A DNA stretch of 64,000 nucleotides from Spirosoma panaciterrae DSM 21099 (GTDB lineage: Bacteria > Bacteroidota > Bacteroidia > Cytophagales > Spirosomataceae): positions 62,001-126,000 of the forward strand of contig NZ_KB893182.1 in NCBI RefSeq assembly GCF_000374025.1, given 5' to 3'. The stretch's first letter is position 1. The number at the start of each line of letters is the position of its first letter. Below are positions 1 through 64,000 of this stretch, piece by piece. Both the position numbers and the translations under genes were made by a program. The notes beneath the pieces were generated by a model. The model searched no databases and was not told the origin of the DNA. It worked only from the letters and a program-made list of their open reading frames with translations.

Positions 1-2
1 TC

Positions 3-68
3 AATGTACAGCAGGTAATCAAAAACGGCGAAATTTTTCCAATAGACAGGCTGTTAAAAGGCCGTTGA
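3..68 (+). CDS. C-terminal end of an upstream gene (partial)
   Basis: Frame 3 is open from the window edge to a TGA at 66-68 and reads as 21 residues ending ...PIDRLLKGR. It looks protein-like but is too short to assign to a family, and frame 2 is also open for about 30 codons. The tRNA promoter follows directly, so the gene would be an independent upstream unit cut by the window edge. Confidence 0.3.
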   Translation, partial: NVQQVIKNGEIFPIDRLLKGR

Positions 69-135
69 TTGTCAAAGACTTGGGTTTGGCGTGAAAAAAA
101 AGTGTATTATTTTTTAAAATTTTCTTAGGCTTCTC

Positions 136-168
136 TTGCAAAAGGGCCGAATAGACCGTTATATTTGC
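136..168 (+). promoter_or_regulatory. Bacteroidetes-type promoter of tRNA-Val
   Basis: TATATTTGC at 160-168 matches the Bacteroidetes sigma-A minus-7 element (TAnnTTTG). A TTG at 136-138 lies about 21 bases upstream, close to the expected minus-33 spacing. Transcription would start about 15 bases before the tRNA at 192. Confidence 0.7.
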
Positions 169-191
169 ACTCCCAAACGACGGGAAACAAA

Positions 192-266
192 GGGAGTTTA
201 GCTCAGCTGGTTCAGAGCATCTGCCTTACAAGCAGAGGGTCGGCGGTTCGAACCCGTCAACTCCCA
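192..266 (+). tRNA. tRNA-Val (anticodon UAC)
   Basis: A complete cloverleaf is visible. The acceptor arms GGGAGTT (192-198) and AACTCCC (259-265) pair. The D arm reads GCTCAGCTGGTTCAGAGC. The anticodon loop CTTACAA has anticodon TAC at 227-229 (reads GUA, valine). The T loop is GGTTCGAACCC and the discriminator is A266. The CCA end is not encoded. It has its own promoter and terminator, so it is a single-tRNA unit. Confidence 0.96.
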
Positions 267-278
267 CAAATGAAAATC

Positions 279-318
279 AAGCACTTAGCAAATTCTGTTA
301 AGTGCTTTTCTCTTTTCT
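279..318 (+). terminator. Rho-independent terminator of tRNA-Val
   Basis: AAGCACTTA (279-287) pairs perfectly with TAAGTGCTT (299-307), an 11-base loop lies between, and a T-rich tail (TTCTCTTTTC) follows. The position just after the tRNA fits termination of its transcript. Confidence 0.85.
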
Positions 319-779
319 CCTAACACGTTTACTAACACAAGTGTGTAGGTGTTGATTTTATAAGATATTATAAAAAATGGGGATCAATGCCCAAAGTTGT
401 GGAGAGCGTTGTATTTTTTTAGGTTTGTGGGGTTAATCAAACTTACTGATTTTGGAGAGTTTCTTGCCTATAGTTGAATATCTCCTACCTGATTTTATAC
501 TGTCGTATTACTAATTGGCTCATCTGCAAAAACGATTCTGAAGCGCTTCATCTGTATCTAAAAGAGAAAGACCATAATGAGTCAGCTATGGCAAAACTCG
601 TGCTGTTATCCAAAGTTTTTTGCCAGAAATTACTATCCAGGAATTTCCCATTAGAGACAAGCGAGTTTTCATACATATCAAATGTTGTCTCTGGCCACCG
701 TGGGGCGGCTCAATACAAAAACAAGAAACTTAGAAGTATTCGCGCTTTTTAAATCAGATTACCGGACTCATTGCCCTCA
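319..779. other. Gene-poor stretch after the tRNA
   Basis: I see no convincing gene here. One 92-codon open frame (474-752, plus strand, TTG start) has no recognisable motif and no clear ribosome-binding context. I treat it as chance or as part of the same decayed DNA that holds the transposase fossil next door. AT content is higher than in the coding regions to the right. Confidence 0.4.
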
Positions 780-1140
780 TTACCAATAGTCTAGCCCCCA
801 AGAGCCTCCGTCTCTTTCAGCGTTCTCAATTATTGTTTGAGCCCCAAGATCAGCAATTGGCTTGCTGTAAAGTCTGCTCTAACTCTTAGTTTCGCTGTTC
901 TAAGGCGGTCATATCATGTTTTTGTGCTTTTTTCATGATTGGTAAAGTTAGCAGACCTATCTTCATTTTCTGGCGATAGAGTTGGACCCAGTTGCCCAGG
1001 GTATGCCACTGTGAATCCTTAAATCATCCATCACCTAGCTTACGTCTTCACCGACAAAGAGGCTACGAAAAAACGGTGGTCTGTCGGAGTTGTTCGTTAT
1101 ACTGGAAGCGACTCAATAGGTCGTGAATGTAGTCTTTCAT
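780..1140 (-). pseudogene. Fossil of an IS3-type transposase OrfA
   Basis: On the minus strand, from an ATG at 1140, the translation begins MKDYIHDLLSRFQYNEQLRQ and later contains TLGNWVQLYRQKM, LLTLPIM and TALEQRN followed by ELEQTLQQAN. The last part resembles the leucine-zipper segment of Bacteroidetes IS3-family OrfA proteins. The frame is broken by several stops and at least two frameshifts; for example SLFVGEDV and VMDDLRIHS are read in another frame. No OrfB (DDE domain) and no clear element ends are seen, so only a decayed remnant is left. The family assignment is from pattern recognition and is moderate. Confidence 0.5.
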
Positions 1141-1648
1141 GGTTGTCAATTTTTGGTAAAAATCTGATAACCTATTCCAGTGTAAGACGGTCTCGCAAAA
1201 CCCATTTCTTACTTACAGCCTCTATAATACCCCAAAATCGTCTCCTTCCATTCCTACCGAAGCGTCACGGTCCGCCCTTGCAGACTCGGCTCTCTTTTCC
1301 GCTTTTGGCCGAAGACGTACATCGAATGGCGGTTACGAACCGAATTAGGCAAATGATAAACTGAAAATCATCTTTGCTTAAACTGACGTCCGTCAGTTGA
1401 CAGACGCCAGTAGATAACCAACCTATTGACCTAAACTATTTTATTTAAGCTAGTAACTTGCCTCCTTATTAATTCGACTCGGCAATTCCAAGCGGGCTTG
1501 CCTGTTGAAGCACCTGTACAGTTGAATAACCCGTGATTCGCTGATTTTTAGTGGATTACTTCTCGTTCCTACTAGGTACTGACCATCAATTCAGTTGTAA
1601 TAAGGAATCAATACTAGTTAGCAAGTAAGCGACATTAAAGCGTTGGTT
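1141..1648. other. Intergenic stretch downstream of the utilisation locus
   Basis: No supported gene. A 73-codon frame at 1143-1364 lacks family features and is probably chance. The stretch separates the fossil transposase from the 3' end of the large minus-strand operon. I see no canonical terminator just beyond the stop codon at 1649. Confidence 0.4.
1381..1398. repeat. 8-bp perfect inverted repeat
   Basis: AACTGACG and CGTCAGTT are exact inverse complements separated by only TC. Two bases is too tight for a good RNA hairpin loop, so the site may be a protein-binding palindrome or a relic of a mobile-element end. Function unknown. Confidence 0.35.
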
Positions 1649-4267
1649 TTAGTGGCTTATTGTCCGAAGCCATACGGCTAGTTCACCACCTGTCTGGCCG
1701 GCTTCAGCAAAAGGAACCAGCTTTAAGAGTACTCGCTTGCCATCTATCTTACCCGTTACGCTGTATACTTGCGAGCCAACCCAGCCCACCGGAAGGATCG
1801 TAGCTGGCAGTGATTTCAGGATTGTATCCTCCAAGGTTACTTCCTGTACGTCCGTCAGTCCTGGATTCAGGGCCTGATCGAGGGCCAGCACCTGCGGCCC
1901 GACTTTCAGGGCTATACGGCCCGGATAACTAATTCCGCCGTCCAATACTTGCGGATGATGATCAAACGATACATCAACCGACGCGCTTTTATCCCAAATT
2001 TGATCGATAGTTACATACGTACCGGGCACTCCTTCCCAGGTTTTACCCTGGCTGCTTGCCCGGTACGATTTAGCCCAGGCAGGAACGTACAGAGCTAGCC
2101 GAAAGGAAGCTTGCTGTGGTGAAGTCAGCGTGATCTTAACCCGCCCGTCAGCCGGAAAGCCGGTTGCTATCGTCAGTTGAACAGGTACCATTCGCCCATC
2201 GCTGGTACGAACGCTGTCCTGAACGGTTCCGGCCGAGTATAGGTTAATATTCAGACCATTGTCTCGGTTTCGAGTATAGGCCAGCTCAGGGATGATGGCA
2301 AAACCACGGGGTACGCTTGCCAAACAACAGTGCGCAGTGATGGTACATCGATAGGGTTTGCGGCCCATCAACGCGGTGTAATAACTGACGCATCCTGTTT
2401 GTGGATTCTCGGCGGCAAAGAGGTGGTTGAAAATGGATTTTTCCATCTCGTCGACGTACCGAGCCTCGCCCGTCAGGCCATAAAGTGCCTGACTTAGTTG
2501 CAGCCAGGTCGTTGTCACGCAGCCTTCCCCCATCGAGTCGCGGTTTTCAGCGGGTAGCACACCATCGGGCTGGAAGTGTTCGTGAGCGCTGGCGGTTCCG
2601 GTGATGTACAGTTTATGGGTGGCAATGTCCTGCCAGGCTGTCTGAGCCGCTTTCAGCAACGAAGGCTCCCCAGTCAATTGATAAAGCCTGACGATACCAA
2701 TCAGATTCGACATCATCTCATAGGCTTTAGCGTTGGCTGTTTTATCAACTTTACCGATCGTATTCAGCGTGGTAATAAGTTTTGGTCCTTTTGGAGTATC
2801 ATAGGCCTGAATGATGTACTTACAGAAATCAAGGTATCGTTTATCTCCGGTATAGCGATAGAGTTCGGTCATTGGTTCGAGTACAGATGCCGAGGCCATG
2901 CCTACATGGTCGCCGGTTTCAACAATATTTAATTGGCCGGGCCCGGCTCCAAATGTTTTTAGTAACAGATCCCCGATCCGTCGACTGGCCTCGAGAGCCG
3001 GTTCGTAACCAGTAGCTGCGTAATAGCTGAGCAGCCCTAGCAAATCGTATTTGTGAGCCCACACATCCCAGGCCTTCCAGTATTGATCTGGGGCGTATGT
3101 GCCTAGGTAACCACTAGGTAACTGCGTCCCGATCAGTACATCCACGATGCGATCCATCTGCGTTTTGAGCTGCGGATTGTTTGAGTAACGCCACACTCGG
3201 CTGGCCGCGTGCAGATACTTACCCGGGTATTCGCCCACCCAGGTTTGACTACCCGGTCGATTATAGAATCCTTCCAGGATGCCCTCTTCGTCAATTTTCA
3301 ACAGCCGTTGGGTCAGGTTGGCATTAAGCCGCTGCTCGAGAAAACCGGCAAAATGAATATGCTCCAGCGGAAAAGCAGTCACCTTGTCGGGTACTTGCTG
3401 AGCCACGACCGGAAATGCCAAGTGGTCGTTTGCACGCTCCCGCCCTTGGTAGCCAATCAGCGTACTATATCGAAGGGTATCATGTAAGCCCGGTACCTCA
3501 AACGCATGGCTGGCCAGATAGGATCCGTTTCCGGTTATAGGAACTAAGTATTTATAGGTCACCGGGTGTTGGCCATCTAACGTTAGCGGCTTCGTCTCGT
3601 CATAGACCATCGCCTTCGTCATGGTGTTCGTCACTATCGTTCGCATAGAACCTGCCAGCGGTTGACAGGGAATCTTCAGTTGAAACTGTACCGACTTGGC
3701 AAGCGTTTGCGAACCTTGACCAGTAAGCAGCGAAGGCCGCTCAGATGAGAATAAGGTGTAGAGCGTAGCTAGACTTGGGACACCACCAATCTCATATGGC
3801 CCTCGTGTTAAACCGCCATTGCCGTAAACATCCTCTGCCCGAACGGCAATGACATTATCCGCGTCCCAACGGATAAACTCATCTGGAATGATATATTCCC
3901 GGCTGACATCCCAACCCGATGTACGGCCTACTTCTTTCCCATTTACATACGTCTGGTCATTATCGTCAATACGGCCGAGCGCCAGGCGGAGGCCTGATCG
4001 CAACGGGGTCTGGTTACGTAACGACGAGGGAATAACTATGTGCAACCTATACCAGACCACCCCGTTGTAATCAGTCAGACCCTGCTCTTCCCAGGGCTTA
4101 CCGACCTGGATGGGTTTCCAGGATTGATCAGAAACATTCGGACTAGCAAATGCCGCCTGGTCGCTAGGTTGATACCGCCAGCCTTTGGTCAGTGTTAGGT
4201 GCGTTTGAGCAAAGCAAACAGAGGCCGTTACACTGTAAACAGATAAGATCAAGAGAATACGTTTCAT
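1649..4267 (-). CDS. Secreted GH127-like beta-L-arabinofuranosidase family protein
   Basis: Predicted periplasmic glycosidase of the DUF1680/GH127-146 group, whose known members release L-arabinofuranose. The start at 4267 gives a classic signal peptide (MKRILLILS...CFAQ); a TTG 27 bases upstream would bury it. Residues about 40-155 form a beta-galactosidase-like jelly roll (RIDDNDQTYVNG). The alpha/alpha barrel follows from about 290. Family zinc/nucleophile cysteines are visible: E581-x-C583 and the CC pair C647-C648, where the first Cys is the nucleophile in characterised GH127 enzymes. It is the last gene of the utilisation locus, 77 bp after the sugar permease. Exact substrate is inferred. 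Confidence 0.85.
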   Translation of the reverse strand: MKRILLILSVYSVTASVCFAQTHLTLTKGWRYQPSDQAAFASPNVSDQSWKPIQVGKPWEEQGLTDYNGVVWYRLHIVIPSSLRNQTPLRSGLRLALGRIDDNDQTYVNGKEVGRTSGWDVSREYIIPDEFIRWDADNVIAVRAEDVYGNGGLTRGPYEIGGVPSLATLYTLFSSERPSLLTGQGSQTLAKSVQFQLKIPCQPLAGSMRTIVTNTMTKAMVYDETKPLTLDGQHPVTYKYLVPITGNGSYLASHAFEVPGLHDTLRYSTLIGYQGRERANDHLAFPVVAQQVPDKVTAFPLEHIHFAGFLEQRLNANLTQRLLKIDEEGILEGFYNRPGSQTWVGEYPGKYLHAASRVWRYSNNPQLKTQMDRIVDVLIGTQLPSGYLGTYAPDQYWKAWDVWAHKYDLLGLLSYYAATGYEPALEASRRIGDLLLKTFGAGPGQLNIVETGDHVGMASASVLEPMTELYRYTGDKRYLDFCKYIIQAYDTPKGPKLITTLNTIGKVDKTANAKAYEMMSNLIGIVRLYQLTGEPSLLKAAQTAWQDIATHKLYITGTASAHEHFQPDGVLPAENRDSMGEGCVTTTWLQLSQALYGLTGEARYVDEMEKSIFNHLFAAENPQTGCVSYYTALMGRKPYRCTITAHCCLASVPRGFAIIPELAYTRNRDNGLNINLYSAGTVQDSVRTSDGRMVPVQLTIATGFPADGRVKITLTSPQQASFRLALYVPAWAKSYRASSQGKTWEGVPGTYVTIDQIWDKSASVDVSFDHHPQVLDGGISYPGRIALKVGPQVLALDQALNPGLTDVQEVTLEDTILKSLPATILPVGWVGSQVYSVTGKIDGKRVLLKLVPFAEAGQTGGELAVWLRTISH

Positions 4268-4344
4268 AAAGGCGTGTAAGCCAAGGGTTGACAAGTTGAC
4301 TTAGCAGACAGTCTCTGCGGGACGTTTCATTAATTTTATATGCG

Positions 4345-5340
4345 TTATCGAGCGGCAATGATCAGACCAAGGCCAACGACGTAACAAACCAGCATAAGCT
4401 GGAGGAGTGTCTGGGTTGAACGAGGGGAACCCCTGAACTCTTTCCAAACGTAAATTCCCCAGATGGCGGCAACCACTGTCGCTCCCTGACCGAGACCGTA
4501 AGAGATGGCAGGACCGGCTTTATCCGATGCAATAATGCTGAATGACATGCCTACACACCAGATGATGCCGCCCAGTATACCCATACTGTGATTACGTACA
4601 GTTCCCTTTAGATAGTGCGCATACGAAACTGGAGGGCCAACAAAGGGTCGATACATCAATAGCGTATTAAACAACAGATTGCTGGCCAGGATACCCAGCG
4701 AGAAACATACCACGGCCGAGTACGGACTTAATTTTCCGGCAACAGGATGGGTAAAATCAGGAAACATAGCCTGCGCTACGAATTTATAAAACATACCCAT
4801 TAGGGCTCCACTCACAATAGACAGCAGTAACCCGTTTGTGGAAACTCCCTGGTGGTTCGCCGACGCCTGGCGATAGGCGGTGGCGTTCAGCCCAATAGCT
4901 ACGATAATCAACAGTACCCCTGCAAACAGTAGAGTTGGCTGGCCAACGGGCTGATCCAGGTAATTGACAACTACCCCGATGACCAAGGCCAGCCCAATCC
5001 CTACCGGAAACGCGACCGACATGCCAGCAATGGAAATAGCGGCTCCCAGCAGAATATTGGCAGCGTTGAAAATGATACCCCCTACCAGCGCTGACCTTAT
5101 ATTACCGAGCGATGCCTGTTGCAGATCGGCCAAAAAACTTCGTCCATTTGATCCCGTGCTACCTAAGGTGAGCGCAAACAGCAAAGCCAATACAACGATC
5201 CCAATGACGTAATCCCAGTAGAAGAGTTCAAACCGCCAGTTTCCTGCTGCCAACTTTTGCGTGTTCGCCCAAGATCCCCAACACACCATCGTAACTAGGC
5301 AAAAAATAACGGCCACGGAATAGCTTTCTATAATAAACAT
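4345..5340 (-). CDS. GRP-type (DMT superfamily) sugar permease
   Basis: A 331-residue, very hydrophobic protein with about ten membrane segments. The N-terminal WGSWANTQKL and the internal FPVGIGLALVIGVVVNYL resemble the glucose/ribose porter (RbsU-like, ureide-permease-like) group of the drug/metabolite transporter superfamily. It would import a monosaccharide across the inner membrane. It lies 14 bp downstream of ribokinase, the usual partner in Bacteroidota, so ribose or a similar pentose is the best substrate guess. The substrate is inference from the neighbour. Confidence 0.8.
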   Translation of the reverse strand: MFIIESYSVAVIFCLVTMVCWGSWANTQKLAAGNWRFELFYWDYVIGIVVLALLFALTLGSTGSNGRSFLADLQQASLGNIRSALVGGIIFNAANILLGAAISIAGMSVAFPVGIGLALVIGVVVNYLDQPVGQPTLLFAGVLLIIVAIGLNATAYRQASANHQGVSTNGLLLSIVSGALMGMFYKFVAQAMFPDFTHPVAGKLSPYSAVVCFSLGILASNLLFNTLLMYRPFVGPPVSYAHYLKGTVRNHSMGILGGIIWCVGMSFSIIASDKAGPAISYGLGQGATVVAAIWGIYVWKEFRGSPRSTQTLLQLMLVCYVVGLGLIIAAR

Positions 5341-5354
5341 AGTAGAGATAGTGA

Positions 5355-6254
5355 TTAGAGTTCAGTTCGTTTGGGCATAGACGCCTGCGCTCCCAGGCGA
5401 GTAACGGAAATACCCGCAGCACGGCACGCAAAGGCAACCGCATCGGCCAGTGATTTGCCCTCGGCCAAGGCTACAGTCAGTGCGCCGTTGAAGCAATCGC
5501 CAGCCGCCGTCGTATCAACAGCTTTCACTGGTTGAATGGCAATGACCTGCGATTGCCCAGGCTCAGACAAGAATGCTCCCTTGGCCCCCAGGGTTATGAT
5601 GACATTTTGGACACCTCTTTCGTGCAACTGGGTAGCCGCTAAATGGGCGGAGGCATCATCGGTAACGGTAATACCGGTGAGCTGCTTTGCCTCCGTTTCG
5701 TTGGGGCTGATTAGGTATAACGATGGTAATAGCCGATCCGGTAGGGATTGGGCTGGGGCTGGATTGAGGATGACCCGGCCACCCCGTTTAGCCACCTGCT
5801 GAGTTATGTACGCTACAGTGGTCATTGGTATTTCCAACTGGGTCAGAACAAGGCTTGTCGGATCAATCTGGTCGAGCATCGGGTCGATGTCCGATGGCTG
5901 TAGATAGGCATTTGCCCCCGGAGCGACCGTGATGACGTTTTCACCCTGGGCATCAACTGTAATCAGCGCAACGCCTGTTGGGTGGTCATCGTTCTGAAAA
6001 ACGAACCGGGTATCAATACCCTCCTGCTGGAAACCACGAATAGCCTGCTGGCCGAAAATATCGTTGCCTACATTCGTGACAAACGTGACTTGGCCGCCTA
6101 AGCGAGCAGCCGCCACGGCCTGATTGGCTCCCTTACCGCCTGGATTCATTAGGAAGGTTCCGCCAATAATGGTTTCGCCGGGAACTGGTAAACGAGACGT
6201 TTTAATGACCATATCGGTATTCGATGATCCTATTACAATAATGGGAATAGGCAT
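5355..6254 (-). CDS. rbsK: Ribokinase
   Basis: PfkB-family cytoplasmic kinase of 299 residues, the usual ribokinase length; it phosphorylates ribose to ribose 5-phosphate with ATP. The first PfkB signature GGKGANQAVAAARLGG lies near residue 39. The second, DTTAAGDCFNGAL (247-259), carries the catalytic base Asp253. The motif has AAGD where many family members have GAGD. It sits between the beta-helix gene and the permease in the same transcript. A related pentose or deoxy-sugar kinase activity cannot be excluded. Confidence 0.88.
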   Translation of the reverse strand: MPIPIIVIGSSNTDMVIKTSRLPVPGETIIGGTFLMNPGGKGANQAVAAARLGGQVTFVTNVGNDIFGQQAIRGFQQEGIDTRFVFQNDDHPTGVALITVDAQGENVITVAPGANAYLQPSDIDPMLDQIDPTSLVLTQLEIPMTTVAYITQQVAKRGGRVILNPAPAQSLPDRLLPSLYLISPNETEAKQLTGITVTDDASAHLAATQLHERGVQNVIITLGAKGAFLSEPGQSQVIAIQPVKAVDTTAAGDCFNGALTVALAEGKSLADAVAFACRAAGISVTRLGAQASMPKRTEL

Positions 6255-6303
6255 AAATCGTTTTGTATAAATAAGTTTTCGCTTTCAGGAAAGAACTTTG
6301 GTC

Positions 6304-7638
6304 TCATGGCTTGGTAATTGACCATTCAAAAGCTCCAATGTCGATGGTTCTGCCAACGGGCAAGGTGCGCCGGTCGAAATCAACGCTATAACCTAATTGC
6401 TGTCCGGCGTCTACGGCGGGGCTGTCTGCCCGTAGGTGGTAGTTACCTTTTCCTGAATCAATAAAGCCGGGATACGCTATACGTTCACCTTCGCCCAAGG
6501 GCCGTCCAATTGGATCCTTATTATCTACTGCATAGTAAAGGTTATGCTGGTGGAGCTGGTTAAAATTTCGGGCTTCATAAGCCCCACCAGCAAAGGCTTG
6601 CACGTCATGAGCAACCTCAATGATGTTATTCCGAATTCGGAAACCATTGTTCTTGAATGTAAAGACGACGTTGACACCCGAGTTTGCGGGTTTTGTTCGA
6701 ATGATCGTATTATTATCGACGTCGCAGCTATCACCTTCCCAAAAGAAAATAAACTGCTGAAAATCGTTACTGACATTGTACGAGACGGTTACGTGACGCC
6801 CTGAGTTGGTCACCTCCATAAACCCTTCGTTGCCTTCACTGTAATTGTGATGGACAGCAACGGTATGAATCGGCCCGCCGTAATAGCGACTGTCCAGTTC
6901 AATAAAGCCACCGTCGGCTCCAAAAGCTCCACCCAACACCTTATAATTGCGACAGGTATTGTACGACACCTCATTATGAGCATTGGCAACAACGATTGCA
7001 ACTGGTCCCCAGAACGGCTTCCAGACGAACCGGTTACAGTCTCGAAAGCTATTTTGGGTAATTTGATTGTACTGGCCGTTGCAGTACACACCTAACGGAC
7101 AATCGCGGAACGAACACAGGCGGACAGTGAGGTGGTGAGCCTCTGTAATTTGGTACACAGCCCCCACCAGCAATACCTTTTTGTCGATGCGGGTACGAAG
7201 CGATTCATCCTGCCAGTACCTACTGGGATTCTCCGCATAGGTGCAGGCGGCAGTGTTTGCAAATGAAAGTCCTTCGATAATCAAGTAAGACGCCCGGACT
7301 TGAATCACGTTCCCATTTAGGTGGCCGTAATCAGGATTTGTTAACTTCGGATTCGCTCCACGGCCGTACGTGCCAATGTAGATCGGTTGCTGGAGTGTAC
7401 CTTGACCTTTGACAACAAAACCGCCTGTAAAATGGGAGCCGCGACTGAATAAAACCGAATCACCTGCAGTATATCTCAGCCTTGCAAGGTTATTCAAGGT
7501 TCGCCAAGGGTGTTGACGGGTTCCTTCGTAGCGGTCCGACCCCGTTTGGCTATTGAGGTAATACGTTCTGGCCCAGATGGACTGGCTTATTAGTAGAACA
7601 AGTAGCGTAATAATCGATTTCATAAACGAGTTTTTCAT
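6304..7638 (-). CDS. Secreted right-handed parallel beta-helix protein
   Basis: About 444 residues with a signal peptide ([18 protein letters not shown]). The repeated hydrophobic turns ([54 protein letters not shown]) are typical of pectate-lyase-like beta helices (PbH1/NosD type), which bind or cleave acidic polysaccharides. I chose the start at 7638 because its ATG overlaps the stop of the upstream dehydratase gene (ATGA), a sign of translational coupling; an ATG at 7623 also gives a good signal peptide. I cannot assign a lyase family or catalytic residues, so it may be a lyase, hydrolase or binding protein. Confidence 0.75.
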
Positions 7639-9383
7639 CGAACGACTGGGCAAAGGTTTACACTGGACTTGCCAGCGTAAAGGCTAGGGAGGGGTTCGGT
7701 TGTTAGCAAATCGGTTACGCAGCCTTGGGAAGCCGACAACACTAATCGACTGTATTTTGCCAGAACGCCACTGGTGTACCGGGCAGGTGGGCGCTGCCAG
7801 CTTAACTGGCGCTGGGTAATTTCCTCCTCAGAAAGTGCTACCTCCAGCCGGTTGTTGACAGCGTCAATTGAGATGATATCGCCGTCCTTAATCAGACCAA
7901 TAAGCCCACCTTCATAGGCTTCTGGCGTAATGTGGCCGACAACAAAGCCGTGCGTACCACCCGAGAAACGTCCGTCGGTGATGACAGCAACCTGGTTGCC
8001 TAAACCAGCGCCCATAATGGCGGAGGTCGCTTTCAGCATTTCTGGCATACCAGGCCCACCTTTTGGTCCTTCGTAGCGGATTACGATTACCTCACCTGGC
8101 TGCACCTGACCAGCTTTGATAGCCTCAATCGCTGACGGTTCACGATCGAATACGCGGGCGGGCCCCTGAAAAAACTCGCCCTCCTTGCCCGTTATCTTAG
8201 CGACAGACCCTTCAGGAGCCAAATTGCCAAACAGAATCTGAATGTGGCCTGACTTTTTTAGGGGCTGACTGAAGGAGACCAGAATTTTTCTGTCGTTGTT
8301 CCAGTCTGGAACGGCTTCCAGATTTTTCCGAAGCGTCTGACCTGTTACGGTGAGGCAGTCACCCTGAAGGAGGCCTTCTTTCAGGAGAATTTTCAGAATG
8401 GCAGGCGTACCTCCGCTGTCGTGAACATCCTCCATCAGGTACTTACCGCTTGGTCGCAGGTCGGCAATCAACGGTACCTGATCACTAATACGTTGAAAAT
8501 CGGCTAGTTCCAGCGGTAGACCAAACGCCCGGGCAATAGCGAGATAATGCAGGACAGCGTTCGTAGACCCACCCAGCGCCATGACCACTACCAAGGCATT
8601 TTCCAGCGACTTTACCGTAACAATATCGCGGGGTTTCAGATCCGCTTCGAGCAGATACTTCATGGCTTTGGCTACTCCACCGCATTCCTGCCGCTTTTCG
8701 GCGCTGGTGGCTGGGTAGGAAGAACTGTAGGGCAGGCTTAACCCCAGCGCTTCGATGGATGATGACATGGTGTTGGCTGTGTACATGCCCCCGCAAGCAC
8801 CCGCCCCCGGACAAGCGTGGCGGATGATGGCCTGCATTTCGGCTGCGTCGATCAGCCCTCCCAACTTGGCGCCGTAAGCCTCGAACGAGGATAGAATGCT
8901 GATTTTTTGCCCATTGTGCAGGCCCGATAACGAGCTGCCACCATACACCATCATGGCCGGGCGGTTCAGACGGCCCATCGCCATGATAGAGCCCGGCATG
9001 TTTTTATCACAGCCCATCACAGCCACTATGCCGTCGTACCACTGAGCTGACGCGACCGTTTCGATGCTGTCCGCAATTAGATCGCGGGAGGGTAACGAGA
9101 ACTTCATCCCCTCGGTGCCCATACTGATGGAGTCACTAACCCCAATGGTATGGAATGTAAAGCCCACCAAACCTTGGGATTCCATACCTTGCACAATACT
9201 ATCGGCCAGGCTATTAAGGTGCATATTGCAAGGATTGCCAGCATAACCAGCGCTGGCTATACCAATCTGGGGGTAATGAATGGTGGTTTCATTGAGCCCG
9301 GCTCCGTAGAGCATGGCCTGCGAACCGGGCTGATCCTCGCGCTCGGTAAGTGTGCGGCTGTATTTATTCAAAATTTGACTCAT
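7635..9383 (-). CDS. IlvD/Edd-family dehydratase (dihydroxy-acid or sugar-acid)
   Basis: A 582-residue cytoplasmic Fe-S dehydratase. Three cluster cysteines are visible: C52 (GNPCNMH), C125 (GCDKNMPG) and C197 ([12 protein letters not shown]). This is the pattern of enzymes that dehydrate dihydroxy-acids or aldonic acids to 2-keto(-3-deoxy) acids. K127 matches the metal-bound lysine. Sequence alone cannot separate IlvD (branched-chain amino acid synthesis) from a sugar-acid dehydratase. Its place between a Gfo/Idh oxidoreductase and sugar genes, with overlaps, argues for a sugar acid such as rhamnonate, arabonate or galactonate. Confidence 0.85.
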
Positions 9384-9386
9384 GGT

Positions 9387-10469
9387 TCAAGGGGTTAAGG
9401 AATCGATTGAGATGCCACCGCCATCGCTGGAGCGGTAGGCAGCTTCTACCAGTTGCATGGTCTTAACAGCCTCAGCTACGGATGTACTATGCGTTTGGGA
9501 AGAGCCATCAGCAAAGCAGAGCAGGTCGGCCATCGAGCCGATAAACGCGTCTGGATACCAACTACCTCTCAACTGGACTGACTGCCATTCAGGTGCTTGC
9601 CCCTCGTCCAACACGACGTATTCGAATGTATCGGCAACGCCTTGGGGAAAGTTTATATTTAAACCAAGGGTCGTTTTGATGGCTCCCTGAGTGCCTTCCC
9701 ACTTGATGAAAGATTCCTGGTGGCGCGTGCCGAACGCATGTCCGTGGTTAGTATTGATAAATGCCCGGATGGGTCGATCGTAGTCGAAGATAATAACCGA
9801 GCGTGTCGATGCCAGTTGCATCTGGTTGGGATGTTGGGAAGTCTTGGCATATACGGATTTGGGCATACCGAAAAAGTATTTTAGCAGGTCCATATAATGA
9901 ATGCTATGGTACAGCATCTCCATGCGCGGCAGACCAAACAAGAACGTCCAAAGCTGCCAGGGATGGTCGATATTCATACGAATTTCCAGATCGTGCAGCT
10001 CACCAATAGCGCCCTGAGCAATGAGGTTTTTTGCGGCTATGACAGCCGGAATGAATTTCATCTGCATATTCACGCTTGCCGTAAACTGCCGTTGCGCACA
10101 GATGCTAAGTAGCTGGCGGGCTTCATGAAGTGTTTCGCCAAAGGGTTTCTGGATAAGAACCACTGAGCACTCTGGCAATAGGGGCAGAATCATTGGTAAG
10201 GCGGCAGCGGGCACGGCAACATCAAATACCGCATCGGGCGATGCCTGCCCAATAAACTGATCCAATGATTCGGCTACCTTAGGGATGGCGAACCGCTGGG
10301 CTACCTGACGTGCTTTGGCCGGATCGAGGTCGTAGATTTGTTCAATTGGCCACCCTGCTTTCTGGTAGGCTGGCAGGTGCGCATCCTGCACAATCGCCCC
10401 GGCCCCTATTATGGAAATGGGCCTCGGACGAATGGGTAACTGAACAGAAGTATCAATCACGTAGCTCAT
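9387..10469 (-). CDS. Gfo/Idh/MocA-family oxidoreductase
   Basis: 360 residues with an N-terminal Rossmann fold (ISIIGAGAIVQDAHLPAY), the family segment around VVLIQKPFGET (the EKP-like lysine appears as QKP), and a C-terminal alpha/beta domain with the conserved HSIHYMDLL. Family members use NAD(P) to oxidise or reduce sugar hydroxyl or aldehyde groups. It lies 3 bp before the dehydratase and overlaps the amidohydrolase by 4 bp. That order fits a sugar dehydrogenase feeding a lactonase and a dehydratase. Substrate unproven. Confidence 0.85.
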   Translation of the reverse strand: MSYVIDTSVQLPIRPRPISIIGAGAIVQDAHLPAYQKAGWPIEQIYDLDPAKARQVAQRFAIPKVAESLDQFIGQASPDAVFDVAVPAAALPMILPLLPECSVVLIQKPFGETLHEARQLLSICAQRQFTASVNMQMKFIPAVIAAKNLIAQGAIGELHDLEIRMNIDHPWQLWTFLFGLPRMEMLYHSIHYMDLLKYFFGMPKSVYAKTSQHPNQMQLASTRSVIIFDYDRPIRAFINTNHGHAFGTRHQESFIKWEGTQGAIKTTLGLNINFPQGVADTFEYVVLDEGQAPEWQSVQLRGSWYPDAFIGSMADLLCFADGSSQTHSTSVAEAVKTMQLVEAAYRSSDGGGISIDSLTP

Positions 10470-11323
10470 GGGGTCAATCGGTAAAAGTGTTCGGCATTTT
10501 TACGAAATAGTTGATCCCGTTCGTCGTTGGTCCAATCGGCACAAAGGGCCAGTAGCGTACGAAGCCAGGTATTATAGGGGGCCGCCAGGGTCACCACAGG
10601 CCAGTCGCTACCGAATACCAATCGATTGATGCCAAACTGCTCGACAACAACGTCAAAATAGGGCCGCAAATCCTTCAGGTTCCAGCGCTGCCAGTCTGCT
10701 TCTGTTACCAGTCCCGACACTTTGCAAAAAGCAAGCGGATGGCTAGCCAACTGGCGGATATGGGCCTGCCAGTTCACGAGTTCCTTACCCGCGATATTGG
10801 GTTTTCCCAGATGATCGAGCATAAAGGGCGTGTCGGGGCATTTTTCTACTAAGCGTATGGCCACCGGTAGCTGGTGCGCTTTCAGGCAGATGTCGAAGCT
10901 AAGCCCAATGGTAGCCAGTTTAGCTACATTTCTGATGAATTGCGGCTGTTCGTAGAGCGATCTGGGTGATTCTTCCAGCCGTCGTATCCCCCGTAACAGT
11001 GGATGCCCAAGGAGGTTTGTCAATTCCAAATCGATGTTCGGATGCTCTAGCGGAAACCAGGCGACAATACCCCGAATCCGAGAATCAATAGCTGCCGCCT
11101 GGGTAACATAGTCTATTTCACGCTGGTACTGCCCAGGTTCGCATTCGCACTGCACAAAGACCATGGCTTGCACAGGAAAGCGCTCAATAACCTGTTGGTA
11201 GTCGGTTATAGTGAATGTCCGGCTAATTGCCGGTACATCGGTTAACCATGGATAGTTCAGTTGCTGCACATCCCAGATATGCAGATGTGCGTCAATAATA
11301 GCCGGTGGCAGTGGTGATATCAT
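10466..11323 (-). CDS. Amidohydrolase-family protein, probable sugar lactonase
   Basis: A 285-residue TIM barrel of the Amidohydro_2 group. It has the metal-binding DAHLHIWD (11-18), RGIRRL, LDHLGKP, a CKVSGL strand and the late FGSDWPV aspartate. This set is typical of L-rhamnono/L-fucono-1,4-lactonases and related 2-pyrone lactonases. It would open a sugar lactone to the acid used by the neighbouring dehydratase. Its start overlaps the rhamnosidase stop (ATGA) and its end overlaps the oxidoreductase start, so the three are translationally coupled. Confidence 0.82.
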   Translation of the reverse strand: MISPLPPAIIDAHLHIWDVQQLNYPWLTDVPAISRTFTITDYQQVIERFPVQAMVFVQCECEPGQYQREIDYVTQAAAIDSRIRGIVAWFPLEHPNIDLELTNLLGHPLLRGIRRLEESPRSLYEQPQFIRNVAKLATIGLSFDICLKAHQLPVAIRLVEKCPDTPFMLDHLGKPNIAGKELVNWQAHIRQLASHPLAFCKVSGLVTEADWQRWNLKDLRPYFDVVVEQFGINRLVFGSDWPVVTLAAPYNTWLRTLLALCADWTNDERDQLFRKNAEHFYRLTP

Positions 11324-13731
11324 TGGACGGTCAGGTCAAAGAGTTGGTGCCCAGCGGTCAGCGGCCGTTGCTGGCCTTTCCACCGAAATGTACCGGTTAC
11401 CCCTTCTGGCAGATTGATGTCGGCTCGCAATGTACCAGTCTGGCTAAGCGTATAGCTGACGCTGATAACCCCTTTGGGATGAGGCATTTGGCCGCTTACG
11501 TTGTGTAAGTTACCCAGGTTAGGCGTGATCCGTACTTTCTCAAACCCTGGGGCATCGGAGTCAATGCCGAGGATAATGCGGTAGAACTCAATATTTGGGC
11601 TGGAACCCCAGGCGTGGCAATCCGAACGGGAAGGCTCGTGTGACTCGGCCCAGGTAGTCAAGCCTAGTTTCATCTGCTCACGCCACAGCCCTAGCAGATT
11701 CAGGTACTGATCGCCCAGACCCGTTTCAGCAACAGCCCGGTGCAAGTAATACCGGTAGAAAATAGACGGTTGTACCAGTGTTCTGTCAGTGAGTGTCCGT
11801 TCCATAAGCTGCCGTGCGGAATCACCCTTGACTACGCCCGTCAATACGGCCAGCATATTCGTGTGCTGCGAAAAATGCCTCTTCTGGGGAGTATCGGTAA
11901 ATAAAGCTCTTGACTTGTCCCAATATAACCGCTGGATGGTGTGTTTAAGCCGACGGCTTTGCTCGGCATACAGATCCGCAAACCCCGACATACCCACCTG
12001 TGCTTCCAGGTCACGGGCTACCTCATAGGCTAATAGCAACTGTAAATCCAGGGGGGCAGAGTTACCATTCTCCGTGTAGGGTGCCACACTACCCCAGGTT
12101 TGCCAGTCAGAGCTAGTTGTCCAGTCGGTAAAAGGCCAGTCTGGAAAGCGTTTCAGGGAGCCGTCCGGGTGCTGATAATTAGTAAAGTAGTTGAGTATCA
12201 TACGGGTGACTGGCAACGATTCCTGGATAAAGGCTTTGTCGCCCCGGTAGCGCCAATAATCATGCAGCATACTGATCCACCAGAGCGAAAACGTCGGTAT
12301 ATATTGCGGCTCTCGACTTGGGTATCGACTCATAGTAAGACCATTAGCCGATAATGATTGCCGAAGTTGCGTAATCGCCTGCCGTACCAACCGATCGTCT
12401 GTGCTGTTATAGAGTGTGATCAGGGCTTGAATACGTACGTCACCTGCGTACTGCAACTGCTCGTAGTAGGGGCAATCCATATACGTTTCATTGGCACAGA
12501 GCCGGACTGTTCGCCAGCCAATGTTGAGCATGTTCGTTAATTCTGGTGATTCCGGGATATTAGCGGTGCTGGCCTTCGCCAGTGGGTAAGCCGTAAACAG
12601 GCCGGATAGGTCGTTGATAACCAGCGGTTCCCGTTGGGTTTTAATGGTTATTTGCAGATAACGGTATGTTCGCCACCAGAGCGTGGTAATTGAGCGCTGT
12701 TGCCCTCCGTCAGCCACGAATACATCGTTGCCCCCCCAAAAGACCTTACCATCAATAGCGTTACGATCTGCTTTTATAGTCGGCGCAGGCCGGTCTTTTG
12801 CTGCTGGTTCAAATAACGATTCGGCATAGGACAACTCGATTTGAGCGGCTCGTCCGCCACTGACCCTCAACATGGGATAGGCAGTAGTCAAATAGGTCTG
12901 ATCAAGTAGCAATACCACTCTGGACTGCGCCGGAATACGCAGAGGAACCGCCTGCTCGGGGAACCCGGCAGGAACGGTTATGCCTTCGGCTCTACGGAGT
13001 TTGACAAGCCGTTCAGGCTTCAGCTCCATTGGGGGGATTGGCCGTGGTGTGAGCGTCCAGTTGTCAAAATCTATGTTGAGATTCCACATGCTTCCGGACT
13101 TAATCTCCTGCGCCCATGTCCAATTTGCGTCCCTGAATGTAGCCGACTCCCAGTCCCAAGGATATTGACTGAACTGGATATGCTCGCCAGGCCCAACCTG
13201 AAAAAAGGTGTACAAATTTGTCTGTATTGCCGTATATGCGCCGTTTTGGAGGCATTTCCACGAAGAATTTGTGTTGGCGATCTGTTCATCGGGGCCATTA
13301 CCCTGTACAATGAGACCTGTTCGGAGCGAATGCTGAGCGAAGGACATCATCGGACCAAAATTCCAGACAACTGCCGCTAGCGTGTTGCTTCCAGCCACCA
13401 GGTAGGGAGCCAGATCGACTGTCTCAAATGACCAATGACGCACGTCCGAGCGTGACGGACCCAGTGAAACGAGCCGTCCATTTACAAATAGCTTATATCG
13501 GTTATCCCCCGATACATGTACGATAAAAGCGCCCGGCTTGCGAGTCAGTTGAATGGTTTTTCGAAAGTGATACACGCCATAGCCATTAGGTGATGTACCC
13601 GGCACCGCAATCCAGTGGGCAGGCCAGAGCTCGGTCACTAGCGACTTAGGTAGCGTTGCCGGATCAATCTGAGCCTGTAATGCCGAACTGCTGATTGTTA
13701 GCAGAAGGAGCGTGGAAAGCCAATGCCGCAT
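11320..13731 (-). CDS. Secreted GH78-like alpha-L-rhamnosidase family protein
   Basis: 803 residues with a signal peptide ending LQAQ. N-terminal beta-sandwich domains (YKLFVNGRLVSLGPSRSD) are followed by an (alpha/alpha)6 barrel from about residue 390. The family motif DCPYYEQLQYAGD starts at D419, with E424 the likely general acid. Near the C terminus TWAESHEP and SDCHAWGSSP match the conserved end of GH78 barrels. It would remove terminal L-rhamnose from pectin-type or other glycans in the periplasm. The motif departs slightly from the usual DCPxRxE, so specificity may differ. Confidence 0.82.
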   Translation of the reverse strand: MRHWLSTLLLLTISSSALQAQIDPATLPKSLVTELWPAHWIAVPGTSPNGYGVYHFRKTIQLTRKPGAFIVHVSGDNRYKLFVNGRLVSLGPSRSDVRHWSFETVDLAPYLVAGSNTLAAVVWNFGPMMSFAQHSLRTGLIVQGNGPDEQIANTNSSWKCLQNGAYTAIQTNLYTFFQVGPGEHIQFSQYPWDWESATFRDANWTWAQEIKSGSMWNLNIDFDNWTLTPRPIPPMELKPERLVKLRRAEGITVPAGFPEQAVPLRIPAQSRVVLLLDQTYLTTAYPMLRVSGGRAAQIELSYAESLFEPAAKDRPAPTIKADRNAIDGKVFWGGNDVFVADGGQQRSITTLWWRTYRYLQITIKTQREPLVINDLSGLFTAYPLAKASTANIPESPELTNMLNIGWRTVRLCANETYMDCPYYEQLQYAGDVRIQALITLYNSTDDRLVRQAITQLRQSLSANGLTMSRYPSREPQYIPTFSLWWISMLHDYWRYRGDKAFIQESLPVTRMILNYFTNYQHPDGSLKRFPDWPFTDWTTSSDWQTWGSVAPYTENGNSAPLDLQLLLAYEVARDLEAQVGMSGFADLYAEQSRRLKHTIQRLYWDKSRALFTDTPQKRHFSQHTNMLAVLTGVVKGDSARQLMERTLTDRTLVQPSIFYRYYLHRAVAETGLGDQYLNLLGLWREQMKLGLTTWAESHEPSRSDCHAWGSSPNIEFYRIILGIDSDAPGFEKVRITPNLGNLHNVSGQMPHPKGVISVSYTLSQTGTLRADINLPEGVTGTFRWKGQQRPLTAGHQLFDLTVQ

Positions 13732-13743
13732 ACTGTATGACGA

Positions 13744-15897
13744 TTAGGGTAAAGAAAATGCTACGTAGCGATCACCTTTAGGCGCACCGAGTTTGCCGCC
13801 CCCGCAGGCAATGACGATATACTGCTTACCGCCCGCTTCATAAGTGCTGGGCGTGGCAAAGCCAGCAGCCGGTAATTCATGTTGCCAGAGTAGCCTGCCC
13901 GTGCGTTTGTCGAATGCCCGAATTTGTTTGTCTTTTGTTCCGGCAATAAACAGCAGCCCACTCGCTGTCACCACGGGGCCTCCGTAGCTTTCGGCACCTG
14001 TCCCATGTATGCCTTTAGCCACCAGTTCAGGGTATTCGCCAAAAGGTATTTTCCAACGATACATGCCTGTGTTCAGATCAATCGCGTTGAGTGTGCCCCA
14101 GGGAGGGCGGATGGCTGGAAGTCCGTTACTGTCGAGAAACTTGGTAAACAAAGCCACCCGGTAGGGGACCGTAGTCTGTTTGGTTAGATGCTGAGACTGA
14201 CCAGGTTCTTTCGCTGCCTGTCCAGGCTCGTTAGTAGTTGCCGGGCGGTTTAATAGATAAGTCACCAGCGTTTGGCGCTGAACCTCAGACAAGTGCGAGA
14301 AGGCGGGCATCATTCCTTTCCCGTTGGCGATAATCTGCTGGATATATTCGGGTTTACGTCGATTGCCAATGTTGATGAGCGACGGATAGCCCCCTGCTGG
14401 ATTACCCGTTCGTTCTGCTCCATGACAAGCTTCGCAGTTGGCCACATAAAGCTGCCTGCCCGATGACCGTTGCTTCGTTGCAGTTAGCATCTCCATCTCT
14501 AGTTCAGCCAGCCTGACCAGCCAGGCCATTTCGTTACTGTTAAGGTAAAGAACACCATCCGGGTCTGCCGCAGCCCCACCCCATTCAGCCCCTCCGTCAA
14601 AACCCGGAAAAACAACCGTACCCTGCCTGCTATAAGGAGTAAATGATCCCTCGTAGCGGCTCTTTCGGAACGTAGCAAGTAGCTCGTCTCGATTTTCAGC
14701 GAAGGGGCTTATGTCGGCTTCGGTCAGGTTCTGTCGGGCGTAGGGTGCAGGCAGACTCGGAACCGGCTGCGTCGGCCACGGCTTTTCGCCAGGGATGTCT
14801 GATGAGGGTGTCCGCTTTTCGGTGATTGGGTAAATCGGCTTTCCCGTCACCCGGTCAAATATAAAAACCACGCCATGTTTGGTTACCTGCGCAACGGCGT
14901 CGATACGGTTTCCCCCGTGAAGGATGGTTATTAAGTTCGGTGGAGCTGGTGGGTCGCGGTCCAGGATGTCGTGGTGAACAAGCTGGTAGTGCCAGAGTCG
15001 CTTGCCGGTGCGGGCATCAAGGGCCAGTAAACAGTTGGCAAAAAGGTTGCGGCCAACCCGGTTACCACCATAATAATCGGCTGCAGCCGAGCCAGTAGGT
15101 AAGTAGACAATGCTGCGAGCCCGGTCTATGGCCATGCCAGGCCAATTATTGACCCCACCGATATCGGGATTGCGATAGGCATTTTTCGGCCAGGTGTCGT
15201 AGCCGTATTCACCGGGGTTAGGCACAGTCCGAAAAACCCAGGCAAGCTTGCCAGTTCGGATGTTAAACGCCTGAATGTGGCCGGGTGCTGGATCAATACC
15301 ATCCGATACGCGCAGGGGCAGAATCAACAAATCGCCAAACACCGTACCCGGCGTATTAGATACCACGAACCGATCCTGCGCAACGGCTCCCAGACCAGCT
15401 TTTATACTTGTCCGGCCACCTTTTCCAAATGAGGTTATTTCGCGACCCGTATTGGCGTCAAGAGCATAAAGCCAAGGGCCATTGGTAAACAGAATGCGCT
15501 GGTCCGCCCCATTGGTACTGGACTGCCAATAGGTAACGCCCCGGCTATTGTTGTAGGCAACAGCACCGGCTTTTTGCCAACGCCAACGTTCCTTACCCGT
15601 GGCGGCATCGAGCGCAAACGGCTGGCAGGAAGCAGTCATGCCGTAAAGTACCCCCTTGACAACAATGGGATTACACTGCATCTGACCGGAATCCTGTGTA
15701 GCGTATTCCCAGGCGACGTGAAGTTTATTGACGTTGGTTGAATCGATCTGATGAAGAGAGGAATAATGATTCCGATCGGGTCCTCCCAGGTATTCTGGCC
15801 ACTCAGTTTGCGATGAAACGTGCCAGATGATCCCCTGAAAAGCCGAAGTCATGGCCAGTAACCCAAACAGGAAGGTTGAAAAGATGGCTCGCTTCAT
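13744..15897 (-). CDS. PQQ-type quinoprotein dehydrogenase with inserted cytochrome c domain
   Basis: 717 residues, exported by an N-terminal hydrophobic segment. Beta-propeller repeats typical of PQQ dehydrogenases (ALDAATGKERWRW, AFDKRTGRLLWQH) surround a cytochrome c domain with haem motif CEACH (488-492) and a likely Met ligand in GKGMMPAF. The haem domain is inserted before the last blades and not fused at an end. It would oxidise a sugar or alcohol in the periplasm and pass electrons to the respiratory chain. It lies inside the utilisation operon, 12 bp upstream of the rhamnosidase. A close paralogue is encoded at 37539-39734. Confidence 0.85.
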   Translation of the reverse strand: MKRAIFSTFLFGLLAMTSAFQGIIWHVSSQTEWPEYLGGPDRNHYSSLHQIDSTNVNKLHVAWEYATQDSGQMQCNPIVVKGVLYGMTASCQPFALDAATGKERWRWQKAGAVAYNNSRGVTYWQSSTNGADQRILFTNGPWLYALDANTGREITSFGKGGRTSIKAGLGAVAQDRFVVSNTPGTVFGDLLILPLRVSDGIDPAPGHIQAFNIRTGKLAWVFRTVPNPGEYGYDTWPKNAYRNPDIGGVNNWPGMAIDRARSIVYLPTGSAAADYYGGNRVGRNLFANCLLALDARTGKRLWHYQLVHHDILDRDPPAPPNLITILHGGNRIDAVAQVTKHGVVFIFDRVTGKPIYPITEKRTPSSDIPGEKPWPTQPVPSLPAPYARQNLTEADISPFAENRDELLATFRKSRYEGSFTPYSRQGTVVFPGFDGGAEWGGAAADPDGVLYLNSNEMAWLVRLAELEMEMLTATKQRSSGRQLYVANCEACHGAERTGNPAGGYPSLINIGNRRKPEYIQQIIANGKGMMPAFSHLSEVQRQTLVTYLLNRPATTNEPGQAAKEPGQSQHLTKQTTVPYRVALFTKFLDSNGLPAIRPPWGTLNAIDLNTGMYRWKIPFGEYPELVAKGIHGTGAESYGGPVVTASGLLFIAGTKDKQIRAFDKRTGRLLWQHELPAAGFATPSTYEAGGKQYIVIACGGGKLGAPKGDRYVAFSLP

Positions 15898-15913
15898 GGT
15901 AAACTGGTAAGGT

Positions 15914-17908
15914 TTATAGAATCAATTTCAGTACGAAACCCCCATAGGCATGTAGCGGCAGAGAAAAACTACGACTGGTAGCCTTCGTTACGGTACGAGT
16001 CGTAAACGTTCGGGCTCCTTCACCATCGGTCACTAAAATACCCGTGCTGGCTTTGACAAAGGGCAATGACAATTGTAGTGACTTGTTGACAGCTTCTCCA
16101 TTTATACCCGCTACGTACCAGACATTGCCGACCCTACGGGCAATAACGACTAGTTTTCCCGGATACCCTTCGACAAATCGACTTTCGTCCCAGGCAACGG
16201 GTACGTCTCGCATCAATCCCTGCACGTAGTCTGGTACGCCAGCCATACCCGTCGCGACCTCCGAAAAATGCTGAATGCCCGATGTGAACAAAAACGGTAG
16301 GGCCAACTCAAAGGCGTTGGTTGTCCGACGCTTAATGTCAGGGTCTTCCGAAAAGACAACTGGTGTGTAATCCATCGGGTCGAAGACGTTGCGGGTGAAC
16401 GGCAGCAGGGCGCATTGCATGGGCTGGCGATCGGCATTTTCCTGAGCAAACGTGACGTTCTCGTAACCACGTACAGCTTCCATCGTCATCAGGTTCGGGT
16501 AGGTGCGTTGCCAGCCCCGGGGCAGAGTACAGCCATGAAAATTGACCATTAGGCCAGAACTCGCAGCATCTTCAGCAATGTCCTGATAGTAGGCCATCAT
16601 GGATTGTCCATCCCCTCCGAAAAAATCAACCTTGATTCCCTGTACACCAATACTTTTGAGTCTTGCCAGTTCACGTCGACGTCTGTCAACCGACACGAGT
16701 ACATCCTTGGGGGTGTGGGGAACCGTATTCCAAGTCCCTGCGGAGTTATACCAGACCCAGAGTCCAACGCCTTTCGTTCTGGCATAGGTAACTAAATCGG
16801 CTAGTTTGTCATACCCGATCTGACGATCCCAGTTGGCGTCGATCAGGCTATATTCCCATCCCATTTGGGCAGCATAGTCAATGAACGTTCGCTGCGCAGA
16901 ATAAACCGTCGAATCGTCGCCATACATAGCCCAGCTCCACGCTGAACGGCCTGGTTTTACAAACGAAAAATTACCTGCGATTTCCGGTTTGGCTAAGTCC
17001 GTTCCAAGGGTTGATTCCACGATGGTTCCCAAGTTGTCACTAACCAGTATGAGTCGCCAGGGAGTGGCCCAGGGCAGAAACGATTCTGGTTGGGCATTGC
17101 CCCCGGTAAAGGTCTCTCGCGGGTCGGCGAGCGCAACGGTGAACGCATCACCCTGGCGCAGATGCTTAAGCCGTGTACCGCAGTAGTTACGGTCGGGTGC
17201 TGTCTCACTCAGCAGTACCCAATGTTTTCCGGTTCGGAACAGGGCCGGATACACCCAACTGGAGACACTGTCCGGCAGTTCACTCAGTAAACTGTTTTGT
17301 CGGTAGTTTTCTTCATACGAAGGCTGAGTTTGTTGCCAGCCCGATTTGGGTTCGGGACAAGGTTGTATCCAGCTCCGGGTGCCCGGACGAAACCGAAACG
17401 ACGTTTCTTCCAGAACGATTTTTTTTCGGTCCGTCGATTGCTCAGGGAAGTAATAACGAAACCCGACCCCATCATTGGAGACGCGAAACAGTATATCCAT
17501 CCGTTGCCCGGCCCTATTTACTAACTGGACAACCTGCTGATTCGCTCGATAAGTGATTTGCTTTCGCTTCCCGTGACGCATAACATACGAGTCGGTAACT
17601 ACCTCGGGTTTCGATGCGGAAACCAGACGGATTCCCGTTGAGAAATCGCCGTCTTCACGAACTAGACCTAATGCGGCTGTCGGCATAATTACTTCGTTGG
17701 CATAGCGAATAGTATAACTGGCCTGGCTATTCGAGCTTATAGAAAACGCTACGGATAGCGTATGGTCAGGGCTGTTTACTATTACCGTAGAGCGCGATTG
17801 TGCATAGCTTACCTGTGTTCCCAAGAGTCCAGATAGGCTCAGCCCCAAAACGAATCGAGCTAAGCAGCTCAACGATGTATTTTGTAGATTTACAGGAAAT
17901 AACCTCAT
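15914..17908 (-). CDS. GH97 glycoside hydrolase, retaining (alpha-galactosidase-like)
   Basis: 664 residues with a signal sequence ending VSYAQ, the N-terminal beta-super-sandwich and a TIM barrel of GH97 (SusB family). The motif GIKVDFFGGDGQ carries D428 where retaining GH97 members have their nucleophile, and E477 in TMEAVRGYE fits the acid/base. Inverting members such as SusB use glutamates instead. This points to a retaining alpha-galactosidase or beta-L-arabinopyranosidase type and not an alpha-glucosidase. It is 16 bp from the quinoprotein gene in the same operon. Confidence 0.87.
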   Translation of the reverse strand: MRLFPVNLQNTSLSCLARFVLGLSLSGLLGTQVSYAQSRSTVIVNSPDHTLSVAFSISSNSQASYTIRYANEVIMPTAALGLVREDGDFSTGIRLVSASKPEVVTDSYVMRHGKRKQITYRANQQVVQLVNRAGQRMDILFRVSNDGVGFRYYFPEQSTDRKKIVLEETSFRFRPGTRSWIQPCPEPKSGWQQTQPSYEENYRQNSLLSELPDSVSSWVYPALFRTGKHWVLLSETAPDRNYCGTRLKHLRQGDAFTVALADPRETFTGGNAQPESFLPWATPWRLILVSDNLGTIVESTLGTDLAKPEIAGNFSFVKPGRSAWSWAMYGDDSTVYSAQRTFIDYAAQMGWEYSLIDANWDRQIGYDKLADLVTYARTKGVGLWVWYNSAGTWNTVPHTPKDVLVSVDRRRRELARLKSIGVQGIKVDFFGGDGQSMMAYYQDIAEDAASSGLMVNFHGCTLPRGWQRTYPNLMTMEAVRGYENVTFAQENADRQPMQCALLPFTRNVFDPMDYTPVVFSEDPDIKRRTTNAFELALPFLFTSGIQHFSEVATGMAGVPDYVQGLMRDVPVAWDESRFVEGYPGKLVVIARRVGNVWYVAGINGEAVNKSLQLSLPFVKASTGILVTDGEGARTFTTRTVTKATSRSFSLPLHAYGGFVLKLIL

Positions 17909-17941
17909 GTAAACGTAAAGTCAGGTTGTAGTCAAAGGAAA

Positions 17942-19927
17942 CTACTGCTTATCGATAGTCAAACCAGGCCAGTTGTCTGTGCGAAAGGGAACGGCAGGTA
18001 ATCCTTCCCGATTGTAAAGATTGCCATCGGGTGAGTTACCCCAGTTGTAGCGAACGGCTACAGGATTAGGGACTAGCTCGCTGCTCAGTAGAACTTCATT
18101 GCCGTTCAATGTGCCTTTCGCCCAGTGGTAAACATGATCTGGACCAGCCAGACTGAAGCCTCGAACGTAGCCGTATTTGTCACGAACGGCCAAACCAGTA
18201 CCAACCTCGTTGAATCCTACCCGCACTTGCCTGCCCTCAACTCTCATGGCCTTGAACATTGGCCCTGAACTTACGACTCCCGTTTCCTGGTAAGCTACCC
18301 GGCGGGCTGCCAAGGCAAGGCGTTTGCCAACATCTTGTTTATTGATGGGGTGAATATTGGTTGAATCGCCAATGTCAATGGCCACGGCCATGCCGGTTTT
18401 AGGTTCTGCTAACGCCATGGTCTGGGCTTCGCGCAGTTCTGCCCAGGCATAATCGGCAGGTTGTGGTTTATCGTTCATGAAGCTAGCCAGTTGTACAAAT
18501 AGGAACGGGAATTCATGCCCCCAGCGGTTTCGCCAGTCCTGAATCAAGCCTGGGAAAAGCTGCCGATATTGATACGCCCGGTCCGTATTGGCTTCGCCTT
18601 GATACCAGATAACACCCTTTAGAGCATATGGAATGAGGGGGGCAATCATGCTGTTATACAGTGACGTCAGTGAGTTCTGACTGAATAAAAGATTCGGCGC
18701 TTTGGGCGCCTGGCGAGTGTCGATGCCTACCTCATATAACCAGGAGCCTGCCAGCGATAGCGTATCCTCTCCAACAGTAGCGAAAAGATCCTTCGGGTCA
18801 CCGAAAAGTCCGCCACCACCGCCCGTATCGAGTATGCGAATGGCAATGGTATTTGTTCCAGCTTTGCTTAAGCTACCGGGAACGGTATACACGCGTTGAG
18901 CATCGAAAGGGCTGGTGCCTCCCACTTTATGGCCGTTGAACCAGGTGGAGTCTACATCGTCGATACGGGCCAGATGTAGAACGAGTGGCTTACCGGCCTG
19001 CTGATCACTCAGCGTAATCTGTCTACGCACCCAGACAACTCCATCAAAGTCGGGTAATGTGCCCGACTCCTCCCATCGGCCCGGCAGTTGCATCGATCGC
19101 CAGTTGGTAGTAGGCAGGTCAGCCGCTGACCAAGGGGAGGTTTTGTCAGTAAACCCCCGGTCAGCGACCGTATAGGTTCGCTGCCAATCGGCCAGTTTTC
19201 TGGCAAACGCCTGTTTAAGCTGCTCCAGTGAACCGCCTGGATTCTCTTCTACCGATGCGAGCTTAACGGCAAATTCCGGAAACGGGCGAAGGGCCGCTGG
19301 GCTCATCCAGGCTTCAATCTGTGTACCGCCCCAATCAGATGTAATGAGGCCAATGGGCACCTGGTACCGTTGATAGAGATCGCGGCCGAAGAAATAAGCT
19401 ACCGCCGAAAATGTAACTACCGTCTGTGGGCTGCACAACCGCCAGCCGTCGCTAGAAACGTCGGCTAAAGGAGACGGTGAGATAGTGTCGCGCACGTCGA
19501 ACAGACGAATCATCGGGTAGTTCGCGCTATCTATGTCATTTTTCGTATGGGGTAACAGTTGCTGCATCCGCCACTCCATATTCGACTGGCCCGATCCTAA
19601 CCACACATCGCCCAGCAGAATATCGTTGATCACTAGCGTATTCTTCTTTCCCCGGATCGTCATGGTGTAAGGTCCACCAGCCGACATAGCCGGTAAGTCG
19701 AGTCGCCACTTTGTATCGGAACCGGCTTTGGTCGTAAAGGTTTTGCCCGAAAACTCGATAGTTACCCGTTCATCTGCGTCGGCCCAACCCCAAACCGGGA
19801 TCGGCTGATCCCGTTGGAGAACCATGTGGTCACTTACAAGTCGGGGTAGCCGTACCTCGGCATGCGTGGTGACTAGGCAACTCAGTTGAATCAAACACGT
19901 TAAGAAAATACTCAACGATTGATACAT
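17942..19927 (-). CDS. Sialate-O-acetylesterase-like (SASA) carbohydrate esterase
   Basis: 661 residues with a signal peptide. The SASA-family block WLGSGQSNMEW carries the nucleophile S115, and the C-terminal DIGDSTNIHPINKQDVGKR supplies the Asp/His pair. It would remove acetyl groups from a glycan so that the glycosidases can act. A beta-galactosidase-like jelly roll (HLARIDDVDSTWFNGHKVG) is inserted between the two halves, closely resembling the N-terminal module of the GH127-like protein in the same locus. It is the first gene after the hairpin that follows susD. Confidence 0.85.
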   Translation of the reverse strand: MYQSLSIFLTCLIQLSCLVTTHAEVRLPRLVSDHMVLQRDQPIPVWGWADADERVTIEFSGKTFTTKAGSDTKWRLDLPAMSAGGPYTMTIRGKKNTLVINDILLGDVWLGSGQSNMEWRMQQLLPHTKNDIDSANYPMIRLFDVRDTISPSPLADVSSDGWRLCSPQTVVTFSAVAYFFGRDLYQRYQVPIGLITSDWGGTQIEAWMSPAALRPFPEFAVKLASVEENPGGSLEQLKQAFARKLADWQRTYTVADRGFTDKTSPWSAADLPTTNWRSMQLPGRWEESGTLPDFDGVVWVRRQITLSDQQAGKPLVLHLARIDDVDSTWFNGHKVGGTSPFDAQRVYTVPGSLSKAGTNTIAIRILDTGGGGGLFGDPKDLFATVGEDTLSLAGSWLYEVGIDTRQAPKAPNLLFSQNSLTSLYNSMIAPLIPYALKGVIWYQGEANTDRAYQYRQLFPGLIQDWRNRWGHEFPFLFVQLASFMNDKPQPADYAWAELREAQTMALAEPKTGMAVAIDIGDSTNIHPINKQDVGKRLALAARRVAYQETGVVSSGPMFKAMRVEGRQVRVGFNEVGTGLAVRDKYGYVRGFSLAGPDHVYHWAKGTLNGNEVLLSSELVPNPVAVRYNWGNSPDGNLYNREGLPAVPFRTDNWPGLTIDKQ

Positions 19928-19975
19928 ATAAATAAAACAAGAAGAAAGTTTTGAGAAGCGACTATGAATAAAATG

Positions 19976-20014
19976 CTGTTTTAAACGGCCTTACCGTAAG
20001 GCCGTTTAAAACAG
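19976..20014 (-). terminator. 18-bp intercistronic hairpin after susD
   Basis: CTGTTTTAAACGGCCTTA (19976-19993) and its exact inverse complement (19997-20014) enclose a 3-base loop. It begins 12 bases after the susD stop codon. No long U tract follows on the minus-strand transcript, so it may act as a partial terminator or an RNA-stability element that keeps susCD transcripts more abundant than the downstream enzyme genes. Confidence 0.65.
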
Positions 20015-20025
20015 ACCCAAAGGCA

Positions 20026-21465
20026 TCAATAACCAGGATTTTGCTTTAAGCCCTTATTCAGATCCATCGCTTGAAGCGGGAAGGGGAACAACAGATTTTT
20101 CTCACTCACGTTAGGCCGACCGGCGGCTTTGTTTTCGCTTATAAGGCGACCCGTTCGAACCAGGTCGAAGAAACCGTGCCCTTCGAAGCAAAGCTCCATC
20201 TCGCGCTCGCGGTAAACAGCCTGCCGAAACGTATCCTTTGATAGACCTGACAGATTCGGTAAAGCGGCTATGTCTTCGGTACCATTAGGCCGGGTCCGGG
20301 CCCGCTTTCGAATCTGATTGATCGCATCGTAAGCCGCAACCGTTGGGCCGTTTACCTCGTTTTCGGCTTCTGCGAAAATCAGCAGGGCTTCTGCATATCG
20401 CATGATGGGGAAATTATTATCACCACTAAAGCAGACGTTTTCTTTGCCCCAGGCGATGTATTTCTTAATGAAGGGTCGGCTGTAGCTGATCGTCTTGTTG
20501 TCCGTTGTTACGTAGGATGTCATCATCGAAATCTCTTTGCGATATGTACTGGGGTAGTTGTCGAAGAATTGTTGCGACACCCCCGCCAACCCTTCGGCAA
20601 AACCACAGCCGGTTGTACCCGACGGACTCAGGATCGACTCAAACCAGGCACCCACGCGGAACATCTTGTACTGCGCAGATAAGATATGCTCGGCATTGTT
20701 TTTCTTGGCCGGATCAAATACATCCCGGTAGTCAGCCATGAGTTTGTATACTCCTAAGTCGATCACTTCTTTACTCTTGGCACGGGCCAGATCGAACTGC
20801 TTGAGTGTGAGATACACACGCGCCAGTTGAAGTTTTGCGGCTCCACGTGTAGCCCGACCTACTTCACTCGGCGGATAATCAACGGGTAGTGCTTTTTCGG
20901 CAAACTGAAGGTCTTCCAGAATCAGTTGATAAATCTGCTGCTTATCCGTACGGGGATTCGAAACGGCCACATTTAGGTCGACCGCAGGGTTTGTAACCAG
21001 GGGCACATCGCCAAAGAGCCGGACCAGGTTAAAATAATGAAGTGCCCGCATAAACCGGGCCTCGCCCAGGTACGCATCCCGCAGGTTCTTGTCCATGGTA
21101 ATAGCCGGTACACGTTCGAGAATGAGGTTGGCCCGCTGAATACCGACATAGGCCCCACCATAGTAGTCCAGATACGCCAGCGTGGCATCATAGGAGAAGT
21201 TGTCGGTAGCCACCGTGTTCACATTGACCAGTCCATCCATGGCCGGAGTGGGCAAGTCAGCCAGGAAGTACAGCGAGACATTATACGCATTGCCGTTGAT
21301 TAGTGTATTGTAGAGGCTATAAACGGCGGCTTTAGCTTCGTCGGCTGTCTTGAAAAAATTGTCTGGTGTGACAAAATCAAGGGGCTTTTCTTCCAGTGCA
21401 CTCTTGCAGGAGTCTACTAGTACGAAGGATAAGAGTAACAGGAAAATTTGTTGTAGTCGTTTCAT
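20026..21465 (-). CDS. susD: SusD/RagB-family outer-membrane glycan-binding lipoprotein
   Basis: 479 residues; a lipobox (LVDSC) places the lipidated cysteine at C20. The SusD fold is shown by the N-terminal LDFVTPDNFFKTADEAKAAVYSLYNTL, the TPR-like RFMRALHYFNLVRLFGDVPLVT and the C-terminal YREREMELCFEGHGFFDLVR. It captures oligosaccharides at the cell surface and acts as the lid of the SusC channel. It follows susC by 58 bp and ends just before the strong hairpin. Confidence 0.95.
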   Translation of the reverse strand: MKRLQQIFLLLLSFVLVDSCKSALEEKPLDFVTPDNFFKTADEAKAAVYSLYNTLINGNAYNVSLYFLADLPTPAMDGLVNVNTVATDNFSYDATLAYLDYYGGAYVGIQRANLILERVPAITMDKNLRDAYLGEARFMRALHYFNLVRLFGDVPLVTNPAVDLNVAVSNPRTDKQQIYQLILEDLQFAEKALPVDYPPSEVGRATRGAAKLQLARVYLTLKQFDLARAKSKEVIDLGVYKLMADYRDVFDPAKKNNAEHILSAQYKMFRVGAWFESILSPSGTTGCGFAEGLAGVSQQFFDNYPSTYRKEISMMTSYVTTDNKTISYSRPFIKKYIAWGKENVCFSGDNNFPIMRYAEALLIFAEAENEVNGPTVAAYDAINQIRKRARTRPNGTEDIAALPNLSGLSKDTFRQAVYREREMELCFEGHGFFDLVRTGRLISENKAAGRPNVSEKNLLFPFPLQAMDLNKGLKQNPGY

Positions 21466-21523
21466 CGTGATCCAGTTGTAAATTGATGGGTCGATTGACT
21501 TTTATTAAAGACCTTTTTTGTGC

Positions 21524-24500
21524 TTAGAAAGACAGGTTTAGTCCGAAGACGAACCGCTTTTGCACAGGGTATGAGTACAGATCAATGCCCTGGAGGGCCT
21601 GCGCCTGTCCGGCGATATTAACTTCCGGATCGAAACCGGTATACTTGGTGAATGTTAACAGGTTCTGGCCTGTAGCGTATACACGCAGACCATTCAGCCA
21701 GGTAAGGCCCCATTGCCCCACTGGAAAGCGGTACGAGAGCGTAACGGTCCGCAGGCGCAGAAATGAACCATCTTCAACGAACCGGTTGGTCACAAAGAAA
21801 TTAGTCGGGCTAACGCGTGGTATGGTGTTACTCGTGTTGGCCCCTGTCCATCGATTCGCCATCTCGCTAGTCGTATTAAACTGACCCGCAGAAGTTTCCA
21901 GGTTGTAGCGCGTCAGATTAACGACATTTACGTCGGCCACACCCTGTAGAAACACGTTCAGTTCCAGGTTCTTGTAGGAAATAGTATTGTTCAGACCAAA
22001 CAGGTATTTAGGGATACCATGGCCCGTGATAGCACGGTCATCGCCATCGATCTTTCCATCGTTATTGAGGTCTTTGTAGCGAATGTCGCCAGGTTTATAC
22101 ACGCTAAAGCCGGGACCAGCGGCATTAATCTGGTCATTGGTCTGCCAGATTCCATCGGCAACATAGGTATAAAAAGAGCCGATCGGCTGCCCAGTTCGGA
22201 TGACACTCAACCCATCAACGCCACCATTGGTATTGGGAAATAGACTCACCAGTATCTGGCGGCTACCATCTGGATTTGGTGTTGTACCATCGGGCAGGCT
22301 AATTACCCGATTCGTGTTAATAGACAAGTTGGCATCTGTAGTCCACCGAACAGCTCCCGTCAGGTTTTGGCTACTCAGGCTAAACTCAACTCCCTGGTTT
22401 CGCACCTGACCCAAATTCCGCCATTGGGTCTGAAATCCCGTTTCGAGTGGTACTGGTGTTTGAAATAATAGATCGGAGGTATTTTTAAGGTAATAGTCAG
22501 CCGTAGCAGTCAGGCGGTTATTCCAAAAACCCATATCCAAGCCTAAATCGAACTGGGCCGTTCGCTCCCAGCCTAGGTTCGGATTGTATAAATTACCTGT
22601 GGGGGCAAAACCTGTCACCTGGTCGCCACCCAGCACCTGTCCCCGGTCAGCTTGCAAGATTGGTAATGACCGGTAAGGCGGTATTTCCTGATTACCCGTT
22701 ACTCCATAACTTGTTCGCAGCTTAAGATCGCTGAATGCCTTTGTTTTCTTAATAAATGATTCGTCACTAAGCCGCCATGCAAAGGCTCCTGAAGGGAAGA
22801 AACCATATTTACGACCATCACCAAACTTTGATGAGCCATCACTACGGGCTGTGAACGTGAACAGATACTTATCATCAAGACTGTAATTAAACCGACCGAA
22901 AAACGATTGAATCGTAAAATTGAAACTACCCGATGGAGCGTAATTTCGATCATTAGCACCCGCCGTTACGATATAGTACGAGGTAGCATCGGTTGGAAAA
23001 CCGGATCGGCGAATGCCGTAATTCAGTACGCTTTGTCGTTGAAAAGAATTGCCTAATAAAGCCGTCAGACTGTGCCGAGTACCAATCTTACGGGTGTAAG
23101 TCAGGGTGTTTTCATTCAGCCAAGATACATTTTCGACGGTACTAATATTCGCAATTGAGTTTTCGTTTAAGCCCTCCAAGGTAGTTTTAGGCGAATAGCC
23201 ACGACCTGTTGAGTAGGCTACATCAGCTCCCACCAGTACTTTACCCACCAGGCCTTCGATAAATTTAAATTCACCGTAAATGTTTCCCAGTGCGCGAGTG
23301 ACAATGGTTTTGTCGGTCTTCTGATTACCAACGGCCACTGGGTTGTCGATCTGCGAGCTTTGCCCACCAATAGACGTACTTTGCTCCAGGAAGTAATTCC
23401 CGTTGGCATCGTAAACTGGATTGAAAGGCCGGGAGGCCAACGTTTGGTAGATGATGTCGCGCACGTCTCGGTCAGTACGGCTCAACGTCAGGCTGTTACC
23501 AAATTTGAAGCGCTGGCTAAAGGTTTTATCAAGGTTAAACCGCAACGACATTCGCTTAAAACCCGAGCCTGTCACAGCTCCTTTCTCATCATAATATTCA
23601 CCCGACACAAGGTAATTCGTCGATTCGTTACCTCCAGAAAAACTGATGGCATGATTTTGTACCGTTCCTGTCTGGAAAACCTCTTTTTGCCAGTCGGTGT
23701 TGGTCGTCGGAATAGTCGGATAAGGCGTAACGGGGGGCGTCAGGCTCTGCCCAAAGCTGTTAGCGAGTGCTGCCAGTTGAGAACTATTCATCAAGTCGTA
23801 GCGACTACGAACCTGCTGAATGCCCACGTAGGAGTTGACGCTGATGCGGTTCTGCCCCGATTTGCCGCGCTTGGTGGTAATTAGAATAACCCCATTAGCC
23901 CCCCGGGCACCGTAGATCGCCGTGGCCGAAGCATCTTTGAGCACTTCAATGCTCTCAATGTCATTGGTGTTGATTGAGGCTAGTGCGTTACCTCCCGTAC
24001 GTTCGCCCACACCTGATGGCGTTGCGTTATTGTCACTGTAGACCGGAAAGCCATCAATAACATAAAGCGGTTCGTTACCAGCATTGACTGAGTTAGATCC
24101 GCGAATACGAATCGTAACCCCACCACCGGGTGCCGACGAAGCCTGCGTCACCTGCAAACCAGCTACACGTCCCTGCAAAATCTGGTCACTTGAACTGACC
24201 GGTACGGCAAGAATATCGCGGCTTTTTACTGACGCAACGGAGCCCGTAATGTCACGTTTGTTCTGGGTGCCGTACCCCACCACTACCACTTCGCCTAACG
24301 TCTTATTATCGACGGCCAGGGTTAGGTTGAGCTGCGTACGGTTTCCTACGACGACTTCCTGGCTCAGGTACCCAATAAACGAGAAGATGAGTGTGCTGTT
24401 GGGGTTCGGTACATCGAGTTTATAGCGGCCCTTTAGATCCGTCGTTGTTCCCTTTGCCGTCCCTTTCAGGACGACACTAACTCCCGCCAAAGCTGCCCCG

Positions 24501-24964
24501 TTTTCGTCGTTTACTGTTCCAGATATAGTGACGTCTGTAGGTGCTTCAGTGGTTTCGGTTAGTTGGAGCCCTCCGGAAGGCTCTTGACCGTTTCCCAGCC
24601 CACTGGTCCGAATTAATATAATCTGATTGTTGCGAACAACCTCATAGGAAATGTGACGGGGCGGAAGGACCCTTTTGAGAACCGACTCTATTGTTTCGTT
24701 ACTAACGGCAAGGGTTAGTTTATCACCTGAGGAGATTACATCCCGCTGGTAGGAGAAAGCGACTTTAGCCTGACGTTCAATGGATTGTAGCAAAGATTTG
24801 AGGCTAGCATTCTGTGCCTGCAAGGTTACCCTTTCCTGTAGGCACTCCTGTGCCGACACGGGTACTGCCCGGCAAAAGCCAGCCAGCAAGCCCATGAGTG
24901 CGAGTTGTACGGCCGTGATTTTCATTATACCGAAAATTGCTTTTCTGGTAAGAAAATTTGACAT
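21524..24964 (-). CDS. susC: SusC/RagA-family TonB-dependent transporter with STN domain
   Basis: 1146 residues from the ATG at 24964, which gives a signal peptide ending VPVSAQ; an upstream frame to 25060 lacks such a start. Order: STN secretin/TonB signalling domain (about 46-118), carboxypeptidase-like beta domain (TISGTVNDENGAALAGVSV), the SusC hallmark VVVVGYGTQNKRDITGSV, plug (YVIDGFPVYSD, ATAIYGARGANGVILITTK) and a 22-strand barrel ending RFVFGLNLSF. It imports oligosaccharides with SusD. The STN domain means it also signals to the FecR/ECF pair encoded just upstream. Confidence 0.95.
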   Translation of the reverse strand: MSNFLTRKAIFGIMKITAVQLALMGLLAGFCRAVPVSAQECLQERVTLQAQNASLKSLLQSIERQAKVAFSYQRDVISSGDKLTLAVSNETIESVLKRVLPPRHISYEVVRNNQIILIRTSGLGNGQEPSGGLQLTETTEAPTDVTISGTVNDENGAALAGVSVVLKGTAKGTTTDLKGRYKLDVPNPNSTLIFSFIGYLSQEVVVGNRTQLNLTLAVDNKTLGEVVVVGYGTQNKRDITGSVASVKSRDILAVPVSSSDQILQGRVAGLQVTQASSAPGGGVTIRIRGSNSVNAGNEPLYVIDGFPVYSDNNATPSGVGERTGGNALASINTNDIESIEVLKDASATAIYGARGANGVILITTKRGKSGQNRISVNSYVGIQQVRSRYDLMNSSQLAALANSFGQSLTPPVTPYPTIPTTNTDWQKEVFQTGTVQNHAISFSGGNESTNYLVSGEYYDEKGAVTGSGFKRMSLRFNLDKTFSQRFKFGNSLTLSRTDRDVRDIIYQTLASRPFNPVYDANGNYFLEQSTSIGGQSSQIDNPVAVGNQKTDKTIVTRALGNIYGEFKFIEGLVGKVLVGADVAYSTGRGYSPKTTLEGLNENSIANISTVENVSWLNENTLTYTRKIGTRHSLTALLGNSFQRQSVLNYGIRRSGFPTDATSYYIVTAGANDRNYAPSGSFNFTIQSFFGRFNYSLDDKYLFTFTARSDGSSKFGDGRKYGFFPSGAFAWRLSDESFIKKTKAFSDLKLRTSYGVTGNQEIPPYRSLPILQADRGQVLGGDQVTGFAPTGNLYNPNLGWERTAQFDLGLDMGFWNNRLTATADYYLKNTSDLLFQTPVPLETGFQTQWRNLGQVRNQGVEFSLSSQNLTGAVRWTTDANLSINTNRVISLPDGTTPNPDGSRQILVSLFPNTNGGVDGLSVIRTGQPIGSFYTYVADGIWQTNDQINAAGPGFSVYKPGDIRYKDLNNDGKIDGDDRAITGHGIPKYLFGLNNTISYKNLELNVFLQGVADVNVVNLTRYNLETSAGQFNTTSEMANRWTGANTSNTIPRVSPTNFFVTNRFVEDGSFLRLRTVTLSYRFPVGQWGLTWLNGLRVYATGQNLLTFTKYTGFDPEVNIAGQAQALQGIDLYSYPVQKRFVFGLNLSF

Positions 24965-25144
24965 AGATTTAGGTGTTTTTGTTGTGATAAGACAAAACAG
25001 TAGCTTCCGATTGCGGTCCAGGCATCGGGAACTTAGAGGAGGGAGACTATGTGGCAACATGGTTTCCCTTTTTCGTAAAAAGACGGGAGAGTAATTAATG
25101 CTTCATGGCAAACGATTGGTTAAGGTTTCATTGGTCAGGAACAA
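24965..25144 (-). promoter_or_regulatory. Leader region of susC, probable ECF-dependent control
   Basis: This 180-bp gap between fecR and susC is where an ECF-sigma promoter would be expected. I do not find a housekeeping TAnnTTTG element here. A short hairpin (CTTTTT-CGT-AAAAAG, 25068-25082) is present. The assignment is from position and gene context, not from a recognised consensus. Confidence 0.35.
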
Positions 25145-26242
25145 TTATTGACACCCTTTTGATTCGAGAACAATCTGAGCATCAACTTCTTTGTAGGTAG
25201 CTCCGATCACTTTACAGATAAGGTCCAGTTTATCGTACAGTGACTCGTCACCCATCTTCGTGGTGATGACACAATTGGCCAGCACGTCTTCATTATAAAT
25301 AATATCAACCCCATATCGCTTTTCGATGGCTTTTAGTACCGTTGGCACAGGCACTTCATCGAAGCGAACCACGGACTCTGCTTTCTCCGCCGTTGGCAAG
25401 GGGAGCGGTTGTTCGACTAACCGACGAGTTAGATTCTCGGTTTGCCGACTGAAAACAGCCTGCTGATTTGGCTCCAGCACCAGTCCAGTTGTTTCTGGAT
25501 CAATTACATTTACCCGAGGCTGCTTAAAGACAGATACCCGGCCAGTTCGAACGTTGACCAGCACCTGCTTGTCTTGCTCATAGGCCCGTACCCAGAAGCT
25601 CGTCCCGAGTACTTTAGTCACTAACTCATTAGCATATACGTAAAACGGCCGACTGGGGTCTTTGGCTATGTCAAAAAAAGCCTCTCCGCTCAGAAGAACC
25701 CGGCGTCTATCTTTTGTAAAATGACTCGGGTAACTAATCTTGCTATGCTTCGTCAAGGTAATGGCACTACCGTCTTCTAAAGAAATGCGAAGTGGTTTTT
25801 CACCGTCGTTAACTCGTTCAATAAGCGGCTGCTGATCGTTGACGGAGGCAACCAAATCGCGATAGGTTACCGAATGGCTATCGTAATTCCTCCAGACAAA
25901 CCAACTAATTCCTATTAATAAAGCAATGCTCGCGGCCCAGCGCCAAGTGGATCGCTGCCACCAATTCTGGACAACAATAGGCTCGTTTACCTCAACCGGA
26001 GTATCTTCCATAGCAACCTGAATACGCGACCAAACGGCCTGTTGATCCAGAGTAGGTAGATCGGTCTGCTCAGCAGCACTAATTTTATGAATCAACTGGC
26101 GGGCCTGGGCTACCGTTACTTGCTGATAGGCGTTTTGTTCAAGGAACGATTGCCAGAACGACTCGTTTTCTCCGAATAGAGCCCATCGGATGAACGAATC
26201 ATCGTTTAGAAAATCCAGCAGTTGATTGTAATGATATTGCAT
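25145..26242 (-). CDS. FecR-family anti-sigma factor
   Basis: 365 residues. A cytoplasmic N-terminal part is followed by one membrane segment (WRWAASIALLIGISWFVW, about 100-118). The periplasmic FecR domain holds the typical SLEDGSAITLTKHSKISYP and LLSGEAFFDIAKD...PFYVYA. A C-terminal domain of the kind that contacts the STN domain follows (PVPTVLKAIEKRYGVDIIYN). It would hold the ECF sigma factor inactive until SusC reports substrate. It lies 180 bp upstream of susC but is separated from the sigma gene by an unusually long gap of 602 bp. Confidence 0.92.
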   Translation of the reverse strand: MQYHYNQLLDFLNDDSFIRWALFGENESFWQSFLEQNAYQQVTVAQARQLIHKISAAEQTDLPTLDQQAVWSRIQVAMEDTPVEVNEPIVVQNWWQRSTWRWAASIALLIGISWFVWRNYDSHSVTYRDLVASVNDQQPLIERVNDGEKPLRISLEDGSAITLTKHSKISYPSHFTKDRRRVLLSGEAFFDIAKDPSRPFYVYANELVTKVLGTSFWVRAYEQDKQVLVNVRTGRVSVFKQPRVNVIDPETTGLVLEPNQQAVFSRQTENLTRRLVEQPLPLPTAEKAESVVRFDEVPVPTVLKAIEKRYGVDIIYNEDVLANCVITTKMGDESLYDKLDLICKVIGATYKEVDAQIVLESKGCQ

Positions 26243-26844
26243 CTTGATGTGAAGCAGACCTTTTATCTATACAGGTAAGGATTCGCCAAAAAACTAATCA
26301 TTGCTATTAAGTTTTTTTTGCCCTGAGTTCATAAGAGCCCGAATACGGACTTATAAGTCTTTGACTAGTAGAAGGTTTTTCGCAAAAAGGTCGATAAGAA
26401 TACTGAAGCTCCTACCGACCTTACCCTTTACGCTGTCGATTATGTTATTAAATATCACTTTATACGGCTGTTGCAACCTCCTGCCATAAGTAATGACTCG
26501 TCAAAAAGAAGGAACTGTAATCCGTATGGTCAATACCTACTTCGAGCGTCTGAACAGGTTTTATATACTCCTAAATGTATACCCCCTACTTTACCAGCAC
26601 TTCCCTCGCCATTGATTTTACATTTACCATATTCGATACGAGCTTGGTGAAGCTTACAATTGTGCCAACAAGTTTTTGTATTTAGGAGAACCTTGCAATA
26701 AGTACGCTTCATCTGTAGAGGTACACTATTTTCGCAGAACTAACTATCCATACAACAAATTTTGTTGTAAGAAAACTACTTATACCAAATAGCGGCCTTA
26801 AGAATAGCAAAAGTCACCTATTTTGTAAATTAGATGTACTTGTT
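26243..26844. other. 602-bp gap between ECF sigma and FecR genes
   Basis: AT-rich and without a supported gene; the short frames at 26301-26489 and 26530-26712 have no coding features. It contains a perfect 9-bp palindrome TACAACAAA-T-TTTGTTGTA at 26751-26769, just downstream of the sigma gene, of unknown role. Sigma and FecR genes are usually adjacent, so extra promoter or regulatory sequence may be hidden here. Confidence 0.45.
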
Positions 26845-27429
26845 TCACTTAAGAAGTAATAGGAGTAATATTGCCTTGGCGGCTTTAAGCGTTATGCGGA
26901 GTGCGGTGTATGATTTGGAGATGAGGTTGTTTACAGCCTGTTTGGTCAGCCCCATTACTTGGGCAATTTCATCAAGGCTCAGCCCTTGGTAAAAACGAAG
27001 ATGAATCACTTCTCGTTGCCGGTTCGTTAAGGTGGCAATTGCGGCCTGCACAGAGTAGGTTTCAGCCAGAAGCGTTTCCTGCTCAATGGATTGTTGTTCA
27101 ATGGATGGATGAACCAGTAGGTCTAAAAAATTGCCTATATCTTCAGAACTTTCGAAGACATCGTGACGGGCGTTACGGATCAGTTGATTACGTAAGGCCC
27201 GGAAAAAATAAAATTTGACTTGTTCGACATCACTTAAATGTTCCCTGCGTCGCCATAGATCGATGAAAACGTCCTGAATAGCATCTTCGACTACTGCTTT
27301 TTGAGGAGTCAACCGATATCCATAATGGCTCAGCGCTTTAAAGTGACGATTGTACAACAACTCATAGGCTGCCTTATCGCCCGCTTTAAACGCCTTCCAT
27401 AATTGCGCGTCCGACTGACCTGTAGTCAA
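26845..27429 (-). CDS. ECF RNA polymerase sigma factor (sigma-70 family)
   Basis: 194 residues. Region 2 (AYELLYNRHFKALSHYGYRL...VEDAIQDVFIDLWRRR) and region 4 (LTNRQREVIHLRFYQGLSLDEIAQVMGLTKQAVNNLISKSY) are clear. A short hydrophobic tail (ILLLLLL) ends the protein, as in many Bacteroidota sigma factors of SusC/FecR systems. With the FecR and STN-SusC genes downstream it forms a complete trans-envelope switch that would turn on the utilisation operon. Confidence 0.93.
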   Translation of the reverse strand: MTTGQSDAQLWKAFKAGDKAAYELLYNRHFKALSHYGYRLTPQKAVVEDAIQDVFIDLWRRREHLSDVEQVKFYFFRALRNQLIRNARHDVFESSEDIGNFLDLLVHPSIEQQSIEQETLLAETYSVQAAIATLTNRQREVIHLRFYQGLSLDEIAQVMGLTKQAVNNLISKSYTALRITLKAAKAILLLLLLK

Positions 27430-27904
27430 TGTTTTCTTGAATTTTTTCTATTTTATGTAAAGAAAGATAAAAACCTCGAATAAGACAACGGTCAACTTTT
27501 TCCCGGACGATGCAAAGATTGTAAGGTATACGCGTTCATGACTACTGATCTATCGTCTGTAGCTGTTCTTCACCTCGGTACGTGTACAGCGTTTTGAAAA
27601 ACCGCTGCTGGCAGTTGGTTATTTTATTACCAATTTCGCGGTCGTATACACCCTGGCGGGATAGCTTCAAGTCATCATTGAAAATAGCTGTCACTATTTC
27701 TCCTGCTAAGTCGTCTAACTCCGTCTTTAGGGCTTCATAAGTTGGGCCATGAATAAACAGAATACGCTCCAGAAAATTAGTTCTGAGAAGAGCAAGTGCT
27801 TCTTTATAGGCTTTCGATAGACGGTCCTTTTCTTCTTCAGATAATTCCGCAGAACGAATCGTTGATTTCTGTTTATGTAACTCATCAAACGTTAAATACA
27901 CTAA

Positions 27905-28766
27905 GAAGATGTTGGGAAATTACTTTTGGCGATAAGCATCAATTCGCTGTAACATGATTTGAATATTGGCTAAATACAGCCAATTGACCGAAGAGAATAC
28001 GGTATGCTCGTGGTCTTTCACGATACGCCGGAAGAAATTAGTCCATGCAATACTTCTTTCCACTACCCACCGCTTAGCTACCGGCACAAACCCTTGAGCT
28101 GATTCAGGTCGGGAGGCCTTCTCAAACTCAATACTCCATTGGGTCAGTTCGTTGGCAAAGATTCCATTATAGGATTGATCACCAAAAACTTTTTCCAGCC
28201 GCTCCCCAGCCCGCCACAGTATTGACGATATAAGTTGTTTGCCGAGTTGGCCATCCGCTTGATTAGCAGCATCCACATCGGTGGCCCAGAGTCGTCCCTG
28301 GGTATCAACGACAAAGGTTCGTTTTCGCCCGTTGACTCGCTTATGAGGGTCCGTACCCCGGTAATTGCCAATCATAGGTGAGAGCTTAATCGACTGTGAG
28401 TCAATACATAACACAGAGGGATAGGTTTCGCGACTATTGTTAACCCGATCCAGTTGATTCAGGGCTGCATTGATATGTTCGAAGGTGCCCTTGTTCTTCC
28501 ATTGGTCGAAGTAATAATAAACGGCCTGCCAATGGGGCCAGCCGGGAGGCAGGTTTCGCCATTGGCATCCGGTGCGCAACAGCCATAAAATGGCATCTAC
28601 CATTTGCCGAAGGTCATGTTTACGCTTGCGCTGAAGATTAAAAAAAGGCGATATTGTTGCCCACTGGTAGTCGGTCAGTGGTTGCCACTGCGTTGTCATT
28701 ACTTTGTTTCTTGGTCGATACAAAGTTGACGCGACTACCAGCCCTTTTCAATTCCCCAACATGTTC
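27905..28766 (-). mobile_element. IS5-family insertion sequence, 862 bp
   Basis: Imperfect terminal inverted repeats are visible: AAGATGTTGGGAAATT at the left end and AACATGTTGGGGAATT (inverse complement) at the right, two mismatches in 16. Both sides carry the direct repeat CTAAG, with TAA at 27902-27904 and 28767-28769 as the likely target duplication; a TNA target fits the IS427/IS1031 group. One transposase gene fills the element and its stop codon lies within the left repeat. It interrupts a chromosomal gene without disturbing the flanks, so it looks recent. Confidence 0.88.
27920..28699 (-). CDS. IS5-family DDE transposase
   Basis: About 259 residues from the ATG at 28699 (MTTQWQPLTDYQWATI). 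An N-terminal DUF4096-like domain (MVDAILWLLRTGCQWRNLPP) precedes the DDE catalytic region: CIDSQSIKLSP (first Asp), LWATDVDAANQADGQ (second Asp), and the Y/R-E signature RWVVERSIAWTNFFRRIVKDHE (Glu). Length and motifs are normal for a single-frame IS427-group transposase, so it may still be active. Confidence 0.92.
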   Translation of the reverse strand: MTTQWQPLTDYQWATISPFFNLQRKRKHDLRQMVDAILWLLRTGCQWRNLPPGWPHWQAVYYYFDQWKNKGTFEHINAALNQLDRVNNSRETYPSVLCIDSQSIKLSPMIGNYRGTDPHKRVNGRKRTFVVDTQGRLWATDVDAANQADGQLGKQLISSILWRAGERLEKVFGDQSYNGIFANELTQWSIEFEKASRPESAQGFVPVAKRWVVERSIAWTNFFRRIVKDHEHTVFSSVNWLYLANIQIMLQRIDAYRQK

Positions 28767-29049
28767 TAAGTCAAGCTTATTTCGCACAATATCGGGGTAC
28801 CATTCGAGCCTGATCGTTTGCTGCCTTAACCGTTCTACCTCTATACTAACAAGTCTATCTTTTTCTTTTTGTTCGGCAGCAGCTTTTCGGTTTTGGCGTT
28901 GCTGAATAATATATGTAAGTACGGTAAACAGAAGCACAATTAGTGCAATGATATCGTTGGTCCAGTCAGCCCCAGGCAGTTTATCAACAAAAGAGCCAGA
29001 ACTTGGTTGGCTCTGGCTTGTTGATAAAATAGAGGTGCTGATGGGCTGT

Positions 29050-29371
29050 TTAGGCTGCAAGGGCATTCTCTTCAGTTAGTATGCGGTCAATAGCTTCTTC
29101 TAAATCATCGGTAACGTCGTAGCGCTGGGCCTTCGTAAATTCTACACGTGTTAAAAAGCCTTCACGCCCGTAAGCACGCACAGCATTTATCAGGAACTCT
29201 TCGAGAAAAGATGGATTAATTGACCGGACTTGTTCCGGTATCACAATGATCAATTTATCAGCAGAAGCTATCCGTTCATCAATTCTTACGGACTTCTATG
29301 CCCCGATACCGTCCTGTAAATACCTTCGCACCTGGTGTAAGGTATTCACCAAGAATAATTCTATCTACCAT
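29050..29371 (-). pseudogene. STAS-like (DUF4325-type) gene with a frameshift
   Basis: From ATG 29371 the frame reads MVDRIILGEYLTPGAKVFTG then RYRGIEVRKN and stops. One base out of frame it continues IDERIASADKLIIVIPEQV, then RSINPSFLEEFLINAVRAYG to the stop at 29050. The joined protein has the pattern of STAS-like DUF4325 domains (G...R..G..VR, then a beta strand, then NPSFLEEF). A single-base excess near 29281-29286 explains the break. The start overlaps the GHKL-type gene by 11 bp and the end overlaps the membrane-protein gene by 17 bp. A sequencing error cannot be excluded. Confidence 0.7.
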
Positions 29372-29997
29372 GGGATGATTGATTCGGTTGTTGTATTGGG
29401 GCCGTATTTCCCGGTTTTATGCAAATTTTGGCAGAAAGCATGGTACCAGGGAAGTAATCGGGTACAAATTTAACTAATTTTTTGTCAGGTTGTTCTTCAA
29501 TATCGCCTGTCTGATTAAAAGGCATTACCTTAAACCGATGGGTTTTACCGTCTCGTATAATCTCCTTTGTCTCAATTTGATAGCTTCCATCAAAAATGAT
29601 ACGAGTATTGCCTGATATAATTGTCATACTCGACAAATTATCGTATTCCGTATCACCTTTTAAGCTGAAAAAGCTGTCTATAAAACGGATTGAGCCATTG
29701 CCTCGTTTCCAGTCTTTATGACTGGTTACGCCTTCCTGAAGAGCATATAACGTCCACAGGGTTTCTTCTTCAAACTCGGCTTTGGAGAACCATCTTTTTC
29801 GGGTGTAAGTTTCCGAAAGGCGTTGCATTTGCTTGACAACCGTTTGGTTAGGGCATTTGGGATCTTTGAATTTTTCATAAATCGTATCCCCGAAATTCAT
29901 AATTACCAGTTGTAAAATGCCGAGTATACCTTCTTCCTGGGGTTGTTCATGAAAGTACCCTATTGAGTAGAGGTAATCAGTGGTTGCGTGTTCACTG
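29361..29997 (-). pseudogene. GHKL-type ATPase-like gene, truncated at the 5' end
   Basis: The open frame begins next to an inverted-repeat element at 29999 and runs to the stop at 29361. It includes YFHEQPQEEGILGILQLVI and FGDTIYEKF (N-box-like), ALQEGVTSHKDWKRGNGSIR (G1/G2-like), SSMTIISGNTRIIFDG and DYFPGTMLSAKICI (the final strand motif). These resemble histidine-kinase-like ATPases encoded next to STAS-like genes. The only ATG (29900) falls inside the N-box region, so the true N terminus is missing. The family call rests on motif pattern and is moderate. Confidence 0.55.
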
Positions 29998-29998
29998 G

Positions 29999-30124
29999 CT
30001 GTATGTCGTCAAATGGAAGTGGACATAACTAAGGTGGCTTGGGTGAGACAACCGGGGTGCCGATGCGATTACTGAATTGTATCTTTCACCGCTTATTTAT
30101 CCACTCTCATTTGACGACATACAG
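29999..30124. mobile_element. 126-bp inverted-repeat element (MITE-like)
   Basis: CTGTATGTCGTCAAATG at 29999-30015 is repeated inverted at 30108-30124. The similarity extends inward for about 26 bases (GGAAGTGGA against AGAGTGGAT). About 70 bp of non-coding sequence lie between. No transposase is present. The truncated ATPase-like frame ends exactly at the left repeat, consistent with insertion or deletion mediated by this element. The parent element is not known to me. Confidence 0.65.
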
Positions 30125-30145
30125 TGCATTTGACGACATACAGTG
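30108..30145. repeat. Tandem pair of a 19-bp element end
   Basis: CATTTGACGACATACAGTG occurs twice head to tail (30108-30126 and 30127-30145). The first 17 bases are the right inverted repeat of the neighbouring small element. The second copy could be the end of another element or a product of recombination at the end. Confidence 0.75.
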
Positions 30146-30197
30146 CATTGGCAGTACAGAGTAGACCTATTTGTTCAGCCTGTACGATTGGTGACGA

Positions 30198-31061
30198 TTA
30201 GCTTTTCTGACCAGCCTGTTCGATCTGTTCCGTTTGTGCATGGCCCTCCGGAATGGGTGGGGCTAGCATGGGCTCGTCGCCCACGGGCTGCGCTTTGATT
30301 TCCCGAAACTCGCTCTTGCCATCTATCGACGGGCCTTGGGTCCACCTCCGATTCTGTCCGGCCGATCGGGAGTCGGGGTCAATGTTAGTATCCACAAAGG
30401 CGTAGCTGAACTCCTGATGTTCCTGGCTTTGTGGGAAACTGTTCGGAATAGGCAATACACCCCGAATATCGCCATGCCCCAACTCTTCCAGTACAGCCAG
30501 CCATTGCTGCTGGTGCATGGTATCGCGAGCGATCAGAAAAGCCAGCATGTCTTTCATGCCTGCATCGTCCGTCATTTCGTAAAGCCGCGTGGCCAGCGTA
30601 CGTCCGGTAGATTCGGCCATTACATTGGCAAACATATCGGACGCTATGTTGCCGGAGCTTACTACCCAGGAGCCATTGAAGGGAACCCCATTGGCATCGG
30701 CCGCCAGTGCGCCCATACCACCCGACAGAAAGTGTCGGGGATCTCCACCACCAATAATTTTTTCCATCAGTGGATCGTCACCAACAATTGATTCGATGAC
30801 ACTGCTATGAGCGCCCTGAAGGTTCAGGCAAACGGCTGTAGCCAGCATTTCGATATGGGCCATTTCTTCGGTGCCAGTATTGAGTAGCATATCCCGATAA
30901 CGGACGGGACCTCGTGCATTCCAGGCCTGGAACAGGTATTGCAGGCAGACTCTAATCTCTCCTTCAATGCCTCCTATGGCTTGCTGAAGGGCGCGGGCGA
31001 ACTGAGGATTAGGTTTGTCGACCTTAACGGTGTACTGGAGTTTTTTGTCGTGATAAAACAT
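30198..31061 (-). CDS. Manganese catalase
   Basis: 287 residues from the ATG at 31061 (MFYHDKKLQYTVKVDKPNPQ), the usual start of this family; an upstream frame to 31139 is not needed. The four-helix bundle ligands are visible: GGIEGEIRVCLQYLFQAWN, GTEEMAHIEML, the AESTGR segment and ARDTMHQQQWLAVLEEL. It disproportionates hydrogen peroxide with a di-manganese centre, without haem. The proline- and charge-rich C-terminal tail is typical. It is divergent from the broken dehydrogenase gene to its right. Confidence 0.93.
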   Translation of the reverse strand: MFYHDKKLQYTVKVDKPNPQFARALQQAIGGIEGEIRVCLQYLFQAWNARGPVRYRDMLLNTGTEEMAHIEMLATAVCLNLQGAHSSVIESIVGDDPLMEKIIGGGDPRHFLSGGMGALAADANGVPFNGSWVVSSGNIASDMFANVMAESTGRTLATRLYEMTDDAGMKDMLAFLIARDTMHQQQWLAVLEELGHGDIRGVLPIPNSFPQSQEHQEFSYAFVDTNIDPDSRSAGQNRRWTQGPSIDGKSEFREIKAQPVGDEPMLAPPIPEGHAQTEQIEQAGQKS

Positions 31062-31359
31062 AAAAAATAGAGGGTTTATTAGCTCGTCTCTGGCCCATAT
31101 CATGAGCAAAAGGAGCGTCTGAACCAGCCTTTTTATCAATCGATAAACGGCATTGGTATTGCCTTACCAACGCCCTTTGAACAGCCAGTGGCTTTAAAAT
31201 AAAAGGCAGAGTGAGCGAACGGCCGGTGAGCTTTTAAGTGTCCGTTTCCGAAATAGACACGCCCCGTTTCCTTACTCGTTTGGCCGAGTCTGGCTACTCC
31301 CACCGACAAACGAGTTGGTATAAACAGTCCCAATCAATTAATCGTAGCAAAACATCCGT

Positions 31360-32514
31360 ATGCTAGCCATGAATTATCGGGGCCCTCGACGGGTCCGTAT
31401 TGACTCAAAACCGTATCCCGAAATCAAACACCCGGAAGATGCCATCGTGCGGGTGACCCGCTCCTGCATTTGTGGGTCTGATTTGCATTTGTACAACGGC
31501 AATGTGCCGGATACACGCGTTGGTTCCACATTCGGACATGAATTTATTGGTATTGTCGAGGAAATCGGCTCCGACGTACATAAGCTCAAAGTTGGCGATC
31601 AGGTACTGGTTCCCTTCAATATTGCCTGTGGCAAGTGCTCTTTCTGTCAGCAGGGGTTGTACGGCAACTGCCATGAATCGAATACCGAGGCCACGGCCGT
31701 AGGCGGCATCTTTGGATATTCGCATACGGCGGGGGGATTCGATGGTGGCCAGGCCGAATTTGTGCGGGTTCCTTATGCCAATTTCGGCCCTACGGTTATC
31801 CCACCAGGTATGGACCCCGACGATGCCGTTCTGCTGACGGATGTAGTCCCAACAGGTTACCAGGCTGCTGAAATGGGAGGGATTCAACCCGGCGATACTG
31901 TTGTGGTATTTGGTGCCGGACCAGTAGGCATTATGGCCGCTCGCTGTTCGTGGTTATTTGGTGCCGGGCGCGTCATTGTCATTGACCAGGTTGATTATCG
32001 TCTGGAGTTTGTCCGAAATTATGCGCCCTGCGAAGCCTACAATTTCAAAGAAATGGATGACCCGGTGGTGTTTATCAAAAAAATGACGGACTGGCTGGGG
32101 GTTGATGTTTGTATCGATGCGGTTGGGGCCGAAGCTGCGGGAAGCGCCCTACAGACCATTACCGGGCGAAAATTGTTGATTCAGGCCGGTTCGGCAACGG
32201 CGCTTCACTGGGCTATCAATTCCGATAAAAAAGGATGAATTGTGTCGGTAGTGGGGGTATATGGCCCAACGGATAATCTGGTTCCGATTGGTAATGTAGT
32301 GAATAAAGGACTTACCATCCGGGCGAACCAGGCTTCAGTAAAACGGCTTCTGCCTCGGCTCATCGACCATGTCCAAAATGGCATTTTGAACCCTAAAGCC
32401 CTGATTACTCACCGGGTGCCTCTGGAAGACATTGCCGATGCGTATAACATCTTTGCCAATAAACTCGACAACTGCATTAAACCCGTTCTGATGCCGCCTT
32501 CGGCTCGAAGCTAA
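31360..32514 (+). pseudogene. Zinc-dependent alcohol dehydrogenase with an in-frame stop
   Basis: A full-length medium-chain dehydrogenase is readable in one frame except for TGA at 32236-32238. Catalytic zinc (CICGSDLHLYNG, GHEFIGIVEEIG), structural zinc (CGKCSFCQQGLYGNC) and NAD-binding (VVFGAGPVGIMAARC) motifs lie before the stop. IVSVVGVYGPTDNLVPIGN and the C-terminal lid follow it. The stop falls between ...SDKKG and IVSVVG, where relatives usually have one more Gly (GGA). One G-to-T change explains it, so this is a recent nonsense mutation, a sequencing error or rare readthrough. Confidence 0.85.
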
Positions 32515-32526
32515 CGTACAACTCCT

Positions 32527-33033
32527 ATGGAAACTATCGAAACATTAGCCGGTAAGTATACACATATCCGGGGCTGGGGCATCGATGCCGACCCCAAAAA
32601 TGACCCAACCTACCCCATTAAGAATCGGACCGATGCCGAACAACGAGGGTACTCATGGGAGCGCCCCTCACAACAACCCATTGACACGGAGGTACTTCGC
32701 TCGATTGAACGCCCAAACGTGAGCGCGGTTTTCGGAACGTCTGTTCCTCCGACAGGACTTAGCGGACAGATTCGTCGATTTGCCTTTCGATTCAGTGAGT
32801 CGGAATATGGGCATTGGTTACCCTTGCTGCTGGCCGATCGGGTCAACGTGGTAGAGGGCTTTATCGATGATGTCAGACAAGGGCGCGTGCCTAACATTTT
32901 TGCTGAAAAGGGGATGCTGGCCGATTGGAAATACAATCGAAAAGGTCTGCTTCAGCAAGTGTTGATCGGTGCTGTGGTAACCACTACTGTACTGACGATC
33001 CTGTCCAGAAACAGGAGTCCCCGACGAGCGTAA
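32527..33033 (+). CDS. Conserved hypothetical protein with C-terminal membrane segment
   Basis: 168 residues; the N-terminal GWGIDADPKNDPTYPIK and ERPNVSAVFGTSVPPTGLSG read like a conserved Bacteroidota family of unknown function. The segment LPLLLADRVNVVEGFIDDVRQG is predicted helical, and VLIGAVVTTTVLTILS near the end is one membrane helix followed by a basic tail (N-out or tail-anchored topology not decided). It starts 12 bp after the broken dehydrogenase and shares its transcript. Function unknown. Confidence 0.7.
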   Translation: METIETLAGKYTHIRGWGIDADPKNDPTYPIKNRTDAEQRGYSWERPSQQPIDTEVLRSIERPNVSAVFGTSVPPTGLSGQIRRFAFRFSESEYGHWLPLLLADRVNVVEGFIDDVRQGRVPNIFAEKGMLADWKYNRKGLLQQVLIGAVVTTTVLTILSRNRSPRRA

Positions 33034-33224
33034 AATAAACTTTATAGCCAGCACAAACGATCGCATGAAACAGGTACAACCAATGCCCTTCGGTCATTTC
33101 TATAAAAACGATCTCTAAGTCAGGTTAACAGTAAGGTATTTTGCTGAACGTGAGGATAGAGTCGATAAAAAGCGAAGGCATCGATAACGGGCGAATTAGG
33201 GATTTCTCTGATCATGAGGAGGCC

Positions 33225-33265
33225 AAAAAACGCGGCAAGCACCGATCATACGGATGCTTGCCGCG
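33225..33265 (-). terminator. Rho-independent terminator of the iorAB operon
   Basis: On the minus strand an 11-bp perfect stem (CGCGGCAAGCA / TGCTTGCCGCG, 33231-33265) is followed by TTTTTT. It lies 25 bases beyond the stop codon of the large molybdenum-enzyme subunit. Confidence 0.9.
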
Positions 33266-33290
33266 TGTCTAAACTGGGCGTCAGGCCAGG

Positions 33291-35546
33291 TTAGATTCGC
33301 TTCTCCAGATCGGGTTTAAACGGTTGATTATAGTGTCGTTTGCCTGTCGTTTTATATAACGCATTGGCCACGGCACCAAATACAGGAGGGAATGGTGGCT
33401 CCCCTAAACCCGTGGGGTCAATATCATTCTCGACAAAGTGAACTTCGATCTGTTTGGGGGCTTCGTTATGACGAATGATACGGTAATTATGGAAATTGCT
33501 TTGTTCGGCAGCACCGGCCTTATGGGTCAGGGCTCCGTAAAATGCATTCCCGATTCCGTCAACCACCGCTCCCTGGACCATATTTTTGGCTGATTCCGGG
33601 TTGATGACAATGCCGCAATCCATGGCGCTGAATACCCGTTCCACATACGGTACACCATTGCGGGTGATCATATCGACTACATGGGCGGCATAGGAGTTAT
33701 GGCAGAAGTAAGCGGCCACTCCCCGGTTGTATGTCTCGTTGCCCGGTTTGTTCCATCCCGATTTGTCGCGTACCAGGTTAAGTACACCCGCATATCGATC
33801 GGGGTCATACTCATTGTTTTTGCCGACCGGGGCCTCCTTGGCCCGTTTTAAAAGTTCGAGCCGGAATTCAATGGGGTCTTTGCCCATGGCTTCGGCCAGT
33901 TCGTCCAGAAAAGACTGTTCGGCAGCTGCGTTGAAGTTGGAACGGGGTGCCCGGAAAGCACCAATGGTGATATTGGATGGAATCTGCCAGCCTTCGGCCA
34001 GGTAATTATCCACCGCTCCGGCCGGAAATCGATTGGCATGAATGGGGTGCTCGGGTATGCCGCCCCCTTTTACATGGAAGGCAATCAGGTTTTTATTCGC
34101 GTCTAAAGCGGCCCGATACGTAGCGGTATACATCGGCCGATAGATGCCGTAGGTCATGTCGTCTTCCCGAGTGTACATTAGCTTGATGGGGGCTTTGGCT
34201 TTTCTGGAGATCAGGGCTGCTTCTACCAGATAATGCGAATAAGCCCGTCGGCCAAATCCGCCCCCCATCCGGGTCATCTGAATCTCGATTTTGTCGGCTG
34301 GTAGCCCCAATCGTTTGACGAGAGTTTGCTCGGCTACGCCCGGCGCCTGTAGTGGACCTGCCAAAAGGGCTTTTTCGTCGGTCACATGGGCAAAGAAGTT
34401 CATCGGCTCCATCGTGTTGTGCGCCAGAAAAGGAGCCGTGTAAGTCCGCTCTATAATTTGCGCTGCATTTTTGAAGGCCGTGTCCGGGTCACCGTCTTTT
34501 CGGAGCTGCGTGGCTGGTTTTTGCGCCCATTCCTTCATTTTTTGTAGGTGTGAGGTCGAGCTTTCCAGACCGGCCGGTGTTATTTCCTCTACCTTACGCC
34601 CGAATGCGTTCATGGTTTCTCGAAGTTCAGGGGCTGGCTCCCATTGGACCTTCAGCTTTTTGCGGGCATTCATAACCTCCCAGGTGGTTTTGCCTACTAC
34701 GACAAGAGCCTCATTGAATGACCGGGTTTCGAAAGCGCCCCGTTCAGAGCCTTCTTCAAAAAGCGTAATCGTGAAAACGTCTTTAATACCCGGCATTTTC
34801 AGCGTTTGGGAGGCATCAAACGATTTTAATTTCATACCGAAAGCGGGTGGATGCTGAATCATGGCGATCAGCATACCCTCCTGTCGGTAGTCCAGCCCGA
34901 ACAACGGTTTGCCTGTTACGACTTTGAGTCCTTCAACATTTTTCTTCGAGTTTCTGACAATACTAAACGCTTTGGGGGATTTGAACGTAACGGCTTTGGG
35001 TATAGGGAGGTCGGCAGCTTTGGAGGCCAGTTCACCGTAGGTGGCCGATTTCCCGGATTTCTCGTGGTAGAGCTTCCCGGCTTTGGTCGTTATCTCTTCA
35101 ACGGGCACCTGCCAGCTTTGGGCAGCGGCTTCCCGCAGCATTTGCCGGGCCGAAGCCCCTGCGGTTCGTAACGGCTTCCAGTACGATCTGACGGACTGGC
35201 TTCCACCCGTAAATTGAGAGCCAAATTTGACGTTATCGTGCGGGGCTATCTCGACCACCACCTGCTGCCAGTCGGCATCCAGCTCTTCGGCAATGATCAT
35301 CGGAAGGGATGTCATCACGTTCTGGCCAAACTCAGGATTGGGACACATGAGCTTCACGACATTGTCGGGGGTAATTTTGATGTAGCCCGTAAGCAGGACG
35401 CCCTGATCGGGCAGGTTCAGAGCCTGTACTTTGTCGGCAGGTTTAAAACTGGATAGCCAGCTAATACTGAGCATCATGCCACCGCCCGAAAGCAGTGAAG
35501 CCTTCAGAAAAGAACGTCGGTTATAAGTCGTTTTTGTGTTTTCCAT
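33291..35546 (-). CDS. Molybdopterin-binding large subunit, xanthine dehydrogenase family (IorB type)
   Basis: 751 residues with a twin-arginine signal (RRSFLKAS, R10-R11), so it is folded with its cofactor before export. Molybdopterin-binding segments of the aldehyde oxidase/xanthine dehydrogenase family are visible: FGQNVMTSLPMIIAEELDA, GGGFGRRAYSHYL, GAFRAPRSNFNAAAEQSF, and the C-terminal GLGEPPFPPVFGAVANAL with the catalytic Glu. It most resembles isoquinoline 1-oxidoreductase beta subunits, but the true substrate (an aldehyde or N-heterocycle) cannot be read from sequence. Its partner small subunit is 33 bp upstream. Confidence 0.9.
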   Translation of the reverse strand: MENTKTTYNRRSFLKASLLSGGGMMLSISWLSSFKPADKVQALNLPDQGVLLTGYIKITPDNVVKLMCPNPEFGQNVMTSLPMIIAEELDADWQQVVVEIAPHDNVKFGSQFTGGSQSVRSYWKPLRTAGASARQMLREAAAQSWQVPVEEITTKAGKLYHEKSGKSATYGELASKAADLPIPKAVTFKSPKAFSIVRNSKKNVEGLKVVTGKPLFGLDYRQEGMLIAMIQHPPAFGMKLKSFDASQTLKMPGIKDVFTITLFEEGSERGAFETRSFNEALVVVGKTTWEVMNARKKLKVQWEPAPELRETMNAFGRKVEEITPAGLESSTSHLQKMKEWAQKPATQLRKDGDPDTAFKNAAQIIERTYTAPFLAHNTMEPMNFFAHVTDEKALLAGPLQAPGVAEQTLVKRLGLPADKIEIQMTRMGGGFGRRAYSHYLVEAALISRKAKAPIKLMYTREDDMTYGIYRPMYTATYRAALDANKNLIAFHVKGGGIPEHPIHANRFPAGAVDNYLAEGWQIPSNITIGAFRAPRSNFNAAAEQSFLDELAEAMGKDPIEFRLELLKRAKEAPVGKNNEYDPDRYAGVLNLVRDKSGWNKPGNETYNRGVAAYFCHNSYAAHVVDMITRNGVPYVERVFSAMDCGIVINPESAKNMVQGAVVDGIGNAFYGALTHKAGAAEQSNFHNYRIIRHNEAPKQIEVHFVENDIDPTGLGEPPFPPVFGAVANALYKTTGKRHYNQPFKPDLEKRI

Positions 35547-35579
35547 GGTAAGGTTCTGTTTGCGCGTTGAGGCACCTGA

Positions 35580-36035
35580 TTACTTCCGGGCGGCTGATTT
35601 AATGGCTTCTTTGATGCGGAGGTAAGTACCACATCGGCAGATATTACCACTCATGGCCGCATCGATGTCGGCATCGCTTGGGTTCGGATTGGTTTTGAGC
35701 AGAGAGGCTGCGCTCATGATTTGTCCTGCCTGGCAGTAGCCACACTGGGCTACATCCTGTTCGAGCCAGGCTTTTTGTACGGGATGGTCGCCATTGGCCG
35801 AAAGCCCTTCGATGGTGGTAACGGCCTGATTGCCTACTACAGAAATGGGTAGCTGACAGGAGCGAACGGCGGTCCCATCCAGGTGAACCGTACAGGCGCC
35901 ACACTGAGCCATGCCGCAACCGTATTTGGTGCCTGTCAGGTCGAGGTGGTCGCGCAGGACCCAAAGCATGGGCGTCGATGGATCTACATCGACCTGCCTG
36001 CTTTTTCCGTTGATTTTTAAACTGAATTTTGCCAA
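35580..36035 (-). CDS. [2Fe-2S] small subunit of the molybdenum hydroxylase (IorA type)
   Basis: 151 residues with two Fe-S domains. The plant-ferredoxin type is ligated by C40, C45, C48 and C60 ([15 protein letters not shown]). The helical type is ligated by C98, C101, C133 and C135 ([19 protein letters not shown]). It carries electrons from the molybdenum centre of the subunit encoded 33 bp downstream. No FAD subunit is present, as is usual for the two-subunit periplasmic type, so a cytochrome is the likely acceptor. Confidence 0.94.
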
Positions 36036-36062
36036 TGTGTGTACGAGTTTAAGGGGTATCGA

Positions 36063-36977
36063 TTACTTGTTTTTGAACTTCATTGGACTGACCTGCATAT
36101 GCTTTTTGAAGAAGTTGTTGAAGTGGGTTACTTCTGCAAAGCCTAGCGCATAGGCGATGTCTGACACGGTCCAGCTGCTATGTTTCAGCAGCATTTTAGA
36201 CTCCTGTAGAATCCGCTCGCCAATGAGCTGCGAGGTCGTTTTCTGCGTGGTGAGCCGCACGGCCCGGTTTAAGTGATTTACATGCACATTCAACTGAGAC
36301 GCAAAAGCAGAAGGCGATCGAAAAGCTACCTGCTGGTGGGTGTCGTCGAGCTGAAATTGCCGCTCCAGCAATTCCAGAAATAGCGTTGCAATTCGCTCAG
36401 AGGCATGGGTTGTCTGTTTCGTAAAGGTCGATGTTGGCTGCATCTTCATCGCAAAATGGAGCAGCTCGAACACCAGGTTGCGCAGCACATCGTATTTATG
36501 AATGTAATCGGAACGAATTTCGGTAAACATACGCTCGAAAATCGGGCGAAGCTGCTCCACCTGTTCATCCATTAGCTCAAAGACGTGCGTGCCATTGGGC
36601 TGAAACACGTCGTACTGACTCAGATTGCCAAACTGGCTGAAAAAATGGCGATTGAAGATGCAGTAATACCCTTCCCGAACGGTATCCAGATGTTCCCATT
36701 TGTACGGAATATGCGGATTGGAGAAAGTAAGAGCCTGTTTTTTTACGGTTACTACTTTATCCGCATAATGGACCTGACTATTGCCGATCACGAGCATGAC
36801 CTTGTAATACTCGCGTCGTTTGTAAGGTACTGGCTTCGCTTTCCCATCCACCAGTGGTTCCAGACGGAATACGTTGAAATGCCCAATCTCATGCCGAATG
36901 GGATCAGGTATCCATTGGAAAGTGGCCTCATCAAACTTTCGTTTGTATAATTCGTCTATCGTTTCGATGTCATTCAT
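36063..36977 (-). CDS. AraC-family transcriptional regulator
   Basis: 304 residues. An N-terminal cupin-like sensor half (GNSQVHYADKVVTVKKQALTF, FSNPHIPYKWE) precedes the two helix-turn-helix motifs of the AraC fold (FASQLNVHVNHLNRAV and WTVSDIAYALGFAEVTHFNNFFKKHMQVSPMKF). It is 27 bp upstream of iorA in the same direction and divergent from the quinoprotein gene at 37539. It probably controls one or both; the inducer is unknown. Confidence 0.92.
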   Translation of the reverse strand: MNDIETIDELYKRKFDEATFQWIPDPIRHEIGHFNVFRLEPLVDGKAKPVPYKRREYYKVMLVIGNSQVHYADKVVTVKKQALTFSNPHIPYKWEHLDTVREGYYCIFNRHFFSQFGNLSQYDVFQPNGTHVFELMDEQVEQLRPIFERMFTEIRSDYIHKYDVLRNLVFELLHFAMKMQPTSTFTKQTTHASERIATLFLELLERQFQLDDTHQQVAFRSPSAFASQLNVHVNHLNRAVRLTTQKTTSQLIGERILQESKMLLKHSSWTVSDIAYALGFAEVTHFNNFFKKHMQVSPMKFKNK

Positions 36978-37538
36978 CCGTATCGCCTGCCGTTAAGATG
37001 GCTACTATGCGCATTTGGCTTTTCGGCCTGGAACAGTTGTTAAGTAGCTTACGAATTTACTTAAGGTGCTTGTTAGCAGTACGTTACTTATAAAGTGGGT
37101 TCCCTCTAGGGCCTACTAGTTTTTCGGCCAGGTCCAGCCTGATTTTGACGGCTAAGTTACCCATATACAGCCTGCTGATCTTACTACATTCAAATAAGAA
37201 ATTACAAAATTCAAACAATCTGATCGCCCGTTATCTGTACATGCGTAGGTTGGTTTACCTAATGTAAACCAATGGACGAACTGATTCGCTATACTGAAAA
37301 TTAGACGAATAACCGATAACGGCTCTTACAAAACATGCTGCTTAGAAGTAATGCAGTTTGTCGAAAAGAAAGTATGGCTTACCGGGATATTCTGTACAGC
37401 GTAATTCGGTAAAACCGTGTCTGGCGGTTGTTGATATTATGCTAATTTTTCTGAAACGATTGATGAAATTAACGGCGGTTCTTCCTTTTAGAAGGCAGAG
37501 GCTGGTCGACAGCCCGACATTTCATACCTACTGATTTT
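36978..37538. promoter_or_regulatory. Divergent regulatory region (AraC gene / quinoprotein gene)
   Basis: 561 bp without a supported gene between two divergent transcripts. AT-rich, with a clear 9-bp palindrome (listed separately). I could not place convincing TAnnTTTG elements on either strand, so the promoter positions are open. Confidence 0.5.
37250..37272. promoter_or_regulatory. 9-bp inverted repeat, candidate operator
   Basis: TTGGTTTAC (37250-37258) and GTAAACCAA (37264-37272) are exact inverse complements around CTAAT. The site lies in the middle of the divergent intergenic region beside an AraC regulator gene, so it may be an operator. AraC proteins more often bind direct repeats, so another regulator is possible. 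Confidence 0.45.
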
Positions 37539-39734
37539 ATGATGCGCCTGAGTCAAAAAGGAGTCATTTCTGGACTGGTTATAAGTAGTACCCTTGTCGT
37601 CGGTATGGTGATGAGTGATGGCCCGATCACAACAGGGAAGGACTGGCCCAACTATGGAGGCAATAAAGCCGGGAATCGCTATTCGCCACTGACTCAGATC
37701 AATACTCAAAACGTAGCAAGCTTAGCGGTAGCCTGGATGTACGATGCTTCTGAAAAGCCGGACGCTAACGGCCGTCGGCCTGAGCGGGCTATTCAATGTC
37801 AGCCTATTGTGGTAGATGGGATTCTATACGGGACTACGCCCGATCTGAATCTGTTTGCCCTGAAGGCTGGGACTGGTGAGCCACTCTGGCGGTTCGAACC
37901 ATCGCCTAATGACCGACGTAATTCCAATCGGGGGGTGGTGTACTGGCAGAGCGGGTCCGACAAACGGATACTATACACGGTTGGATCAAGTCTGTATGCG
38001 GTCAATGCTGAAACGGGTAAATCCATAGCCAGTTTTGGTAGGGAAGGGAAAGCTGATTTACACGAAGGGCTGCAAACGAATCTGGACCATGATGTGAGCA
38101 AACTATCGGTCAATGCTACTTCGCCGGGAATCGTATATCGTAATACGTTTATTATTGGGTCGAGTGTATCCGAATCGGGTGACGCGGCTCCCGGCCATAT
38201 CCGGGCTTTCGATGTGGTTACGGGCAAACTCAAGTGGGTGTTTCACACGATTCCGCAACCAGGCGAGTTCGGGTATGATACCTGGCCCAAAGAGGCTTAC
38301 CAGAAAATCGGGGCTGTCAATAACTGGAGTGGAATGGTTCTCGACGAAAAAAGAGGGGTCGTGTATTTCGGAACGGGCTCACCTGCATCCGATTTTTACG
38401 GGGGCGATCGCAAAGGCCAGAACCTGTTTGCCAATTGCATTATGGCGCTGGATGCCGAAACGGGCAAGATGAAATGGTATTACCAGACCATCCACCACGA
38501 CCTCTGGGATCGGGACCATCCTTGCCCACCCAACCTGATCACACTCACCCGCCCTGGCCCCGATGGCCGACCCCGGCGGGTGGATGCCGTGGTGCAGACC
38601 ACCAAAGATGGGCTGGTATATGTCCTGAACCGGGATACAGGAACGTCCCTGTTTCCGGTAGATGAGCGGAAAGTTCCGATCGACGGCTTACCTGGCGAAC
38701 ATCCCTGGCCGACGCAGAAATTTCCCCGTAAGCCACTGCCGCTAACCCGGCAGGTGTATACCGAGGCCGATATTACCGACCTATCGCCAGAAGCGCATGC
38801 GTATGTAAAAGAGCGGTATCTTCAGCTAAAAACGGACAATAAATTTGCGCTACCCTCAGAAAAAGGTACGCTGCTGTTTGGGTACAGTGGTGGGGCCGAA
38901 TGGGGCGGTAATGCCATCGACCCGTCGGGGGTTCTTTACCAGAACGTAAACGAAGATCCCTGGGAATTGATTATGACCAAACGGGCCGATCTGACGCAAC
39001 GCAATACCCCCGTTACGGCTGGTAATGCCCTATACGTCGCGAATTGTGCCACCTGTCATGGGCAGGATCGACGTGGGAGTGGGCCTGAACTACCGTCGCT
39101 CATCGACATTGGGAAAAAGCGGTCGGCAGATGATATTAAAACCTTGCTAAAAACCGGCAGTGGTCGGATGCCTTCTTTCGGTCATTTGTCGGAGAAAGAC
39201 CGGGATGCACTCGTCCGTTTCCTGCTGAATACCGAAAGCGGGGCGGCTAAAGTAGCGCAGGCTTCGGCTACTCCTGCCGCTGCTGGAAGCAAAAATGGGT
39301 TTCCGTATGTACCCACCTATGTTAGCAAGGTGTGGCAACGCTTTACTGACAAAGAAGGGTATCCGGGCATCAAACCACCCTGGGGCACGTTGAACGCCAT
39401 TGACCTGAACACGGGCGATTATCTCTGGCGAGTTCCATTGGGCGAATATCCCGAACTGGCAAAGAAAGGCATTCCTACCACCGGAACCGATAGCTATGGC
39501 GGGCCATTGGTCACGGCAGGGGGATTGGTATTTATTGCCGGAACGAAGGACGAGAAGATTCGGGCTTTCGACAAGAAAACGGGCAAGGTTGTTTGGGAAT
39601 ACCAGCTTCCAGCGGGTGGCTTTGCCACACCCATCAGTTACGAGGTGAACGGCAAACAGTTCGTCGTCATTGCCGCCGGGGGAGGCAGAGGCCAGAAAAT
39701 CGGAGGAAACTACATTGCCTTTGCTCTGAAGTAG
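37539..39734 (+). CDS. PQQ-type quinoprotein dehydrogenase with inserted cytochrome c domain (second copy)
   Basis: 731 residues, exported through an N-terminal hydrophobic stretch. Propeller blades (ALKAGTGEPLWRFEP, ALDAETGKMKWYYQT, AFDKKTGKVVWEYQL) enclose a cytochrome c domain with haem motif CATCH (C503-H507) and GSGRMPSFGHL, in the same unusual internal position as in the protein at 13744-15897. Both share the C-terminal PPWGTLNAIDLNTG block. It would oxidise a sugar or alcohol in the periplasm. Next to a molybdenum hydroxylase it suggests a periplasmic oxidation module. The transcript ends at a 22-bp hairpin. Confidence 0.87.
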   Translation: MMRLSQKGVISGLVISSTLVVGMVMSDGPITTGKDWPNYGGNKAGNRYSPLTQINTQNVASLAVAWMYDASEKPDANGRRPERAIQCQPIVVDGILYGTTPDLNLFALKAGTGEPLWRFEPSPNDRRNSNRGVVYWQSGSDKRILYTVGSSLYAVNAETGKSIASFGREGKADLHEGLQTNLDHDVSKLSVNATSPGIVYRNTFIIGSSVSESGDAAPGHIRAFDVVTGKLKWVFHTIPQPGEFGYDTWPKEAYQKIGAVNNWSGMVLDEKRGVVYFGTGSPASDFYGGDRKGQNLFANCIMALDAETGKMKWYYQTIHHDLWDRDHPCPPNLITLTRPGPDGRPRRVDAVVQTTKDGLVYVLNRDTGTSLFPVDERKVPIDGLPGEHPWPTQKFPRKPLPLTRQVYTEADITDLSPEAHAYVKERYLQLKTDNKFALPSEKGTLLFGYSGGAEWGGNAIDPSGVLYQNVNEDPWELIMTKRADLTQRNTPVTAGNALYVANCATCHGQDRRGSGPELPSLIDIGKKRSADDIKTLLKTGSGRMPSFGHLSEKDRDALVRFLLNTESGAAKVAQASATPAAAGSKNGFPYVPTYVSKVWQRFTDKEGYPGIKPPWGTLNAIDLNTGDYLWRVPLGEYPELAKKGIPTTGTDSYGGPLVTAGGLVFIAGTKDEKIRAFDKKTGKVVWEYQLPAGGFATPISYEVNGKQFVVIAAGGGRGQKIGGNYIAFALK

Positions 39735-39855
39735 TCTTCGTATTTCTTAAGAAGTTGTTGGAGTGTATAGAACGCTAAGCTGAACGGTATGTTTTTATCC
39801 TGCTTATATGGTTAAGGGCTGAAAAACAACTCGTTTAGCGTATTTCAACCGGGCG

Positions 39856-39916
39856 TTTTGTTCTGCTGACTCAGGAAACCTACGCTCCGGCGGCTTCCTG
39901 AGTCAGCAGAACAAAA
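39856..39916. repeat. 22-bp perfect hairpin between convergent genes
   Basis: TTTTGTTCTGCTGACTCAGGAA and its exact inverse complement (39895-39916) enclose a 17-base loop. It lies between the ends of two convergent genes and probably separates their transcripts. The T run is on the 5' side and the A run on the 3' side on both strands, the reverse of a standard intrinsic terminator, so it may act by transcript folding and not U-tract release. Confidence 0.7.
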
Positions 39917-39947
39917 TTCTAATGAACTCAAGTAGTTCATTGGGCTA

Positions 39948-40841
39948 CTAGCGGGCATATTTTGCCTGCATCGACCGGATAAACGTCAGTCCCTTTTCGG
40001 CAATGTCCCAGGGACTGCTGAACTCCCGCCAGACGTTGATTGAATTGGCAAAATCAATATCGTTGCGGGTAAAGGCTTCGATGGTCATCCAGCCCTGATA
40101 GTCGATTTCGGCCAGGGTTCGGAAGGTATCGTCCCAGGGAATATGTCCATCGCCGGGTGTACCCCGGTCGTTTTCGCTGATGTGCACATGCGCCAGATAC
40201 GGAGCGATCGTCCGAATCGCATCCGGGAAGCGTTTTTCTTCCATGTTGGCGTGGTGCGTATCGAACATGGCCCGTACATTCGGATGATCGGCCCGACGGA
40301 CCAGCTCGGCTAGTTGATCCATCGTATTGCACAGGTAGCATTCAAAGCGATTCAGGGCTTCGGGGGCCAGAATAATGCCTGCCTGCCGGGCATACTCGCC
40401 TACCGTGTGCAGCACTTCGGCGCTACGGTCATACTCCTCCGACTGGGGCTCGCGACGGGTAAAGGTCGCGAAAGCCGAATGGAATGGCCCACAAATGACC
40501 GAGGCTCCCATGGCATGTGCCCGATCGACTACGCCTTTTAAGTGTTCGATAGCTTGTTGGCGGATAATGGCCGAGTCGCTGGCGGGATTGGTATCGGGGC
40601 CAACCACTGTTACGCAGGTACTTTGCAGACCCGTTTGCTTTAAATGATCGCCAAACTTCTGGTAGACCGCTACATCCTGCGTATCCACAAAACATTCAAC
40701 CCCATCGTAACCAATCGTTTTCAGCCGGTCGGCAATAGGATTCATTTGTTCGGAAATGGCAGCCGTCCAGACGAGTAGGTTAAAGCCGACGGGCGATAGC
40801 GATCGGGTCGTAGAAGCGGGTGATTGATCGGATAATGACAT
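39948..40841 (-). CDS. Xylose-isomerase-like TIM-barrel sugar isomerase/epimerase
   Basis: 297 residues of the AP_endonuc_2 (sugar phosphate isomerase/epimerase) family. Metal ligands are suggested by ILAPEALNRFECY (Glu), RAMFDTHHANMEEK (Asp/His), LAHVHISENDRGTPGDGHIPW (His) and MTIEAFT (Glu). Such proteins resemble hydroxypyruvate isomerase, tagatose 3-epimerase and inosose dehydratase. It is the last gene of the sugar ABC-transport operon, 26 bp after the large cytochrome protein. The substrate is not readable from sequence. Confidence 0.85.
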   Translation of the reverse strand: MSLSDQSPASTTRSLSPVGFNLLVWTAAISEQMNPIADRLKTIGYDGVECFVDTQDVAVYQKFGDHLKQTGLQSTCVTVVGPDTNPASDSAIIRQQAIEHLKGVVDRAHAMGASVICGPFHSAFATFTRREPQSEEYDRSAEVLHTVGEYARQAGIILAPEALNRFECYLCNTMDQLAELVRRADHPNVRAMFDTHHANMEEKRFPDAIRTIAPYLAHVHISENDRGTPGDGHIPWDDTFRTLAEIDYQGWMTIEAFTRNDIDFANSINVWREFSSPWDIAEKGLTFIRSMQAKYAR

Positions 40842-40867
40842 AGGATAAAGGGGGATAAATCAGGTTT

Positions 40868-43800
40868 TTATTTCTCCAGCGGATGCGCTTTCAGTAGCTG
40901 AGCGGGGGTATAAAAATCCTTTTTTTGCTGCGTCGCTAATCGGACTTTTTTGACGGTTTCGGGCAGGATTGCCGACGCTTTGTTGCCAAACGAGTTTCGC
41001 ACGTAGGTGAGTACGGCGGCTACTTCTTTATCGTTCAATAAACCACCAAAAGGGGTCATGGGTACCTGGCCGGGATAGTTTTTGCCCGCGACCTCAATGG
41101 GCCCCATCAATCCCTTCAGGGCGATTTTGATCAGGCGATCTTCGCTGCCCGTTACCCAATTGGTGCCCGTCAGTGGCGGAAAACCCGACGCGGCCAGGCC
41201 TTTGCCATCGGCCTGGTGGCAGGTGATGCAGTAGCCTTCCTTGGCGAAAATTTGCCGCCCCTGGGTGTACAGATCCAGTTCCTGCCCTTTCAGGTTGGAG
41301 GTCACCGTGATCTCTTTTTTCTTTTTGACATTTTCGCCTTTCAGGTGCGCTACCGCCGTTTCGTAGGCAGGCGTCATCCAGTCGTCCAGTGGTTTTTTAG
41401 CGGCCTCGGTCAGAATGGGCAAGCCTTTTTCCTTACCGATCCAGGAAGCGGCTACGATAGCCGCCAGGCGAACCCGACTGTTTTCGTCTTTAGCCGCCTG
41501 CATCAGTAAATTAGCCTGATCGGCGACCTGATGGCCGGTATAGCGTACCACCTGAACGGCAGCTGCCCGGGCATGGTAGTCGTTGGCTTTCAGGACCTGG
41601 CGCAGTAGGTTTTGATCGACTTTATCCATGCCCCAGCTTACCCATAAGCCTTCCAGCAGATGGTGTTCGTAACGCGGGTCGTTCTTATCCAGTTTGGCTA
41701 CCCAGGTTTTCAGCTTCGCCAGTACTTCGGAAGCATCCCGTCCCCGCAACTCCCGTCGGGTTCGGTAGCGGGTCCGGTACTCGGGTAGTTTGAGGTTGTC
41801 CAGCAATTCTTCCACGGAGGCTCCGTCAATTTTTGCGGGCGTTACCAGGGGCCTGGATGGATACGTAATGCGGTACACCCGTCCATGCGAATGGTCGCGC
41901 AGGGGGTCGCGGGCGTTGTGCTGCATATGGCCGATCAGGATGTTGTGCCAATCGATCAGGTACAGTGAGCCGTCGGGGGCAAACTCCATATCCACGGGCC
42001 GGAAGTTGCGGTCATCGCTGACGACCAGATCCATCCGGTGGCGGCTTTTATAGCCCGTTCCGTCATCGACCAGCGTATGTTCTTTGGTACCCAGAAAACC
42101 AATGGTGTTATTGATCAGGAAATCGCCCTGAATATCGTCCGGAAAATGGCGGCTCGACACAAATTCCAGCCCCGACGTGGGGCGTACCCGGTGGGCTTCC
42201 TCGATCAACTGTTTCGATTTGTCGGTGGCTTCGCCGTAGCGGGGCAATACGGTTCCCGGCATCATCCACCGCACATCCGGGCTGGATGTTTCGGCAAAAA
42301 AGGGCTGGCCCCAGTCATCAAAAGCAATACCCCAGGGGTTGGGAATCGATAGCTGGGCCGTGCGTTCGAGCTTATGGAGTTGGGGCGCATAGCGGTAAAA
42401 GCCACCATTGGTCGCCCGAACAGGGCCGTAGGAGGTTTCGACATTGGTATGCAGAAAGACCCCTTCGCCCGAATAAATGGCCCCCGACGGGTCGACCGTA
42501 AAGGCGTGGCTGTTGTGGTGCGTATCGTGGTCGTCGTAACCACTCAGCAGGATTTCGACCTTATCGGCCTTATCGTCGCCATTGGTATCGGTAAACAGTT
42601 TGAGGTTCGTTCCCTGCGATACGTAAACGCCTTCTTTGGCGATCTCGAAGCCTAGCGGCAGATGCAACTTATCGGCAAATACCGTTTGTTTGTCGGCCTT
42701 GCCATCGCCATTGGTATCTTCCAGAATAATGATTTTATCGTTGGGTTTGGGATCGCCTGGTTTGTAGTGGGGATAACTGGGCATACAGGCCACCCAAAGC
42801 CGACCTTTGTTATCGAACGACATCTGCATGGGCTTGGCCAGATCGGGGAATTCCTGTTCGGAGGCAAATAACTCAATCTTATAGCCAGCAGGTACTTTCA
42901 GTTTACTCAACGCATCCTGGCCGTAGAGATAGGTCAGGCTGCCGTTTTTCTCGGGGTTGAAATTGGTTTTTACCGTAGGTAGCTGGCGGGTCCGTTCATC
43001 GGCTGCAGCTATATCCATCCGTTTGCCTTCCGAAGCGGCCTGCCAGACAGCCGTATCCCGTATGGCCGTCATCTGCCGAATCTTCTCAATCTCAGCCGGA
43101 TAGTTGTCGGGCCCGAATGGATTATACCGACGCCCATAGACGTGTACGCCGTTGGGGATTTTATAATCGTTGTGCCACATCCAGTTCTTTTCCAGCACCG
43201 CTTCCTGAACGAAGGCCCGATTGGCTTCGGCCTGGGCGGCTGTTTGCCCAAAAAGCTGATCGGCCAGCAACAGGCTCAGCTTTTTGTAGCCTGCTTCGTT
43301 CAACTGCGACCCGTCGATGGTGAGTGGTTCGGGCGTGGCTTCGTACCAGGCCAGCGAAGGGGTAAAAGCATCCACAAAGAGCACTTTGTTTTGCTGGGCC
43401 ACCTCTTTCATTGCTTCGGTATAAAGCCGTAGGTTTTCATTCTCTTTCTGGCCATTGGGCAGGTCGTAGGTAGCGGATAAGTCTTCAAAAGCAATGGGCG
43501 AAACCAGGGCCAGTTGCGGAGCGGTTACCCCATTGTACTTCTGGCTCAGTGTCCATTTGATAAAGGCGTCGAGTTCAGCCTTGTAGTTGGCCAGTCCGTC
43601 TTTGCCCTGAAACGATTCGTTATAGCCGAAAAAGGCGACAATCACGTCGGTTTTCAGGCGGGTAAGCCACTGGTCGGGGGTTTCGAAATGGCCTTCGCTT
43701 TCGGACTTGTTGGCCAGTTCGGTCTGGAATTTTTCGGCACCGGGAAAGGCCCAGGGCGAAAATCGGCTGGCGTGTGGTCGGAATCCGGGCGTGTCGCCCC

Positions 43801-44056
43801 CATCGCACATATTGCGGATGAAGAGCCGGTAGTTGGGGTAACGCACCTGCATCTCGGTCTCAAAGAGGCCGTAATTCATCATCCTCGACCCCAGGTTATT
43901 TCCGATCAGGCTAATGTGCGTGTCTTTTTTTAGCTGTATCGGAGGTTCATCGGTCGGAAAGTGCTTGCGCTGGAAAGCACTCATGGGCATGATGAGTAAA
44001 CCCACTATAGCGAATAGGGTAGTGACGCTGGTTTTTCGGGCTACGAATGGTCGCAT
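40868..44056 (-). CDS. Large exported SGNH-like / PVC-type propeller / HEAT / cytochrome c protein
   Basis: 1062 residues with an N-terminal export signal. Residues about 45-270 form an SGNH-hydrolase-like domain in which the usual GDS block is GNNLGSRM, so the nucleophile Ser seems to be missing. Then comes a beta-propeller of the PVC-type membrane-bound dehydrogenase family (LWVACMPSYPHYKPGDPKPN, DTNGDGKADKQTVF, FAPDGSLYLIDW), HEAT-like repeats (HARAAAVQVVRYTGHQ, VRLAAIVAASWIGK), and a cytochrome c domain with CITCH (C943-H947). It is probably a periplasmic sugar dehydrogenase or electron carrier. It sits between the ThuA and isomerase genes, 12 and 26 bp apart. Confidence 0.85.
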   Translation of the reverse strand: MRPFVARKTSVTTLFAIVGLLIMPMSAFQRKHFPTDEPPIQLKKDTHISLIGNNLGSRMMNYGLFETEMQVRYPNYRLFIRNMCDGGDTPGFRPHASRFSPWAFPGAEKFQTELANKSESEGHFETPDQWLTRLKTDVIVAFFGYNESFQGKDGLANYKAELDAFIKWTLSQKYNGVTAPQLALVSPIAFEDLSATYDLPNGQKENENLRLYTEAMKEVAQQNKVLFVDAFTPSLAWYEATPEPLTIDGSQLNEAGYKKLSLLLADQLFGQTAAQAEANRAFVQEAVLEKNWMWHNDYKIPNGVHVYGRRYNPFGPDNYPAEIEKIRQMTAIRDTAVWQAASEGKRMDIAAADERTRQLPTVKTNFNPEKNGSLTYLYGQDALSKLKVPAGYKIELFASEQEFPDLAKPMQMSFDNKGRLWVACMPSYPHYKPGDPKPNDKIIILEDTNGDGKADKQTVFADKLHLPLGFEIAKEGVYVSQGTNLKLFTDTNGDDKADKVEILLSGYDDHDTHHNSHAFTVDPSGAIYSGEGVFLHTNVETSYGPVRATNGGFYRYAPQLHKLERTAQLSIPNPWGIAFDDWGQPFFAETSSPDVRWMMPGTVLPRYGEATDKSKQLIEEAHRVRPTSGLEFVSSRHFPDDIQGDFLINNTIGFLGTKEHTLVDDGTGYKSRHRMDLVVSDDRNFRPVDMEFAPDGSLYLIDWHNILIGHMQHNARDPLRDHSHGRVYRITYPSRPLVTPAKIDGASVEELLDNLKLPEYRTRYRTRRELRGRDASEVLAKLKTWVAKLDKNDPRYEHHLLEGLWVSWGMDKVDQNLLRQVLKANDYHARAAAVQVVRYTGHQVADQANLLMQAAKDENSRVRLAAIVAASWIGKEKGLPILTEAAKKPLDDWMTPAYETAVAHLKGENVKKKKEITVTSNLKGQELDLYTQGRQIFAKEGYCITCHQADGKGLAASGFPPLTGTNWVTGSEDRLIKIALKGLMGPIEVAGKNYPGQVPMTPFGGLLNDKEVAAVLTYVRNSFGNKASAILPETVKKVRLATQQKKDFYTPAQLLKAHPLEK

Positions 44057-44068
44057 ACGATCAGGATA

Positions 44069-44944
44069 TCAGGGTTTTTGGGGATGACCATAGGGTACGT
44101 TGATGGCAATCTTACCTTTCCAGCGGGTGGGGATGGGCAAGCCTAGCTCCCAGTGAATGGCGTTGATCACCAGCCGCTGAAAGGCTTCGACCTGAAAATC
44201 TTCGGGATGGCCCAGGGTCGTCATAAAGGCTTTGCCGCCCCACTGGTTTTTCCAGGTCCAGGCCACCGGATTATCGATGGCTTCTTTGTCGGGATTGACC
44301 GATTTGCCCATCAGTAGCCAGGTAGCACCCTGGGCGGGGTAGTCGGGTCGTACGCGATAGAGCCAGGAGGCCACATGAAAACTGGGAGCTACGCCCGTCA
44401 GAATCGGATTCCTGGCGGCTTCGGGAATGATGGTCACATCGGTGGTACTCTTGTGGCCGTAGTGGGTGTGAGCGGCTTTCCCCCCCCAGCCGGGAGGAGC
44501 GCCGAAGGTAAACTCACCAAAAGCATTCCAGCGGATACGCGGGTCGCCTTCCGGGTAATTGAAGGCATGGGTTGTCGTGCGAAAACCCATCACTGGTTTG
44601 CCGGATTTGAGATAGGCATCGATATAATCAAGCTGCTCCTGCGGGAGTTGTCGCCAGCGAAGAAAGAACACCGCCAGATCGGCCTCACGCAGCGCTTCCA
44701 GACCCGGAATGTCTTTTTCGCCATTGTAGTCGGGATAAGCTTTGAGAACTTTGGTGCGCATCCCATAATTTTTCTCCAGTTCGGCGGCAATCAGCGGTAA
44801 GGTCAACTCGCCACTGTATTCATGATCGCCGGTCACAAAAACCACCAGCGGTTTCTGAGGGGCGGCAGCACCGACGGCCGACAAGGCACTCAGGCTGGCT
44901 AATCCGGTAATCGTTTGCAGAAAGGCTCTTCGTTTTGTTTTCAC
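44069..44944 (-). CDS. ThuA-domain protein (trehalose-utilisation family)
   Basis: About 291 residues from a GTG at 44944, which gives a Tat-like leader (KTKRRAFLQTITG); a GTG at 44974 is also open. The ThuA fold of the class-I glutamine amidotransferase-like superfamily is seen in PLVVFVTGDHEYSGELTLP, ADLAVFFLRWRQLPQEQLDY, GKPVMGFRTTTHAFNYPEG and the late WGGKAFMTTLGHPEDFQ. ThuA proteins accompany genes for disaccharide and 3-keto-sugar metabolism; the biochemical role is poorly known. It lies 12 bp before the large cytochrome protein. Confidence 0.85.
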   Translation of the reverse strand: MKTKRRAFLQTITGLASLSALSAVGAAAPQKPLVVFVTGDHEYSGELTLPLIAAELEKNYGMRTKVLKAYPDYNGEKDIPGLEALREADLAVFFLRWRQLPQEQLDYIDAYLKSGKPVMGFRTTTHAFNYPEGDPRIRWNAFGEFTFGAPPGWGGKAAHTHYGHKSTTDVTIIPEAARNPILTGVAPSFHVASWLYRVRPDYPAQGATWLLMGKSVNPDKEAIDNPVAWTWKNQWGGKAFMTTLGHPEDFQVEAFQRLVINAIHWELGLPIPTRWKGKIAINVPYGHPQKP

Positions 44945-44968
44945 GGCTGTTTGTTTTAAATGGGTACA

Positions 44969-45042
44969 GAACACGGGGTCTTATGCTATTCAGGATTGGT
45001 TATGATCTGTCTAAATCATAAGAATCATAAAAATCCGTGTTC
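44969..45042 (-). other. Structured intercistronic spacer between binding-protein and ThuA genes
   Basis: GAACACGG (44969-44976) pairs with CCGTGTTC (45035-45042), and CTTATG (44980-44985) with CATAAG (45017-45022) inside it. The spacer could fold as a long-range stem in the minus-strand mRNA. It may limit expression downstream of the abundant binding protein. Weak evidence. Confidence 0.3.
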
Positions 45043-45044
45043 TA

Positions 45045-45992
45045 TTATTTCATGAACTGCGACAAATTGGCCTTCGTCACTAACTGAAACGGGATGAGCG
45101 TTTCTTTTTCGTACGGCTGCCCTTTGATAATTTTTTCGGCTGTCTCAATGGCTTTCGATCCTTGTTGCTGGGCATTCTGAAAAACGGTCGCATCCAGTGT
45201 GCCCTTCTGGACAGCTTGGAGCGCGTCGGGGATGGCGTCGATACTGACCACGACAACTTTATCTTTCAGCCCCGCATCCGCCAGTGCTTTTGCCGCACCC
45301 AGGCCCATTTCGTCGTTCTGGGCAAAGACAGCATTGATCTGCGAACCATACGATTGAATCCAGTTTTCCATCAACGACATGGCTTTGGCGCGGTCCCACT
45401 CGGCGGTTTGGTGGGCAATCAGTTTGATGTTCGGGTATTGCTTCAGTATTTCCCGCGCGCCCTGTTCGCGCTTGATCTGGGCTGCCTGACCCATGTAGCC
45501 GTGCATCATCACAATGGTGCCTTTGCCTCCCAGTTTATCGGCAATGAATTTCATGGCAATCCGGGCCGACTCTACATCATCTGATCCCACAAAGGCCGAG
45601 GGCTTGGTACTGGTCTCCGAATTGACGTTGATGATCGGAATCTTGGCCGCCAGGGCTTTGGCAACGGCGGGCGAACTGGCTTCGACCTCACAGGGGTTCA
45701 TGATGATGGCGTCGACATGCTGGGCAATGAAGCTTTCGACCTGCTCGACCTGCTTCAGCGCCGACCGTTCGGCATCGACCGTAATCAAGTCAATCCCATC
45801 GGCTTCGGCCTTCTTTGCCATTTCATCGTGAACATTTACGATAAACTCGTTTTGCATACTGAGCATCGTAGCGCCGATAACCAGTTTTTTGCCTTCCCCG
45901 CTTTGGCTCTTTTCGCTGTTGGTAGATTGATTGCAGGATGCGAAAATGGTAATAAGGCTGATTGTGAGGGCTATTGACGAGATTGATTTCAT
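45045..45992 (-). CDS. Sugar ABC transporter substrate-binding lipoprotein (RbsB-like)
   Basis: 315 residues from ATG 45992, chosen because it gives a lipoprotein signal (MKSISSIALTISLITIFASC, C20). Peripla_BP_4 fold: LVIGATMLSMQNEFIVNVHD, IDLITVDAERSALKQVEQVE, VDAIIMNPCEVEASSPAVA, INVNSETSTKPSAFVGSDD, VFAQNDEMGLGAAKAL and VVSIDAIPDALQAV. Together with the permease and ATPase upstream it forms a ribose-type importer. The ligand may be ribose, xylose, inositol or another monosaccharide. Confidence 0.92.
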   Translation of the reverse strand: MKSISSIALTISLITIFASCNQSTNSEKSQSGEGKKLVIGATMLSMQNEFIVNVHDEMAKKAEADGIDLITVDAERSALKQVEQVESFIAQHVDAIIMNPCEVEASSPAVAKALAAKIPIINVNSETSTKPSAFVGSDDVESARIAMKFIADKLGGKGTIVMMHGYMGQAAQIKREQGAREILKQYPNIKLIAHQTAEWDRAKAMSLMENWIQSYGSQINAVFAQNDEMGLGAAKALADAGLKDKVVVVSIDAIPDALQAVQKGTLDATVFQNAQQQGSKAIETAEKIIKGQPYEKETLIPFQLVTKANLSQFMK

Positions 45993-46014
45993 AGTAAGTG
46001 GGACTGTAGATTCT

Positions 46015-47007
46015 TTAGGATCTGTTCGGTTGATTGACGCTATCCAGTACAACCGCACCGATGATGATGATGCCCATCACAACCTGTTGATAATAGGAGG
46101 TTACGTTGAGCAAATCGAGGCCGTTGCTAATGACACCAATGAGTAAAGCACCCAGCAGCGTTCCGGTCATGGTGCCTGTTCCGCCCGATGTGCTGGTGCC
46201 GCCAATAATGGCAGCCGCAATGGCATCGAGTTCAAAGCCAGCACCGGCGTTGGGTTGTCCCGTTGTAATACGCGAGGTCAGCAGAATACCGGCCAATGCC
46301 GCCAGACCGCCACAGAGCGTGTAGACGATCATTTTTACCGTACTTAGCTCAATGCCAGAGGCTCGGGCAGCCTGTTCATTACCCCCTACGGCATACATAT
46401 AACGACCCAGTACCGTTTTTCTGAGTACGACAGTACAGCCAATAAACGCCAGAACCAGAATGATGATCAGGGTAGGAACCCCCATGATTTTGCCCCCACC
46501 AATAAAATTGAACGCATCGGACAGGTTGGAGACGGGACGCCCTTTGCTGAGGATCAGAGCTAAACCGCGGCCGATGGTCATGGTGCCTAACGTGACAATA
46601 AACGGAGGAACTTTACTGCGGGTGACAACAAAGCCATTGAAGGCTCCGAAGAGTAGCCCGGCCAGTAAGCCGACCACCACTGGAACAACCACCGGATACT
46701 CGTCGGGATGGGCAAATGTGGCGGCAACTACCCCCGTAACGGCTACCATCGACCCAATCGACAAATCGATACCGCCCGTAATGATGACAAACGTAACCCC
46801 AAAGGCCAACAGTGCATTGATGGAAACCTGGGTTACGATAATCATCAGATTCTGGATGGTCAGAAAGCGGGGAGTGGTTAGGGAGAGCGCCAGACAAACC
46901 ACGACAAAGGCAATCAGCAGACCATATTTTCGGACTTCCTGAAGGCGTACCAGCAGTTTGTATGACCCGCTATCCTTATCGAAATAGCTGTTTAGGTTGT
47001 TTTCCAT
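46015..47007 (-). CDS. Sugar ABC transporter permease (RbsC-like)
   Basis: About 330 residues from ATG 47007; a TTG at 47034 overlapping the upstream stop is an alternative. Eight to ten membrane segments with the BPD_transp_2 pattern: SINALLAFGVTFVIITGGIDLSIGS, TIGRGLALILSKGRPVSNLS, YMYAVGGNEQAARASGIE and AIIGGTSTSGGTGTMTGTLLG. It forms the inner-membrane channel of the importer. It lies 23 bp after the ATPase gene and 22 bp before the binding-protein gene. Confidence 0.93.
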   Translation of the reverse strand: MENNLNSYFDKDSGSYKLLVRLQEVRKYGLLIAFVVVCLALSLTTPRFLTIQNLMIIVTQVSINALLAFGVTFVIITGGIDLSIGSMVAVTGVVAATFAHPDEYPVVVPVVVGLLAGLLFGAFNGFVVTRSKVPPFIVTLGTMTIGRGLALILSKGRPVSNLSDAFNFIGGGKIMGVPTLIIILVLAFIGCTVVLRKTVLGRYMYAVGGNEQAARASGIELSTVKMIVYTLCGGLAALAGILLTSRITTGQPNAGAGFELDAIAAAIIGGTSTSGGTGTMTGTLLGALLIGVISNGLDLLNVTSYYQQVVMGIIIIGAVVLDSVNQPNRS

Positions 47008-47030
47008 GTATACGTGTAAAAGGTGGGTTG

Positions 47031-48530
47031 TCAAACCTGCATGGCATACTGCATAACCGTTTCCTGCGAAGCCTCCCGGGTCGAAAGTTCGGCGGTTTTC
47101 TTCCCCTTCGCCATAACCAGGATTCGGTCGCTCAGCCCCAGGAGTTCGGGAAGCTCAGACGAGATCAGGATGATGGCTTTACCGGCTTCTTTCAATTGAT
47201 GAATGAGTTTATAAATTTCAGCTTTAGCGCCAATGTCGATGCCACGGGTTGGTTCATCAAGAATAATGATTGATGGCGATGAAAGCAACATTTTGCCAAT
47301 GACTACTTTTTGCTGATTCCCTCCGCTCAAAAATGTGACGAACTGCTCAGGACTAGCAGCCTTTATGCGCAGGTCAGCAATCATACGGTCGGCGGCTGTG
47401 GATTCACTTGCTGCCTGGATCAGGCCCCCTTTGGCGTGAACAGATAAACTGGCTAAGGTTATATTTTCGCGGACCGACAGCCGGGGGATAAACCCAAAGC
47501 CTTTCCGGTCTTCGCTTACGTAGCCGATGCCCCGGCGGATCGCATCCTGCGGAGACTGTATGTCAGCGTGTTCGCCCCGGATATAAATCTGGCCACTATC
47601 GGGTTGGTCGAGGCCAAAAATGGTCCGGGCTACCTCGGTTCGGCCTGCGCCCATCAATCCACCAAAACCCAGTACCTCGCCTTCGTGGACGGCAAAACTG
47701 ATGTCGGCAAACTGCCCCTGTCGGCTTAACTCCTTCACCGACAGGATTTCTTTACCCCGTTGGATGGCAGAAGCGGGAAACAGACTCTCAATTTTTCGGC
47801 CTACCATCATCGTAATCAGCGTATCCATGTCCAGTTCGGAAGCAGGGCGAGTGTCGATGTATTTACCATCCCGAAGTACGGTAATGGTATCGGCCAGGGC
47901 GGTAATCTCTTCCATCTTGTGAGATATGTAGATGATCGCTACGCCTTTGGCCGTGAGGTCTTTAATTAGCCGAAAGAGGGTGGCTACTTCCTTCTCCGAC
48001 AGCGCCGAGGTCGGCTCGTCCATGATGATTACCTTTGCGTTGTTGGAAATGGCCTTCGCAATTTCAACCATCTGCATCTGAGCCACGCTCAGGTGCTTCA
48101 TTTTGAGGCTGGGGTCGATTTGAATATCCATTTCCCGAAGTAACGCACCGGCCCGGTTGGTGAGGGCCCGATCATCCAGCCAACTGAACAGATGGCCAGT
48201 GGTTTCCCGACCCAGAAAAATATTCTGGGCAACCGTCAATTCAGGTACGGCCAGCATTTCCTGGTGAATCATCGAGATGCCTCTTTTCATGACCTCCCGG
48301 ACATGGCCAGCCGCCAGTTCCGCCCCTTCGAAGATGATTTTTCCGGAGTCGGCCGATAAAAGACCGATCAGAATCTTCATCAAGGTAGACTTCCCGGCCC
48401 CATTCTCACCCATCAGGGCGTGGACTTCCCCTTTTCGTACGGCCAACTGAACCTGATCGAGGGCTTTTACCCCCGAAAAGGATTTGGTCAGCTCATGTAC
48501 CTGAAGAATGTAGTCGGAATTGGGATTCAT
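47031..48530 (-). CDS. Sugar ABC transporter ATP-binding protein (RbsA-like)
   Basis: 499 residues with two fused ABC domains, the usual length for RbsA/XylG-type proteins. First domain: Walker A GENGAGKST, signature LSVAQMQMVEIAKA, Walker B VIIMDEPTSAL. Second domain: degenerate Walker A GLMGAGRTE, signature LSGGNQQKVVIGK, Walker B IIILDEPTRGID. It drives import through the permease encoded next. First of the three transporter genes, 44 bp after the DUF4432 gene. Confidence 0.95.
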   Translation of the reverse strand: MNPNSDYILQVHELTKSFSGVKALDQVQLAVRKGEVHALMGENGAGKSTLMKILIGLLSADSGKIIFEGAELAAGHVREVMKRGISMIHQEMLAVPELTVAQNIFLGRETTGHLFSWLDDRALTNRAGALLREMDIQIDPSLKMKHLSVAQMQMVEIAKAISNNAKVIIMDEPTSALSEKEVATLFRLIKDLTAKGVAIIYISHKMEEITALADTITVLRDGKYIDTRPASELDMDTLITMMVGRKIESLFPASAIQRGKEILSVKELSRQGQFADISFAVHEGEVLGFGGLMGAGRTEVARTIFGLDQPDSGQIYIRGEHADIQSPQDAIRRGIGYVSEDRKGFGFIPRLSVRENITLASLSVHAKGGLIQAASESTAADRMIADLRIKAASPEQFVTFLSGGNQQKVVIGKMLLSSPSIIILDEPTRGIDIGAKAEIYKLIHQLKEAGKAIILISSELPELLGLSDRILVMAKGKKTAELSTREASQETVMQYAMQV

Positions 48531-48574
48531 AAGGATGTACGCTTGTCCTGTGCGTTATCGATACGAGGAGGGGT

Positions 48575-49660
48575 TTATGCGATTGGAGGTGTATCCGCCT
48601 GGGCTAAACGATTGAGCAACTGGTCAATTTGCTCGGGTTGGAAGAGCACTTCCAGTTCTACCGTATAAGTTCGCTTTTCGCCGGGTTCTAAAAAAATAAG
48701 CGTTTGCTGTTCCCGTGCCTTCGCCTGGCCAATGGGTGGATGGGTGCTGGGTTCGATCCCCGTAACATACTCGCCTTTGCCCCAGTGCTGCCAGTTGGTG
48801 AGCCAGGGCAGCTCGGCTTTCTGAAACCGCATGGCCACGGCTATGCCTAGTGTAGGGTTGTAGAGTCCGGCGCAGCACTGTCCGTTCGGATCGGGCGTGG
48901 CATCGATAAAGGCTACGGCTTCGCCCGTACCGGTATGGCTATCGAGTGGAGCCGGGCAGGTACGGAAATCATACCCTTCCCGAAAAATTTCGCCATTGAT
49001 GCCGCCCTCACGAGCCTGCCAGGGACCCTGCCACAAGAGTTTGGTCCCCTCGTCGACGAGCGGCCAGCCGAAGTTAAAATGATAGAGTACCATATGGGGA
49101 GCGGGGGTATTGGCCCGGTTCACGACTTCATCATGAATACGAATAACGGGTTGGCCGAGGGTGCTGGAAATGGTTCGGGTCAACTCCAGGCTAGGACCGA
49201 ACACCCTTGTTTCCATCATTCGCCCGGTAATATGCATATCCAGTTTGCCCCTGGCCGGGTCGGGCTGGCTGATCGATTCGATGGTGGCCGGGATATTGCT
49301 GATCTGACCATGTAGCCCCCGTTCGCCGTAAGCATCCTGTTCGGGCCCACCTACGTGCGAGAGCCCGCAGGTGGTCAGTAGTCCTCCATTGAATGTCCGT
49401 AACCAATCGAGTCCTCGTTCGGTAAATGGTTGGGGTGAGGTGATGCCGGAGTGACTTAGCCAGGCAAGGCTATGCTGATTATAAAAGGCATCGGCAATGT
49501 CCATGGCTCGGTCGAGGACCAGTTTATACCGAAGTCCGGTTCCGGTATTGATCCAGGCAATTCGGGTTCCGCGACCCGCCCCATTGTCAAGAACAGACGT
49601 TTCGATACCGCCAACCTGTGCCGGGTTCGAGATTTTAGTATACCAGGATTGTGATGCCAA
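48575..49660 (-). CDS. DUF4432-family aldose-1-epimerase-like protein
   Basis: 361 residues beginning at a TTG (49660); no suitable ATG is nearby. A galactose-mutarotase-like beta sandwich is suggested by LDRAMDIADAFYNQHSLAWL, GLLTTCGLSHVGGPE, LHGQISNIPA and VLYHFNFGWPLVDEG (His and Glu conserved in the family). No signal peptide, so cytoplasmic. It is first in the sugar transport operon and may interconvert anomers of the imported sugar or its keto form. Biochemical function of the family is not settled. Confidence 0.82.
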   Translation of the reverse strand: MASQSWYTKISNPAQVGGIETSVLDNGAGRGTRIAWINTGTGLRYKLVLDRAMDIADAFYNQHSLAWLSHSGITSPQPFTERGLDWLRTFNGGLLTTCGLSHVGGPEQDAYGERGLHGQISNIPATIESISQPDPARGKLDMHITGRMMETRVFGPSLELTRTISSTLGQPVIRIHDEVVNRANTPAPHMVLYHFNFGWPLVDEGTKLLWQGPWQAREGGINGEIFREGYDFRTCPAPLDSHTGTGEAVAFIDATPDPNGQCCAGLYNPTLGIAVAMRFQKAELPWLTNWQHWGKGEYVTGIEPSTHPPIGQAKAREQQTLIFLEPGEKRTYTVELEVLFQPEQIDQLLNRLAQADTPPIA

Positions 49661-49816
49661 AACAAAACGAAGTAAATGTGAATGGATACGTTACTTGGCC
49701 ATAAAAGCCCCTGGAGAGTCATAGCTACCCAACCAATTTGCTACAGTTGCCTCATTTCGGCCATTATTTTAGGATGGGGCCTATGGATTAGGCGGCCGTA
49801 GGGAGTACACATCAGG

Positions 49817-51196
49817 TTAAGGTTGAACCCTGCTACCATCACCCGTCGGAACATTTTCTGATCGTTGCCATTCGTATACCACAAATCCAATCAGTAATCC
49901 ATATTCCAATCCGACAAGCGGCAAATTCTCATTGTACGGATAAGTTCGATAGGCTCCGTAAGACAGTATAACAAGCCCTGACCAGACAAACGGATACCGT
50001 AAAGAGGCAAACAGGCTTACAGCCAATAGGGTAGTAATATACCAGGGGTGAACCGTTGTGGCCAGCAACCAGTAGATACTCAACGTAAGGAGTACTCGGG
50101 TTGAAAGGGTATGCGCCGATACCCTGCGCGGTTTCCAGACGGCAATGACTAGGGTACTAAAAGCAATGAGAACGAACAGGAACGGGCCTGCTTCATGAAT
50201 GATACTATGCCCCGTAAGCACATAACCAACTGCCCGAATCACATAATAGATACTGGCGTTGAATTCAAACGTCTGGAAATACAGGTCGAGGCTGGACAAC
50301 ACATTTCCCACCAGATGGGTGTTGATAAACGGCAGAAAAAGCAACCCGGCTATTGCCAGGGTACCTGTTCCGTAGTTGATTCCACGCTTCCAGCCCAGGT
50401 ATCGAATTAGCAGTGGGAAAAAAAGCAGCGGTAGTAGTTTTGTGCCAATACTTAAGGCGAATGCCCCTGCGGATACTGCCCAGCGTTTTTGCAGATAGAG
50501 CCAAACGGCTAAAAGGGCGAAGAAAATCATCACGGCCTCATAGTGGATGTTTCCGGTCAGTTCCAGAATTACCAGGGGGTTTAGTCCGTAAAGCAAAGCC
50601 AGATTGGGGTTTTGTCCGAACCCTCTGAGAAGCGTTACCAGCAGCCACAATGTACCCGTTTCGGCCAGCACAATCGGGACACGTAAGCCAATCAGGTTGC
50701 CCAGTAAAGTATCGGGCGAAAGCAAAGCGGCCAGGCCAAACAATGCCTGATTGACGGGAGGATAAACGGTGAAGTAATTGGGCGAATTTAAGCTCTTGTA
50801 CAACGACTCGGTTAATCCGGCCGTTGCCGCTAAAGGGGTATGGATAATCTGGCTGGGCAAATAAAGATACGGGTTATACCCGTTGGCAAGCAGACGCCCA
50901 TCCCAGACGAATCGAACGTAGTCATCCGATAGGTTAGGAACAGCAGCTAGTAAACTAAGCCGAAACAAAACGGCCGCCAGAAAGAGAAATCGGTCGGGCT
51001 CAGATGCAAAAACAGACGTGTGTACGGGTTGGTTTGATCGGCTCCACAACGGCCGGGTAATCCGAACGTAGCCCCAGAAGGCAAGCCCGTATAGCAGCAG
51101 CAGCAGATTGAATTGCGACCGGACAAGCCCGTATCCGATCAGGGTAAACAGGGCTAGCGAAAGAGCCAGCCAGCCAATCCGAAACGGTGTAATCAT
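49817..51196 (-). CDS. Integral-membrane GT-C type glycosyltransferase
   Basis: 459 residues with about eleven membrane segments. The first large loop has LSDDYVRFVWDGRLLANGYN, the acidic signature expected in polyprenol-phosphate-sugar dependent mannosyltransferases (GT-C fold; DUF2029/MptB-like). YFTVYPPVNQALF, NPLVILELTGNIHYEAVMIF and a terminal STRVLLTLSIYWLLATTVHPWY match that group. It would transfer a sugar from a lipid carrier outside the membrane. Its start overlaps the stop of the preceding glycosyltransferase gene (ATGA). Donor and acceptor unknown. Confidence 0.8.
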   Translation of the reverse strand: MITPFRIGWLALSLALFTLIGYGLVRSQFNLLLLLYGLAFWGYVRITRPLWSRSNQPVHTSVFASEPDRFLFLAAVLFRLSLLAAVPNLSDDYVRFVWDGRLLANGYNPYLYLPSQIIHTPLAATAGLTESLYKSLNSPNYFTVYPPVNQALFGLAALLSPDTLLGNLIGLRVPIVLAETGTLWLLVTLLRGFGQNPNLALLYGLNPLVILELTGNIHYEAVMIFFALLAVWLYLQKRWAVSAGAFALSIGTKLLPLLFFPLLIRYLGWKRGINYGTGTLAIAGLLFLPFINTHLVGNVLSSLDLYFQTFEFNASIYYVIRAVGYVLTGHSIIHEAGPFLFVLIAFSTLVIAVWKPRRVSAHTLSTRVLLTLSIYWLLATTVHPWYITTLLAVSLFASLRYPFVWSGLVILSYGAYRTYPYNENLPLVGLEYGLLIGFVVYEWQRSENVPTGDGSRVQP

Positions 51197-52749
51197 GGCT
51201 GTAGAACCGTCATGGGCGGTGCTACGTTCGCTTTTCCAGACCAGTTATGCACCAGCGTATACCCAACGACGAATCCATAGCCAATCACCAGCAGGCTGTG
51301 CAGAATCCATAGGGAATAGTCGCGTAGGTACATGCCCAAACCAATTCCTGCCAGAAAATACAGCCCAACCCCAATCTCTAAAAAAACAGATTTGGGCAAC
51401 GCTTTCTTCAGGTAAACATTGGTGGTCCAGTCGGCAGGCTTTGTCGTACTATTGAATTTTGGCGTGCGAACGAAAGGGGTCTTTTTCCCAAAAAGACCTT
51501 CCAGTACGGCCAGACTGTTGTGTAGCGATAAACCCAGCATGATGGAAATAAAGGTGGGAAAGAGCCAGAAAAATCGGATCACCCGGCTAAAAATAGAGGG
51601 ATTTATCGCATGGTCAGTCGGTTCACGGCTGATTTCAGATTGATAGTAGGCAATTCCGTAAAAAAGGGTTGAAATGAGGGTCGCCAGTAAAAAGAAATTC
51701 GATAGTTGGTGGCTGATGGTAGCCCAGTCGGGATGACGATGGTGAATCCACAACACGGGTACGCTTAGCACAGCCATACTCAGAATAAGTACAAGCAGGG
51801 AACTGTTCAGCAAATGAAAACAGGCCTGTATTTTTTTGCGGACTGAAATACCTGATTTCTGCCAGACCTTTCCCAGAAGTTTCCGACTGCATTCGGCTGG
51901 CCCTTTCATCCAACGGTACTGTTGCGACTTAATCGCATCCATCGTAATCGGCAGTTCGGCGGGCACCCCAACATCGACACGGTAAACAATTTTCCAGTTC
52001 GTTAGCTGCGCCCGGTAACTCAAATCCAGATCTTCGGTCAGCGTATCCGCTTGCCAGCCGCCACTGGTTCGTATCGCTTCACGACGCCAGATACCGGCCG
52101 TTCCACTAAAATTTAAAAAGAGCCCGGTGGCGTAGCGAGCATACTGTTCGATAAGAAAGTGCGCATTCAGCCCAAAAGCCTGAATCTGAGTCAGTAGCGA
52201 GTTGTGCTGATTGGTATGCAACCAGCGAGTCTGAACAACGCCTATGTCAGACTGCGTGAAACTGGGAAGCACGCGTAATAGAAAATCGGGCTCAGGTAGA
52301 AAATCGGCATCGAAAATAGCCACGTACTCGCTGTCGGTCAGGGTGAGGCCATAGGCTAACGCTCCTGCCTTAAAACCCGATCGGTCGGGTCGGCGGATGT
52401 GTACGAACGGAAGACCTGCCGCCTGATAAGCAACCACTTTTTGGGCAATCAGCAACGTAGTGTCGTCCGTCGAATCGTCCAGAATCTGAATGGTCAACCT
52501 GTCCCGAGGATACTGCAATTGAGCGATGGCATCGATCAGTCGCTCCACTACGTATAACTCATTGTAAATGGGTAATTGAATCGTAAGGGAAGGTAATTGT
52601 TCCCAGCGTGTAGCAGGTGCCGGAAGGCCCTCATGTCTGCGACGCCAGCGACCGTATAGATACCGCACAAGAAGCCCCAACTGACCAATACTGAACAGTA
52701 CGATCAGAACAATCAGCAGGTTGTACAGGACGAAAATGAATAGCTCCAT
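51193..52749 (-). CDS. Processive-type family 2 glycosyltransferase (cellulose-synthase-like)
   Basis: 518 residues: N-terminal membrane segment, GT2 domain, then C-terminal membrane helices. Motifs of the processive group are clear: DDSTDDT, FDADFLPEPDFL (DxD), TEDLDLSYRA (TED) and QQYRWMKGP (QxxRW). It most resembles the beta-glucan/glucomannan synthase-like proteins in small bacterial glycan clusters. It lies 43 bp downstream of a DPM1-like gene and is coupled to the GT-C gene. Product unknown. Confidence 0.88.
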   Translation of the reverse strand: MELFIFVLYNLLIVLIVLFSIGQLGLLVRYLYGRWRRRHEGLPAPATRWEQLPSLTIQLPIYNELYVVERLIDAIAQLQYPRDRLTIQILDDSTDDTTLLIAQKVVAYQAAGLPFVHIRRPDRSGFKAGALAYGLTLTDSEYVAIFDADFLPEPDFLLRVLPSFTQSDIGVVQTRWLHTNQHNSLLTQIQAFGLNAHFLIEQYARYATGLFLNFSGTAGIWRREAIRTSGGWQADTLTEDLDLSYRAQLTNWKIVYRVDVGVPAELPITMDAIKSQQYRWMKGPAECSRKLLGKVWQKSGISVRKKIQACFHLLNSSLLVLILSMAVLSVPVLWIHHRHPDWATISHQLSNFFLLATLISTLFYGIAYYQSEISREPTDHAINPSIFSRVIRFFWLFPTFISIMLGLSLHNSLAVLEGLFGKKTPFVRTPKFNSTTKPADWTTNVYLKKALPKSVFLEIGVGLYFLAGIGLGMYLRDYSLWILHSLLVIGYGFVVGYTLVHNWSGKANVAPPMTVLQP

Positions 52750-52792
52750 TGGGTCAACGTCAGCGCAGGACCAGTAGGGGTGGTGAGCCTTG

Positions 52793-53485
52793 CTACCAGT
52801 ACTTAAAAATGGTGGTCAGGATTTTGTAGCCTGCCAGTATCGTCCCTTTGATCGTGCCCGAAATTTTTGAGTGCCCGATCCGTCTTCGATAACTCACAGG
52901 TACTTCGGTTGTTTTACAGCGTAGTTTGGCAGCTTTTAATTGCATTTCGACGGTCCAGCCGTAGGTTTTATCCTGCATGTTCAGCGCCAACAACGTATCG
53001 AACCGAATGGCACGGAAGGGGCCTAAATCCGTAAATCGTACCCCATACAATCTACGCAGCAGCCGGGTAGCCAGCCAGTTTCCGAAGAGCTGTTGCGGGG
53101 TCATGGAACCCCGTTGCCGATTCCCCAACGCGCGTGAACCGATCACTAAATCAGCGTTTTGCTCCAGAATCGGTGCAACGACGCGGGGTAGTTCAGCCGG
53201 AAAATCGGAATAGTCAGCATCCAGAAAAACGACGATGTCGGGCACGGGCTGACGTTGTGTCGCATAGGCAATACCCCGCAAACACGCTCGCCCGTATCCT
53301 TGAATGGGCTCGTCCAGTACGGTAGCGCCCGCGCGGGAGGCTTCCACAGCGGTCTGATCGTTGGAGTTGTTATTGACGACAATAACTTCCTGTACAAGTT
53401 CAGCGGGTATTTCACGGATCACCTGCCCAACAGAATTTTCCTCGTTGAAGGCGGGAATAATAACGACGATAATTGGCGGGTTCAA
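52793..53485 (-). CDS. Family 2 glycosyltransferase, DPM1-like
   Basis: 230 residues, no membrane anchor. PAFNEENSVGQVI, VNNNSNDQTA, GYGRACLRGIAYA, FLDADYSDFP (DxD) and YGWTVEMQLKAAKL match dolichyl/polyprenyl-phosphate sugar synthases. It would charge a lipid carrier with a sugar used by the GT-C enzyme of the same operon; this link is inference. It lies 40 bp after the TIGR04282-type gene. Confidence 0.87.
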   Translation of the reverse strand: MNPPIIVVIIPAFNEENSVGQVIREIPAELVQEVIVVNNNSNDQTAVEASRAGATVLDEPIQGYGRACLRGIAYATQRQPVPDIVVFLDADYSDFPAELPRVVAPILEQNADLVIGSRALGNRQRGSMTPQQLFGNWLATRLLRRLYGVRFTDLGPFRAIRFDTLLALNMQDKTYGWTVEMQLKAAKLRCKTTEVPVSYRRRIGHSKISGTIKGTILAGYKILTTIFKYW

Positions 53486-53525
53486 ACGGAGTGGGGTAGT
53501 GAGGGCGAAAAGTATATTGCACGGA

Positions 53526-54128
53526 TCATAACGGCTGGCCTGTTTTCAGAAGATAAGCTTCATAATCAGCCCATTCGTCAATGTCGGTTAGTTCATCGAG
53601 TTGGGCGAAGGTTAGTCCATGCTGCATAATCGCCAATTCGGTCAACTGCCTTAGTTCGGGCTGGCTCCAGGGCATATCCTGAAATAAAAAAGGCTGAAGC
53701 TGATTCATGCCCAGCAAATAATACCCGCCGTCGGTAGCTGGCCCGATAACCACGTCTACGGTATCGAGTGTGGCAAACGCAGTATGAATATGGCTGGGCG
53801 TTAGATCAAAACAGTCGCTGCCAATGATAACCACTTTTCCGGCCCCGGCTCTAAATTGTTCCGCAAACGCATGATGCATACGCTCGCCCAGATCCGCCCC
53901 AGATTGCTGATACTTGACAAATGGATTCCAGCCATCATCGGCATTCACAAAATCGCCGTAATACACCGCGCAACATTCCCTGAAATCAGATGCCAACGTT
54001 TGGGTGTACGTCAGTAAATGCTGGTATACGTCCAACGCTTTCGCATCACCCACCGTTCGGGCAATGCGGGTTTTCACCTGACCCGGAATGGGATTTTTGA
54101 CAAATACAATCAGTTGCTCTGGTGTCAT
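53526..54128 (-). CDS. TIGR04282-type arsenosugar biosynthesis glycosyltransferase (DUF2064)
   Basis: 200 residues from ATG 54128 (MTPEQLIVFVKNP), the family's usual start. Nucleotidyl/glycosyl-transferase-like fold with VKNPIPGQVKTRIA, IGSDCFDLTPSHI and IGPATDGGYYLLGM. The family was first noted as a transferase encoded near radical SAM/Cys-rich proteins and is now linked to ArsS. It is first in a four-gene glycosyltransferase operon and divergent from the nucleoside phosphorylase gene. Confidence 0.88.
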   Translation of the reverse strand: MTPEQLIVFVKNPIPGQVKTRIARTVGDAKALDVYQHLLTYTQTLASDFRECCAVYYGDFVNADDGWNPFVKYQQSGADLGERMHHAFAEQFRAGAGKVVIIGSDCFDLTPSHIHTAFATLDTVDVVIGPATDGGYYLLGMNQLQPFLFQDMPWSQPELRQLTELAIMQHGLTFAQLDELTDIDEWADYEAYLLKTGQPL

Positions 54129-54224
54129 GAATACTGATAACGAAACAAGCGAACAATCGGTTAATGAAATCGTGTGATTAATTTTCAACGATTATCTTGC
54201 AAAAAAGATAGCCTACTCTCATTT
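54129..54224. promoter_or_regulatory. Divergent promoter region (glycosyltransferase operon / phosphorylase)
   Basis: A 96-bp AT-rich spacer between two divergent start codons must hold both promoters. ATTATCTTGC at 54191-54200 is a near match to the Bacteroidetes minus-7 element for the plus-strand gene. No operator is obvious. Confidence 0.4.
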
Positions 54225-55046
54225 ATGACCATACTTGAACAGGTTCAGCAGACCACCCAGTTTATTCAATCGAAAACGCAGCTTACCCCCCAAATCGGGA
54301 TCATTCTGGGAACAGGTCTTGGCGCGCTGGCGCAGGAGCTAACCATCGAAATGACCTTACCCTACGAATCCATTCCTCATTTCCCACTGTCGACGGTTGA
54401 GTTTCACTCGGGGAAGTTGCTGCTGGGTACGCTTGGCGACAAACCTGTGGTAGTGATGCAGGGACGGTTTCATTTTTATGAAGGCTATTCCATGCAGCAA
54501 ATTACGTTTCCGGTACGGGTCATGCACGCCCTGGGCGTTCGAACGCTGCTGGTCTCCAACGCAGCTGGTGGCCTGAATCCCGCTTTTCAAACGACAGATT
54601 TGATGGTCATCGACGACCACATCAGTTTGCTGCTTCCTCAAAACCCGCTGGTAGGGCCAAACCCTCCCGAATTTGGCGACCGTTTTCCCGACATGAGTGA
54701 ACCCTACAGCAAAGCCCTGGCTGATCAGGCATTTGCTATTGCCGATGAACTGGGCATTCGTCTCCAGCGAGGGGTCTACGTCAGCGTAACGGGGCCACAA
54801 CTCGAAACCCGGGCTGAATACCGAATGCTCCGCCAGTGGGGAGCCGATGCCGTGGGTATGTCGACTGTGCCGGAAGTGATCGTAGCCAATCAGATGGGAA
54901 TGGCCGTTTTTGGCGTATCCGTCATCACAGACATGTGCATACCCGAAACTCTGGAAAAAGCCGACATTCAAAAAATCATAGCCGCTGCGGGTACCGCAGA
55001 GCCCCATCTTACTCGTCTGATGCGGTCGTTGGTCAGTCGGTTATAA
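54225..55046 (+). CDS. Purine nucleoside phosphorylase
   Basis: 273 residues from ATG 54225, normal for the trimeric PNP family. [85 protein letters not shown] and [16 protein letters not shown] are characteristic. It splits purine nucleosides to base and ribose 1-phosphate. Placed among arsenosugar genes, it may remove adenine from the arsenical deoxyadenosine made by ArsS; that role is inference, and ordinary purine salvage is possible. Its stop codon is one base from that of arsS. Confidence 0.93.
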
Positions 55047-55047
55047 A

Positions 55048-56094
55048 TCAGGCGGTTGTGCCTCCGCAACTGGACCCCGCCCCGGCGGTGCAACCGTAGC
55101 AATGCTGATTGATAACTATCGAGCGCTGATTTAAGGTAGTCAGGTCGAAATCCGCTACGTGCTGGACTGGACTGGCTACTTTTAAATCGAGCATCTGGTT
55201 AAAATCACAGTCGTAAATAAACCCATCCCAGCTGATAGACAGGGTATTTCGGCACATGACGCCAGCAGCCGCTACGGGATTGAATGCATTGACCAGTTTT
55301 TCCATGTAGCCGTCGTAGTTACCGGACGAAATCAGGTAATCCAGGAATCGACTGATCGGTATGTTGGTAATGGCGTACAGATCATTGAACTGAATCCCAA
55401 ACTCATCCTGCAAAACCCGCTTGAACTGTCGTTTCAAACTCTCCTGCGAACCCGGCAGAAAAGCGCCATTCGGATTATAGACCAGATTCAGCAGCAGACC
55501 CGTATCGGGCTGACCATAGCCCACCGCGTTCAGCATACGTAACGCCCGAACAGAGTCTTCAAAAACGCCTTTCCCGCGCTGACGGTCGGTTTTGTCGGCA
55601 TTGTAAAAGGGCAATGAACTAACGACCTCAACCTCGTGCTGCCGAAAGAAATCAGGCAAGTCATTGTATTTAGGGTTGGCCACGATGATCGTCAGATTGC
55701 AACGTACCATGACCTTCCGGCCCAGCTTCCGAACCTCTTCTACGAACCAGCGGAAATTTGGATTCATTTCTGGTGCGCCCCCCGTTAGATCGACCGTGGG
55801 AATGTTCGTTTGGGCCAGCGCATCCAGACAAGCCTGCATGGTTTCGCGGGTCATGATTTCCTTCCGGTCGGGACCCGCATCGACATGGCAATGCCGACAA
55901 ACCTGATTACACATTTTTCCCAGATTGATCTGAAAAACAGCCGGTTCAACGGTGCTTAGCGGAAACAGTCCAGCGGTTTGAAGTTTCTGGTGAAATAGGG
56001 GTAATTGCAACGTATCGGCCACTTCGCTTTGCAGCGTTTGCAGTTGTACGTCAACGTTGGCTAACTGATGCCCACTGGCTTTAAGTGATTTCAT
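55048..56094 (-). CDS. arsS: Arsenosugar biosynthesis radical SAM protein ArsS
   Basis: 348 residues from ATG 56094 (MKSLKASGHQ; an ATG at 56100 is equally possible). Radical SAM cysteines C62, C66 and C69 (CNQVCRHCHVDAG), the GG motif DLTGGAPEMNPNF and the Cys-rich tail HCYGCTAGAGSSCGG are hallmarks. Characterised ArsS moves the 5'-deoxyadenosyl group of SAM onto dimethylarsenite, giving the precursor of arsenosugars. It is last in a six-gene minus-strand cluster. Confidence 0.93.
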   Translation of the reverse strand: MKSLKASGHQLANVDVQLQTLQSEVADTLQLPLFHQKLQTAGLFPLSTVEPAVFQINLGKMCNQVCRHCHVDAGPDRKEIMTRETMQACLDALAQTNIPTVDLTGGAPEMNPNFRWFVEEVRKLGRKVMVRCNLTIIVANPKYNDLPDFFRQHEVEVVSSLPFYNADKTDRQRGKGVFEDSVRALRMLNAVGYGQPDTGLLLNLVYNPNGAFLPGSQESLKRQFKRVLQDEFGIQFNDLYAITNIPISRFLDYLISSGNYDGYMEKLVNAFNPVAAAGVMCRNTLSISWDGFIYDCDFNQMLDLKVASPVQHVADFDLTTLNQRSIVINQHCYGCTAGAGSSCGGTTA

Positions 56095-56100
56095 AAGCAT

Positions 56101-56179
56101 AATGAGCGAAAGAGTGAATGAGCGAAAGAGCGGGCTGCCGGATGGCTTTCGCTCTTTCATTCTTTCGCTCTTTCACTCT
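56101..56179. repeat. Inverted array of GAGCGAAAGAG repeats
   Basis: AATGAGCGAAAGAG occurs at 56101-56114 and 56117-56130, and inverted versions (CTTTCGCTCTTTCATT, CTTTCGCTCTTTCACT) follow after a short GC-rich centre. The array lies between the AhpD-like gene and arsS and could fold into a long imperfect hairpin in the transcript. The low-complexity nature suggests a dispersed intergenic repeat of this genome. Confidence 0.7.
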
Positions 56180-56183
56180 TTTA

Positions 56184-56516
56184 TTACATCGATAATTCTT
56201 TGGCTTTGTTCATCATTTGGACGCCGTGCACCAGCGAAGCCCCGCCACGAATGGCGGCTGCTACGTGGACGGCTTCCATCATTTCGGCTTCCGAACAGCC
56301 TTTTTCGAGCGTATCGGATGTGTAGGCATCAATACAATAAGGGCATTGCACCGTATGCGAAACCGCCAGGGCAATCAGTGATTTCTCGCGGGCTGTCAGA
56401 GCACCTTCCGCAAAAACAGAACCGTAGTACGAAAAAAACTTGTCGGCCAGTTCTTTCTGAAACTCACCAATTTTGCCAAACTTCTTGAGGTCTTCAGGAT
56501 TATAATAGGTCTGCAT
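56184..56516 (-). CDS. Arsenosugar biosynthesis-associated AhpD-like protein
   Basis: 110 residues with the carboxymuconolactone decarboxylase/AhpD fold and the redox motif CPYC (C58, C61) in SHTVQCPYCIDAYT. This small peroxidase-like protein (TIGR04169 type) is a recurrent neighbour of arsS. It may reduce oxidised arsenic or protect the pathway thiols; the exact role is unknown. The gene lies 89 bp upstream of arsS across a repeat array. Confidence 0.9.
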   Translation of the reverse strand: MQTYYNPEDLKKFGKIGEFQKELADKFFSYYGSVFAEGALTAREKSLIALAVSHTVQCPYCIDAYTSDTLEKGCSEAEMMEAVHVAAAIRGGASLVHGVQMMNKAKELSM

Positions 56517-56583
56517 AGGGATCGGGCCGGTGCACCGGCTGAATTAAGTTAATATGAATACGAGAACAAGCTAAAAATAGATT

Positions 56584-57513
56584 TCACTCATAAAAGTGCC
56601 GGAGTCTTCGGGTCGTGGTGAGCACAATCCAGTCGCCTAGGCGGGGCAGGTGTGTATGAACCAGCACGATCAATCTTCCCAGTGCCGAAATCACGGTCCG
56701 TTGCCGACGTCGCCGAATATGATTGAGAATGATCCGGGCAACGTCGGCCTGACTTTTCTGCCAGCGGGGAGGCCGATGCGCAATGGGTACAGGCCGGCCC
56801 GTTGCATCGAGTACGCGTTTGTCTGGATCATTCTGCGTGAACCCTATGTGTACGACACCAATCTGAATACTTGTATGAGCCAGTTCGAGACGTAGCGTAT
56901 GAGCTAAATTAGCCACGGCTGCTTTTCCGGCACAATAAGCGGAGCCGCTGGGCATGCCATTCAGCGCCGAGATGGATGAAATGAACGTAACGACGCCCTT
57001 AGTTTTGGTTAGATGCGGTAAAGCGGCTTTCAACGGATATACCGTTCCATACACGTTGCTATCGAGCACCTGCCGGAATACGTCGGGAGTCATATCCGCA
57101 AAGTAAGCCCGCATCGAAATACTGGCGTTCGTGATCAGAATATCCAACTGCCCGAAATTGTCGATAGCGGTTGCAATCAACCGTTCGCAGTCGTCGAAGC
57201 AGGTTACATCGGCCAGGCAACTCACGACGTCCAGGCCCTCGTCAAGCAGCTCATCTTCTGTTTGTGCCAAACGCTCCGTTGTGCGTCCGTTTAAAATCAC
57301 CTTCGCCCCAGCTTTGCCCAATGCCCGCGCTGTAGCTTTACCAATGCCCGATTCCGAACCGGTCACAATGGCAACTTTTCCAGCAAACGGCCCTGTAGGA
57401 GTTACTACCCCGGATTTACGCTTTTTCGAGGCCTCCGAAACAGCAGTGGGTAAAGCCGACGTTTGTAGGTCTACAGGTTCCGTTGATGTGATGGGCTTAG
57501 TTAGTTCGAGCAC
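56584..57513 (-). CDS. Short-chain dehydrogenase/reductase
   Basis: Up to 309 residues from a GTG at 57513. The Rossmann motif TGSESGIGKA begins near residue 52, the active site has SSIS with YCAGK, and NASISM replaces NAAG. The first 45 residues are low in structure and the real start may be further in; no ATG precedes the core. The C-terminal basic/hydrophobic tail (RRRRQRTVISALGRLIVLVH) suggests membrane association. The 5' end overlaps the upstream epimerase gene by 17 bp. Substrate unknown, perhaps a glycan or lipid intermediate. Confidence 0.85.
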   Translation of the reverse strand: MLELTKPITSTEPVDLQTSALPTAVSEASKKRKSGVVTPTGPFAGKVAIVTGSESGIGKATARALGKAGAKVILNGRTTERLAQTEDELLDEGLDVVSCLADVTCFDDCERLIATAIDNFGQLDILITNASISMRAYFADMTPDVFRQVLDSNVYGTVYPLKAALPHLTKTKGVVTFISSISALNGMPSGSAYCAGKAAVANLAHTLRLELAHTSIQIGVVHIGFTQNDPDKRVLDATGRPVPIAHRPPRWQKSQADVARIILNHIRRRRQRTVISALGRLIVLVHTHLPRLGDWIVLTTTRRLRHFYE

Positions 57514-58507
57514 GTTGAGTAAGGTAGTTATGTTGTGTAAACCAGTTGAAGGCTTCGTCTATGGCTTCTTCAATCGGCGTTTGGGGTAGTCCCAGTTCGG
57601 TAATGGCTTTCTGCGAACTGAAATAATGACCATCGTTCGCTACGGCAATCATGGCTGAATTTAGCCTTCCCGGACGACGGGTTAGTTTGGCAAAAGCGTC
57701 GCAACCGATACCATACAGCCTGGCCAGGCCGGGTGGAATGGGCCAGCGCGGAGGGGCTACCCCCATGCGTTGCGCTATTAGTTGAAACGCTTCCTGATAA
57801 CTCATGTTTGAATTTCCTAGTATATACGACTCCCCCAATCGTCCCTGCATCAGGGCATTGACCGTGGCTACTGCTACGTCGCGTACGTGAACATAATTTT
57901 TTCCACCGGCTGGGTAACCCACCACGCGCCCTCGATAGAGTTCCAGAAGCATTTGCCCAGACGTCGGTTTGGCATCAAATCCGCCCAGCATAAAGGTCGG
58001 ATGCACCAGAATGGCGGGAAGACTACCCCGTTGAACCGCTTCCTGAACCCGATCAGTAGCCGCCCGTTTACTGTCGATGTAATCGGAGCCGTATCGCTTT
58101 CCCGCAAACGGATACGTTTCATCGCCCGGTTGTTGCTTTGTCCCGAACCCAAAAACGTTGGCCGTTCCAACATAAACGAATCGTTGAACGCTGCCCTGCC
58201 GGGCTGCTTCAATCATGTTTTCGGTTCCGGTCTGATTCACGGCCCATACCACCGGATTTCGGGCCGGGTTCACCTGAGCCTGAGCTGCTGCGTGAATAAC
58301 CGCGTCACAACCTGCCACTGCTGTTTGCAACGACCGAACATCTAAAACATCACCTTCAAACCACTCAATAGGCAGACCCGCCAGCGTCGGGCAGCGCTGT
58401 TGATGCCGAACGAGTACCCTAACCCGGTATCGACGTGCCAGCAGTTCGCGGGTCAGATTAGCCCCCAGAAAACCATTGGCTCCGGTTAGTAGTACGGTTG
58501 TTTTCAT
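57497..58507 (-). CDS. NAD-dependent epimerase/dehydratase (extended SDR)
   Basis: 336 residues from ATG 58507, which overlaps the stop of the upstream glycosyltransferase gene. TGANGFLGANL is the NAD-binding motif, DAVIHAAAQAQVNP follows, and YIDSKRAATD is the YxxxK site. It resembles hopanoid-associated sugar epimerases and dihydroflavonol-reductase-like proteins. It probably modifies the sugar or carrier handled by the neighbouring glycosyltransferase. Specific substrate unknown. Confidence 0.87.
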   Translation of the reverse strand: MKTTVLLTGANGFLGANLTRELLARRYRVRVLVRHQQRCPTLAGLPIEWFEGDVLDVRSLQTAVAGCDAVIHAAAQAQVNPARNPVVWAVNQTGTENMIEAARQGSVQRFVYVGTANVFGFGTKQQPGDETYPFAGKRYGSDYIDSKRAATDRVQEAVQRGSLPAILVHPTFMLGGFDAKPTSGQMLLELYRGRVVGYPAGGKNYVHVRDVAVATVNALMQGRLGESYILGNSNMSYQEAFQLIAQRMGVAPPRWPIPPGLARLYGIGCDAFAKLTRRPGRLNSAMIAVANDGHYFSSQKAITELGLPQTPIEEAIDEAFNWFTQHNYLTQRARTN

Positions 58508-59199
58508 CAACGATAATTCAGCATGGCTTTATAAGTGCGGGCAATCCGACCGGGCGACACGTTCATAAAGAACAGCGAAAAAGCGGTTAGGTTGGCTATT
58601 TGTACACGGAACCAGCTATTGGTGTCGTATTTTCGGGCCGATACCAGTACGTCTTTCGGGATGATACAAAACCGGGCAACTTTCCGAATCCGGATGATGA
58701 TGTCAAAATCCTCCATGATGGTGTAGTATTCATCGAAGCCGCCCAATCGGTCAAATAGCGCACGGGTTATGAATAGAGTCTGATCGCCCCCGCGACTCAT
58801 AATCCCCGGAAAACGGGTTCCATAACTGTTGAACCGGAGCATGATTTTGTCCGAATTGAACCGAAACCGATAACAACCCGCTTCATAACCCGCTTTTACG
58901 GCCTGCTCAATATCTGCAACAAAATCAGGGTTAATACCGACGTCGGCATGGACAAAATACAGAACGTCCCCTTTGGCCAGCGTAGCCCCGAAATTCATCT
59001 GAGCCGCCCGGCCCGGCTTGGGCGATTGCCTGACTACAGCACCCGCCTGTCTGGCCACCTCAGCCGTACCATCAGGGCTTGCGGCATCAATCACCAAAAC
59101 CTCCAGTAAAGAACTTCCCCCGAGTGTCAGCAAATTCTGAACTAACCGGCCAATTGCCTGGGCTTCGTTGTAGGTGGGAATGATAATGCTAAACGTCAT
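58507..59199 (-). CDS. TIGR04283-type arsenosugar biosynthesis glycosyltransferase
   Basis: 230 residues from ATG 59199 (MTFSIIIPTYNEA); an open frame continues upstream into the barrel gene but is not needed. GT2 motifs: IPTYNEAQAIG, VIDAASPDGT, YFVHADVGINPDF (DxD-like), SRGGDQTLFI and MEDFDIIIRIRK. This subgroup is the second transferase that recurs with ArsS. It lies between the outer-membrane barrel gene and the epimerase gene in one transcript. Confidence 0.9.
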   Translation of the reverse strand: MTFSIIIPTYNEAQAIGRLVQNLLTLGGSSLLEVLVIDAASPDGTAEVARQAGAVVRQSPKPGRAAQMNFGATLAKGDVLYFVHADVGINPDFVADIEQAVKAGYEAGCYRFRFNSDKIMLRFNSYGTRFPGIMSRGGDQTLFITRALFDRLGGFDEYYTIMEDFDIIIRIRKVARFCIIPKDVLVSARKYDTNSWFRVQIANLTAFSLFFMNVSPGRIARTYKAMLNYR

Positions 59200-59275
59200 T
59201 GGCAATTGATAAGTAAGCAAAATAGGGTTTTTATCAGCCTCTGACAAACCCTCCAGACGGGAAGCTTCTTTTCCG

Positions 59276-60382
59276 TTAAAAAGCCTCTCCAATGGTTAGA
59301 TAAAAACCGCTCGACTGCCGTCCCATCCCGTAATCCAACCGGATGTTAAGATGGTCGCGACGGTTCATGGTAAAGCGCAATCCGGCTCCGTAGGCCACTT
59401 TGGGCTCATTAACTCGTAGCCATGATTGCGCATCTCCCAGAATACCAGCGGCTCCGAAAACCACGCCCCCCAACCGTTTGTACAGATCGAACCGGAGTTC
59501 ACTCTGAAGTAAGGCTACATTCTGGTTGCGGTAGCGACCTTCGTAATAGCCCCGCATTCGTTTGGTGCCTCCCAGCAATGACAGGGCATTGAAGGGAGCC
59601 TCGCCCGTTGTAAAACTTACGAAATAATTGACCGCTAAGATTGCATGATCGCTCAATGAATGATAGGACGATACATCGGCAGTATAGCGGTCGAAGCGGA
59701 CATTGCCGCCCAACACCTGATTATGAGCCAGATACGCAATGTCGGCTACAACGCCTTTGGAGGGAAAGAAAATGACATTACGTGAATCATAAAACAAGCC
59801 GAGTCCAGCCCCCGACAAACGACTGCCCAATCCGCCAGCTACGGAACCCGACGCCAGCAACCCGCCCGGCTCGACGCTAGTTACCTGATAATCTTCGTAT
59901 TGATACCGAATCCCAGCATAGAGCTTTCCTCGACTTATATTGGGACTGATACGCCGGAAGGCATTGATCCGTATACGCGGGAAGTTTACGCCGTATAACT
60001 CACGGGGAACTTCCTGCTGGCCAACGCCATAGAAATAATAATTGTAGCGATAATACCCAGCCTCGCCATTGATGTAATAGTTGTCGCGGTCGTAAAAAAT
60101 CTGAAAAGGCAGGTAAAACAGGATTTGCTTGTTCTGGGTATAGGCAAAGCCCAGCGTAACCTGCGACGGACGAATGGAGGCTCTGGCCCGCCCGGACGAA
60201 TCGGATCGCAAGAAGGCCATATCGCGCTTAAAACGGAACGTAGCTGTGGCCGCTGCCCCATACGCCACCCGGGTTTCGGGTGTATAATAAACGAGTGGAA
60301 GGGGTAAGATACTGAACGCCTTTGGAACACTGTCGGGCGGAGGGGAAATCAATAAGGCAGTTACCAGCGACGAAAAGAGCAT
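59276..60382 (-). CDS. Outer-membrane beta-barrel protein (BamA/surface-antigen family)
   Basis: 368 residues with a short signal-like start and no POTRA domains. The whole protein is a barrel: YTPETRVAYGAAATATFRF, AGLGLFYDSRNVIFFPSKG, LGGTKRMRGYYEGRYRNQN (the RxRGY signature of the Omp85 barrel) and a terminal GFYLTIGEAF strand with the C-terminal Phe. Such POTRA-less Omp85-like proteins may export or anchor a surface product. It is first in the operon ending with arsS. Confidence 0.85.
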   Translation of the reverse strand: MLFSSLVTALLISPPPDSVPKAFSILPLPLVYYTPETRVAYGAAATATFRFKRDMAFLRSDSSGRARASIRPSQVTLGFAYTQNKQILFYLPFQIFYDRDNYYINGEAGYYRYNYYFYGVGQQEVPRELYGVNFPRIRINAFRRISPNISRGKLYAGIRYQYEDYQVTSVEPGGLLASGSVAGGLGSRLSGAGLGLFYDSRNVIFFPSKGVVADIAYLAHNQVLGGNVRFDRYTADVSSYHSLSDHAILAVNYFVSFTTGEAPFNALSLLGGTKRMRGYYEGRYRNQNVALLQSELRFDLYKRLGGVVFGAAGILGDAQSWLRVNEPKVAYGAGLRFTMNRRDHLNIRLDYGMGRQSSGFYLTIGEAF

Positions 60383-60506
60383 TGAAAAGTTGAGTTGCTT
60401 ACCGTATCATACGAAAAGAGTGTCGACAGGGTTTGAATTCATGAATATTAAAACCATTCGGTAGATTGGGCCGTATATCTCTGTATAGCAAAAGTTGAAC
60501 TGAATT
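60383..60506. promoter_or_regulatory. Divergent promoter region (barrel gene / DUF547 gene)
   Basis: A 124-bp spacer between divergent starts. AT-rich; TATATCTCTGTATAG near 60474-60488 may be part of a promoter for the plus-strand operon, but no full consensus was found. Confidence 0.35.
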
Positions 60507-61268
60507 ATGACAATGCACCCCACGTATAAATTCCTGCTGGTTGGATTGGTATGCCTGCTAACCTCGGCCTTCACCGAACCAGTAGTAGCGCCTGTCGATC
60601 ACAGCGCCTATGACCGATTGCTGAAAAAGTACGTCAACGAAAAAGGTCTGGTCAATTACAAAGGCTTTAAATCGGATGAGAAAGCCTTGAACGACTATCT
60701 GGCTACGCTTAGTAAAAATCCTCCGGCGGCTTCGTGGAGCAAAAATGAGCAGATGGCTTTCTGGATCAATGCCTACAATGCGTACACGATTCGGCTCATT
60801 CTCGACCATTATCCCGTAAAAAGCATCAAGGACATTGGCTCCAAAATCAAGATTCCGTTTGTGACTACGCCCTGGGCTGCCAAGTTTTTTACGATCGGTG
60901 GCGAAAAAATGAGCCTCGATAACATCGAGCATGGCATTCTGCGCAAAAAATTTAACGACCCCCGTATTCACTTTACCCTGGTCTGTGCGTCCATTTCGTG
61001 CCCCCGCCTTCGGAATGAAGCGTATACAGCCGATAAACTGGATGCCCAAATGGACGATCAGGGACGCGATTTTCTGAATAATCCGAGCAAGAATAAAATC
61101 GGTAAAGACGAAGCCCAACTGTCGAACTACTTCAACTGGTATAAAGGCGACTGGACCAAGAATGGGCAGTCGGTCGTGAAATGGGTCAATAAATATTCCA
61201 ATACAAAAATTTCAGATAAGACCGACATCGAGTTCCTGGATTACAACTGGAATCTCAACGAGCAGTAA
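60507..61268 (+). CDS. DUF547-domain exported protein
   Basis: 253 residues with a signal peptide (FLLVGLVCLLTSAFT). The DUF547 core includes YDRLLKKYVNEKGLVNYKGF, QMAFWINAYNAYTIRLILDH, LDNIEHGILRKKFNDPRIHF, and LVCASISCPRLRNEAYTADK with conserved Cys residues. The fold is papain-like/transglutaminase-like in related families but the activity is unknown. It starts a plus-strand operon with an FAD oxidoreductase 21 bp downstream. Confidence 0.9.
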   Translation: MTMHPTYKFLLVGLVCLLTSAFTEPVVAPVDHSAYDRLLKKYVNEKGLVNYKGFKSDEKALNDYLATLSKNPPAASWSKNEQMAFWINAYNAYTIRLILDHYPVKSIKDIGSKIKIPFVTTPWAAKFFTIGGEKMSLDNIEHGILRKKFNDPRIHFTLVCASISCPRLRNEAYTADKLDAQMDDQGRDFLNNPSKNKIGKDEAQLSNYFNWYKGDWTKNGQSVVKWVNKYSNTKISDKTDIEFLDYNWNLNEQ

Positions 61269-61289
61269 TCACTGTTGAAACGGGCGGTT

Positions 61290-62663
61290 ATGAAGCACCT
61301 GATCATCATCGGAAACGGCATTGCCGGTATCACAACCGCCCGGCATGTCCGCCAGCAGGATTCCAGAGTAGGGATAACGGTCATTTCGGCTGAATCCGAG
61401 CATTTTTACTCGCGAACCGCGCTCATGTACATCTACATGGGGCACATGACCTACGCGCACACGAAGCCCTACGAAGACGGTTTCTGGGCCAAAAACCGTA
61501 TCGACCTGCTACAGGGATACGTCGAGCAGGTCGATACGTCGACGAAGCGGATCCGGCTGGCTGATGGAAAATGGCTCGATTACGACGTACTGGTGGTAGC
61601 TACCGGCTCGGTGTCGACTACGTTCGACTGGCCTGGTCTTACCGCTTCGGGTGTACAGGGGCTATATGGGCTGCCCGATCTGGAGCGGATGGAGCAATTC
61701 ACTACGGGCATCGACCGGGCGGTAGTCGTGGGTGGTGGACTCATTGGTGTCGAGCTGGCCGAAATGCTCCGATCCCGACACATTGCCGTAACGATGCTGG
61801 TCCGCGATCCCCACTACTGGAGTTCGACGTTGCCCGCCGAAGAAGGTAAGTTGATCGGTCGTCATTTGCTCCGGCATGGCATCGATCTCCGGCTTGAAAC
61901 CGAGCTAAAAGAAATTCTGGCCTGGCGTGGCCCGGCCGGGCCGCGTTCGGCGGATGCATCGGGTCGGGTGCGGGCGGTCGTGACGAAAGCAGGCGAAGAA
62001 ATTCCCTGCCAGTTTGTGGGCCTGGGTATCGGTGTCACACCGAACGTAGCCTTTCTGAAAAACTCAGGAATTGAACTGGGGAAAGGGGTTTTGGTCAACG
62101 AGTATTTCGAAACCAACGTAGCCGATGTGTATGCCATTGGCGATTGCAACGAATTCCGGCAACCCATAGTGGGTACAGACGGAGCTTTGCGCAAACCCAT
62201 CGAACAAATCTGGTATACGAGTCGGATGCACGGTGAAACCCTGGCCCGAACGATTTGCGGCTCGCGAACGGCTTACCGACCGGGTGTCTTTTTCAACTCG
62301 GCCAAATTCTTCGACATCGAATACCAGACCTATGGAACCCTGAACGCCCAACTTACCGACGACGAACAAACCTATTACTGGGAGCATCCGGCTGGTGAGC
62401 AGTGTCTGCGCATCAACTACCGGAAAACTGACCAATCCGTTGTTGGTATCCATGCCTTTGGGCTACGGTTGCGTCAGGCTGTCTGCGAACACTGGATTCA
62501 GCAGCGTACCCCTGTCGAGAATGTACTGAGTCAGTTTCGGCAGGCCGATTTCAATCCCGAATTTTCAGAATTCTACACCGACCAACTGGCCGGGCACACT
62601 CCTGCCGGATCGCCGAACCGCCGAAAGGGGTGGTTTAGGCGGTTATTTTCAACTACGCATTAA
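61290..62663 (+). CDS. FAD/NAD(P)-dependent oxidoreductase
   Basis: 457 residues from ATG 61290; an upstream TTG is less likely. FAD motif IIGNGIAGITTARHV at the N terminus, NAD motif VVGGGLIGVELAEML in the middle, and VADVYAIGDCNEF for the FAD ribityl contact. It belongs to the pyridine-nucleotide disulfide-oxidoreductase-like group (rubredoxin/nitrite reductase type) and lacks a redox CxxC near the FAD motif. It may reduce the polyferredoxin encoded 12 bp downstream. Confidence 0.9.
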   Translation: MKHLIIIGNGIAGITTARHVRQQDSRVGITVISAESEHFYSRTALMYIYMGHMTYAHTKPYEDGFWAKNRIDLLQGYVEQVDTSTKRIRLADGKWLDYDVLVVATGSVSTTFDWPGLTASGVQGLYGLPDLERMEQFTTGIDRAVVVGGGLIGVELAEMLRSRHIAVTMLVRDPHYWSSTLPAEEGKLIGRHLLRHGIDLRLETELKEILAWRGPAGPRSADASGRVRAVVTKAGEEIPCQFVGLGIGVTPNVAFLKNSGIELGKGVLVNEYFETNVADVYAIGDCNEFRQPIVGTDGALRKPIEQIWYTSRMHGETLARTICGSRTAYRPGVFFNSAKFFDIEYQTYGTLNAQLTDDEQTYYWEHPAGEQCLRINYRKTDQSVVGIHAFGLRLRQAVCEHWIQQRTPVENVLSQFRQADFNPEFSEFYTDQLAGHTPAGSPNRRKGWFRRLFSTTH

Positions 62664-62675
62664 TCCGTTATCACT

Positions 62676-64000
62676 ATGCAAACTACCGGGCAACGCATTG
62701 GTCTCACCGCTTTTCTGATCGGATTTGCGCTTTTTATAGCCACCCTTCCCCTGAGCCGGTATGTATTGACAGACAAGGTCCTGAGCCAAACCATCAATAA
62801 GGAGCAGTTAGCGGCTGTCCGAATGGCTACGGCATCCATGCAGGGAAAGGTGTACGGGTCGTCGGTCGGATTTGTCGGGGATTTTCGGGCTGCCATTGCC
62901 CGGCTTAATGAAGGCTATAAGCAGCGTAATGAGACTAGTCGTTTTATTCATGATTATGCTTTTCCGGTAACGAAAGCCGCCAGCACTGGCTTTTTTTCGG
63001 ATAATAGCCAACTGTTTTTCTGGCTGATTCTATTGCTGTGTGTTGGCGGAGCCCTGCTTTATATTTTACCAGCTCAACGGGCGTTGCCCGGTATAAAAAA
63101 CAATGGCATCTATCAGGACCCGGCAACCAACCGGGGCTGGATTGGTGTCGTGGTGTGTGGTTTTCTGATTGGGTTCTACGTCCTGCTCTATTTTTTTCCA
63201 GAATACATGACCAATTGGGTGTTGCTGTTCGACCCACTGAGCCAATTACTGAACGGTGGGCCCGCCAGCCAGTGGTTCGTATATGGGACGCTGTACACGC
63301 TGGTGATTCTGGTAATGGGCGTGCGGATGATGGTTAAGTACCGACATAGCCGCTACCAACAACTGCGCACGCTTTCGGTTATGTTTTTCCAGGTGGTCTT
63401 TGCGTTTCTGATTCCTGAATTGCTCGCTTTTTTTCATCAGCCCGCGCAGGATTTGAAAAATATGTGGCCGCTGGATTATAGTTTTTATTTCGATTACCGA
63501 ATCGACGAAAAGATAAAGGCGGGTACGTTTGGCATCTTTCTGCTCGTCTGGGGAACGGCTCTCTGGATGCTGGGTGTGCCGATCCTGACGTATTTTTACG
63601 GCAAACGCTGGTACTGCTCGTGGGTATGTGGCTGCGGTGGTCTGGCCGAAACCCTGGGCGATCCGTACCGACAGCTATCCGATAAGCGGCTGGTTGTCTG
63701 GAAGCTGGAGCGTATTATGGTGCATTCGGTACTTGTATTTGCGGTTGTGATGACGGCATTGGTGCTATACACCTACTGGAGTGGGCAACCGTCACTATTC
63801 GGATTTCTGGATTCCTATGGTATCCGTTCGGTATACGGGTCTGCTATCGGGGCTATTTTTGCAGGGGTATTGGGCACTGGATTCTATCCCGTTTTCGGGA
63901 GCCGCGTCTGGTGCCGGTTTGGCTGTCCGCTGGCGGCTTACCTGGGGCTGGTTCAACGCTTTAAATCCCGATTCCGCATCACGACAAATGGCGGTCAATG
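62676..64000 (+). CDS. Polyferredoxin-like 4Fe-4S membrane protein (partial)
   Basis: Open from ATG 62676 to the right edge, at least 441 codons, cut by the window. Several membrane segments are seen (IGLTAFLIGFALFIATLPL, FFWLILLLCVGGALLYIL, WIGVVVCGFLIGFYVLLYFF). NapH/NosR-type cysteine motifs follow: WYCSWVCGCGG (W312-G322) and WCRFGCPLAAYLG (W412-G424). The 4Fe-4S ferredoxin domain expected next lies beyond the edge. It would move electrons between the quinone pool or FAD protein and a periplasmic or cytoplasmic partner. Last visible gene of the DUF547 operon. Confidence 0.88.
   Translation, partial: MQTTGQRIGLTAFLIGFALFIATLPLSRYVLTDKVLSQTINKEQLAAVRMATASMQGKVYGSSVGFVGDFRAAIARLNEGYKQRNETSRFIHDYAFPVTKAASTGFFSDNSQLFFWLILLLCVGGALLYILPAQRALPGIKNNGIYQDPATNRGWIGVVVCGFLIGFYVLLYFFPEYMTNWVLLFDPLSQLLNGGPASQWFVYGTLYTLVILVMGVRMMVKYRHSRYQQLRTLSVMFFQVVFAFLIPELLAFFHQPAQDLKNMWPLDYSFYFDYRIDEKIKAGTFGIFLLVWGTALWMLGVPILTYFYGKRWYCSWVCGCGGLAETLGDPYRQLSDKRLVVWKLERIMVHSVLVFAVVMTALVLYTYWSGQPSLFGFLDSYGIRSVYGSAIGAIFAGVLGTGFYPVFGSRVWCRFGCPLAAYLGLVQRFKSRFRITTNGGQ

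Follow-up and report, generated by a model that had tools for sequence, protein, structure and literature searches.

The window, the 64,000-nucleotide stretch of Spirosoma panaciterrae DSM 21099 that was analyzed, carries an ArsS-type cluster at 53526–59199, a span taken from the stop codon of the TIGR04282 gene to the likely ATG of the TIGR04283 gene. The initial annotation had placed arsS, its AhpD-like partner, TIGR04282, TIGR04283, and a purine nucleoside phosphorylase (PNP) together here, and this was confirmed, as all five scored above curated NCBIfam cut-offs. The radical SAM enzyme ArsS (55048–56160, minus strand) matched TIGR04167 at 442.9 bits against a cut-off of 300, and the AhpD-like partner (56184–56516, minus), found at the same position in other genomes carrying the surrounding block, matched TIGR04169 at 190.6 bits (cut-off 120). 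The TIGR04282 protein (53526–54128, minus), labelled a glycosyltransferase, scored 186.3 bits (cut-off 134), and the TIGR04283 GT2 glycosyltransferase (58507–59199, minus) scored 214.9 bits (cut-off 182). PNP (54225–55046, plus) is oriented opposite to its neighboring genes; its end and the ArsS stop codon are 1 base apart, and a 96-base divergent region (54129–54224) separates its start from that of TIGR04282. These starts, probably 54128 for TIGR04282 and 54225 for PNP, were read from the sequence. Two SDR-type genes absent from the initial annotation also lie inside the cluster, encoding an SDR family oxidoreductase (56584–57513, minus; NF004825 220.3 bits, cut-off 215) and an HpnA-like NAD-dependent epimerase/dehydratase (57497–58510, minus; TIGR03466 257.6 bits, cut-off 367.65).

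The cluster is part of a conserved block of about fifteen genes observed in several Spirosoma genomes, which extends from ~49817 to ~64861 and thus ends just beyond the window. At its left end is a membrane protein weakly resembling the polyprenol-phosphomannose-dependent mannosyltransferase MptB (49817–51196, minus; NF038066 30.7 bits, cut-off 40), located at the same position in genomes G256, G266, and G253. It is followed by two conserved GT2 glycosyltransferases, one PgaC/cellulose-synthase-like (51193–52749, minus; TIGR03937 102 bits, cut-off 422.3) and the other similar to AglJ and polyprenyl-phosphate-sugar synthases (52793–53485, minus; Pfam Glycos_transf_2, below NCBIfam cut-offs). 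On the right, the block conserves an Omp85-family outer membrane protein (59276–60382, minus; NCBIfam/Pfam), an FAD-dependent pyridine-nucleotide oxidoreductase (61275–62663, plus), and a NapH-like 4Fe-4S membrane protein (62676–64000, plus, continuing beyond the window to ~64226), after which a DUF6134-type gene comes next beyond the window edge. A DUF547 protein (60507–61268, plus; Pfam) also lies here, and a DUF547-type cluster is present at 41 of 142 arsS loci. No arsM was found in the block.

Between G256 and G266, the 15-kb block including PNP was 91.5% identical over 15,191 bp, compared to about 82.8% for rpoB, so the block probably moves as a unit, as a mobile island would; this estimate uses rpoB as its one marker gene, and rpoB of G266 has an odd letter make-up. 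The right flank past the block was common to three of four genomes, and its identity between G256 and G266 was 86.9% over 7.3 kb. Therefore, the transferred piece may have been longer than the block, or rpoB may be misleading. The divergent intergenic region was well conserved across four Spirosoma genomes, and the TIGR04282-PNP pair was maintained in nine. In G263 and G249, the pair was retained at a site separate from arsS. The island is present in G256 and absent from its sister genome G241.

The PNP belongs to the trimeric PNP class, with 369 bits against NF006054 (cut-off 218) and 319.3 bits against TIGR01700 (cut-off 293.35), and its top Foldseek match was Spirosoma linguale PNP (4lna; 76% identity, TM-score 0.96). 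It differs from that class at the specificity residues, as the alignment placed Asp at the site of human Asn243, through which 6-oxopurine specificity is conferred, and Ile at the 257 site. Because of these two residues, the enzyme may not fit its family name, “inosine and guanosine-specific.” A human PNP Glu201Gln:Asn243Asp double mutant has been described as able to cleave adenosine-type prodrugs (PMC2799393); unlike that mutant, the window PNP retains Glu201. In Schistosoma MTAP, Asp230 and Asp232 are described as binding adenine (PMC5147791), and by analogy the window PNP could bind adenine through its Asp at site 243. The reaction proposed below, phosphorolysis of a 5′-substituted adenosine, is also of the MTAP type, although the protein is not a member of that family (TIGR01694 85.4 bits, cut-off 274.85). 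The Asp/Ile pair is not a mark of arsS-linked PNPs, since unlinked PNPs share Asp and a hydrophobic residue at these sites. Nor does the window PNP, the single PNP of this type in its genome, belong to the common arsS-linked lineage: of the 32 linked PNPs in the tree, 31 fall outside its clade, and its adjacency to arsS therefore arose separately.

The AlphaFold model of the TIGR04282 protein (pLDDT 95.8) was compared with known structures using Foldseek. After 3cgx, the best matches were 3-phospho-D-glycerate guanylyltransferase, MM2497, Rv2983, and other nucleotidyltransferases, and clear glycosyltransferases appeared at ranks 49–50 among the best 50. The predicted structure showed a nucleotidyltransferase fold, with a TM-score of about 0.75 to 7p97 and 2i5e, and the related glycosyltransferase fold fitted less well. 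Sequence similarity to the CofC family was weak (TIGR03552, F420_cofC, 28.8 bits, 8.2e-7) and below its cut-off of 105. The protein thus resembles CofC and the phosphoglycerate and phospholactate guanylyltransferases in predicted fold and distant sequence similarity, and differs from CofC in failing that cut-off. Sequence and model together make nucleotidyltransferase a likelier function than glycosyltransferase for this protein, which suggests that its database label is wrong. One element of the initial proposal, the glycosyltransferase role of TIGR04282, would thus need revision. With a likely nucleotidyltransferase in place, the route would run via an activated arsenoribose instead of two glycosyl transfers.

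A search of the genome for arsM, as the initial annotation had advised, found one on contig C71 (NF008823 354.9 bits, cut-off 263), outside the block and among separate arsR-arsM-arsN2-acr3 arsenic genes. The arsenosugar-type ArsM was not found in this genome, where the best NF038099 score was 97 bits against a cut-off of 400; a cluster whose one tested member matched NF038099 was present at 57 of the 142 arsS loci.

The association between PNP and arsS was analyzed across loci and genomes. Within the fetched flanks, a PNP was located within 10 kb of arsS at 34 of 142 loci, 33 of them within 3 kb, and no such PNP was found at the other 108. Some linked PNPs sit within arsS-TIGR04282-PNP-arsM runs; ArsS, PNP, and ArsM are co-directional at two Fulvivirga loci, and several Flavobacteriaceae showed TIGR04282-PNP-ArsM runs with short gaps or overlapping genes. 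The TIGR04282 group was defined through BLAST clustering that includes weak paralogues, so its presence at 72 of 142 loci is an upper figure. Both TIGR04282 and PNP occurred at 26 loci, and at 19 of these the pair was no more than 1 kb apart. In Synechococcus elongatus, a control with arsS and TIGR04282, no PF01048 enzyme was found.

Among 36 genomes of the genus, 13 carried arsS, and PNP was present in 12 of them; of the 23 genomes lacking arsS, 3 had PNP (Fisher 4.2e-6, with no correction for kinship). Seven independent pairs were available, of which 4–5 agreed and none opposed, and significance below 0.05 was not reached. At E 1e-20, PNP was not found in 21 of the 36 genomes, indicating that it is not a housekeeping gene in the genus. 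TIGR04282 was rejected as the driver of the association in place of arsS: its own association with PNP in the genus gave p 0.28, and none of the 11 arsS-lacking genomes with TIGR04282 had PNP. In the class (396 genomes), two PNP copies were found in 30 of 74 arsS-containing genomes and 15 of 322 others, and with family f53 removed in 19 of 63 and 8 of 315. PNP was missing from 6 of 60 arsS-containing genomes in the order and from 1 of 13 in the genus. The association is thus non-random, and the PNP near arsS is not a chance neighbor. The proposal that PNP takes part in a SAM-to-arsenosugar route was partly supported, with linkage, co-occurrence, extra copies, and the shared block all backing the link itself.

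We therefore favor, at a probability of roughly 0.53, an arsenosugar-biosynthesis island, probably mobile, in which PNP splits the ArsS product, a CofC-like protein activates the sugar, and a GT2 enzyme transfers it. The known product of ArsS is 5′-dimethylarsinoyl-5′-deoxyadenosine. ArsM from the separate arsenic genes would yield dimethylarsenite, to which ArsS would add the 5′-deoxyadenosyl group of SAM. We infer each reaction beyond ArsS, as well as the acceptor: PNP would act on the arsenical nucleoside with phosphate to give adenine and 5-deoxy-5-dimethylarsinoyl-ribose 1-phosphate, the CofC-like TIGR04282 protein would convert this with an NTP into an activated sugar, and TIGR04283 would transfer the arsenoribose to an acceptor, so that the strain would form an arsenosugar. 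The acceptor may be a lipid or an envelope glycan, since extra glycosyltransferases are present. The initial arsenosugar steps have been described for Synechocystis ArsM and ArsS (SsArsM, SsArsS; PMC8552651). The window genome resembles that pathway in having an ArsS above the cut-off and an ArsM. In contrast, arsS is here accompanied by PNP and a CofC-like protein, and the ArsM is a general NF008823-type protein encoded among resistance genes, below the NF038099 cut-off.

Alternatively, PNP may act indirectly, clearing the 5′-deoxyadenosine or methylthioadenosine left by SAM turnover, abortive or otherwise, or salvaging adenine, with the arsenical not a substrate. Its residues would suit 5′-deoxy-adenosine-type substrates generally, and such a role would account for co-occurrence with a radical SAM enzyme; however, the close PNP-TIGR04282 pairing, also kept apart from arsS in two genomes, is left unexplained, and the genome already encodes a methylthioadenosine/SAH nucleosidase, identified through NCBIfam (L244). 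We consider this role unlikely. Hydrolytic removal of adenine by such a nucleosidase, with PNP dispensable, is highly improbable. Nucleosidases were identified through NCBIfam in G000 and G195, five further proteins of the family looked similar by eye, and arsS lies ~6.5 kb away in G195 and ~8.6 kb away in Fibrella (L140), yet with one query a nucleosidase was near arsS at only 2 of 142 loci, which rejects it as a general substitute. By eye, several nucleosidase-family proteins seem to have signal peptides, which also speaks against this route.

Ordinary purine salvage, with the Spirosoma adjacency arising by local chance in PNPs of a lineage other than the arsS-linked one, would agree with the grouping of the window PNP with unlinked PNPs, and with the 48 of 54 genomes of the order with both genes in which PNP was either on another contig or more than 10 kb from arsS. 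It is quite unlikely, given that PNP was not found in most genomes of the genus, tracks arsS, and belongs to the shared block, and that its pairing with TIGR04282 is maintained. We also considered that PNP handles arsenate, which would replace phosphate in phosphorolysis and feed arsenate reduction. Mammalian PNP is described as reducing arsenate in vitro (PMC12608789), and in one Spirosoma clade another PNP copy adjoins arsR-arsM-arsC-like-(acr3) genes. Nevertheless, that operon carries its own arsC-like gene as judged by eye, the broad association of PNP is with arsS, and the inspected parts of the ars operon in the window genome itself contained no PNP. Arsenate handling is thus very unlikely.

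The arsenosugar island thus remains our preferred reading. A broader version for Bacteroidota is less likely than not: PNP would form arsenoribose-1-phosphate, TIGR04282 would form NDP-arsenoribose, TIGR04283 with neighboring polyprenyl and GT2 enzymes would attach the sugar to lipids or glycans of the envelope, and the island would spread horizontally as a unit. In the open-access literature, seen mostly as titles and abstract beginnings, no enzyme assignment was found for the steps from the ArsS product to the arsenosugar. Our comparison proposes two named enzymes, PNP and the TIGR04282 protein, for steps after ArsS, and suggests that arsenosugar synthesis in Spirosoma is a patchy, probably mobile trait.

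The region 53526-59199 encoded, in order, TIGR04282, the purine nucleoside phosphorylase (PNP), the radical SAM arsenosugar enzyme ArsS, an AhpD-like protein, an SDR protein, an HpnA-like epimerase, and TIGR04283. As the initial annotation had stated, ArsS, the AhpD-like protein, TIGR04282, TIGR04283, and PNP occurred together; all five scored above the curated NCBIfam cut-offs, with consistent Pfam domains. Start positions read from the DNA at 54100-54260 were 54128 for TIGR04282 and 54225 for PNP; the PNP and TIGR04282 genes were divergent, and those of PNP and ArsS stood tail to tail. The genome (8.13 Mb; window at 62001-126000 on contig 11) contained a single arsS above cut-off. A search for arsM, which had been proposed as a check, identified no arsenosugar-type ArsM (NF038099) above cut-off in the genome, and it did identify an NF008823 arsenite methyltransferase on contig 71 (354.9 bits; cut-off, 263), in the gene order arsR-arsM-arsN2-acr3. 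Three PF01048 matches were present in the genome, including the window PNP and a methylthioadenosine/SAH nucleosidase (L244).

The window TIGR04282 (53526-54128) had been taken for a glycosyltransferase, which is also its NCBIfam name. Family membership was upheld; the glycosyltransferase role became less likely, as the predicted fold (pLDDT 95.8) best matched nucleotidyltransferases. Its best solved sequence relative was 3cgx, a putative nucleotide-diphospho-sugar transferase, which also led the matches of the model, followed by 3-phospho-D-glycerate guanylyltransferase (7p97), MM2497 (2i5e), and Rv2983, and next by IspD, KdsB, GlmU, and similar enzymes. Clear glycosyltransferases, judged by description, appeared at ranks 49-50 among the best 50 of 352 structures with E ≤0.001. 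Twenty-two columns, including K19, R21, D105, and D133, were invariant in 35 sequences. Since nucleotidyltransferase and glycosyltransferase folds are related, the structure match favours a nucleotidyltransferase without proving it. A phosphorolytic PNP releases a sugar-1-phosphate, and a nucleotidyltransferase would use it; on this ground, we propose that TIGR04282 would act after PNP. The initial steps of the arsenosugar pathway are carried out by SsArsS and SsArsM, according to a part of PMC8552651. Among the papers listed from an open-access library, none was found, by title and start of abstract, to assign a phosphorylase to this pathway.

PNP had been named as a natural candidate to release adenine from the arsenical deoxyadenosine made by ArsS. 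The closest solved PNP was 4lna, from Spirosoma linguale. When aligned with human PNP (H257F mutant, 2a0x), the window enzyme carried Asp236 in place of Asn243 and, at the position of residue 257, Ile248. Asn243Asp alone already gives human PNP much adenosine activity. We compared 35 rows with PNP linked to arsS (within 10 kb; the window counted twice, as itself and as L068) and 31 rows labelled unlinked; two of the latter (L012 and L016) were fragments and came from genomes that have a linked PNP. The Asn243 site was Asp in 34/35 linked and 30/31 unlinked rows, with one gap in each. At the residue 257 site, 34/35 linked rows had Ile, Leu, or Val and 29/31 unlinked rows had Ile, Leu, Val, or Phe, the remainder being gaps. 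Bacteroides fragilis PNP (alignment u151444) had Asp at the first site and His at the second. As described in a section of PMC2799393, Glu201Gln:Asn243Asp human PNP cleaved adenosine-type prodrugs, which the wild type did not, and a section of PMC5147791 describes adenine bound by Asp230 and Asp232 in Schistosoma MTAP. From these residues, it is plausible that the window PNP accepts a 5'-substituted adenosine, a feature not specific to linked enzymes.

Surroundings of arsS were taken from genomes of the order and from 80 named genome contigs, the best 80 of at least 587 confirmed, which are biased to relatives of the window ArsS and nearly all from Bacteroidota. This gave 142 loci with arsS >250 bits (62 order, 80 named). 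One order locus with a partial arsS (L130) was left out, two genomes (G115 and G224) contributed two loci apiece, and two loci lacking PNP (L088 and L157) were identical in sequence. PNP was present at 34/142 loci, comprising 28/80 named (best 80 of at least 587) and 6/62 order loci, and 33 of these 34 PNPs lay ≤3 kb from arsS; at 108/142 loci, PNP of this type was absent from the fetched flanks. Clustering, in which only single representatives were identified, placed the AhpD-like gene at 130, TIGR04282-like at 72, arsM at 57, TIGR04283-like at 50, and DUF547 at 41 of the 142 loci. TIGR04282 accompanied PNP at 26 loci, ≤1 kb away in 19 and in the same direction in 18. Two Fulvivirga loci had ArsS-PNP-ArsM runs; in several Flavobacteriaceae, the run was TIGR04282-PNP-ArsM. 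A rhodanese cluster (L078 8766-9299; representative NF045521, 'near glyco') lay near arsS at 31/142 loci. In other lineages, arsS had an FAD oxidoreductase nearby at 12/80 named loci and a NapH-like 4Fe-4S membrane protein at 8/80 (best 80 of at least 587). Their window copies (61275-64000, on to ~64226) could supply electrons to ArsS or have an envelope role.

Among 241 order genomes, arsS was present in 60 and PNP in 139; counted from the two lists, PNP occurred in 54/60 arsS+ versus 85/181 arsS- genomes. It lay ≤10 kb from arsS in six of the 54 (the window genome G000, G055, G069, G082, G229, and G235), and six of the 60 lacked it (G045, G073, G184, G195, G227, and G096). The genus (36 genomes; arsS in 13, PNP in 15, TIGR04282 in 24) showed PNP in 12/13 arsS+ versus 3/23 arsS- genomes (Fisher 4.2e-6, kinship ignored), and no TIGR04282-PNP association (12/24 with versus 3/12 without TIGR04282; p 0.28). 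An rpoB tree of 32/36 genus genomes (rpoB was not found in three and partial in one, which were omitted) provided seven independent pairs differing in arsS; PNP agreed in 4-5 and opposed in 0 (median p 0.0625). The sister pairs G256/G241, G252/G029, and G247/G242, the last on a branch lacking full support, differed in arsS, PNP, and TIGR04282.

Across the class (396 genomes; arsS in 74, NF006054 PNP in 344), two PNP copies were found in 30/74 arsS+ versus 15/322 arsS- genomes (p 2e-14, kinship ignored). Family f53 had two PNPs in all 18 genomes among those listed, arsS+ or arsS- alike; excluding this family, the counts were 19/63 versus 8/315, kinship again ignored. Among the genomes listed, two copies occurred in 10/11 arsS+ versus 0/6 arsS- genomes of f26, 2/2 versus 0/5 of f56, and 1/1 versus 0/16 of f40. 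Against the link, no listed arsS+ genome of f30, f33, or f59 had two copies, and only 1/8 of f72 did. In the control Synechococcus elongatus, which had arsS and TIGR04282, no enzyme matched PF01048 at E 1e-6, and adenine would therefore have to be removed there by other means.

The cluster lies in an island from an MptB-like to a DUF6134-type gene, whose 15 genes had identical order, with PNP at the same position, in G000, G256, G266, and G253; the AhpD-like gene, which an ORF filter had hidden, was present on separate check. Within the sequence fetched, similarity to G000 reached no further left than the MptB-like gene. On the right, it stopped just past the DUF6134 gene and then, for G256 and G266, returned ~5.5 kb further on in G000 (84-85% over ≥5.5 kb); no such return was seen in the G253 sequence fetched. 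At 45045-48530, to the left of the island, lay sugar ABC transporter-like genes (identified by eye); none were found next to the island in G256, G266, or G253. The G256 and G266 blocks shared 91.5% identity over 15,191 bp (PNP 94.0%, ArsS 94.7%) versus 82.8% for rpoB, the G266 copy of which was flagged for odd letter make-up. Their common right flank (86.9% over 7.3 kb) was below the block and above rpoB. On the basis of one marker gene, rpoB, the simplest reading is transfer of the block, PNP included, which may have travelled as part of a larger segment.

Elsewhere, the TIGR04282-PNP pair lay 7-9 kb from arsS (G257, G247, and G252) or on a different contig (G263 and G249), and PNP was beside neither gene in G246, G254, and G259. 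In a tree of 19 PNPs, a weakly supported branch (63/74) separated the nine TIGR04282-paired ones from the rest. G252 had two PNPs, one paired and one unpaired. The unpaired PNPs of one Spirosoma clade (those of G059, G248, and G246 and the G252 second copy) lay ~0.7-2.8 kb from ars genes, arsR-arsM-acetyltransferase-arsC-like-(acr3), named partly by eye (L131 9328-16141, L339 2908-9846, L336 8845-16024, and L338 8854-15951; acr3 was not found in L338). This neighbourhood also occurred in two genomes without arsS.

A PNP tree of 109 rows, 32 of them linked, was built after two incomplete sequences (L180 and L213) were dropped by length. Thirty-one of the 32 linked PNPs fell within a 43-row set that included 12 unlinked rows (SH-aLRT 88; 95 for 42 rows with one unlinked row removed); L012, labelled unlinked, is the same gene as the linked L069. 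The window PNP was the sole linked row of a separate 44-row set (SH-aLRT 92) and grouped, with full support, with unlinked PNPs from G059 and G151, indicating that the Spirosoma PNP-arsS linkage arose independently of the common one. Such an origin speaks against a single ancient PNP-arsS cluster, and repeated, independent association in itself points to a shared function. The idea of a phosphorylase in arsenosugar synthesis gained from the comparison and its route was refined, with the chemistry still at the stage of hypothesis.
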